DNA of 34,899 nucleotides from a bacterium (lineage in GTDB: Bacteria; Bacillota; Clostridia; Lachnospirales; Lachnospiraceae), in contig JAUNRX010000023.1 in assembly GCA_030539495.1 (NCBI GenBank), positions 1-34,899 of the forward strand, in the 5' to 3' direction. The translations under genes and the position numbers were made by a program. This document shows positions 1 through 34,899 of this stretch, in pieces. The notes under the pieces are model-generated. The model ran no database searches. It had not been told where the DNA came from and was given only the letters and a program-made list of their open reading frames with translations. How positions within the stretch are numbered: the stretch's first letter is position 1; every line of letters begins with the position of its first letter.

Positions 1-1
1 G

Positions 2-3000
2 CTTAGTTACCAGTTAGTCTTTGGAGAAGATAAAGTTACTAAAATATTGGCATCGGATGGAACGAAGAATAATTCTGTAGAAAATGTTGATTTTTCACAG
101 TATACCAAAGATAATCCGCTTGAGATAGTTGAGATTGTCCCATATTTAATGTTTGCACAGTTTGGATACCAGATTAAAGGTGGAGAAATTTTAGATTACC
201 GCAATATGGAGAAGATAGCAGAGGGAAATGCGCCAACGTTTAATGGTGGTGATAACCCTAGAAATGTTATTTATGGAAAGTTGACTTCGTCAGTAGATTT
301 TACTGTTGGTAATAAAAAACTTACAGCGTTTTATAGTAAAGAGTACTTTAAACGCTACTCTTTAGGTTTAGATATGACAGAGCAACTATTAGAGAAACAA
401 GCAGTGAAGGAAAAACTAGAGTACGAAATTGAAAAGGCACAAGAGTCAGGTGAAAATGAAGAATATATAAAACAGTGCATCAATTTTAAGAATAATAGTA
501 ATTATACAATTTCAAACGATGAGCAAAAGAAATTAGATACTTTTAATAAGGTTGTAGTAATCTATAATGCATACCTGGTTTCGGAGGTGAATGCTAATCC
601 TGAAATATTGAAAGATTCAGATTTAATTCTTATTACATGCTCAGATGTTGGATCTCCTTATGAGAAGACGAGATATTATTTGAATTCTAAATATAAGAAT
701 AAGCTAGTAAATGCTGAGGATAGTTCGTACAATGCTAATATGCACTCAGATCCATATTACTATGATAAAGATCAGAGGCTTTCATGGAATGCAGCAAAAT
801 ATATATTTGAACTTTCATCTGAGGTAGGCGGAGTTCCGGTTGTTATGCAGAGCAATGTAGTTAGAAATGAATTGAAAGAATCTAAAAGAGTAACTATAAA
901 AAAGACATATCTTGATTCAAATAATATAAGGCAGTTGGTAAAAAACTCTTGGACAATTTCACAAAATGGAAGTAATAATAATTTGTTGAAATTATATCTT
1001 ATGTTATATCAAAAGGATGCGTACACATTTAGATCAGATTATTATCGATATGTCAATAAAGAAAATGGAAAATATGAATTGCAAGAGGGCGATGCAGCCA
1101 TCTATTGGTTTGAGACTACTTTTGGTGACTATGATGAGTTAGGTCAGGATATAAACTGGAAAGCAGATTCAATGCATGCATATAATAATATTTTACTTAA
1201 TAATGGATTTATATATAATAATGATGGACCAATTGTTGAAGAATCGAATTATTTAGGAACAGAATGGAATAAGATGGATATTAGTATGTCTAATTTAGTT
1301 TCTCAGACAAATGGTACTTATATTAAGGAATCTTTCAAGTATAGTAAAGATGTAAATGAATATTTTACAAATACTAATAAAATATCTGTTGCAGAAGCAC
1401 TGAAGTATTTACTTGTAAAACACTCAGTAAATGAAAGTCAAAGCACAATTTCTAAAACATCAATACGTATATTAGATCTTGAACCATCTAACGAGTTTAG
1501 AGTGACAGAGAATGAGTTTGCAGAGATGCTTCAATGTGAGTCCAATATTATCACCATTGACCGAATGACATCCCAAGAGTTCAATGCAACAAGAACCGAT
1601 TTAGCTGGAACTTATGATTTGATTTATATGGGAGATAATACAGAAGGGCTTTCGACCGAGAATAACAATAGTGCATATAATGGTAAGATTTATATGCATA
1701 CAGGGGATTCGCTGAAGCAGAAGGACGGAACGACCGAATATTACTCAGGAAATGATTTCATCACAAGTAAAAAGGAAGAACTTGCAGCATATGTAGCAGC
1801 AGGACACCCAATAATTGTGGCGGATAACATATATGACAAGAATAACATAGATACTGCATCCAATGTCTATGCATTGATGGAGACAGTAACAGCCAACTCC
1901 AAAGCAATAAAGAAGACAACGGTACAGTCAAGTAGAAATACCCTAATTACAGCAGTAAATAAACAACGCCCAAAAGTAGAAATAGCAAGTACGACATACA
2001 ACAAATCAGAGTTAGAAGTAGAAGTCAATATAACAGGACTTACGGAATTGACTACGAAAAAAGAAGTTATTGAGTTATATGCAGATTTAGATGGGGATGG
2101 AGTACTTGAAAAGAGTCCCGTTACAACCCAAAATAATATTACGGCAAATGGAACGTATAAGTTGACCTATAATAGGGTGACGGATACGCCTAATGCAATG
2201 ATATTTAAGGTTATTGCAAGATTTGATGAGGAGAACGGCGGTTATACAGCACTATCAGGAGCAAAGACAAGAAGCGACGGAGTAAAAGAGAAAATCCGAG
2301 TACTTCAGATTATGCCAAATAACTCGACAATGGATTTATCCAATGAAAGACAGAACATTGGAAAAAAGATCAGTGCGCAGCAGGAATACGTAATGGAAGT
2401 CACGACATGTAAAGTGGATGACTTTGTAGCACTTTATGATCCGGCAAATGGTGGACAAGCGTATAAGATAGATAAGAATGATAAGCGTAGTAATCTTACA
2501 GATCAGTTAATGAACTATGATCTGGTGGTGCTTGGATTTTCCAATGACTATCCGGAAATTGATAATCAAAATGGTGCCCTTGATAATCTAATTGCATTTA
2601 TTGGACAGAAGAAGGCAGTTGTCTTTACCAATAGTGTATTGCAGGAACGATCAAGTTATCGTAATGACAAGACAAAAGAGGCCTATGCTACCTTGCGTGA
2701 GTTATCTGGAATGAAACGCTATAAAGAAGGCAGCGATAAAGCCTATGTATTAAATAATAATAAGGATGTAGTTACAACAAGCGGCTATACATATGCTTAT
2801 TTAAATAAGAATATCCAAGACTCGAAGTATTCAATGTTTAGCTATAGTGATATCAAAGGGGAGGACTGGAGTAAGGATTCTACCTTCTATACAAATAGCA
2901 TATCTCAGGTGAACAATGGAACGGTTACCATCTATCCATATAATATGGATGGAAAGCTTACTTATCAAGAGATTCCATCCACCACAGAGAAAAAGTCAGT

Positions 3001-3682
3001 ATCCCTTCTTTCGATTGCAGAAGCAAATGCAGGAACGTGGCAGTTAGACATGACAAAGGTAGTTGGATATTATGCGCTTACAAACAATACGAAGATTAAT
3101 GATAAGACATCAGCAAGATTGTTATATAGCACTTCACCAAATGATATTCAAAACAACTATTATCTATATCATTGTGATACTGTCTGGTACTCCGGAATTG
3201 GCGCTACCGCATTGACGAATAGTCATGAAGCAGAAGCTGAATTATTTGTAAATACCTTAATCGGTGCATATACCTTATCTTTAAAAGCTCCAACGGTAGA
3301 ATTTGTCGATGTGACTACAACCAGCACAGGAGATAGCATAGCATTTGTAGATGCAGATGTATTTAGCAATATAATTGGAACAGATAAAATAGTAAAGTTT
3401 GTGCCAAGTGATCCAAATAAAAACTCCAGCAGACTTAAAGCAAGTATCTATGTAAAGGTAGACAATGAACTAAATCCAATTACGAATGTGTACAAAGGAA
3501 CAGCAAACAATAAAATTGACTTAGGAGCTCTTACATCGGGGGAAGAATATAGCATGGTGATTGACCATAGCTTTCTTAATTCTTCGTCAAGTGTATGGAT
3601 TTATGTTATAGTAGAAAATGACACCGGCATCGGAATGGCCAAATGTGAGCTTCGCCGAAGAAATGATTTTAATCTAGATTAG
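2..3682 (+). CDS. DUF5057-type large multi-domain protein, 5'-partial
   Basis: The reading frame is open from base 2, and the first possible start codon in it (TTG at 47) has no ribosome-binding site, so the true start lies upstream of the window. The ~1,225 visible residues resemble the DUF5057 family of Lachnospiraceae. At least three segments share one pattern: an IxxLxIxP-like opening strand, a later strand ending in DLIxxGxSD-type residues, and a strand with hxxxGxPVV. This suggests repeated Rossmann/glutamine-amidotransferase-like folds. Between them, near residue 679 counted from base 47, is an EF-hand-like DLDGDGVLE loop inside a probable Ig-like beta domain. The C-terminus is beta-rich with no anchor or sorting motif. 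Secretion is likely for the family but the N-terminus is not visible. Function is unknown. The first ~1.5 kb is clearly more AT-rich than the rest. Confidence 0.75.
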   Translation, partial: LSYQLVFGEDKVTKILASDGTKNNSVENVDFSQYTKDNPLEIVEIVPYLMFAQFGYQIKGGEILDYRNMEKIAEGNAPTFNGGDNPRNVIYGKLTSSVDFTVGNKKLTAFYSKEYFKRYSLGLDMTEQLLEKQAVKEKLEYEIEKAQESGENEEYIKQCINFKNNSNYTISNDEQKKLDTFNKVVVIYNAYLVSEVNANPEILKDSDLILITCSDVGSPYEKTRYYLNSKYKNKLVNAEDSSYNANMHSDPYYYDKDQRLSWNAAKYIFELSSEVGGVPVVMQSNVVRNELKESKRVTIKKTYLDSNNIRQLVKNSWTISQNGSNNNLLKLYLMLYQKDAYTFRSDYYRYVNKENGKYELQEGDAAIYWFETTFGDYDELGQDINWKADSMHAYNNILLNNGFIYNNDGPIVEESNYLGTEWNKMDISMSNLVSQTNGTYIKESFKYSKDVNEYFTNTNKISVAEALKYLLVKHSVNESQSTISKTSIRILDLEPSNEFRVTENEFAEMLQCESNIITIDRMTSQEFNATRTDLAGTYDLIYMGDNTEGLSTENNNSAYNGKIYMHTGDSLKQKDGTTEYYSGNDFITSKKEELAAYVAAGHPIIVADNIYDKNNIDTASNVYALMETVTANSKAIKKTTVQSSRNTLITAVNKQRPKVEIASTTYNKSELEVEVNITGLTELTTKKEVIELYADLDGDGVLEKSPVTTQNNITANGTYKLTYNRVTDTPNAMIFKVIARFDEENGGYTALSGAKTRSDGVKEKIRVLQIMPNNSTMDLSNERQNIGKKISAQQEYVMEVTTCKVDDFVALYDPANGGQAYKIDKNDKRSNLTDQLMNYDLVVLGFSNDYPEIDNQNGALDNLIAFIGQKKAVVFTNSVLQERSSYRNDKTKEAYATLRELSGMKRYKEGSDKAYVLNNNKDVVTTSGYTYAYLNKNIQDSKYSMFSYSDIKGEDWSKDSTFYTNSISQVNNGTVTIYPYNMDGKLTYQEIPSTTEKKSVSLLSIAEANAGTWQLDMTKVVGYYALTNNTKINDKTSARLLYSTSPNDIQNNYYLYHCDTVWYSGIGATALTNSHEAEAELFVNTLIGAYTLSLKAPTVEFVDVTTTSTGDSIAFVDADVFSNIIGTDKIVKFVPSDPNKNSSRLKASIYVKVDNELNPITNVYKGTANNKIDLGALTSGEEYSMVIDHSFLNSSSSVWIYVIVENDTGIGMAKCELRRRNDFNLD

Positions 3683-3686
3683 TACA

Positions 3687-3720
3687 AAAAATACCGGAAG
3701 CTTGTGTTTCCGGTATTTTT
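3687..3720 (+). terminator. Rho-independent terminator after the DUF5057 gene
   Basis: A 12-bp stem (AAAATACCGGAA paired with TTCCGGTATTTT) around a 7-base loop runs into a T tract. It starts a few bases after the stop codon at 3680-3682. The A-rich 5' arm means it could also act on the opposite strand, but there is no converging gene. Confidence 0.9.
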
Positions 3721-3796
3721 CAGTTATATTAGAATTCACATATTTCATGTAGTTATAACAAATAATACCTAAATGAAGATAAAAAAGGAGACCACT

Positions 3797-4282
3797 ATGG
3801 AAATCGAAAAGAAATTCCGTGTAAAGCATTTACCGGAAGCACTAGAAACATATGAAAAGAAAGTAATCGAACAAGGGTATTTATGCAGTAACCCAATCGT
3901 TCGTATTAGAAAAAGCAATGAAGAGTATATCTTAACGTATAAATCCAAATTCGGCATTGATAAGGAGTTAAGCAAGCTTGCAAGAGTATGCAATGAGGTA
4001 GAAGTACCGCTTACTGATACAGGCTATGAACATTTAAAACAAAAGGTAGATAATAAGTTAGTAAGAAAAGACCGCTATATCATTCCTCTTGAAAATGGGC
4101 TAAAAGCAGAGTTAGATATCTTTAAAGATCATTTAGAAGGGCTGACAATTGTAGAAGTAGAATTCCAAGATGAGGAAGCAATCCATGCATTTGTTGCGCC
4201 AGAATGGTTTGGGGAAGAAGTAAGCCAAGACAAGCGCTTTTCAAACAATTATTTATCAGGAATAGATAATTGGGTAGAGTAA
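3797..4282 (+). CDS. CYTH domain protein
   Basis: This 161-residue protein begins MEIEKKFRV, the ExExK signature of the CYTH family (adenylate cyclase CyaB and thiamine-triphosphatase type), which binds triphosphate substrates in an eight-stranded tunnel. Alternating basic and acidic strands follow (VRIRKS, ILTYKSK, KDRYIIPL, AELDIF, IVEVEF), as expected for such a tunnel. A C-terminal SNNYLSG-like helix is present. Bacterial members are mostly inorganic triphosphatases, so hydrolysis of PPPi is the most likely activity; the physiological substrate cannot be read from sequence. The ATG at 3797 is chosen because AAGGAG at 3785-3790 lies six bases upstream. An in-frame ATG at 3773 lacks such a site. 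The gene stands alone between a terminator and a separate promoter. Confidence 0.85.
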   Translation: MEIEKKFRVKHLPEALETYEKKVIEQGYLCSNPIVRIRKSNEEYILTYKSKFGIDKELSKLARVCNEVEVPLTDTGYEHLKQKVDNKLVRKDRYIIPLENGLKAELDIFKDHLEGLTIVEVEFQDEEAIHAFVAPEWFGEEVSQDKRFSNNYLSGIDNWVE

Positions 4283-4326
4283 GCATGAAAAATTAGGTAT
4301 AAATGGATATTTTGTTAAAAAGTGTA

Positions 4327-4355
4327 TGGATTTTTGTACAATTTTAAATTATAAT
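4327..4355 (+). promoter_or_regulatory. Probable promoter of nfnAB
   Basis: A perfect TATAAT at 4350-4355 is preceded, with a 17-base spacer, by a weak -35 (TGGATT, 4327-4332). This predicts a ~50-base leader before nfnA. Confidence 0.5.
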
Positions 4356-4410
4356 GGAGATGCTAGATATAAGAATTTCATTTACTAAATCATCGTATAT
4401 GGAGGGCATT

Positions 4411-5301
4411 ATGTTTAAAATAGTAAAAAAACAGCAATTATCAAATTCCATTTACCTAATGGATGTTGTTGCTCCTAGAGTTGCAAAATCCTGTTATCCA
4501 GGGCAATTTATTATTGTAAAGATGGATGAAAACGGAGAGAGAATTCCTCTTACAATCTGTGATTATGATAGAGAAGCACAGACAGTAACGATCGTATTCC
4601 AGGCAGTAGGAGCATCAACAACAAAGATGGCTGAGTTCGAAGTTGGAGACAGCTTTAGAGACTTTGTAGGACCATTAGGACAGGAATCCGAACTTGTGGA
4701 AAAGACACAAGAAGAATTAGAAAAGATGAATATTTTATTTGTGGCAGGCGGTGTAGGAACTGCTCCAGTTTATCCTCAGGTAAAATATTTAAGTGAAAAA
4801 GGAATTAAGGCAGACTGCATCATTGGTGCAAGAAATAAAGACCTTATTATCTTAGAAGATGCAATGAGACAAGTTGCAGATAACGTGTACATAACAACAG
4901 ATGACGGTTCTTACGGTATGAAGGGTAACGTAAATGACTGCATCAAACATTTAGTGAACGACGAACATAAAAAATATGACCTTGTAGTAGCAATCGGACC
5001 AGTCATCATGATGAAATTTGTCTGTCTGTTAACAAAAGAATTAGACATCCCAACGATTGTCAGCATGAACCCAATTATGGTTGATGGCACAGGAATGTGT
5101 GGCGCATGTCGTCTGACAGTTGGCGGAGAAGTTAAATTTGCATGTGTTGACGGCCCTGAGTTTGATGGCCATCTTGTAGATTTTGATGAATCTATGAAAC
5201 GTCAGCAAATGTATAAAACAGAAGAAGGAAGAGCAATTCTTCGTGAAAAAGAAGGTGCCACTCATCATCATGGTGGTTGTGGCTGCGGAGGTGACAAGTA
5301 A
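4411..5301 (+). CDS. nfnA: NfnA-type FAD/[2Fe-2S] subunit (NADH-dependent ferredoxin:NADP+ oxidoreductase, small subunit)
   Basis: This 296-residue protein belongs to the ferredoxin-NADP reductase/PyrK group. The N-terminal ~100 residues form an FAD-binding barrel, with IPLTICDYD matching the flavin-binding RxxT/S-type motif. An NAD(P)-binding Rossmann half follows (FVAGGVGTAPVYPQ, near residue 110). The C-terminus carries a [2Fe-2S] site with C230, C233 and C245; D225 is in the region where NfnA proteins use an Asp ligand. NfnAB performs flavin-based electron bifurcation between NADH, ferredoxin and NADP+ in the cytoplasm; homologues are often mislabelled as glutamate synthase or sulfide dehydrogenase. 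The start at 4411 follows GGAGG at 4401-4405. The stop codon overlaps the start of the next gene by one base. The protein ends in an unusual His/Cys/Gly-rich tail (HHHGGCGCGG). Confidence 0.88.
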   Translation: MFKIVKKQQLSNSIYLMDVVAPRVAKSCYPGQFIIVKMDENGERIPLTICDYDREAQTVTIVFQAVGASTTKMAEFEVGDSFRDFVGPLGQESELVEKTQEELEKMNILFVAGGVGTAPVYPQVKYLSEKGIKADCIIGARNKDLIILEDAMRQVADNVYITTDDGSYGMKGNVNDCIKHLVNDEHKKYDLVVAIGPVIMMKFVCLLTKELDIPTIVSMNPIMVDGTGMCGACRLTVGGEVKFACVDGPEFDGHLVDFDESMKRQQMYKTEEGRAILREKEGATHHHGGCGCGGDK

Positions 5302-6701
5302 TGGTAGCAAATGACGTACTAACACGAGTTCCAGTTCGCGAGCAAGATCCAAAGGTTCGTGCTACAAATTTTGAAGAAGTTTGTTATGGTTATAATTTAG
5401 AAGAGGCAATGGCAGAAGCAAAACGTTGTCTTCAATGTAAAAATCCAAAATGTCGTAGCGGATGTCCAGTATCCATCGACATTCCAGCATTTATCAAAGA
5501 GGTAGCAGAAGGAAATATTGAAGCAGCATATCATGTGATCAATAAATACTCTGCACTTCCAGCGGTGTGTGGCCGTGTATGTCCACAAGAATCCCAATGT
5601 GAAGCAAAATGTATCCGTGGTATCAAGGGCGACCCAGTATCCATCGGTAAGTTAGAGCGTTTCGTTGCAGACTGGGCAGCAGAACACAATATCAAACCAA
5701 AAGAAGCAGAAGTAAAGAATGGTAAGAAAGTAGCGGTCATCGGTTCTGGCCCATCCGGACTTACTTGTGCCGGAGACCTTGCAAAACTTGGTTACGATGT
5801 GACAATCTTTGAAGCATTACATGAAGCAGGCGGCGTTTTAGTATATGGTATTCCTGAATTCCGTTTACCAAAACAAAAAGTAGTTGCAAAAGAAGTTGCA
5901 AACGTAGAAGCTTTAGGCGTTAAGATTGAAACAAACGTAATTGTTGGACGTTCCATTACCATTGACCAGTTATTAAATGAAGAAGGCTTTGAAGCTGTAT
6001 TTATTGGTTCTGGTGCTGGACTTCCAAGATTTATGGGAATCAAAGGTGAGAATGCCAATGGCGTATTCTCCGCAAATGAATACTTAACAAGAAGTAATTT
6101 AATGAAAGCATTTAGAGAAGATCATGATACTCCAATCGTTGCAGGAAAGAAAGTTGCAGTCGTTGGTGGTGGTAACGTTGCAATGGATGCAGCAAGAACC
6201 GCTCTTCGTTTAGGTGCTGAAGTACATATCGTTTACAGAAGAAGTGAAGAAGAACTTCCAGCCCGTGTGGAAGAAGTTCACCATGCAAAACAAGAAGGAA
6301 TTATCTTGGACTTATTAACAAACCCAACCGAAATCTTAGTAGATGAAAAAGGCTGGGTAAAAGGAATCAGATGTATTCGCATGGAACTTGGCGAACCAGA
6401 TGCTTCCGGAAGAAGACGTCCGGTTGAAATTCCAGGTTCAGAATTTGAAATGGATGTCGATACGGTAATCATGTCTCTTGGTACTAGTCCAAATCCATTA
6501 ATTTCTTCTACAACAAAAGGTCTAGAAATCAATAAGAGAAAATGTATCATTGCAGAGGAAGAGACTGGTAAGACAACAAAAGAAGCTGTTTATGCCGGTG
6601 GAGATGCAGTTACAGGAGCCGCAACCGTAATCCTTGCCATGGGTGCAGGAAAACATGCAGCAAAAGCAATTGATGAGTTCTTAAGCAACAAAGAGAACTA
6701 G
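5301..6701 (+). CDS. nfnB: NfnB-type NADPH oxidoreductase subunit (GltD-like)
   Basis: This 466-residue flavoprotein resembles the small subunit of glutamate synthase. The N-terminal ~110 residues carry two [4Fe-4S] cysteine groups (CLQCKNPKCRSGCPV, then CGRVCPQESQCEAKC). A first dinucleotide site follows (VAVIGSGPSGLTCA, FAD) and a second in the middle (VAVVGGGNVAMDAA, NADPH). A closing FAD contact is YAGGDAVTGAATVILAM. No GltB-type glutamate synthase large subunit lies nearby, and the preceding gene is NfnA-like, so the bifurcating NfnAB transhydrogenase is preferred over glutamate synthase. The start ATG at 5301 shares its A with the nfnA stop codon, and GGAGG (5288-5292) inside nfnA provides the ribosome-binding site, indicating translational coupling. 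Confidence 0.9.
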   Translation: MVANDVLTRVPVREQDPKVRATNFEEVCYGYNLEEAMAEAKRCLQCKNPKCRSGCPVSIDIPAFIKEVAEGNIEAAYHVINKYSALPAVCGRVCPQESQCEAKCIRGIKGDPVSIGKLERFVADWAAEHNIKPKEAEVKNGKKVAVIGSGPSGLTCAGDLAKLGYDVTIFEALHEAGGVLVYGIPEFRLPKQKVVAKEVANVEALGVKIETNVIVGRSITIDQLLNEEGFEAVFIGSGAGLPRFMGIKGENANGVFSANEYLTRSNLMKAFREDHDTPIVAGKKVAVVGGGNVAMDAARTALRLGAEVHIVYRRSEEELPARVEEVHHAKQEGIILDLLTNPTEILVDEKGWVKGIRCIRMELGEPDASGRRRPVEIPGSEFEMDVDTVIMSLGTSPNPLISSTTKGLEINKRKCIIAEEETGKTTKEAVYAGGDAVTGAATVILAMGAGKHAAKAIDEFLSNKEN

Positions 6702-6728
6702 ATAAAAAATAAAAATACAGATTCGAGG

Positions 6729-6770
6729 AAAGCTGAAGGAAGAGTTTTAAGACTCACCTTCAGCTTTGTT
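6729..6770 (+). terminator. Terminator after nfnB
   Basis: A long stem (AAAGCTGAAGG with CCTTCAGCTTT, plus an inner GAGT/ACTC) is followed by a weak T-rich stretch (GTTCATTTTC). It lies 27 bases after the nfnB stop. Confidence 0.75.
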
Positions 6771-6795
6771 CATTTTCAAGAGAATGTGGTATAAT
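6766..6795 (+). promoter_or_regulatory. Extended -10 promoter of the GGDEF-EAL gene
   Basis: TGG followed by TATAAT (6787-6795) forms an extended -10 element. TTGTTC at 6766-6771 lies 18 bases upstream and overlaps the end of the previous terminator. Confidence 0.6.
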
Positions 6796-6836
6796 AGTAA
6801 TAATAGGTGGCGTTCATGCTGATAGGAGGTGGCAAG

Positions 6837-8348
6837 ATGGAGAGTGATATTACAATACTAGTTTTGGCACTTGGAGTAATCATATTTGCTATTTTATTTT
6901 TTACGATGTGGAGAAGAAAAAATAAGGTGCATGCAGATAAGAAAGAATTAGAGGCAAGCTACGAAGAATTAGAGGATAGTTATGAAGTACTGTCAAACCA
7001 AGAGAAAGAATTGATGAACTTATATGATAAATCAAGACAAAACGAAGAACGTCTTCGTAAGCTAGCCTTTGTAGATACACTGACAGAGCTGCCCAACAGG
7101 GATGCCATTGTGGACGAAATTAATGAGATATTAAAGTCAATGAGGCCGGAAGACCAGATTGCGCTGATGTATCTTGATGTAGATAATCTAAAAGAAGTAA
7201 ATGATACATTAGGTTATACCTATGGAGATGAACTTTTAATCGATATTACGTATCGAATTAAGCAGAGTCTTGCAGAAAATGATCTTATGGCAAGAATCAG
7301 CGGTGATGAATTTGTAATCCTTTCAAAAGACATTACGGACTTTTCAGAGTATGATGAGAAGATTAAAAAGATCATGACCGTATTCAACTATCCATTTTCC
7401 TTGGCGGAAAAAGACTATTTTGTTAATATGGATATTGGTGTATGCAAGCTGGAGAAAGAGATTAAGAATGCTGCAACGGCGATTAAATATGCCAATGCGG
7501 CCATGGATCAGGCGCGAGAAATAGGAAAGGGTCAGTATTATTATTTTAACGAGGAACTGAAGACCAAGTTGATGGAGCAGATCCAGATGCAGGCAGATGT
7601 CCGTACTGCCTTTGAAAAGAATGAGTTCTTTGCTGTATATCAGCCAGTCCTAGATGTGCAAGAGCACAAAGTGATTGGATTTGAATCCTTACTGCGTTGG
7701 GATCATGGAGAAGAGGGCATATTAAGTCCAGGAGATTTCCTAGAGGCAGCAATTGAGTCCGGAATCATCGTTCCATTAGGTATTAGTTTCTTAAAGAAAG
7801 CCTGTAAGGCACTTTCTGAGTGGCAGAAGAAGGGGTATTCGGACTTGGTACTTATGGTAAATCTTTCGGAGCGTCAGCTCTTGGATTACGATGTAGTATT
7901 TGATATTGATTTAATCTTAAAAGAAAGTAAGGTTGCTCCTGAAAAGCTGATTTTTGATATTTCAGAGATATCTTTTGAGAGCAACGAACAGTTAGTCGTG
8001 CAGAGAATTAAAGAGCTTAGAGAATTGGGCGTTGGCATTTGTCTTGATAACTTTGGTTCTAAAAAGGGAGCGCTTAACCGTATCCTTGAATCAAGATTTG
8101 ATTTTATCAAGTTTGATCGTTCACTTTTACAATCGCTTGCTACAGATGAGAAGCATGCCCTTTTTATCAAGGAGTTAGGAAGCTTATTTGAAACGCTTGA
8201 TTGTACAGTAATCTACGAGGGTATTGAGGAGCCGGAACAGCTAGAAAAGGTGGAGGATTTCACATCCAAACTGGTACAAGGATTTCTATTTGGAAACCCA
8301 CTAAAAGAAGCAGAGGTAATGGGGTATTTGGAGACTTGGATGAAGTAA
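6837..8348 (+). CDS. Membrane-anchored GGDEF-EAL protein with altered EAL active site
   Basis: A 503-residue cyclic-di-GMP protein. Residues ~4-24 form one membrane helix, then a short coiled coil rich in Glu/Leu leads into a GGDEF domain: D-x-LT-x-L-x-NR, LDVDNLKEVND and SGDEF at 155-159. These features fit an active diguanylate cyclase; no RxxD inhibitory site precedes SGDEF. The EAL domain starts near residue 260 with ESL at 283-285. Several metal-site positions differ from consensus: the usual ExTE is DISE (374-377) and the usual DDFG is DNFG (404-407). The lysine of FIKFD and the glutamate of YEGIE are kept. Phosphodiesterase activity is therefore doubtful; the domain may bind c-di-GMP only. 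The start ATG at 6837 follows AGGAGG at 6824-6829; an upstream in-frame GTG at 6807 is less likely. The next gene follows after 19 bases. Confidence 0.88.
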   Translation: MESDITILVLALGVIIFAILFFTMWRRKNKVHADKKELEASYEELEDSYEVLSNQEKELMNLYDKSRQNEERLRKLAFVDTLTELPNRDAIVDEINEILKSMRPEDQIALMYLDVDNLKEVNDTLGYTYGDELLIDITYRIKQSLAENDLMARISGDEFVILSKDITDFSEYDEKIKKIMTVFNYPFSLAEKDYFVNMDIGVCKLEKEIKNAATAIKYANAAMDQAREIGKGQYYYFNEELKTKLMEQIQMQADVRTAFEKNEFFAVYQPVLDVQEHKVIGFESLLRWDHGEEGILSPGDFLEAAIESGIIVPLGISFLKKACKALSEWQKKGYSDLVLMVNLSERQLLDYDVVFDIDLILKESKVAPEKLIFDISEISFESNEQLVVQRIKELRELGVGICLDNFGSKKGALNRILESRFDFIKFDRSLLQSLATDEKHALFIKELGSLFETLDCTVIYEGIEEPEQLEKVEDFTSKLVQGFLFGNPLKEAEVMGYLETWMK

Positions 8349-8367
8349 GTGATCAGAGGTGCATAGT

Positions 8368-9024
8368 GTGGAACGGAATTGGAAAAAGGCTATGTTTATT
8401 GGCATAGAAGGAATAGTATACAGTACTTTTATTTTGATAGATCTGTTTGGGATAAGCTCCAGGCAGAATTCTATTTATTTAAAGTATAGTGGTATCCTTC
8501 TATGCTTTTTTTACGTTTGTTTCATGGAAAAGAACGAGGAAAATAAGCGAGATATCTTTGTCCTTCGATTGGCAATTGGATTCACTCTGATATCGGATAC
8601 CTTTCTTTTACTGACCGAGTATAACGAATGGGGCGTCAGTTCATTTGTCGTTGTACAGCTGTGTTATTGGTATCGTCTGCATAAATATCAGATGGTGGAT
8701 CTTGGAGTCACGTTTTTACTTTGGATAGCAGTCGTGGTGGGAATTAGCATTCTTAGGCTGTCAGTGGATTTCCTTTTGCTGATTACCAGCTTTTATTTTA
8801 TCTGTCTTCTTCGAAATGTAATTTATAGCTTAGTGCATAGGGAGAATAAGCTGTTTACTATTGGACTTGTCTTGTTTCTATGTTGTGATGTAAATGTGGG
8901 ACTGTTTAATTTAACCCAGTATGTATCAGTACCGGCAGAGATTTATCGGGTCTTATATGCGTGCTCCAGTGTATTGATTTGGGTATTCTATCTGCCAAGC
9001 CAGGTCTGTCTGTCTGTCTCTTAG
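8368..9024 (+). CDS. Polytopic membrane protein, possibly a divergent YhhN/TMEM86 relative
   Basis: This 218-residue protein is almost entirely hydrophobic, with about seven likely membrane segments. Two stretches recall the YhhN (lysoplasmalogenase) family: a helix with LISDTFLLLTEY followed by a Q-x-x-Y helix, and GLVLFLCCDVNVGLFN, which resembles the family's GAxxFxxSD helix. The similarity is weak and the catalytic acidic residues cannot be confirmed, so the assignment is tentative. The GTG at 8368 is preferred because AGAGG (8355-8359) lies eight bases upstream; the GTG at 8359 overlaps that site. It is probably cotranscribed with the GGDEF-EAL gene. The last codons run through a TCTG tetranucleotide repeat of about three units. 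Confidence 0.7.
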   Translation: MERNWKKAMFIGIEGIVYSTFILIDLFGISSRQNSIYLKYSGILLCFFYVCFMEKNEENKRDIFVLRLAIGFTLISDTFLLLTEYNEWGVSSFVVVQLCYWYRLHKYQMVDLGVTFLLWIAVVVGISILRLSVDFLLLITSFYFICLLRNVIYSLVHRENKLFTIGLVLFLCCDVNVGLFNLTQYVSVPAEIYRVLYACSSVLIWVFYLPSQVCLSVS

Positions 9025-9037
9025 CAGTAAATAAGGA

Positions 9038-9098
9038 AGGCAATGGTATTATTCCGTGTAGTTACGTTAGGAATACGGTTTGTATCCTGCCTGATTTC
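9038..9098 (+). terminator. Possible terminator/hairpin after the membrane protein gene
   Basis: AGGCA (9038-9042) can pair with TGCCT (9088-9092), and inside it ATTCC (9051-9055) with GGAAT (9070-9074). A short T-rich stretch (TTTCTT) follows. The stem is interrupted, so this is a weak call. Confidence 0.35.
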
Positions 9099-9119
9099 TT
9101 GTTACACTTAATGTAACAA
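9099..9119 (+). promoter_or_regulatory. Perfect inverted repeat TTGTTACA-N5-TGTAACAA
   Basis: Two 8-base arms separated by five bases form a perfect dyad in the 273-bp gap before the DUF5688 gene, the size and symmetry of a dimeric repressor site. A second small dyad, GTCCG-TT-CGGAC, lies at 9171-9182. No regulator gene is adjacent. Confidence 0.45.
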
Positions 9120-9297
9120 ATGGCTTACCAAAGCATGATTCTTGTAGTTTAAGCATATTCTATTATTCTTGTCCGTTCGGACGAATTTTCCAAACTAATT
9201 TTATTTATGTGTTTTAAAGAAATGTATTACAAGTGAATTTTTTTGTTCCTAGCTTTCTTAGGCCAATCTGTAATTTAATAAGAGTAGGAGAGGTTAA

Positions 9298-10248
9298 ATG
9301 GAGTATAATCAATTTGTGGATGACGTAAAAAACTGTATTCGCGTTAAGGTAGACGAGGAATATGAGGTAAAGGTAAATCGGATTAAGAAAAATAATTCGG
9401 TTGTGCTGGATGGAATTGTGTTATTTAAGGAAGGAGATACGATTTCTCCTAATATTTATTTAAATTCCTATTACAGCAGGTATATGGACGGTGAGAGCGT
9501 GGATACGATTGCTGATGACATTATTAATATGTATCAGGAAAGCAAACGCAGTCAGGCACCTGAATATGAGCAGTTTGAATTTAGTTTTGAACAGGTTAAG
9601 GACAAGATCATTTATCGTCTAATCAACTATAATAAGAATACAAAGCTGCTAGAAGAGGTACCTTTTGTCCGGTTTCTTGATCTGGCAATTACATTTCATT
9701 GCCTTGTAAAGCAGGATGAGGATGGAATTGGAACGATTCGTATTACCAATGAACATGCAGAATGTTTTGGTGTAACGGTAAAGGAATTGATGCAGCTTGC
9801 AATCAAGAATACGACAAGGTTGTTCCCAATTAAGATTTCTTCAATGGAAGAAGTGATCTACGAGTTAATGAAACGTGATTTTTATGAATTATGTCCGATC
9901 GGGGACTGTGAGGGCGATGAAATGTTTCGCCAAATGATGAGTCAGATGCTTCCAGATGAGTCGGCTCCTAAGATGTACATATTAAGTAATGAGACAGGCA
10001 TTAATGGTGCCACAGCAATGCTGTATCGGGATGGAATCAAGGAATTCGCCAATCGTTTAGACAGCGACTTATATATTTTACCATCGAGTATCCATGAGGT
10101 GATTTTAGTTCCCTATGACGAAACTTTAAGGAAAGAGGAGTTAAGGAATATGGTCTGTGAGGTCAATAGTTCTCAAGTTCCAATCGACGAAGTACTGTCA
10201 GATAAGGTATATATATATCATAGAAAGAACAATCGAGTAGAAATTTAA
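9298..10248 (+). CDS. DUF5688 family protein
   Basis: This 316-residue soluble protein matches my recollection of the DUF5688 family, which is common and often multi-copy in Lachnospiraceae and has no known function. Recognisable parts are an N-terminal MEYNQFVDDVKNCI-type opening, a segment with ISPNIYLNSYYSRYMDGESVD, a central LITFH-like strand region, and a C-terminal domain containing LYILPSSIHEVILVP. There is no signal peptide, membrane helix or obvious catalytic motif. ATG 9298 follows AGGAG at 9286-9290 by seven bases. A long hairpin terminator lies ~120 bases downstream. The gene is bracketed by two gaps rich in inverted repeats. Confidence 0.75.
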   Translation: MEYNQFVDDVKNCIRVKVDEEYEVKVNRIKKNNSVVLDGIVLFKEGDTISPNIYLNSYYSRYMDGESVDTIADDIINMYQESKRSQAPEYEQFEFSFEQVKDKIIYRLINYNKNTKLLEEVPFVRFLDLAITFHCLVKQDEDGIGTIRITNEHAECFGVTVKELMQLAIKNTTRLFPIKISSMEEVIYELMKRDFYELCPIGDCEGDEMFRQMMSQMLPDESAPKMYILSNETGINGATAMLYRDGIKEFANRLDSDLYILPSSIHEVILVPYDETLRKEELRNMVCEVNSSQVPIDEVLSDKVYIYHRKNNRVEI

Positions 10249-10332
10249 GCATTGAGAGGATTCGTGTAAAAAAGTTTTAAGAAAAGTTTTCGTATATAGG
10301 AATGTTTTCGAAAATTTCAACATATATATAGT

Positions 10333-10364
10333 TGTAGATATATACTTTCTCTGATATATCTACA
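10333..10364. repeat. 11-bp perfect inverted repeat
   Basis: TGTAGATATAT at 10333-10343 is the exact reverse complement of ATATATCTACA at 10354-10364, with a ten-base loop. It begins the gene-free interval 10249-11045. A partial echo (CTGTAGATATT) recurs near 10701. It is AT-rich and could be a protein-binding site or cruciform. Confidence 0.6.
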
Positions 10365-10370
10365 CCCCAT

Positions 10371-10432
10371 AAGGCGGGTAGCAAAATGAAACTAGATGCG
10401 AGGCTAGCGACGTTTTGTTATCCGCCTTTTTG
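10371..10432 (+). terminator. Long hairpin terminator with an alternative downstream stem
   Basis: The arm starting AAGGCGGGTAGCAAAAT (10371) pairs with GTTTTGTTATCCGCCTT (ending 10428), with the deviations all G-U wobbles. An inner CTAG/CTAG stem follows, and a run of T ends the element. The 3' arm can instead pair forward: CCGCC-TTTTT-GGCGG at 10422-10436. The two folds exclude each other. Wobble pairing points to function as RNA. It is the most likely terminator of the DUF5688 transcript. Confidence 0.65.
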
Positions 10433-10462
10433 GCGGGTTGTCGCAGGGAAGATAATGAAAGC

Positions 10463-10695
10463 TTTTTATTAAAATACCTGAAGTTTCACGAAACATAGCT
10501 GTGAGGTTCCGTAACAATGCTAATGTTCTTCCGCTACCTCTACAGACAGCCTAAACTATCCACTGCTGTCATACACCTGCGGGTGTCTGCCCTCAGTGGA
10601 TAGTTTAGGCTGACAGTAACGGTAGATGAAGTACATGTTAGCATTGTTAGGAACTCACAGTTATGTTAGTTAGGCTGAGACTATTTTAATAAAAA
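10463..10695. repeat. ~233-bp near-palindromic (MITE-like) element
   Basis: The left end TTTTTATTAAAATA (10463-10476) is exactly mirrored by TATTTTAATAAAAA at 10682-10695. Inner parts of the arms match too: GTAACAATGCTAA against TTAGCATTGTTA, and CAGCCTAAACTATCCACTG against CAGTGGATAGTTTAGGCTG. The centre is a small ACACC-TGCG-GGTGT stem-loop at ~10574-10587. There is no open reading frame. No target-site duplication is visible. A non-autonomous transposable element or a large structured RNA are the main alternatives. Confidence 0.65.
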
Positions 10696-10713
10696 CCTAT
10701 CTGTAGATATTGA

Positions 10714-10780
10714 TGCGACAGCCAGGAGGAAGGTATTATAGGGCAATACCTTCTAAAAGACTGGCGAGTGGGCTGTCGCA
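10714..10780. repeat. Nested hairpin between the two 60-bp repeats
   Basis: TGCGACAGCC (10714-10723) pairs perfectly with GGCTGTCGCA (10771-10780). Inside it GAAGGTATT (10729-10737) pairs perfectly with AATACCTTC (10745-10753). GCCAG (10721-10725) could alternatively pair with CTGGC (10761-10765). The TGTCGCAG at the 3' side also occurs at 10439-10446, before the first 60-bp repeat. Confidence 0.6.
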
Positions 10781-10800
10781 GTTGAAGTGTCTTGGAGGAA

Positions 10801-10860
10801 TTTTTATTAAAATATCTGGAGTTTCACGAAACATAGCTGTGAGGTTCCGTAACAATGCTA
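10801..10860 (+). repeat. 60-bp direct repeat, second copy (first at 10463-10522)
   Basis: Bases 10801-10860 match 10463-10522 at 58 of 60 positions. The unit contains a GTTTC-AC-GAAAC mini-hairpin. Identity stops abruptly at 10860, so this copy carries only the left arm of the larger palindrome. A third, diverged copy forms the right arm of that palindrome in inverted orientation. Confidence 0.85.
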
Positions 10861-10975
10861 TTGTGTTTTACATATAAAATCCTTAAAATCAATTTTATGT
10901 ATCATTTAGAAAAAATTATTACTTTTATTTTGTGTTCTATACAAGTGGTAGATAGGGGGGGCCAGGAATTTTAGG

Positions 10976-10989
10976 CGAACAGGAGTTTG
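10976..10989 (+). promoter_or_regulatory. LexA-box-like site overlapping the jet promoter
   Basis: CGAACAGGAGTTTG resembles the Gram-positive LexA (DinR) box CGAAC-N4-GTTYG. The central bases AGGA depart from the usual RNRY pattern. Its right half overlaps the -35 region of the promoter before jetA, the right place for repression. Confidence 0.4.
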
Positions 10990-11015
10990 CTGTAATCTAC
11001 AAAATGTGATATAAT
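10987..11015 (+). promoter_or_regulatory. Promoter of jetABC
   Basis: An extended -10 (TG at 11007-11008 and TATAAT at 11010-11015) is preceded by TTGCTG at 10987-10992 with a 17-base spacer. It gives a leader of ~25 bases to the AGGAG at 11036-11040. Confidence 0.7.
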
Positions 11016-11045
11016 ATTACAAAGAAAACTAAAGTAGGAGAACGT

Positions 11046-12443
11046 ATGGAACGACTTAGAGAGATACCAGAACAGTTTTTCGGTTTATTTCAATCGAAGA
11101 ACCGATATATATACATGGAAGCATTGTTGCTGATTTACGAGGAATATCTCTATAATGATTATTTCTTATCGAAAGAAACATGCATCCAGTTGCTACATGA
11201 TCGTTTTAACAATCGTATCTTTGACCTGTCTGAAGAGGAAGAGATGGTTGCGGAAAAGACGGAGCCTGTGGCGACTCAGATTTTTGCTAAATTACTATAC
11301 TTTAAATGGCTTCGCAAGGTAGAGGATTATCAGACGTTTAAGACAAATGTTGTCATTCCTGATTATGCCTCTATTTTTATTGAAGCAATGATCAAGATTA
11401 AAGATCCGGGACAGAACGAAACGGATATTTATATCCAGAATGTCTATACCAATATTTACTCGTTCTACCATGATAAGAAGGCGGGGATTGAATTACTTAA
11501 GACGGCTATGGTCAATACATCCAACCTAAACCGTGCCCTTCAGGATATGCTTCATAACATGGACAAGTTTTTTGAGTCCTTATTACAAAAGGATTCCTAT
11601 GAAAATCTTTTGGAAGAGCATTTATATGGATATGTAGAGTCCATTGTAGACCGTAAATACAGTCTTCTTAAGACAAGTGACAACTTCTATATCTACAAAA
11701 ATGATATTAAGACGTTGCTTCGTGCAATTCAGGAAGATGACGAGCGTCTGGAACTTTTAAAGAGAAAGATGATTTTAGAAGGAACCAGTCTAGGCGACGT
11801 TGAAGAGCAGATCAGCGAGATGATCGACGCAGTAGAACGTGGAATCGGTAATATGGAGCGAAGAATTGCCTATATTGACTCAGAACATACAAAATATGTC
11901 CGTGCGACGGTAAGAAGATTAGAGTATCTATTAAATAATGACGAGAATATGACAGGCCGCGTGGTCAATGTACTTAACTTATTTAGTAATCAGAATCAAG
12001 AAGAGTTATTAGGTGAAGTGGCAAAGAAAATAAAGATTCATGACAATACCATGTTTGCCAAGGACCTTATGTATACAAAACGAGGGAAACGAAAATCGTT
12101 TGAAGAAACGGTTGAAGTATTAGAAGAAGCGAAAATGCTTACGAAAGAAGAGATATTGCTTGCAAATCGTAAGAAACATCGTTTTAGTAAAGAGCAGATT
12201 GAGTCCTTTGTCTTAAGGAATATGAGCGAAGGAACCTTTGATACGGCACAGACGCCAATTACCAATGATGAGGAATTTGAACTTTTAATCTTAGCGTATG
12301 ACCATTCTCTTCGTAAGAAGAGCCCTTATATGGTAGAAGCGACAGGAGAACTGATTACCACAGAAAGTTACAGCTATCCTCAGATGACATTTAGAAAACG
12401 TGACAATAATCATAAGGAGAACGCAGATGACAGGATATTATAA
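11046..12443 (+). CDS. jetA: Wadjet-family JetA-like protein (kleisin subunit)
   Basis: This 465-residue protein opens with LREIPEQFFGLFQSKNRYIYMEALLLIYEEY, characteristic of the JetA family formerly called DUF5716. Known JetA/MukF-type proteins are kleisins that bridge the heads of an SMC dimer and carry winged-helix ends. Here the N-terminal ~120 residues are helical, and a long helical/coiled middle (residues ~225-310) is rich in Glu/Arg. A C-terminal domain contains LLILAYDHSL. No catalytic motif is seen, as expected. It is the first gene of a tightly overlapping operon with jetB and jetC, which supports the assignment strongly. ATG 11046 follows AGGAG by five bases. The related Wadjet systems restrict plasmids by loop extrusion and cleavage, but the cleaving subunit JetD is not encoded here. 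Confidence 0.8.
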   Translation: MERLREIPEQFFGLFQSKNRYIYMEALLLIYEEYLYNDYFLSKETCIQLLHDRFNNRIFDLSEEEEMVAEKTEPVATQIFAKLLYFKWLRKVEDYQTFKTNVVIPDYASIFIEAMIKIKDPGQNETDIYIQNVYTNIYSFYHDKKAGIELLKTAMVNTSNLNRALQDMLHNMDKFFESLLQKDSYENLLEEHLYGYVESIVDRKYSLLKTSDNFYIYKNDIKTLLRAIQEDDERLELLKRKMILEGTSLGDVEEQISEMIDAVERGIGNMERRIAYIDSEHTKYVRATVRRLEYLLNNDENMTGRVVNVLNLFSNQNQEELLGEVAKKIKIHDNTMFAKDLMYTKRGKRKSFEETVEVLEEAKMLTKEEILLANRKKHRFSKEQIESFVLRNMSEGTFDTAQTPITNDEEFELLILAYDHSLRKKSPYMVEATGELITTESYSYPQMTFRKRDNNHKENADDRIL

Positions 12444-13038
12444 TACGCTTATGTTAGAAGAACAAGAAGAACTAAGCGATGCGATACAGTTATTACAAAG
12501 TCAGACCTATGTGCTGGAAAAGAAATATGATAAACGTAATTCCCGTTATCATTTAAATAAAGCATACCGAGTTTGTGAAAAGCATCTTGATTTTATCAAG
12601 GAATATTTTAAGATTGCACGAGTGGATGTAATCGAAAATACACAGTACGGAATTATCGGATTAAAATCCAGCGTCGTACAAGGAGAAAAATTCAGCAAGT
12701 TAACAAGCGTATTCGTACTCTTATTAAAATTATTATTTGATGAGAAGATGGGGGAAGCATCGAATTCCATCCATATTTACGTGACGTTACAGGAAGTTTA
12801 TGAAAAGATCCAGTTATTTCATGTCTGGGAAAACAAATCGATCAGCCCAACGGACTTAAAGAGAACGTTAGCCGTGTTAAAGCGCTACCAAGTAATCGAA
12901 GTATTAGATCCGATGGCAGAAGTGACGCCTGAGACAAAGCTGATCATTTATCCAACCATCCATATGGTATTAAATCCGGAAGATGTGGCAGCAATCTTAG
13001 AACAGTATGGAACAGAAGAGGAGGAAGAAAATGAATAA
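12427..13038 (+). CDS. jetB: Wadjet-family JetB-like protein (KITE/MukE-type subunit)
   Basis: A 203-residue helical protein with winged-helix character, between a JetA-like and an SMC-like gene. This is the position and size of JetB (MukE-like KITE subunits, DUF4194 or a related family), which bind the kleisin. Visible elements are YRVCEKHLDFIKEYF, then a strand pair ending in GIIGLKSS, a helix VFVLLLKLLFDE, and a C-terminal wing LKRYQVIEVLD. The tail is very acidic (EEEEENE). The start at 12427 follows AAGGAG (12414-12419) by seven bases and lies inside jetA, giving a 17-base overlap; the gene also overlaps jetC by eight bases. Family assignment rests partly on context. Confidence 0.75.
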   Translation: MTGYYNTLMLEEQEELSDAIQLLQSQTYVLEKKYDKRNSRYHLNKAYRVCEKHLDFIKEYFKIARVDVIENTQYGIIGLKSSVVQGEKFSKLTSVFVLLLKLLFDEKMGEASNSIHIYVTLQEVYEKIQLFHVWENKSISPTDLKRTLAVLKRYQVIEVLDPMAEVTPETKLIIYPTIHMVLNPEDVAAILEQYGTEEEEENE

Positions 13039-16000
13039 CAGGTTATTGATGACTCGTATGGCTTTAAATAACTGGCACTATATTAACGAGCAGATCTTAT
13101 CATTTAATCAGGATATTAACTTCTTCACAGGACATTCCGGTTCCGGTAAGTCCACTGTGCTGGATGCCATGCAGTTATTATTATATGCGGATACCGATGG
13201 ACGAAGCTTCTTTAACAAGGCGGCAAAGGATGATTCGAACCGTACGTTGATCGAATATCTTCGTGGTATGAATAATGTTGGGGAAAACGGTGAGGCAACT
13301 TACCTTAGAAATCAAAACTTTTCCACAACCATTGCCGTTGAGTTTAAGAATACATCTACCAACGAGTTTCAAACCGTAGGTGTCAGCTTTGATGTCGAGG
13401 TTGGTACGAACAATACAGACCGTCTCTTCTTCTGGCACAGAGGACAGCTATTAGAAAATGGCTATCGTTATGAAAAGAAGACGATGACTTGCAACCAGGT
13501 AAAAGAATATTTATCAAGAAGATATGAGCAGGAAGACTGGTGGTTCAGTAGAACAAATGATAAGTTCAGAACCCGTTTATATGAGACTTATCTTGGTGGA
13601 CTTGATGAACGAAAGTTCCCAATGTTATTTAAGAAGGCAATCAGTTTCCGTATGGATACTAAGTTAGAGGACTTCGTAAAAGAATTTATCTGCGTGGAAA
13701 AGGACATCCATATTGAAGACATGCAGGAAAGCGTAATCCAATATGTCCGTTTAAAACGTAAGTTGGAAGATACAAAGCAGGAAATTGAGTATTTAGAAAA
13801 GATTAATGAAAAATACAAGGTGTATGATGCGTCTAACCGTGCGGCTGCACAGTATACGTATTCGTTACAACAAGTAAAGTTAGACATCCTAAATGATGCA
13901 TTAAATACAAATCAGACAAAACAGGCAGCATACAAGACGGATTTAGGGGAGCTTGGGGCAAATGTCGTAGAGTTTGAGCAAAAAGTAAAGAGTCTGCAGG
14001 AAGAACAGGTTAATGTTAAGACTGCAATTAAAAATAGCGGATTTGACCATTTGGCAGCAGAAGAGAAGTCCTTAAGCGAGCTTGTTTCCCGTTACCATAA
14101 GAGTAAGTTAGAATATGACCGTATTGTACAAGGACTTATGTTCTGGAAACTGGTAGACGGAATTGATGTCTCTTCCTTGCTTCCTTTGTTTGAACGAGTT
14201 GAGGCAGGAACGGTAACGGAAGAAGAATTAAATCAGATCCGTACCACAATTGCAGGCATTCGTAAAGAACAGTTAAAAACCATTGATGAGAAGAAAGCGG
14301 CTTACAACCAGTTAAAAGAAGAATGTGCGGAGACCAAGAGAGAGCTTACAACGCTTCAAAGTGGTAAGAAAGCATATCAGAAAGAGCTTGTGGAAGCAAA
14401 AGAATTTATTGCAGCAGAGCTGAAAAAGGAAACGGGAAGCGATGTTGAAGTAAATATCTTAGCAGATTTAATCGATGTGAAGGAAGAAGCCTGGTTAAAT
14501 GCAGTGGAAGGCTTTATGAGCAATAACAAGCTTGCACTTTGCGTGGAACCGAAGTTTGTAAAACAGGCCATGGCTATTTATGAAAAAATGGATGCCAAAC
14601 GTTATCACAAGATTGTAATGATCGATACGGAAAGAGTCGTGGACAATAAGAGAGAGCCTCTTAAAAATGCACTTAGCGAGGAAATCATAACTGACCTTCC
14701 TTATGTCCAGGCATATGTAGATTTCTTAATGGGATCTGTGATCAAATGTGACACCATGGAAGAACTTCGTAAACAACGAAGCGGAATTACAAAAGACTGC
14801 GTACTTTACCATAATTACAGCATCAAGCATATCGATCCAAAGCATTATCATAAATTTGCTTATATCGGTCAGTCTTCCATCCAAAGAAGATTAAAAATCT
14901 TAACTGAACAGTATGAAACAATGCAGGAAAGACTTGCTCCAATGGGAGAAGCGATAGAGAAAATCAGTTCCGTATTGGCATTAGAATACCTGGATAAAGA
15001 CAATGCGTACTATATGGGATATTTAGAAGATATCCATAAGATTGCTTCTCTAGAAGTTAAAATTACGGATATCAATGCCAAAATCAACGAGCTTAAGACA
15101 AAAGACTTATCTTTATGGAAAGAGGAAGAAGTTCGCCTTCAGGAAGAAGTGGATACGTATTCGAAAAAATTATCTTCTGCCATGTCCGATAAACAGACAA
15201 AAGAACGCGAGTTAGAAAGCTTAAAATCACAATTTGTCATCTTGATGGAGCAACACAATGAGACAAATAAGGCATTTGAGTTTAATGGTGAAAAGAATAA
15301 AGAATATCAGGCATTTATCAAGAAGAATGAAGTGCATTCCTTAGAGCGCGTGCGAAGCATGCTAGAAGGCTTGATCAAGAAGGAAGCAGACATCAATGAA
15401 GCAGCCTTTACAGCATTGACCGTAGAGAGAGAACAATACTTAAATCAATATGGATTTAGAGGGTTCTCCATCACAGCCAAGGAAAATACGATGTATGAAA
15501 ACCTTTATGTGAAGTTATCCAGTGAAAAGCTGTCAGAATTTATGAATAAAGCGGGAGAACAGGCGAAAAAAGCAGTAGACCACTTTAAGACTGACTTTGT
15601 CTATAAAATTCGAGATGCAATCAAAGAAGCATTACAGCAAAAAGAAGATTTAAATCAGATCCTTAAGAAGACAGACTTTGGTAAGGAAAAATATCGATTT
15701 GTAATTGAGAAGAATAAAGGGGAAGATGGCAAGTTCTATACCATGTTTATGGATGAAAACTTAGAAATCAATCCAAAACGCCTTTCCAACCATATGGACA
15801 ACCAGATCGACTTATTCTCTGCAAATCATGAAGATAAGTACAATGACTTAATCAATGAATTGATCGATATCTTTATGCCGCCGGAAGACTGTGACAAAGA
15901 ACAGTTAGAAGAAGCAAGAAGAAACATTGAGAAATATGCAGATTATAGAACGTACCTTTCTTTTGATATGGAACAGATCATCGAAGGCATGGCTCCAATG

Positions 16001-16378
16001 AGACTTAGCAAGATGTTAACGAAGAACTCCGGTGGGGAAGGACAAAACCCATTATACGTTGCATTACTTGCAAGTTTTGCAGAAGTATATAAGATCAGTC
16101 TGCGTAAAAATGTTAGAAGACGAGTGACTCCAAGACTTGTAATCTTAGATGAAGCATTTTCCAAGATGGATGGAGAAAAGGTGGCAAGCTGCGTAGAATT
16201 AATTCGTAAATTAGGCTTCCAGGCGATTATCAGTGCAACCAATGATAAGATGCAAAACTATGTAGAAAGTGTCGATAAGACATTTGTATTTGCAAACCCA
16301 AATAAATCTTATATCTCCATTCAGCCATTTGAAAAAGCGGAATTTCATGAGTTATTAGACGAGAAAGAAGAAATGTAG
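13031..16378 (+). CDS. jetC: Wadjet-family JetC-like SMC ATPase
   Basis: A 1,115-residue SMC/MukB-like ATPase. Walker A GHSGSGKST is at residues 34-42, the ABC signature SGGEG near 1000-1004, and Walker B VILDEAF near 1037-1043. Long coiled coils fill residues ~240-480 and ~640-900. They flank a globular hinge-like block around 480-620 (ADLIDVKEEAW to KHYHKFAYIGQ). The N-terminus NNRLLMTRMALNNWHYINEQ fits the first strand and helix of COG4913-type JetC proteins. All ATPase motifs are intact, so a working motor is expected. ATG 13031 follows GAGGAGG in the jetB end and overlaps jetB by eight bases. No jetD (DUF3322/DUF2220 toprim nuclease) follows; the next intact gene is ung. Confidence 0.85.
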   Translation: MNNRLLMTRMALNNWHYINEQILSFNQDINFFTGHSGSGKSTVLDAMQLLLYADTDGRSFFNKAAKDDSNRTLIEYLRGMNNVGENGEATYLRNQNFSTTIAVEFKNTSTNEFQTVGVSFDVEVGTNNTDRLFFWHRGQLLENGYRYEKKTMTCNQVKEYLSRRYEQEDWWFSRTNDKFRTRLYETYLGGLDERKFPMLFKKAISFRMDTKLEDFVKEFICVEKDIHIEDMQESVIQYVRLKRKLEDTKQEIEYLEKINEKYKVYDASNRAAAQYTYSLQQVKLDILNDALNTNQTKQAAYKTDLGELGANVVEFEQKVKSLQEEQVNVKTAIKNSGFDHLAAEEKSLSELVSRYHKSKLEYDRIVQGLMFWKLVDGIDVSSLLPLFERVEAGTVTEEELNQIRTTIAGIRKEQLKTIDEKKAAYNQLKEECAETKRELTTLQSGKKAYQKELVEAKEFIAAELKKETGSDVEVNILADLIDVKEEAWLNAVEGFMSNNKLALCVEPKFVKQAMAIYEKMDAKRYHKIVMIDTERVVDNKREPLKNALSEEIITDLPYVQAYVDFLMGSVIKCDTMEELRKQRSGITKDCVLYHNYSIKHIDPKHYHKFAYIGQSSIQRRLKILTEQYETMQERLAPMGEAIEKISSVLALEYLDKDNAYYMGYLEDIHKIASLEVKITDINAKINELKTKDLSLWKEEEVRLQEEVDTYSKKLSSAMSDKQTKERELESLKSQFVILMEQHNETNKAFEFNGEKNKEYQAFIKKNEVHSLERVRSMLEGLIKKEADINEAAFTALTVEREQYLNQYGFRGFSITAKENTMYENLYVKLSSEKLSEFMNKAGEQAKKAVDHFKTDFVYKIRDAIKEALQQKEDLNQILKKTDFGKEKYRFVIEKNKGEDGKFYTMFMDENLEINPKRLSNHMDNQIDLFSANHEDKYNDLINELIDIFMPPEDCDKEQLEEARRNIEKYADYRTYLSFDMEQIIEGMAPMRLSKMLTKNSGGEGQNPLYVALLASFAEVYKISLRKNVRRRVTPRLVILDEAFSKMDGEKVASCVELIRKLGFQAIISATNDKMQNYVESVDKTFVFANPNKSYISIQPFEKAEFHELLDEKEEM

Positions 16379-16437
16379 CAACTCTGTTTCTTTTTGGTGA
16401 CAAGCCGGAATATATTAGTACTGTAGAATAGAGATAG

Positions 16438-16563
16438 GGCAGTGCAACGCTTATTCAAGGGGATAAAATTAAAGTAATCTATCATACTGTTACTAGGGAA
16501 GCAGATATTGAAAAAATCACATTAGAAACGGTATTTGCAATTTATAAGATAGATGGACTATAA
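16438..16563 (+). pseudogene. Possible short coding remnant between jetC and ung
   Basis: A 41-codon open stretch lies directly after two in-frame stops (16429 and 16435) and has no start codon or ribosome-binding site. It has coding-like composition and reads ...QGDKIKVIYHTVTREADIEK... to a TAA. Upstream of the stops the same frame reads FLFGDKPEYISTVE, also protein-like. It may be the decayed end of a lost gene. It does not visibly resemble the JetD C-terminus. The family is not recognised. Confidence 0.3.
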
Positions 16564-16609
16564 TTTAGTAGAAATAGTAGGAAAAAAGTGATAATCGAGG
16601 TAATACAAG

Positions 16610-17287
16610 ATGGAAATTATAAAAAATGACTGGAGACATGCAATAGAAGGAGAATTTCATAAGCCTTATTATGCAGAGTTATATAAATTTGTAAATGAAG
16701 AATATAAGACTCATGTGATTTATCCGCCAGCACAGGATATCTTCAATGCGTTTCATTTTACACCATTAAGCAAGGTGAAGGTATTGATCTTAGGGCAGGA
16801 TCCTTATCATAATGCTCATCAGGCACATGGGTTAAGCTTTTCCGTTCTTCCGGAACAACAACAATTACCACCGTCTTTGGTGAATATTTACAAAGAATTA
16901 CACGATGATTTGGGCTGTGAGATACCGAACAACGGATATTTAAAAAAATGGGCGGATCAAGGCGTGTTACTTTTAAACACCGTATTAACGGTTCGTGCCC
17001 ATGAACCGAATTCCCATCGTGGACATGGCTGGGAGCAGTTTACCGATGCAGTCATCCATGCAGTAAATAATGAAGATCGCCCAATTGTCTGCATTCTTTG
17101 GGGAAAACCGGCACAATCCAAAAAGAAGATGCTTACCAATCCAAAGCACTTGATTTTGGAAGCACCGCATCCAAGTCCATTATCCTCTTATCGAGGATTT
17201 TTCGGCAGCAAGCCATTCAGTAAGACAAATGAGTTCTTAAAAGAACATGGGGTAGAACCAATCGACTGGCAGATTGAAAATATATAG
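16610..17287 (+). CDS. ung: Uracil-DNA glycosylase, family 1
   Basis: This 225-residue enzyme removes uracil from DNA, leaving an abasic site for base-excision repair. Family-1 motifs are complete: the water-activating LGQDPYH (catalytic D64), GLSFSV, LLLNTVLTVR for uracil recognition, and the HPSPLS loop with catalytic H187. Length equals the usual 220-230 residues. ATG 16610 follows GAGG with a nine-base spacing, a moderate site. The gene is followed by a strong terminator ~90 bases on, so it is probably monocistronic or the last gene after jetC. Confidence 0.97.
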   Translation: MEIIKNDWRHAIEGEFHKPYYAELYKFVNEEYKTHVIYPPAQDIFNAFHFTPLSKVKVLILGQDPYHNAHQAHGLSFSVLPEQQQLPPSLVNIYKELHDDLGCEIPNNGYLKKWADQGVLLLNTVLTVRAHEPNSHRGHGWEQFTDAVIHAVNNEDRPIVCILWGKPAQSKKKMLTNPKHLILEAPHPSPLSSYRGFFGSKPFSKTNEFLKEHGVEPIDWQIENI

Positions 17288-17378
17288 GCAATTGCTTGTA
17301 GGAGTACCCCTGTTATGCTAAAATAAAGCTGGATAAATGACTATGCAGGTATTGTCAGAATGATACCGAATTAGAAAG

Positions 17379-17431
17379 AGATACGAGTAAATTAGAGGAT
17401 TATAGGCTCTAATTTAGTTCGTATCTTTTTT
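17379..17431 (+). terminator. Rho-independent terminator after ung
   Basis: AGATACGA and TAAATTAGAG (17379-17397) pair with CTCTAATTTA and TCGTATCT (17407-17426), an 18-bp stem with small internal mismatches. A run of T follows. Confidence 0.9.
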
Positions 17432-17444
17432 CGTTTCGCCAAAA

Positions 17445-17464
17445 TATCATACTTTCGTATGATA
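17445..17464 (+). promoter_or_regulatory. Operator-like palindrome before the MBL/GrpE/Hsp70 operon
   Basis: TATCATAC (17445-17452) and GTATGATA (17457-17464) form a perfect 8-bp inverted repeat with a TTTC loop, 35 bases before the start codon. TATGAT within it (17458-17463) could be a -10 element, so a bound regulator would block transcription. No convincing -35 is seen. Confidence 0.45.
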
Positions 17465-17498
17465 AAATATTGTTGCATTTGAAGGGAGGTGTACGAGT

Positions 17499-18626
17499 GT
17501 GAAAAACTATCTCTATCCAATTGCGGGTGCAAATCATATCGGAGTATCCAGTTACTTTGTTAATTTGTCCGGGGTCAAGATTATTTTAGATGCAGGAGCG
17601 AAAAAAGGGATTTCTGAAGTGTATCCGGACTATTCCTCCATTGTGTATGAAGGCCACGTGAACAGTCTGGATGAAATGGACTTAATTATCTTAAGCCATG
17701 CGCATTTTGACCATATAGGGTCCCTTCTCTATATTGCTGGGCAAGCGAAAAATGCTACTATTATTGCATCAAAGACGACAAAAGATCTTATTCGCATGCA
17801 GCTTGTAGACTTTGGTAGATGTATTACCCATTATGACGATGAAAAGATAAAGAAAGCAAAATTAGTGAAAATGGAAGAGATATTAAATCGCATTGAGGAA
17901 GTTAGTGTATTGCATCCAATCGAGCGAAAAGGAGTAAAAATTACATTATATCCTGCGGGGCATATGGCAGGGGCGACAATGACGTACATAGAAGGACAAG
18001 AACAATCCATTTTATATACCGGAGATTTTAGTTTTGAGACCATTCTTGGAATGAATAAGCCACATTTTGATGGATTACGGCCGGATATTCTGATTTTAAA
18101 TGGGACAAATGGATATCGGTATCGGGTACAGAATCATTTTAATTATAAGGAGTTAGATAAAAAGATACGAAAACTACTGAAAAATGGAGCCAATGTATTA
18201 TTAAAGTCAACTAGCATAGCAAAGCATCTGGATCTATTCTATGCACTTAAGATTATGAAAGTAGATACGAAAATTTATCTGGATAAGGATTCCGAACTGA
18301 TTGCCGATGGCTTTTCCAATCTTGGATATTACATTTACAGCGAGAAGATTACAGGATATGTGGACCGACCGAAAGGAAGACATGTCTTAATCAGCCAGAT
18401 GGAGCATGAGGGATATCAATGCATCAATGTGGATAAGTATTCGTTACACGCATCCTTTGCCGAACTGATCAATACAGTCTATTTATTTGGGCCAAAGAAA
18501 GTGTTCGTGGTTCACTCGGAACCCCATAGCGACATGTTATGCTTTATGGATGATTTGAAACTACAGGGAAGGTATTTTGGAGAGTGTATTCAGTGTAAAG
18601 ACAAAAGAGTCTACTCTTTTGATTAG
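17499..18626 (+). CDS. MBL-fold metallo-hydrolase, beta-CASP-like
   Basis: A 375-residue metallo-beta-lactamase-fold protein. Zinc-binding motifs are present: HAHFDH (H67, H69, D71, H72), H155 in PAGHMAGA, D176 in YTGDFS, and a C-terminal VHSEP histidine. The insert between D176 and the C-terminal histidine resembles the beta-CASP cap found in RNases and CPSF-like nucleases, though it is short and diverged. The substrate is not known; RNA or nucleic-acid hydrolysis is a reasonable guess. The start is GTG 17499 after GGGAGG (17484-17489). It heads an operon with the GrpE-like and Hsp70 genes (20- and 12-base gaps), which is unusual for this fold. Confidence 0.8.
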   Translation: MKNYLYPIAGANHIGVSSYFVNLSGVKIILDAGAKKGISEVYPDYSSIVYEGHVNSLDEMDLIILSHAHFDHIGSLLYIAGQAKNATIIASKTTKDLIRMQLVDFGRCITHYDDEKIKKAKLVKMEEILNRIEEVSVLHPIERKGVKITLYPAGHMAGATMTYIEGQEQSILYTGDFSFETILGMNKPHFDGLRPDILILNGTNGYRYRVQNHFNYKELDKKIRKLLKNGANVLLKSTSIAKHLDLFYALKIMKVDTKIYLDKDSELIADGFSNLGYYIYSEKITGYVDRPKGRHVLISQMEHEGYQCINVDKYSLHASFAELINTVYLFGPKKVFVVHSEPHSDMLCFMDDLKLQGRYFGECIQCKDKRVYSFD

Positions 18627-18646
18627 CATAGATTTAGGAGGGCAGT

Positions 18647-19762
18647 ATGAAATATTTTAATATCTATAATAAAGTAATCGAGACAGAGTTTGCTAAAATT
18701 AAGGAGAAAAATCTTACGCTGGATGAAAAGAAAAAGAACGAATGGTATGCCATGAAGGTGGCAATGGAGTTACCGGGTGGTTCAAAGCTCGAACAGTATG
18801 AGGCATTTAAGGAATATAATAAGAGCTATTCCTTTGATAAGTTTGAGAGCCTGCTTCGTGCAGTGAATTTAAATACACCGGGAAAATGCAGATATATTGC
18901 AGGAAATGTAAAACGGGCAGCCAAGGACTTTAAGGGATTTTTGGACGGAGAGAACCAGTCAACGATCTATATGAAACGGTATATTGATAACCTTGTGGAA
19001 CGGGATATTGAAGAAAAGAGGATGTATTTTAAAGCAAAATACTTATTTGTGTATTTATATGTATTTGAAAAGGAGTTTAAGAGTGAACATTTGCTTGCAA
19101 TCCTGGAAAACTTTCTAGAGGGATTTTGCAGCAAGATGCTTTCGACCATCTTTGTAGATGTAAGTAAAAGTATGGGATTCCAGTATAAGAAATCAACCAA
19201 GGAGGTAATTGAAAAGACAAGAAAGGCATTGGAGTTTACAAATCAAAATGAGGATACTGAGGGGATTGAGGACCACGTAAAACAAATTGAGACATTGAAA
19301 TTCCAATTAGAAAACTATAAGAATACTTTGGATATGGTACAGTCCTTATTTGACGAATTAAAAGAAAGTGTGGAAATTAGTGCAATTGATGCAAGAAATA
19401 TGGCCGTCAGTGAGTTCTTTAGTGCCTTAAATTCCAAAGAATTTGGAAACCTTTTAGATAGCATGTTAGTGGTAGAGGATGTACTCACCAATTTACGAAA
19501 GAATCGAACGAAGGTTCCATCGGAATTAGTCCCTCTTACTATTATTTTTAAACAATTTATTCGGTTTATCAATAGTTATGGAATTGAACCAATTGACAAA
19601 GTAAATCGGACTTTTCAGGCAACATATGAAGAGGTGGCTTTGATGAATTATCAAGGAGAGCCATTTATTGACGATTATGATGTTAAAAAAGTTAAGGTTA
19701 CACAGCCTGGGTGGAAGTACCAGGATGTCGTCATTTCCTTGCCAACTGTTACAGAGTTATAG
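18647..19762 (+). CDS. GrpE-like protein with extra N-terminal helical domain
   Basis: This 371-residue protein ends in a segment resembling the C-terminus of the nucleotide-exchange factor GrpE: FIRFINSYGIEPIDKV (about residue 302 on), then a TYEEVA helix. It closes with VKKVKVTQPGWKYQDVVI, parallel to GrpE's GVExI, HEAV and VxxVxQxGY motifs. A coiled coil at ~210-245 (DHVKQIETLKFQLENYKNTL) matches GrpE's long helix. The first ~200 residues are helical, unrelated to ordinary GrpE (usually 180-220 residues in all), and not recognised. It sits 12 bases upstream of an Hsp70 gene, so exchange-factor function for that Hsp70 is likely. ATG 18647 follows AGGAGGG. The GrpE relationship was judged by eye. 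Confidence 0.6.
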   Translation: MKYFNIYNKVIETEFAKIKEKNLTLDEKKKNEWYAMKVAMELPGGSKLEQYEAFKEYNKSYSFDKFESLLRAVNLNTPGKCRYIAGNVKRAAKDFKGFLDGENQSTIYMKRYIDNLVERDIEEKRMYFKAKYLFVYLYVFEKEFKSEHLLAILENFLEGFCSKMLSTIFVDVSKSMGFQYKKSTKEVIEKTRKALEFTNQNEDTEGIEDHVKQIETLKFQLENYKNTLDMVQSLFDELKESVEISAIDARNMAVSEFFSALNSKEFGNLLDSMLVVEDVLTNLRKNRTKVPSELVPLTIIFKQFIRFINSYGIEPIDKVNRTFQATYEEVALMNYQGEPFIDDYDVKKVKVTQPGWKYQDVVISLPTVTEL

Positions 19763-19774
19763 GGAGGGAATAAC

Positions 19775-22345
19775 ATGAAGAATTATTATTTTGGAATTGA
19801 TCTTGGGACCACGAATTCTGTGATTTCCTATGCCAATATCACCAACAATGAGACGGTGAAGTGCTTAATCGTGGAAGTGGATCGAAAGATCGAAAATGGA
19901 GGAAGAGCAAGAGGAAAGATTTTACCTAGTGTAGTATTTTATAATAAAGATCCAAGGACAAATGAAATTATTCCAGAGGTAGGTGATTATGCAAAGAGCC
20001 GTTATGGCGTCCGTTATGGTTATGTATGTAAGTCAGTGAAGTCCCAGATGGGGAAAAATGAGCCATTAAAGTTGGCGGAGGAAATTGAGGATAAGACGCC
20101 GAGTCAGGTATCAGCGCAGATTTTACGAACTATGCTTACCAGTGCAAAGACGAGGCTGTTTTTAGATGAGATTACGGATGCAATTATCACCATACCGGCA
20201 TCCTTTGATTCGGATCAGTGTCAGGCTACGTTACGTGCAGCTAAGCTGGCAGGTATCGATGTAAATAATGAGCATGAGATCTTGTTATATGAGCCAAAGG
20301 CTGTAATTTATGATTTAGTCCATATGCAGGAATTAGGGGAAATCCCATCGGACATTATTGATTTCTCCACACCAAAGAATGTGCTTGTCTTTGACCTTGG
20401 AGGGGGCACCCTTGATGTTACGATCCACAAGGTTGGCTATATTAATGGTACTATGATGAATATCGAAGATCTGGCTATTTCAAGGTATACCCAGATTGGC
20501 GGAGATAATTTTGATGAGCTAATCGCCAAGGCTATGTATAAGCGTTTTGTTAATATGTATAAGCTGTCGATCCATGACCGAAGGAAAGAGGAAGTCATGA
20601 GCAAGCTTCGTACCAGGGCAGAGCGTGTGAAGATTGAGATGACCGATGATTATAAGCATGCCAAAGAGATGGGGAAGACGTTGGATAACGATTATTATTA
20701 CGACATCAGCGAGATCAACCTATATGACAGCTATAGTTATTCTGATGAGCTTACGATCCAGGAGTTAGAAGATATTATCGCGCCACTGATGGGAACCTCG
20801 TTGTCCTTAGCGGATGTCAAGCGAATCGACTCCATCAAAGAGTCGGAGATGAGCAATATCATTTACCCAATCCTTGATGTGCTTGCCAAGGCAGGAAGTG
20901 ATGTAAAGATTGATGCAGTTATTTTAAATGGCGGTATGACCAGGTTTTTCCCAATTAAGAAGAGAATTGATGAATTCTTTGGATTAGAGTCCTTGGTGAC
21001 GGCCGATCCTGATTTATCTGTTGCAAGAGGTGCCGTGTATTATCACTATTGTCTGCATAAATATAACGTCACAAAGAGTACGGAAGCAGAGAAACCCAGT
21101 AAGCCTGTCTTTATGACCGGAACCATTTTAAATGATACGGTAAATCTAGGAGTGAGCGGAGAATATGTATCCAAGTTAATCGATGCAGGTACCAAGTTAC
21201 CTTATTGTTCCGGAGTAATCGCAGAGAAATATTATCTTGCCAAGACCAGCGATTCCATGATGGTTGAGATTTTCCTTGGACGTGGTAATACGAAGAATAT
21301 GCCGAACCGTAGGATTGCAGATCGGATTGTGACCTTTGACCGTACGTATCCTGCAGGAACGGAGATTTCCTTTATCGTTTCTATCGATAATCTTCGAATG
21401 ATGAAGCTGGAGGCGTTTGTCAGCGGGCATATTGAGACACGCACTCTGATGAGCATTGATACAAATAAGAAGAATGCAGATAAAATTAAGACCAAGGCAT
21501 CTAAGATTATTACGGTAGAGAATCAGGTGTTAAATGCGAAGAGTGAGTTAAATAATCTGAAGATGTTAGTACATATGTCAAATAAAAAAGAAAAATACGA
21601 ATTTAAGATGAAAGTGAAACAGAGCTTTGAGACCATCCGCCGTGCAGACAATAAGCGAGACTTTTATTGGCCTATTATGAATGAGCTGTCATATCTGGGG
21701 TTAAATGATCCCTATCGAGGGTATTTGTATGCGGTAGCCTTTGAGCTATCCGATGGATTTTCCAAAGAAGAGCGTGTGGCGCTGCTATATGAATGTAAGA
21801 AACATTTTAGCCAGATGTACTATGGATTTCGAAATGAGGCTACTGTGCTAAAGGAGGCCATCCGTTATATTGCAAAATGGGATCAGGAGGGAAGTGCGTA
21901 TCTGCTTAACATCCTTCAGACCGGATATTTTTCGTACTATGAGAAGAGTATCTATATGGCAATCTTTGAATTGGCACCATTTAGCAAAGTGACGCTGGAC
22001 TTATTCTTAAGCATGAAATGTTCCACCGTAAGCACCCAGGTATTTGAGGCCGTGTATTACAGACTGGCAGAAAATAAGCAATTGATCAATGAGGATGTTG
22101 TAAATTATACGGTGGACTCCATTCAGAGCTGTATTGCATCCAATGACTTGACCATGCTTCGTACGATTATAAAGGGACTTGCAGCCATTGGTTCTGTGGA
22201 TGGACTAGAGGAGCATTGTTACTTATCTTTAAAGCGAACCTTGCAGGAAGTCAGACACTATGGTTTTGACGATGAGATGATTATGCTTGCCAGAGAAGCA
22301 GAGAGCAAGATGAAGCTATCTGAGAAGCAGTTGACAAAGTTATAA
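19775..22345 (+). CDS. Non-canonical Hsp70 (DnaK-like) with long helical C-terminus
   Basis: This 856-residue protein has a complete Hsp70 ATPase domain: phosphate-1 motif GIDLGTTNSV at 7-16, phosphate-2 VFDLGGGTLDV around 205-215, and adenosine motif LNGGMTRFFP near 383-392. A beta-rich region (~425-560; LGVSGEYVSKLIDAGTKLPY, then VEIFLGRG) corresponds to a substrate-binding domain but lacks the usual DnaK sequence. From ~570 to the end there is a ~290-residue helical region with repeat-like character instead of the normal lid. There is no EEVD-like tail. Typical DnaK is ~610-640 residues, so this is a distinct lineage. It is last in a three-gene operon with the MBL-fold and GrpE-like genes and is followed by a hairpin. 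A dedicated client is probable but unknown. Confidence 0.88.
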   Translation: MKNYYFGIDLGTTNSVISYANITNNETVKCLIVEVDRKIENGGRARGKILPSVVFYNKDPRTNEIIPEVGDYAKSRYGVRYGYVCKSVKSQMGKNEPLKLAEEIEDKTPSQVSAQILRTMLTSAKTRLFLDEITDAIITIPASFDSDQCQATLRAAKLAGIDVNNEHEILLYEPKAVIYDLVHMQELGEIPSDIIDFSTPKNVLVFDLGGGTLDVTIHKVGYINGTMMNIEDLAISRYTQIGGDNFDELIAKAMYKRFVNMYKLSIHDRRKEEVMSKLRTRAERVKIEMTDDYKHAKEMGKTLDNDYYYDISEINLYDSYSYSDELTIQELEDIIAPLMGTSLSLADVKRIDSIKESEMSNIIYPILDVLAKAGSDVKIDAVILNGGMTRFFPIKKRIDEFFGLESLVTADPDLSVARGAVYYHYCLHKYNVTKSTEAEKPSKPVFMTGTILNDTVNLGVSGEYVSKLIDAGTKLPYCSGVIAEKYYLAKTSDSMMVEIFLGRGNTKNMPNRRIADRIVTFDRTYPAGTEISFIVSIDNLRMMKLEAFVSGHIETRTLMSIDTNKKNADKIKTKASKIITVENQVLNAKSELNNLKMLVHMSNKKEKYEFKMKVKQSFETIRRADNKRDFYWPIMNELSYLGLNDPYRGYLYAVAFELSDGFSKEERVALLYECKKHFSQMYYGFRNEATVLKEAIRYIAKWDQEGSAYLLNILQTGYFSYYEKSIYMAIFELAPFSKVTLDLFLSMKCSTVSTQVFEAVYYRLAENKQLINEDVVNYTVDSIQSCIASNDLTMLRTIIKGLAAIGSVDGLEEHCYLSLKRTLQEVRHYGFDDEMIMLAREAESKMKLSEKQLTKL

Positions 22346-22353
22346 AGAGTAGT

Positions 22354-22388
22354 AGTAAAAGCGGATTTCGAATATCCGCTTTTACTTT
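22354..22388 (+). terminator. Terminator after the Hsp70 operon
   Basis: A perfect 13-bp stem, AGTAAAAGCGGAT with ATCCGCTTTTACT, has a short loop and is followed by TTTG. It lies eight bases after the Hsp70 stop codon. The T run is short, so termination may be partial. Confidence 0.75.
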
Positions 22389-22432
22389 GTCTATAATAAT
22401 GAGGAAACTAGTGTTTTATGGAGGTATTTGTT

Positions 22433-22999
22433 ATGTGTGGTAGGTTTAATGTAGATTTTGAGGGTCAGAAAGAGTTAAAGAAAATTTTACATGAGTTAAA
22501 TCAGAAACATCCAGGAAATCGGATTAAGCATGGAGATGTCTATCCAACCGATACGGCAGCAATTTTACGAGCTGAGGAAACAAAGATTGTTCCGGAGCTT
22601 TCGGTATGGGGATTCCCAGGATTTCAGGGCAAGGGAGTGATTATCAATGCCCGTTCGGAGACCGTATTTGAAAAGAAGACATTTAAGGACAGTATGGTGA
22701 CAAGAAGATGTTTAATCCCAATGACCGGATTTTATGAATGGGATGAGCAGAAAAATAAGTATTTATTCAAGGATAGTTCTGAGGTTATGTATGTTGGTGG
22801 AATTTATAATGAATATAAGGGGCAGAACCATTTTGTAATTATAACAACGGCAGCCAATGATTCGATGCGTGAAGTTCATAACCGGATGCCTTTGGTCATT
22901 GCAGAAAAGGACCGGGAATCCTGGTTAAAGGAGCGTGAAAAGACCAGTGGCATCTTAGCAAAAATACCTGAGGCATTAAAGAAAATGAGAGTCGGATGA
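22433..22999 (+). CDS. SRAP (HMCES/YedK) abasic-site-crosslinking protein
   Basis: A 188-residue SOS-response-associated peptidase family protein. It begins MCGRF, so after Met removal Cys2 becomes the N-terminal nucleophile that forms a thiazolidine crosslink with abasic sites in single-stranded DNA. Other active-site residues are present: N72 in INARSET with E76, E102 in GFYEW, and H149 in REVHNRMP. The start at 22433 is required for Cys2 and follows GGAGG (22420-22424) by eight bases; the upstream in-frame ATG at 22418 would destroy the active site. The protein is slightly shorter than usual (200-230). It lies directly before the LexA-controlled dinB and ~5 kb after ung, which generates abasic sites. 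Confidence 0.92.
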   Translation: MCGRFNVDFEGQKELKKILHELNQKHPGNRIKHGDVYPTDTAAILRAEETKIVPELSVWGFPGFQGKGVIINARSETVFEKKTFKDSMVTRRCLIPMTGFYEWDEQKNKYLFKDSSEVMYVGGIYNEYKGQNHFVIITTAANDSMREVHNRMPLVIAEKDRESWLKEREKTSGILAKIPEALKKMRVG

Positions 23000-23005
23000 G
23001 TCCTA

Positions 23006-23034
23006 TTGACATCGAACGTATGTTCTGTTATAAT
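23006..23034 (+). promoter_or_regulatory. SOS promoter of dinB: consensus -35/-10 with embedded LexA box
   Basis: TTGACA (23006-23011) and TATAAT (23029-23034) are both perfect consensus with a 17-base spacer. The spacer contains CGAACGTATGTTCT (23013-23026), a LexA (DinR) box that matches the Gram-positive pattern CGAAC-RNRY-GTTC. LexA bound here would cover the promoter, predicting tight repression and strong SOS induction. Confidence 0.92.
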
Positions 23035-23143
23035 CAGGGCATATTAGAAGAGTAGGGAGAGTTTGGCAATCGGTAACAATGGTATCGCCAGGTGGAACGG
23101 ACTTGGCACAGGAAATGAGCAAACAGAATCTGAGGTGAGAACG

Positions 23144-24403
23144 TTGGAACGTGTAATCTTTCATATTGATGTGAATTCCGCTTTTTTAAGTTGGGAAGCG
23201 GTATATCGCCTGCATGTATTAGGGGATACGCATGACCTTCGGGAAATTCCATCTGCTGTGGCAGGAGATGTTAAAAAACGCCATGGCATTATATTAGCAC
23301 GTTCCATTCCGGCAAAGCGCTATGGTGTAAGAACCGGCGATATGATTAGCGAGGCAACCAAGTTGTGTCCTACGCTAAAACTGGTTCCACCTCACTATGA
23401 TTTATACGCAACTAGTTCCAAGGCATTTATGAAGATTTTACGTGAGTTTTCACCATGCGTGGAGCAGTACAGTATTGATGAGGCCTTTTGCGATATGTCA
23501 GAGACCATTGCATTATACGGAACTCCTGTAGTAGCTGCAAACCTGATCCGCGAGCGGATTAAAGAAGAATTAGGCTTTACGGTAAATATCGGTGTGTCCA
23601 GTAACAAGCTACTAGCAAAGATGGCATCGGATTTTACCAAGCCAGACCGGGTCCATACCCTTTTTCCAGATGAAGTACCTCGTAAGATGTGGCCCCTTCC
23701 GGTAGGAGATTTATTTTTTGTAGGAAGGGCAACCAAGAAGAAGTTAAAGAACCTTGGCATCAACACGATTGGTGACCTTGCACAGACGGAGGTTTCTATC
23801 TTAAGCTCCCATTTGAAAAAGCATGGAGAGCTGATCCATGACTTTGCAAATGGAATTGATGTTTCTTTAGTATCCAGCCAGACCGTGGCTAATAAGGGCT
23901 ATGGCAATTCGACGACCATTGCTTTTGACGTAGAAGATGCGATTACGGCAAAGCTGGTACTGTTAGGACTAAGTGAGACCGTGGCAGCCAGACTTAGAGA
24001 GGACAATATGCTGGCAAGAGTAGTTGCAGTAGATATTGTAGATTATGAATTTAATCGATGTTCCCATCAGATGACCTTATATGAAGCGACCAATGGAACA
24101 AGTGAGATTTATCAGGCAGCATGTAAATTATTTGACCAGTTATGGAACCAGGCACCGATCCGTCACCTTGGAGTGCATACAAGCAAAGTGGAAGAGGATA
24201 GTGGTATGCGCCAGTTAAATCTTTTCGATATGGAAAAGAATGAGAAGCTTGCAGCTTTGGATAAGGCAATTGACTCCATTAGGGACCGCTATGGTGCAGA
24301 TTCTGTGATGAGGGCCAGTTTTGTGGGAAGTAAGATTTATCATATGAGTGGAGGCATCCCTCCGGAAAAGAGGAAAGTTAATTATAAGGATGTGAAGTTT
24401 TAA
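23144..24403 (+). CDS. dinB: DNA polymerase IV (Y-family translesion polymerase)
   Basis: This ~419-residue Y-family polymerase starts ERVIFHIDVNSAFLSWEA, the variant common in Clostridia. Metal ligands are D9 and the SIDEAF acidic pair. NIGVSSNKLLAKMASDFTKP marks the palm/fingers, and a helix-hairpin-helix region contains GDLFFVGRATKKKLKNLGI. The C-terminal part holds the little-finger domain and a clamp-binding motif RQLNLFD. The likely start is TTG 23144, preceded by GAGGTG at 23132-23137. A longer version from TTG 23063 adds 27 residues without family similarity. The LexA-box promoter at 23006-23034 implies SOS induction and gives a ~100-base leader with the chosen start. The stop codon overlaps the next start by one base. 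Confidence 0.93.
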   Translation: MERVIFHIDVNSAFLSWEAVYRLHVLGDTHDLREIPSAVAGDVKKRHGIILARSIPAKRYGVRTGDMISEATKLCPTLKLVPPHYDLYATSSKAFMKILREFSPCVEQYSIDEAFCDMSETIALYGTPVVAANLIRERIKEELGFTVNIGVSSNKLLAKMASDFTKPDRVHTLFPDEVPRKMWPLPVGDLFFVGRATKKKLKNLGINTIGDLAQTEVSILSSHLKKHGELIHDFANGIDVSLVSSQTVANKGYGNSTTIAFDVEDAITAKLVLLGLSETVAARLREDNMLARVVAVDIVDYEFNRCSHQMTLYEATNGTSEIYQAACKLFDQLWNQAPIRHLGVHTSKVEEDSGMRQLNLFDMEKNEKLAALDKAIDSIRDRYGADSVMRASFVGSKIYHMSGGIPPEKRKVNYKDVKF

Positions 24404-24660
24404 TGAATGTTCCAGTAGATGTATTAGCCACATTTAATACGATTGGCGGGATTAAGCCAACTTATATTCGCTTGGAGGATGGAGACCATATGCTTCATAC
24501 ACACAAGATTGAAGATATTTTATATACAAAAGAGGAAAAGTATGCAGGAATTGCAGCGATGTTATTTTGCTGTAACATTAGAAATGATAATTGCAAGCAA
24601 ATGATAAAGCTGCGTTACCAGATTGAGTCCCATACATGGGTGTTGGTACGCAGCCTCTAG
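24403..24660 (+). CDS. Small hypothetical protein coupled to dinB
   Basis: An 85-residue protein whose ATG overlaps the dinB stop codon (TAATG), suggesting translational coupling and SOS co-expression. It is soluble, with YIRLEDGDHMLHTHKIEDILYTKEEKYAGIAAMLFCCNI as its most ordered part; a His/Cys scatter (H, H, C, C, C) is seen but no clear zinc motif. I do not recognise a family. The last ~17 codons coincide with the hairpin that serves as terminator of the opposing araC-type gene, which constrains their sequence. It ends one base before that gene's stop codon. Confidence 0.6.
   Translation: MNVPVDVLATFNTIGGIKPTYIRLEDGDHMLHTHKIEDILYTKEEKYAGIAAMLFCCNIRNDNCKQMIKLRYQIESHTWVLVRSL
24600..24654 (-). 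terminator. Terminator of the araC-type gene, inside the opposing small ORF
   Basis: GCTGCGTTACCA (24609-24620) pairs with TGGTACGCAGC (24644-24654) with one bulge, with an inner CCCAT/ATGGG. Read on the minus strand it is followed by TTTATCATTT, as expected for a Rho-independent terminator of the araC-type transcript. On the plus strand no T run follows. Confidence 0.7.
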
Positions 24661-24661
24661 G

Positions 24662-25525
24662 TTATTGCTCCTCCTTGGATTTAAAGAATTCCCTTGGAGA
24701 ACAGTGGTAGGTTTTACGAAATACTCGAAGAAATGTAGAATAATCTTGGAAACCGCAAAGGGATGCTGCACTTGTAATTGGCATGCCCTCTTTAATTAAA
24801 TCGATACTTTTAAAGAGACGCTTATTTTGAATATAGCTATGCAGCGTATACCCAGTCTTAGATTTGAACTTGTGCATTAGATAATGTTTGCTTAAATAGA
24901 ACTCTTTGGCAATGGTATCTACAGAAAGATCATTTCCAAGATTATTTTTAATATATTTTGTGATCTCGATAATCTGAGTATCATATTCTAGGGAACTTTG
25001 ATCGTAAATATAGCTGTTATTGATATGGATACGGTTAAGATAGATGAGTAATTCGAAAAATAAGGACTGTGACAGCAGGCGGCTTCCATACTCGCTGGAG
25101 TTAAAGGAAGCATCTAACGTATTGATAATTCGCTGTAACGTCTCTTTTAAGTCAGAGTCGAGTCGTATTAGGTTAAAGCTTTTTTTGTCGGCTAGCTTAA
25201 AACACGTAGTAAGGTCACAGTCTTTTTCACTATACTTCTTTAAAAACTCATTATCCACCCAGATAACGATACGATCATATAACGTATTGGAATCAATCAC
25301 TGGCTTGTGAACATCATGATTATTTACAAGCAGTACATCCCATGGTTTTAAGCGGTAGGATTTACCTTCAATATGATAGGTGACATCTCCGGACAGGAAA
25401 ATGATGATCTTATTAAATTCATGGTAATGGTAGTCATAGAGCTTGTTTGACCTTTCTTTGATATGGAAGACACGGTAGTCTTGATAGAGATAGCCTGATT
25501 TTACACCTTCTATATTGGACTCCAT
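24662..25525 (-). CDS. AraC/XylS family transcriptional regulator with cupin sensor domain
   Basis: A 287-residue regulator. The N-terminal half is a cupin-type sensor (YHYHEFNKIIIFLSGDVTYHIEG, then LKPWDVLLVNNHDVHKP). The C-terminal ~100 residues carry two helix-turn-helix motifs: LSVDTIAKEFYLSKHYLMHKFK and ITSAASLCGFQDYSTFLRVFRK, ending SPREFF. It is transcribed opposite to its neighbours, away from the J-domain gene. The start is uncertain: ATG 25525 has AAAGGA 13 bases upstream, while GTG 25537 would lie almost on top of that site. The ligand is unknown. The shared upstream region suggests possible control of the J-domain gene. Confidence 0.9.
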   Translation of the reverse strand: MESNIEGVKSGYLYQDYRVFHIKERSNKLYDYHYHEFNKIIIFLSGDVTYHIEGKSYRLKPWDVLLVNNHDVHKPVIDSNTLYDRIVIWVDNEFLKKYSEKDCDLTTCFKLADKKSFNLIRLDSDLKETLQRIINTLDASFNSSEYGSRLLSQSLFFELLIYLNRIHINNSYIYDQSSLEYDTQIIEITKYIKNNLGNDLSVDTIAKEFYLSKHYLMHKFKSKTGYTLHSYIQNKRLFKSIDLIKEGMPITSAASLCGFQDYSTFLRVFRKTYHCSPREFFKSKEEQ

Positions 25526-25716
25526 AGATAGGTTCACGTCCTTTCGTCAGTACTTTTACATAATAATAAAGCATTATTTGCAATGATACAAGTGAAAATT
25601 AAGTTTTTTATTGCATTGTTTTAAGAGTGGCACTTGCTCTGTTGAAAAAATCATCGAATGAAATTGATGAATTGGGGGAGTATAGTAGTAAGCAGCAGAG
25701 GAAAGGAAGTGTGGCA

Positions 25717-26514
25717 ATGCAGTGTAAGATTGAAGAATTCGAGCTAAATCAGGTGACAAGTAGAGGCGCTCCTAAGAAAGTAATCGTGGATGAATTCGAG
25801 TGGTTAAATGGTGGAGAACAGGGAAAGACGTATACGTACCGAATGAGTTCCGAACGATTTGAGCGCACGAATAAAAAAGCTTATCGGATTATCGTGGTAG
25901 AAGATAGCGGCAAAGAATGTCCGGTTGCTACGATGACTTATTATGATTTTGTAGATTTCAGTATTGAAGACTGTATTGGAGACCGATTAATCGAACAGAT
26001 TGCCAAGGAGATGAATACAACTGCCGAGAAAGTATGGGAAGTAATCAAAGAAAAGTTGGATGATCTAAAGGCGAAGATACGCTTTGAGTTTGAACAGACC
26101 GAAGAATACTTAGAAAATAAGAAAAATCAGCAGATTATAGAAAATTATAAAAAGGCAAAGAAGAAGTTTTCCTTGGAACTAGGTGTTGATCAGGCAAAAT
26201 ACGATCATATCTATAATGTGTTTGGAGAGCTAAAGGATGCCGACTATTTAAATAAAGTCCATGAGCAAATTAAAGAGCGTGAAAAGTTTAGCCAGAATAG
26301 TAAAAGAAAAAATAAAGAAGCTTGGAGAAACTTCTCAGGTTCCTCAGATTTTTTTGGAGGAGGAAAGAGCAGCTATTCGGAAGAAGACAAGGATATGTTA
26401 TCTAAGTTTTATAAGGTGCTTGCGAAAAAGTTCCACCCAGATGCCAATCCCGGAATCGATACATCCAAGGAAATGCAATTATTGAATGAAATCAAGAAGG
26501 ATTGGGGAGTATAG
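25717..26514 (+). CDS. Protein with C-terminal J domain (DnaJ-like co-chaperone)
   Basis: A 265-residue protein. The last ~50 residues form a J domain: DKDMLSKFYKVLAKKFHPDANPG with HPD at 240-242, then a short final helix ending at the C-terminus. The HPD triplet is what stimulates Hsp70 ATPase. The N-terminal ~120 residues are beta-rich (VDEFEWLNGGEQGKTYTYRM, then YRIIVVEDS), and the middle is a Lys/Glu-rich helix. A J domain at the extreme C-terminus is atypical; DnaJ/CbpA have it at the N-terminus. ATG 25717 follows AAGGAA (25703-25708) by eight bases. The Hsp70 at 19775-22345 is a plausible partner, 3.4 kb away. Confidence 0.82.
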   Translation: MQCKIEEFELNQVTSRGAPKKVIVDEFEWLNGGEQGKTYTYRMSSERFERTNKKAYRIIVVEDSGKECPVATMTYYDFVDFSIEDCIGDRLIEQIAKEMNTTAEKVWEVIKEKLDDLKAKIRFEFEQTEEYLENKKNQQIIENYKKAKKKFSLELGVDQAKYDHIYNVFGELKDADYLNKVHEQIKEREKFSQNSKRKNKEAWRNFSGSSDFFGGGKSSYSEEDKDMLSKFYKVLAKKFHPDANPGIDTSKEMQLLNEIKKDWGV

Positions 26515-26529
26515 TCAAAGAGAAAGAAT

Positions 26530-26561
26530 GCGGTGCTGCTTTAGAATTTAAGTTGCACCGC
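26530..26561 (+). terminator. Hairpin after the J-domain gene
   Basis: GCGGTGC (26530-26536) pairs with GCACCGC (26555-26561), with an inner CTT/AAG extension. No T run follows on either strand, so it may be a weak or Rho-assisted terminator or an mRNA-end structure. Confidence 0.45.
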
Positions 26562-26629
26562 GAAACAAAGTATTTTAAAATAGAATGGGTAGCGAGCAAC
26601 AGTAGTTGTGAGAACAAGGAGGAGATAAC

Positions 26630-27499
26630 ATGTCATATGCAATTATTACAGATTCATCCGCAAACTTACCAGAGACTATGATTGATGAATTTGATTTACA
26701 TATATTGTCCTTGGTATTTCGAATCAAGGACCAGGAGTACTACGGTTATGTAAAAGGTGAGACTACAGATTTAGCTCAATTTTACAAGCGCATGCGTGAA
26801 AAAGAAAATATCACCACATCCTTAATCAATGTGGAGTTTTGCGAATCCTATATGAGAAAATTACTGGATGCAGGGGAAGATATCCTATACATTGGATTTT
26901 CTTCCGGACTAAGCGGAACTTATCAGGCAGTGGCAATGGTAGCAGATCAGCTGCGTGAGGAATACCCACAAAGAAAGATACTTACTGTGGATACGTTAGC
27001 TGCTGCATTGGGAGAAGGACTTCTCGTATACTATGCATGCACATTAAAAAGAGAAGGCAAGACGATGGAAGAAGTATATCAGTGGTTATTAGATAACCGC
27101 CTCCATCTATGTCATTGGTTTACTGTAGATGATTTATTCTTCTTGCTCCGTGGCGGAAGAGTATCGGCTGCAAGTGCCATTGTAGGAAGCATGTTGAGCA
27201 TTAAGCCGGTCATGCATGTGGATGATGAAGGAAGACTGATCGTTATGGAAAAGGTCAGAGGAAGAAGAAAGTCACTAGATGGCCTAGTGAAGCATATGGA
27301 AGAGACCGTAACCAATCCGGAAGAACAGGTAGTATTTATTTCTCATGGAGATTGCCTGAAAGATGCAGAATATGTAGCAAACCAAGTCAAAGAAAAGTTA
27401 CATGTAAAAGATGTATTAATTCATATATTGGATCCTGTGATCGGAGCACATTCTGGTCCGGGAACCGTAGCCTTATTCTTTTTAGGAACAAAACGATAG
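26630..27499 (+). CDS. DegV family fatty-acid-binding protein
   Basis: A 289-residue DegV family protein. The opening YAIITDSSANLP is the family signature TDSxxdL. SSGLSGTYQA forms the ligand-binding loop, and the second domain holds FFLLRGGRVSAA, IKPVMHVDDEG and the closing PVIGAHSGPGTVALFF. DegV/FakB proteins bind a fatty acid and present it to the kinase FakA for phosphorylation; no FakA is in this window. It is cytoplasmic. ATG 26630 is preceded by a strong AAGGAGG. It has its own strong terminator. Confidence 0.95.
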   Translation: MSYAIITDSSANLPETMIDEFDLHILSLVFRIKDQEYYGYVKGETTDLAQFYKRMREKENITTSLINVEFCESYMRKLLDAGEDILYIGFSSGLSGTYQAVAMVADQLREEYPQRKILTVDTLAAALGEGLLVYYACTLKREGKTMEEVYQWLLDNRLHLCHWFTVDDLFFLLRGGRVSAASAIVGSMLSIKPVMHVDDEGRLIVMEKVRGRRKSLDGLVKHMEETVTNPEEQVVFISHGDCLKDAEYVANQVKEKLHVKDVLIHILDPVIGAHSGPGTVALFFLGTKR

Positions 27500-27510
27500 A
27501 AGAATGAAAA

Positions 27511-27553
27511 GTCCAGCATTTGTGAAGAGAGCAAATGCTGGGCTTATTTTTTT
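27511..27553 (+). terminator. Rho-independent terminator after DegV
   Basis: GTCCAGCATTTG pairs with CAAATGCTGGGC (one G-U), with a nine-base loop, followed by TTATTTTTTT. Confidence 0.92.
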
Positions 27554-27610
27554 ATATGCACTTAGTTGAAAGGAGTATGACGCTAACGAGACCAGCTTGG
27601 CGCAGGTAAG

Positions 27611-27762
27611 AAACAAGAAAAATCCCTAGACGGAGGGAAGCCGTTCTAGGGATTTTATGTAGAAGGTATTATTAGATGGTTTGTACTTTGCAAACCGGTT
27701 CTTGTACAAGAAAGTACAAGGAGTGAGGAGAAAAATTTGTTTTTTAAGAAGCTTTATTAACT
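27611..27762 (-). ncRNA. Candidate small regulatory RNA with C-rich anti-SD loops
   Basis: On the minus strand a promoter at 27797-27769 predicts a start near 27762. A strong terminator lies at 27656-27619 (stem AAAATCCCTAGA/TCTAGGGATTTT with an inner CGG/CCG), followed by TTTTTCTTGTTT. The ~150-base transcript has no open reading frame of note. It carries TTCTCCTCACTCC in its unpaired 5' part and CTTCCCTCC in the terminator loop; both are complementary to Shine-Dalgarno sequences, a hallmark of many Firmicute sRNAs. It also contains two small hairpins whose arms can re-pair with each other. Confidence 0.5.
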
Positions 27763-27768
27763 GTCTTT

Positions 27769-27797
27769 ATTATAGCAAGGGATAATAGAAAAGTGAA
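27769..27797 (-). promoter_or_regulatory. Minus-strand promoter of the candidate sRNA
   Basis: On the minus strand TTCACT (27797-27792) and TATAAT (27774-27769) are separated by exactly 17 bases. No protein gene lies in that direction before DegV's 3' end. Confidence 0.6.
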
Positions 27798-27949
27798 GAA
27801 GAATTGGGTTAAAATGGAAAACTACGAGCGTGCTTGCTATTTACATAGAAAAACTACATGATAAGTGGAAAATATAAGACGAATAATAAAATCGTGAAGT
27901 CTAGAATGGAAAGAAGTTGAAGTTAACGTAAAAAAGGGCATAAAAAAAA

Positions 27950-28024
27950 CGCATCTAATGGGAGTCGAACCCATGCAAGACGCGGCTCCGGAGGCCACCG
28001 CTCTATCCACTGAGCTATAGATGC
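27950..28024 (-). tRNA. tRNA-Arg (anticodon CCG)
   Basis: Read on the minus strand, a full cloverleaf is seen. The acceptor stem is GCATCTA/TAGATGC, the D stem GCTC/GAGC, the anticodon stem GTGGC/GCCGC around loop CTCCGGA, and the T stem ATGGG/CCCAT around TTCGACT. The anticodon CCG reads CGG (Arg). The variable loop appears to be seven bases, slightly long. CCA is not encoded; the discriminator G is followed at once by eight T, the likely terminator. Confidence 0.95.
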
Positions 28025-28036
28025 ATATCTAAATGT

Positions 28037-28065
28037 ATTATATGGTAAAGTCCATAAAAAGTAAA
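28037..28065 (-). promoter_or_regulatory. Promoter of tRNA-Arg
   Basis: On the minus strand TTTACT (28065-28060) and TATAAT (28042-28037) are spaced by 17 bases and lie just upstream of the tRNA. Confidence 0.65.
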
Positions 28066-28284
28066 GTAAGAATTAAAATCAGCGTTTTAAAATATGTCAA
28101 AATAAGTACAATTTTTGAAAACGAGATAAAAATGGATGATATTATTGCTTTTTTTGACTGAATTTGATAGTATAGACCTCATACTGACACAGAAGCAGAA
28201 GATAAAATGTTTGCTCTAAATTACGGGTAAATACATAACCAAGGAAAAGAAATAGTTTATACATTAAATGGTTAGGAGATTACA

Positions 28285-29079
28285 ATGAAGATGAAATTTA
28301 ACAAAGAATCAATGCAGAATTCACAATATAAGAAGATAACAATCGGTATTTTAGCAGCTGTACTTGTAATTATTGTGGCTATCGTAGCAGTAGTCAGCAA
28401 TCGTTCTTCTGATAAGGAAACAGGAAACAATACAGAGCAAGGTGGCACTGAGACAGCAGGTCAAGATACACAGGCAACGGATGATCCGAATGATACTTCA
28501 TTAAAGAAAAATGCGTATGAAAAAGTAAATACCCTTGTAACTGAGTATTTAAATGCATCAAAAGATGGCAATATGGAAGTGATTGCACATACAGTAAGTA
28601 ATGGCGAAGAACTTACGAAAGAGCAAGTACAAAAACCATATGAATTCGTTGAAAAAATCCAAAATGTAGATTGCTACACAATTAGTGTTCCAGAACAAGG
28701 CGGATACATTGTTTATGTATATTATGAACTTAAGTTTGTAAATATTGATACGGTAGCACCAGGATTAATGCAATTATATGTTTCTGTAACTAGTGATGAT
28801 ACATTAGTAATTTTATTAAATGATTTAGATCCAGCAGTAGAGATGGCTAGAAAAGAAGCACTTGCTAGAGATGATGTAAAACAACTTATTTCAACAGCAA
28901 ATGCAAACTTATCAGAAGCTGCAAATAAGGATGTGAAGTTAAAAGAGTTAATTACTAAATTCAACGCCCAAGAATCAGCTGCGACAAAAGCAACTCAGGC
29001 ACCAGCAGCTCCTCAAACTGCGGCAACACCAGCTGCTCAAGCGACAGAAGCACCAGCTGCAACACCAGCTGCGAAATAA
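28285..29079 (+). CDS. Membrane-anchored extracellular protein, NTF2-like, with Ala/Pro/Thr tail
   Basis: A 264-residue protein with one N-terminal membrane helix (about residues 18-39, ILAAVLVIIVAIVAVV) preceded by positive residues, so the rest is probably outside the cell. A polar Thr/Gly/Gln/Asp linker (40-70) leads to a ~130-residue globular part (VNTLVTEYLNASKDGN to LLNDLDP) with the helix-then-strands order of NTF2/SnoaL-like domains. The last ~35 residues are almost only Ala, Pro, Thr, Gln and Glu, a wall-spanning or disordered tail. Function is unknown; there is no sorting motif. ATG 28285 follows TTAGGAG. A strong terminator follows, so it is monocistronic. Confidence 0.7.
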   Translation: MKMKFNKESMQNSQYKKITIGILAAVLVIIVAIVAVVSNRSSDKETGNNTEQGGTETAGQDTQATDDPNDTSLKKNAYEKVNTLVTEYLNASKDGNMEVIAHTVSNGEELTKEQVQKPYEFVEKIQNVDCYTISVPEQGGYIVYVYYELKFVNIDTVAPGLMQLYVSVTSDDTLVILLNDLDPAVEMARKEALARDDVKQLISTANANLSEAANKDVKLKELITKFNAQESAATKATQAPAAPQTAATPAAQATEAPAATPAAK

Positions 29080-29088
29080 TAGAACGAT

Positions 29089-29138
29089 AAAAAGCCTATG
29101 CTTTCCTTTGATAAAAGAAGGAAAGCATAGGCTTTTTT
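29089..29138 (+). terminator. Strong terminator after the membrane-anchored protein
   Basis: An essentially perfect stem of about 20 bp (AAAAAGCCTATGCTTTCCTT with its complement), a nine-base loop and a TTTTTT tail. The A-rich 5' side allows bidirectional use. Confidence 0.95.
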
Positions 29139-29279
29139 AATACATCGGAACGTGTCGAAGCACACTTTATTCATATAAAAAGTCTACTTTTCTGGGAGTG
29201 GGTATAGGAAAGCATTTGGAATAGAAAATACTAAAAAAATGAAAAAAGAATACGAAACATGTAGAAATAATGGTAAAAA

Positions 29280-29288
29280 TGGTATAAT
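29280..29288 (+). promoter_or_regulatory. Extended -10 promoter of the chemotaxis receptor gene
   Basis: TGG followed by TATAAT at 29280-29288 gives an extended -10; the -35 (TGTAGA, 29260-29265) is poor. The predicted leader of ~30 bases contains the AGGAGGG site. Confidence 0.55.
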
Positions 29289-29322
29289 ATAGGAGATGAG
29301 TATAAACATCAGGAGGGAACAA

Positions 29323-30774
29323 ATGAATACAAGAGAAAAAATGATCAACCATATTATGATTTATGTGGTTAGTATCCTGTTAGCAGCGATACCTGCAATG
29401 TGCTTGGTAGAGTGGCAATCAGGAGGCGGGGAAGCAAAACTCTTTTATGTAATGCTTGTATGTGCCATTATTGGAATAGCTGGATTCTTTATAATTTATT
29501 ATAGGAAGCCAGAAAGTGTACTTATTCGCTATATATTGGCAGCCTATTATGGATTTACCTATTTAGGATGGCTATTATTCACGGATGATTTGATGATTAT
29601 TTCCAGTGCATTTATTGCCAGCAGTACAGTAATCATTTATCATGATATCAAACTTACAAGGGCAGTTATTGCATCCTTGTCTTTTGGTACGACAACAGTA
29701 GCAGTCATTCGTGTAGTTATGGATCGAAGCGAACCATATGAATTGGTTTTAATTATTATGGTGTTAATCATTTATGCGTTAATTTGGGACTTTGTCAATA
29801 AGACACAGACAAAATTTGCAGCAATGGATACTGAACAGATTGAGCAGCAGAAAAAGGAACAAGTCGAAAAGATTACATTTTTAAGTGAAGCATCTTCAAA
29901 AATGGAGCAAGCCATCAAAAACGTTGAGAGCTTGGCAAATAACTTAAAGCAGGCAATGACAGAGTCGACGTATGCCATTCAAAATATCTCAGAAAGTACC
30001 AATGATACGGCGGAAAGCATACAGCAGCAGACCTTGCTTACCGAGACAATTAATGATGCTACAGAAGAGATACTAAAGATTGCTGAAACATTTAGTCAAC
30101 AAATCAATCAATCGGTAACATCTTCAGAAGTAGGAAAGAATAAAATGGATACATTGTCAGAAATGACAGATGTAGTCGTTGTACATAGTAAAAATATCAC
30201 AGACCGAATGAAACAATTCGAACATAATGTAGAAAATATAAAAGGGATTACAGAAACTATCCAGCATGTTGCATCCAGTACCAACTTGCTTGCATTAAAT
30301 GCATCAATTGAAGCAGCAAGAGCAGGAGAAGCAGGCTCTGGATTTGCAGTAGTAGCTGACGAAATTGGAAAGCTAGCGGAAGAAACAAGACAGTCAACTG
30401 TTAAAATTGACGAGATGTTAAATGAATTCTTAGAAGAGATTGGCGGAATTTCTGAAATTGTTATTAATAATGCAGAAAAAATGGATGAAGAGGCAAAACT
30501 AGTTGTAGAAGCAGAAAAGAATTTTGAAGAAATTGCAGAATGTTTGCATAAAGCAGCACTTACATCAAAAGAGTTTGCGGAAAAATGTGAAGAGCTTTCC
30601 GTATCCAACAACGGCATTAAGGAACATATTTTAAATCTCTCTGCCATGAGTGAGGAAGTAGCGGCACAATCCGACAAGACAGTTGAAATTCAACGAAGTA
30701 ACAGCAGTACATCTGAAGAAATTGCCGAAGAGCTGACGGTATTATTAGAAATGGCCGAGAAAATCAAGGCATAA
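29323..30774 (+). CDS. Methyl-accepting chemotaxis-type protein with six-helix membrane domain
   Basis: A 483-residue receptor. The first ~160 residues form about six hydrophobic helices joined by short loops, with no large external sensor domain and no clear HAMP. A long coiled coil from ~165 follows. It carries the conserved signalling hairpin tip [20 protein letters not shown] near residues 321-340 and [16 protein letters not shown] after it, where CheA/CheW bind. The tail lacks a CheR-docking pentapeptide. Such membrane-embedded receptors may sense membrane state or small hydrophobic signals (inference). ATG 29323 follows AGGAGGG; an in-frame ATG at 29296 has AGGAG directly abutting it and is less likely. 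No other chemotaxis gene is nearby. Confidence 0.9.
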
Positions 30775-30800
30775 CAATAGCAGATATAACATTAAATAAG

Positions 30801-30841
30801 AAAAAAGCCTTAGTCCGGTGAAATGTCGGCTGAGGCTTTTT
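30801..30841 (+). terminator. Rho-independent terminator after the receptor gene
   Basis: AAAAAGCCTTAGTCCG pairs with CGGCTGAGGCTTTTT around a short loop. The flanks ATTAAAT/ATTTAAT could extend the structure. Confidence 0.9.
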
Positions 30842-30872
30842 CGCATTTAATAAGTAAGAACTTCCTTGCCCC

Positions 30873-30901
30873 TTGAATTTTCTTTATAAATAAAATACAA
30901 T
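30873..30901 (+). promoter_or_regulatory. Promoter of rluF-ligA
   Basis: TTGAAT (30873-30878) and TACAAT (30896-30901) with a 17-base spacer lie ~40 bases upstream of the start codon. Confidence 0.6.
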
Positions 30902-30942
30902 GAGTAAGATACAGCAAGAATACATGAAATGAGGACACAATT

Positions 30943-31659
30943 ATGAATCAAGGTTCCAATCCAAGCGATGGAATTCGTATAAATAAATATTTAAGCAACG
31001 TGGGCGTTTGCTCCAGACGTGAGGCTGACCGCTTAATCGAAGCAGGAAAGATCATGGTAGATGGCATCGTTGCAGATATGGGTATGAAAGTAAACGAAGA
31101 CAGTGATATTTACGTAAACGGAAAGGCAATCAAGAAAGACAAGAAATTTACATTAATCGCATTTAACAAGCCAAGAGGCGTTGTATGTACAACATTCAAA
31201 GGCGATCCGGACAATATCGTTGACTTCTTAAAATTTGACAAGAGAATTTACCCAATTGGAAGACTTGATAAGGACTCCGAAGGCTTGATCTTACTTACAA
31301 ACCAAGGGGAAATCGTGGACAAGATCTTACGCGGAAGCAACATGCATGAGAAAGAATATGTTGTCAAAGTAAATAAGAAGATGACACAGAAGTTTATCGA
31401 TGGCATGCAGGAAGGCGTTCCAATCCTAGATACAGTAACAAGACCATGCGTCGTTACTCCAGTGGATGATACAACATTTAACATCGTCCTTACACAAGGA
31501 TTAAACCGCCAGATCCGCCGTATGTGCGAATACTTTGGCTACCATGTAGTAAGCTTAAAACGTATCCGTGTCATGAATATCAAATTAGGTCGATTAAAGA
31601 CAGGAACGTATCGTAACGTTACTCCACAAGAATTAGAAGAATTAAAGAGCTTATTATAG
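30943..31659 (+). CDS. rluF: 23S rRNA pseudouridine synthase, RluF/RsuA family
   Basis: A 238-residue pseudouridine synthase. An N-terminal S4 RNA-binding domain (IRINKYLSNVGVCSRREADRLI) is followed by the catalytic domain with YPIGRLDKDSEGLILLTN, whose Asp is the nucleophile. The KPRGVVCT and LNRQIRRMCEYFGYHV motifs complete the RsuA family pattern. The sequence around the S4 domain and the GRLDKDSEGL form fit RluF (23S U2604) better than RluB, but the exact target is not certain. ATG 30943 follows GAGG (30931-30934) by eight bases. It is followed after 28 bases by ligA, probably in one transcript. Confidence 0.9.
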   Translation: MNQGSNPSDGIRINKYLSNVGVCSRREADRLIEAGKIMVDGIVADMGMKVNEDSDIYVNGKAIKKDKKFTLIAFNKPRGVVCTTFKGDPDNIVDFLKFDKRIYPIGRLDKDSEGLILLTNQGEIVDKILRGSNMHEKEYVVKVNKKMTQKFIDGMQEGVPILDTVTRPCVVTPVDDTTFNIVLTQGLNRQIRRMCEYFGYHVVSLKRIRVMNIKLGRLKTGTYRNVTPQELEELKSLL

Positions 31660-31687
31660 AGTTTATATAGAACAATGGAGGTATCCT

Positions 31688-33646
31688 ATGCAAGATGTGC
31701 TAGAAGTAATGAAGGAAAAAGTAAAACTCCTAAACGAAGCAAGCAAGGTGTATTATCAGGAAGCAAATGAAATCATGTCAAACTTTGAGTATGACAAGCT
31801 TTACGACGAACTTGTGAAATTAGAAGAAGAAACAGGAATTACTTTATCTGACAGCCCAACAGTTCGTGTTGGTTATGAAGTTCTTAGTGAACTTCCAAAA
31901 GAACGTCATGCGTCTCCAATGCTTTCTCTTGATAAAACAAAAGAAGTTGAGACATTAAAAGACTGGTTAGGTACACAAGAAGGAGTGCTCTCCTGGAAAT
32001 TAGACGGACTTACCATCGTATTAACTTACGAAGATGGCAAGCTTGTAAAAGCTGTTACAAGAGGAAATGGGGAAGTCGGCGAAGTTATTACCAACAACGC
32101 CAAAGTATTTAAAAACATCCCGGTATCCATTGCCCACAAAGGAAGCCTAGTTGTCCGCGGGGAAGCAGTAATTAAATACTCTGATTTTGAACGTATCAAT
32201 GCAGAGATCGAAGACGTAGATGCAAAATATAAAAATCCACGTAACTTATGCAGTGGTTCCGTTCGTCAGCTAAACAATGAAATCACAGCAAAACGAAGAG
32301 TTCATTTTATGGCATTTAACTTAGTAAGTGCAGATGGCGTGGACTTTGAAAACTCCCGTAACAAACAGTTCGAGTGGTTAGAAAACATGGGCTTTGAAGT
32401 AGTAGAACGCAAAATCGTGACAAGATCCACAATGGATGAAGTGGTAGCCTGGTTTGCATCTAAGATTGAAACGAATGATTTCCCAAGCGATGGCTTAGTA
32501 TTAAGCTACGATGATATCGCATACAGTGAGTCCCTAGGAAGAACTGCCAAGTTCCCACGTCACTCCATCGCATTTAAATGGCGTGATGAAATCAAAGAGA
32601 CAACATTAAAGGAAATCGAATGGAGTGCATCCAGAACCGGCTTAATCAATCCAGTAGCCATCTTCGAACCGGTAGAGTTAGAAGGAACGACAGTAGCTCG
32701 TGCCAGTGTTCATAATATCAGCATTATGGAAAGCTTAGAGCTTGGCATTGGTGATACGATCGAAGTATACAAAGCCAACATGATCATTCCTCAAATCGCT
32801 GAAAATAAGACAAGAAGCGGCAATCTAGAAATTCCAGACGCTTGCCCAGTCTGTGGTGGTGAGACATCCATTAAAAATGATAATGGAATTAAGTCCTTAT
32901 ACTGCATTAATCCAGATTGTCTTGCAAAGAAAATCAAATCCTTTACCCTATTTGTAAGCCGTGATGCCATGAATATTGATGGTCTAAGCGAAGCAACGAT
33001 TGAAAAATTAATCGCCAAAGGATTTGTAAAAGAATTAGCAGACCTATTCCATTTGGAACAATATAAAGAAGAGATTACGACAATGGAAGGCTTCGGCGAG
33101 AAGTCCTTTAACAACTTGATTGCCTCTATCAATAAGGCAAGAGAAGTATCCATTGCGAAATTCATCTACAGTCTTGGAATTCCAAACGTAGGATTATCCA
33201 ATGCCAAATTAATCTGCAAACGCTACGGAAATGACATTGACTTAATCCGTAATGCTGATTTCGAAGGCCTTGTATCCATCGACGGCATCGGTGATGTCAT
33301 TGCCGATACCTTTGTAAAATACTTTGCGAAGCCGGAAAATGTAGTAATCGTTGACGACTTACTAAAAGAAATCACATTTACCAAGGAAGAACAAGCAACA
33401 TCCAAACAAATCTTTGAAGGACTGAACTTCGTAATCACAGGTTCCGTAGAGCATTTTGCGAACCGTAAGGAAGTGCAGGCAGTGATTGAAGAGCGTGGCG
33501 GAAAGGTAACCGGTTCCGTTACAAGCAAGACAAATTATCTGATCAACAACGATAATCTGTCCAACTCTTCCAAGAATAAGAAAGCAAAAGAGCTTGAAAT
33601 TCCAATTATCACAGAAGCTGAGTTTGTAGAAATGTTAAATCAATAG
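31688..33646 (+). CDS. ligA: NAD+-dependent DNA ligase
   Basis: A 652-residue LigA. The Ia domain (YYQEANEIMSNFEYDKLYDEL) binds NAD+; the adenylation motif is KLDG with catalytic K104. Then come an OB fold, a four-cysteine zinc finger (CPVCG, then CINPDC), helix-hairpin-helix repeats (MEGFGEKSF, GIPNVGLSN, IDGIGDVIAD), and a C-terminal BRCT domain (LNFVITGSVEHFANRKEVQ). All domains of a full-length replicative ligase are present; length is slightly below the usual 665-670. ATG 31688 follows GGAGG. Some positions are unusual (SWKLDGL rather than E-x-KxDG), raising the chance that it is a second, divergent LigA copy in this genome. Confidence 0.93.
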   Translation: MQDVLEVMKEKVKLLNEASKVYYQEANEIMSNFEYDKLYDELVKLEEETGITLSDSPTVRVGYEVLSELPKERHASPMLSLDKTKEVETLKDWLGTQEGVLSWKLDGLTIVLTYEDGKLVKAVTRGNGEVGEVITNNAKVFKNIPVSIAHKGSLVVRGEAVIKYSDFERINAEIEDVDAKYKNPRNLCSGSVRQLNNEITAKRRVHFMAFNLVSADGVDFENSRNKQFEWLENMGFEVVERKIVTRSTMDEVVAWFASKIETNDFPSDGLVLSYDDIAYSESLGRTAKFPRHSIAFKWRDEIKETTLKEIEWSASRTGLINPVAIFEPVELEGTTVARASVHNISIMESLELGIGDTIEVYKANMIIPQIAENKTRSGNLEIPDACPVCGGETSIKNDNGIKSLYCINPDCLAKKIKSFTLFVSRDAMNIDGLSEATIEKLIAKGFVKELADLFHLEQYKEEITTMEGFGEKSFNNLIASINKAREVSIAKFIYSLGIPNVGLSNAKLICKRYGNDIDLIRNADFEGLVSIDGIGDVIADTFVKYFAKPENVVIVDDLLKEITFTKEEQATSKQIFEGLNFVITGSVEHFANRKEVQAVIEERGGKVTGSVTSKTNYLINNDNLSNSSKNKKAKELEIPIITEAEFVEMLNQ

Positions 33647-33659
33647 AAGAAAGAATTAT

Positions 33660-33750
33660 GTAAGGCTTAGGGAGTTTAGTTTCCTAGGCCTTATGATAAA
33701 GATGCTCCCATGTGTGTGACTTATTTGGTCAATCACTTGGGGGCTTTTTT
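33660..33750 (+). terminator. Tandem hairpins/terminator after ligA
   Basis: A first stem (TAAGGCTTAGG with CCTAGGCCTTA, 33660-33693) has no T run. A second (GCTCCCA...GTG..TGAC paired with GTCA..CAC.TGGGGGC, 33704-33743) is followed by TTTTTT and is the likely terminator. Confidence 0.75.
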
Positions 33751-33879
33751 ATTTATTGGAAGCAGAAAGCCGTGGATGTGCATTCACCCGAAAAGAAAAT
33801 GTGGCTTACGAGACCGGGATCGGCTCGGACAAAGCGACGAAGATACCTTATTTTTAGAAGCAGTATTTTCCATGCATTG

Positions 33880-33909
33880 TTGAACTGCACTGCCAATATA
33901 TAGTATAAT
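33880..33909 (+). promoter_or_regulatory. Promoter of metA
   Basis: TTGAAC (33880-33885) and TATAAT (33904-33909) with an 18-base spacer. The ~40-base leader carries GGGAGGG. There is no SAM riboswitch or T-box in the short leader. Confidence 0.65.
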
Positions 33910-33953
33910 AGACAAAAATCATGAATGGAAACGAAAGATGGGAGGGCGTTAGC

Positions 33954-34859
33954 ATGCCTATTAAAGTTCAAAATAATTTACCTGCAAAATTAGTTCTTGA
34001 AAATGAAAATATATTTATCATGGATGAAAACCGTGCCATGTCACAGGATATTCGTCCGTTAAGAATTGCAATCCTAAACTTGATGCCGTTGAAAGAGGAT
34101 ACGGAAGTTCAGATCCTTCGCCAGTTATCCAATACTCCTTTGCAGCTGGATTTGACGTTTTTGACAACAGCAAGTTACACAGGCAAGAACACAGCGCAAA
34201 GTCATCTGGAGAAATTCTATATGACCTACGAAGATATTTGTGAGCAGAAGTTTGATGGGCTGATTATTACAGGTGCACCTGTTGAGCAAATGCCTTTTGA
34301 AGAGGTGGCGTATTGGGATGAACTTGAGAAAATCATGGAATGGTCGAAGACTCATGTAACAAGTACGCTGCATTTATGCTGGGGTGCCCAGGCAGGTCTA
34401 TACTATCACTTTGGTATTCAGAAGTATGAGATGGAAGAGAAGCTGTTTGGCGTGTATGAGCATAGGTTATTGCATCATAAAGAGCCGTTGGTAAGAGGGT
34501 TTGACGATTACTTCTTTGCTCCTCAATCTCGATATACATATAACAAACGAGAAGATATTATGGCAAATGAGCATCTGACAGTGTTGGCTGAATCGGACGA
34601 GGCCGGGGTGTTTTTAGTGATGAGTGAAGATGGTAAGCAAATCTTTGTAACCGGACATTTGGAATATGATAGGGTTACGTTGGATAAGGAATATAAGAGA
34701 GATATTGCCAAGGGGCTTGAGATTAAGAAACCAGTGAATTATTATCCGGGGGATGATCCGGAGAAGACTCCGAAATTATCTTGGAGAAGTGCTTCGAATG
34801 CGCTTTATTGCAACTGGATTAATTATTATGTTTATCAGAATACGCCTTATGAGTGGTAA
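33954..34859 (+). CDS. metA: Homoserine O-acetyltransferase, MetA family
   Basis: A 301-residue MetA-family enzyme that acylates homoserine in methionine biosynthesis. It starts PIKVQNNLPA, and the catalytic residues are at the standard positions: C142 (LHLCWGAQAG) with H235 and E237 (TGHLEYD). Residue 111 is Glu (TGAPVE). In this family Gly at this position goes with succinyl-CoA and Glu with acetyl-CoA, so this enzyme is predicted to be an acetyltransferase despite its usual succinyltransferase label. ATG 33954 follows GGGAGGG (33940-33946); an in-frame ATG at 33921 has no such site. A terminator follows at the window edge. Confidence 0.95.
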   Translation: MPIKVQNNLPAKLVLENENIFIMDENRAMSQDIRPLRIAILNLMPLKEDTEVQILRQLSNTPLQLDLTFLTTASYTGKNTAQSHLEKFYMTYEDICEQKFDGLIITGAPVEQMPFEEVAYWDELEKIMEWSKTHVTSTLHLCWGAQAGLYYHFGIQKYEMEEKLFGVYEHRLLHHKEPLVRGFDDYFFAPQSRYTYNKREDIMANEHLTVLAESDEAGVFLVMSEDGKQIFVTGHLEYDRVTLDKEYKRDIAKGLEIKKPVNYYPGDDPEKTPKLSWRSASNALYCNWINYYVYQNTPYEW

Positions 34860-34866
34860 AATAAAA

Positions 34867-34899
34867 GTCGTAAGCCCTTTAAATACAAGGGTTTGCGGC
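34867..34899 (+). terminator. Terminator after metA, cut by the window end
   Basis: GTCGTAAGCCCTT pairs with AAGGGTTTGCGGC around a short loop. The T tract would lie beyond the last base. Confidence 0.6.

Follow-up and report, generated by a model that had tools for sequence, protein, structure and literature searches.

Three adjacent genes of a Lachnospiraceae bacterium encode a relative of beta-CASP metallo-nucleases, a GrpE-like protein and an Hsp70, and there is strong support for the view that they form one dedicated chaperone and metallohydrolase system. They lie at positions 17499..22345 of the forward strand of the window (the whole stretch of DNA that was analyzed, 34,899 nucleotides), separated by 20 and 12 bases and followed by a single hairpin, as the first-pass annotation had described. 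The features are:

17482..17489, + strand: putative ribosome-binding site AAGGGAGG, read from the sequence; GTG start 9 bases downstream
17499..18626, + strand: gene 1, beta-CASP-type metallo-beta-lactamase (MBL)-fold nuclease relative, 375 aa, predicted, with shortened beta-CASP region
17697..17714, + strand: HxHxDH metal-binding motif, gene 1 residues 67-72
18647..19762, + strand: gene 2, 371 aa, predicted nucleotide exchange factor, GrpE-like and extended N-terminally by a further domain (Pfam GrpE; profile-profile comparison)
18647..19231, + strand: gene 2 N-terminal domain, residues ~1-195; modelled as helical in a relative
19241..19741, + strand: gene 2 GrpE-like part, residues 199-365 (Pfam boundaries; element order in the L034 model)
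19775..22345, + strand: gene 3, Hsp70 family protein, 856 aa (Pfam HSP70 1.8e-39; model pLDDT 87.2)
19775..21064, + strand: gene 3 nucleotide-binding domain, residues ~1-430 (alignment with the genome's own DnaK; invariant columns in 68 sequences)
21140..21460, + strand: gene 3 predicted DnaK-like beta substrate-binding domain, residues 456-562
21536..22342, + strand: gene 3 all-helical C-terminal region, residues 588-856, at the lid position (model secondary structure)
22354..22386, both strands: terminator-like hairpin 3' of the operon; the count of such sites is not above that in shuffles

No CIRCE heat-shock operator was found within the window with up to 3 mismatches allowed.

At least 79 loci were collected via the Hsp70 alone. 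Among those listed, 70 had room upstream, and all three genes were present, in order, at 68 of these. Their labels covered Bacillota, Spirochaetota, Synergistota, Poribacteria, Chloroflexota (one bin) and Heimdallarchaeota (a short contig), and a second copy was present in the window's own genome. The nuclease and GrpE-like genes were fused in five loci, and tree distances among the three proteins were correlated at 0.94–0.98. The first-pass annotation had proposed an undescribed system and suggested checking whether the genes are rarely adjacent; adjacency turned out to be near-universal. Four loci (L084, L101, L136 and L137) encode GrpE and Hsp70 with the nuclease not adjacent, and genome G650 has GrpE-like pieces with no Hsp70 beside them. 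No neighbor family occurred in more than 12 of the 79 loci listed, many of which have short flanks, so a fourth conserved gene was not found. That the three genes share a transcript but no common function is extremely improbable: nothing favors this except that adjacent genes can be unrelated, and it is already contradicted by the fusions and by a gene order conserved across phyla, with the correlated trees pointing the same way.

The product of gene 3 is, judging from alignment and model, an Hsp70 with intact ATPase motifs, hence predicted activity, and a DnaK-like beta substrate domain. Its phosphate loops and catalytic residues are kept in the alignment with the genome's own DnaK, in columns invariant among 68 sequences, which bears out the earlier statement on these motifs. 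Residues 1-569 of the model, which include the beta substrate-binding domain, can be superposed on DnaK, and residues 588-856 form 15 helices in the model, a region longer than a lid. The earlier annotation noted ~290 extra helical residues and an atypical substrate-binding region; the model has ~270 helical residues in the lid position and a DnaK-like beta substrate domain. Most DnaK rows in the fold search end before residues 588-856; the best 50 fold matches listed stop short of the C-terminal region in the Hsp70 and of the GrpE-like half in gene 2, and contain no HEAT or GrpE entry there. The trio resembles the canonical DnaK-GrpE pair in its nucleotide-binding domain, beta substrate domain and GrpE-type exchange factor, and differs in the ~270 helical residues at the lid position and in an altered linker sequence. 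An ordinary GrpE-DnaK pair is also encoded in the genome.

Gene 2 probably encodes a GrpE-like exchange factor carrying an additional N-terminal domain. Pfam GrpE (PF01025) matched residues 199-365 above its cut-off (E 2.2e-8), as it did, above cut-off, in three other trios (L033, L034 and L073), and residues ~1-195 matched no Pfam family above cut-off; a GrpE-like end joined to ~200 unrecognized residues had been noted before. At a threshold of 0.01, Pfam GrpE was matched by only 7 of 63 family members. Profile-profile comparison of the family with 14 ordinary GrpE proteins gave E 4e-5 and a probability of 70%, and hhalign against one single ordinary GrpE gave a probability of 1.2%. The set of 14 came from 16 loci, of which 2 yielded no GrpE by script, with one 628-aa frame dropped and the genome's own GrpE added. 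A PDB profile search with the GrpE-like protein returned no GrpE row. In the model of a fused relative (L034), residues 603-787 show a long helix, short helices and a beta-wing in GrpE order, a likeness of element order rather than a superposition on a solved GrpE, with pLDDT of ~57-75 across roughly residues 610-670. Profile and predicted element order together retain the GrpE signature for which a fold check had been suggested. Weak GrpE-like matches occurred in G078 (E 4.7e-4), G285 (L107), G902 and G876; that in G078 adjoins neither an MBL nor an Hsp70 relative, and none was found beside that in G285. Unlike canonical GrpE, the gene 2 product has an added N-terminal domain and is encoded in a module from which a J-protein/DnaJ is absent.

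Sequence motifs and predicted fold identify the gene 1 product as a CPSF73/INTS11-like beta-CASP metallo-nuclease relative, a putative nuclease with a shortened beta-CASP domain. MBL motifs 1-4 are present (D31; H67/H69/D71/H72; H155; D176), HHDH being found in 56 of 57 aligned family members, window included, and the remaining MBL ligands in all 57. H317 and H339, which we take to be the motif B and motif C histidines, are invariant across the 57 members; among beta-CASP nucleases, the motif C histidine marks RNA enzymes. INTS11 was both the best structural and the best sequence match, and the model of a fused relative aligned with INTS11 over 357 residues. The best NCBIfam profiles, Cas14 and aCPSF1, scored far below their own cut-offs, and Pfam Beta-Casp was matched by 7 of the 57 members, the window protein not among them. 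The beta-CASP region has 109 residues in the window protein and 109-122 in Bacillota and Spirochaetota members. The motif A glutamate, presuming the usual acidic-residue letters of this motif, is missing in the window and in the aligned members of these two phyla: at this place the window reads ILNGTNG, against an E and then S/C-T (as in ESTYG) in members from Poribacteria, Anaerolineae and, for the most part, Synergistota. Activity or chemistry of gene 1 may have changed because of this absence. The MBL protein might then be a former nuclease that now either hydrolyzes some other substrate or serves the exchange factor as a metal-binding scaffold subunit, as the lost glutamate and the shortened region between the two halves would suggest. 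We regard this as rather improbable, since almost every one of the 57 members retains the metal ligands and motif B/C histidines, and the members from Poribacteria and Anaerolineae and three of the four aligned Synergistota keep the glutamate and are accompanied by the same GrpE-like and Hsp70 partners.

In a sample of 200 genomes drawn from the family, the sole full-length gene 1 relatives found were those inside trios. Two candidate lone nucleases were rejected: L165 has ESTYG and is a beta-CASP protein of the ordinary kind, and L166 is a stop-broken frame that matches the MBL profile in two pieces. A single dedicated enzyme adjoining its chaperone, and in some loci fused to the exchange factor, is also what one would expect if the nuclease were the client and the Hsp70/GrpE pair its private assembly or maintenance machine, keeping it folded or inactive until needed; by analogy, BRAT1 might be likened to such a machine in chaperoning INTS11 in eukaryotes. 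This is unlikely: other beta-CASP proteins occur without the trio in ~140 of the 200 genomes and, to our knowledge, need no private Hsp70, and the four loci that retain GrpE and Hsp70 have no nuclease beside them.

Occurrence of the trio was patchy (6 of the 200 family genomes, counting the window's own; 11 of 149 and 7 of 84 genomes in two other phyla), which would fit anti-phage defense, with the Hsp70 sensing phage assembly or an unfolded phage protein and releasing the nuclease. A Wadjet operon lies upstream within the window, a few neighbors elsewhere match MADS, Cas1, Cas6 or RT models, and Hsp70/GrpE GTPase systems (PMC7159879) and CoCoNuTs (PMC11090510) are proposed conflict systems. 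Nevertheless, a defense role appears quite unlikely. The Wadjet neighbor is shared with G830, yet none of the genes fetched around the second copy and the G829 copy matched it. All 4 genomes examined from the genus, the window's own among them, encode the GrpE-like protein, and dN/dS of the trio is 0.022-0.026 versus 0.069 for JetA; selective constraint on the trio resembles that on housekeeping genes. Neighbors were taken as the two nearest genes per side, of 110-999 aa, at loci matching both MBL and Hsp70, 8 repeated, broken or cut loci having been left out beforehand; 84 upstream and 97 downstream genes gave 181, of which 143 were aligned and 38 removed by hand for size. Among the best 25 of 90 PADLOC families, mad2 ranked first with 3 of the 143 neighbors, followed by mad3, mad8, Cas6 and one Cas1 family (2 each) and RT (1). 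A defense island gained no support, no listed family exceeding 3 of 143 in these raw counts of neighbors alone, which have no control set. Pfam families of the neighbors were diverse (best 25 of 161). On the trio itself, PADLOC gave a best E of 0.019 for the MBL protein, nothing for the GrpE-like protein and one weak match for the Hsp70 (5.7e-4, residues 283-369). In viral contigs, neither the GrpE-like protein nor the Hsp70-specific segment found anything related; what matched there were Hsp70s of 25-30% identity (best 80 matches) and 8 MBL proteins of 21-27% identity. The GrpE-like protein had no match in plasmid and phage records either, and phage records gave only 25-30% identical Hsp70 stretches (20 of 27 records). 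Carriage by viruses or plasmids was therefore rejected for want of close relatives. A phage family, phrog_22570 (Hsp70 match 3.5e-96), was also dismissed as a viral link; it is not specific because its profile matches 195 of the 200 genomes, mostly in frames of ~330-380 aa.

We found no description of this trio in the literature searched. According to extracts of PMC11090510, CoCoNuTs have a McrB-type GTPase core, most with HEPN nucleases, and CnuD of types III-B/C combines Hsp70 nucleotide- and substrate-binding domains with HEAT-like repeats; its Walker A motifs are degenerate. The trio is similar in that a helical region follows the two Hsp70 domains, and in that the Hsp70 is encoded alongside RNases, in our case a putative one, with RNA as proposed target. 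It differs, CnuD being compared by its description, in its intact ATPase motifs, dedicated GrpE-like factor and beta-CASP MBL enzyme. The main text of that source contains no mention of GrpE, and one figure legend names an MBL-fold protein among superoperon genes. The conflict systems with GAP1-N2 and DO-GTPase include HSP70 and GrpE (Kaur et al. 2020, PMC7159879), and the accessory operon, like ours, has an additional HSP70 with its own GrpE; as far as extracts of that paper go, these systems center on GTPases that are partnered by FNIII/DnaJ or tubulin, and an MBL nuclease is not named. Neither McrB/McrC families nor a GAP1-N2 or DO-GTPase gene was detected among the 10 window proteins scanned (9298 to 24660). 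A separate GTPase/HSP70/GrpE-type cluster with a DO-GTPase2 gene occurs elsewhere in the same genome, in a different operon. The MBL protein shares its predicted fold and metal ligands with CPSF73/INTS11, archaeal aCPSF1/FttA, Cas14 and RNase J; unlike them, it has a shortened beta-CASP domain, lacks the motif A glutamate in the window and has Hsp70 and GrpE nearly always alongside.

We tentatively favor, at just short of an even chance, a single machine in which a beta-CASP metallo-ribonuclease of the CPSF73/INTS11/RNase J type is gated by a dedicated Hsp70 with its own exchange factor. The trio looks like a chaperone-controlled RNA-cutting machine because its genes have remained neighbors even in distantly related bacteria, and the grouping of the MBL enzyme with CPSF73, INTS11 and RNase J favors a nucleic-acid role. 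Of the roles suggested in the first-pass annotation (a dedicated client, nucleic-acid/protein quality control or defense), the nucleic-acid one is thus preferred, and defense gained no positive support from PADLOC, viral and plasmid searches or constraint; its observation is confirmed, and its interpretation as a whole partly supported. In the proposed cycle, the Hsp70 beta domain would bind an exposed peptide or RNP surface and hydrolyze ATP, an activity presumed from the residues seen and the predicted fold. The helical C-terminal region, helices being predicted, may serve as a docking surface rather than a lid. The GrpE-like protein would reset the Hsp70 and carry the nuclease by fusion or binding, giving a single nuclease/exchange-factor subunit; fusion is observed in five loci, and contact in unfused members is what we infer. 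The nuclease, given its metal ligands, predicted fold and the RNA substrates of its family, would cut RNA at the Hsp70-marked site, e.g., the mRNA or rRNA in translation complexes that have stalled or are misfolding. The whole may be a stress-conditional RNA quality-control device on top of ordinary DnaK/GrpE. In the abstract of PMC11898665, a link of an ordinary chaperone to RNA cleavage is proposed for DnaJK and RNase P of B. subtilis.

If this is correct, the trio would be a ribonuclease-dedicated chaperone machine that uses a single operon to tie RNA cleavage to the folding state of proteins. The fused forms bring the proposed chaperone-nuclease link within reach of work on two or three recombinant proteins, and members that retain the motif A glutamate and a beta-CASP region of greater length, set against those without, offer a natural series on how a CPSF-like enzyme may be re-purposed. 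A more doubtful, though possible, extension is that the trio represents an ATP-driven ribonuclease of an undescribed class, equipped with a helical docking arm and a nuclease-bearing exchange factor, in which nucleotide exchange and RNA cutting belong to one cycle. Once the chaperone recognized a nascent protein or RNP that is failing, the RNA belonging to it would be cleaved as a direct consequence. This coupling would exist in bacteria, and possibly also in Asgard archaea, and would use the nuclease fold of eukaryotic CPSF and Integrator.

The three genes lie close together on one strand of the window, in the following layout:

17499-18626, forward strand: gene 1, MBL-fold protein related to beta-CASP nucleases, GTG start (Pfam Lactamase_B_6/RMMBL)
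18647-19762, forward strand: gene 2, GrpE-like protein (Pfam GrpE, residues 199-365, 2.2e-8)
19775-22345, forward strand: gene 3, Hsp70 (Pfam HSP70)
Before the GTG of gene 1: ribosome-binding-site-like AAGGGAGG, read from the sequence
22354-22386: hairpin with a 13-pair stem; such hairpins are no more numerous in the region than in shuffles

The gene coordinates confirmed the spacing of 20 and 12 bases that the first-pass annotation had given for this three-gene operon.

The trio is a conserved module. We scanned the genome_contigs collection (described as covering 84,980 species) for relatives of a family-specific Hsp70 segment, via two short peptide patterns, and the best 80 of 81 relatives yielded 79 loci, including near-identical pairs such as L061/L062. 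In nine loci the contig edge was reached before the position of the MBL gene, whose tail was visible in two of the nine. MBL, GrpE-like and Hsp70 genes were present in this order and on one strand in 68 of the remaining 70 loci, bearing out the recurrent co-occurrence that had been proposed as a check. These comprised 66 trios identified by profile HMM (including a broken copy, L103, and two with a partial MBL gene, L086 and L097) and two identified by tblastn (L045 and L094). The MBL gene was missing from L084 and L101, both with room upstream. The records were labelled as Lachnospiraceae, Selenomonadaceae, Epulopiscium, Treponema and other Spirochaetes, Synergistaceae, Poribacteria, an Anaerolineae bin and two Heimdallarchaeota bins. 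The latter are short, possibly mis-binned contigs of 6.3 and 3.9 kb, of which only the first has the MBL gene (L100 holds the trio, L102 its GrpE-Hsp70 part). Decayed trios were also seen: frames are split in Allobaculum (L103), and stops interrupt a copy from a Synergistota genome (L140/L142). In five loci (L030-L034), genes 1 and 2 were fused into a single frame of 768-796 aa. Across the 49 loci common to all three alignments, tree distances were correlated at 0.940 (GrpE-MBL), 0.957 (GrpE-Hsp70) and 0.976 (MBL-Hsp70); 1000 shuffles per pair reached no more than 0.393.

Searches with the other two proteins agreed with the Hsp70-based identification of the module. The GrpE-like protein matched seven of 200 genomes of the family, the window's own included, and six of these contained seven trio copies, all complete. 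One copy is a second trio in the window's genome (L016, C256:115-5055), about 34-51% identical to that of the window. The seventh genome, G078, was rejected: its GrpE-like match was weak and no MBL or Hsp70 relative adjoined it. The same query matched all four genomes of the genus, again counting the window's own. A GrpE-like profile detected relatives in 3/391 genomes of the class (the window's own, G555 and, weakly, G285), 11/149 of Synergistota, 7/84 of Poribacteria and 3/149 of the phylum to which L043 belongs (one strong match and two weak ones). We examined 26 loci from the class, Synergistota, Poribacteria and genus searches, one of which (L107) was a weak match; at least five repeat records of the 79 (L026, L027, L069, L073 and L078). 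All three genes occurred in order in 17 of the other 25 (16 places, one broken by stops); in two of them the contig begins within the MBL gene, leaving its tail. Three further contigs ended before the MBL gene, two loci (L136 and L137) had GrpE plus Hsp70 with no MBL in 1.4 kb upstream, and genome G650 had three GrpE-like pieces without Hsp70. With the MBL profile, scored on at most nine candidates per genome, some beta-CASP relative was found in 148/200 genomes of the family, and seven matches were full-length (E at most 5.8e-86), coinciding exactly with the seven trio copies. Subsequent matches were weaker (5.4e-68 downward); the best two of them, an ordinary beta-CASP protein and a stop-interrupted frame, were set aside.

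Assignment of gene 2 as GrpE-like is well supported but not proven. Its product scored above the Pfam cut-off for GrpE (PF01025), as did the trios of L033, L034 and L073 among 16 carrier genomes scanned. Only 7 of 63 family members reached Pfam GrpE at 0.01, and a PDB profile search did not find GrpE. Comparison of a profile of the 63 sequences with 14 ordinary GrpE proteins gave an E-value of 4e-5 and a probability of 70%; the match spans 80 columns near the end and places GW.Y.D of the gene 2 family on GY.L.D of GrpE. In the predicted model of a fused relative (L034), a helical N-terminal domain (417-594) is followed by helices 603-624 and 631-679, with lower confidence across roughly 610-670 (pLDDT about 57-75), then a pair of shorter helices and, at 731-787, a beta-rich end. 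A separate strong GrpE was also present in 15 of the 16 carrier genomes, so the trio adds to the ordinary chaperone and does not replace it.

The window's surroundings are preserved in genome G830, whose operon is 95% identical. Against it, dN/dS was 0.026, 0.026 and 0.022 for the trio genes, lower than for every flanking and Wadjet gene computed: 0.030 for a gene that, from its sequence, we take to be uracil-DNA-glycosylase-like, 0.044 for SRAP, 0.037 for Pol IV, 0.069 for JetA and 0.036 for JetB, all rough values given dS near or above 0.5-1. At 11046-16378, Wadjet JetA, JetB and JetC are followed by the glycosylase-like gene where JetD might be expected, an arrangement common to G830. Around the trio of G829 (same genus) and the second copy, no fetched gene matched the window's neighbors, with one exception: an ORF about 17 kb past the second copy is similar to the one at 5301 in the window. 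No neighbor family occurred in more than 12 of the 79 loci. Defense models were not prominent among 143 neighbors; MADS, Cas1, Cas6 and RT models each matched one to three among the matches listed.

Viral contigs contained no relative of the GrpE-like protein in our search, and their Hsp70s and MBL proteins were only 21-30% identical to those of the trio among the matches listed. Hsp70-like proteins about 25-30% identical to gene 3 are encoded by large phages (Lak phages and unannotated phages of 480-735 kb, among the matches listed) and, among the best 80 matches, by many viral contigs (L197-L276). The first ~320 of 682 positions of phrog_22570, a functionally uncharacterized family of phage proteins, match gene 3; they also match a frame some 330-380 aa long in almost all genomes of the bacterial family.

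In CoCoNuTs, where CnuD combines Hsp70 NBD/SBD with HEAT-like repeats, Hsp70 is proposed to have been co-opted for RNA-directed systems (PMC11090510), and another study places HSP70 with GrpE in GTPase-centered conflict systems (PMC7159879). A cluster on contig C61 of the window's genome (DO-GTPase2, a 721-aa unknown, an Hsp70-vWA fusion, Hsp70 and GrpE; L017) resembles the GTPase/HSP70/GrpE conflict systems of that study (Kaur et al. 2020, PMC7159879). In L052, a 776-aa protein with a PIN domain (residues 213-336) nested in the ATPase domain of another Hsp70 is encoded at 446-2776, directly upstream of a trio and 26 bases before its MBL gene. This locus continues with another two Hsp70 genes, of 495 and 561 aa.

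Our searches of open-licence full texts turned up no description of the trio; one may exist elsewhere. Each protein belongs in or near a known family, and the combination and dedicated architecture appear to be undescribed. The analysis establishes the gene set and its conservation, and predicted models give the folds; ATPase and metal-site catalytic residues are retained. As the putative nuclease groups with CPSF, INTS11 and RNase J, RNA would be the substrate that it most probably cleaves, and the proposed working would involve complex formation, gating and a trigger. Fusion of the nuclease to the exchange factor, together with the near-constant presence of the Hsp70, suggests the exchange factor as nuclease carrier: it would deliver the enzyme to targets bound by its Hsp70.
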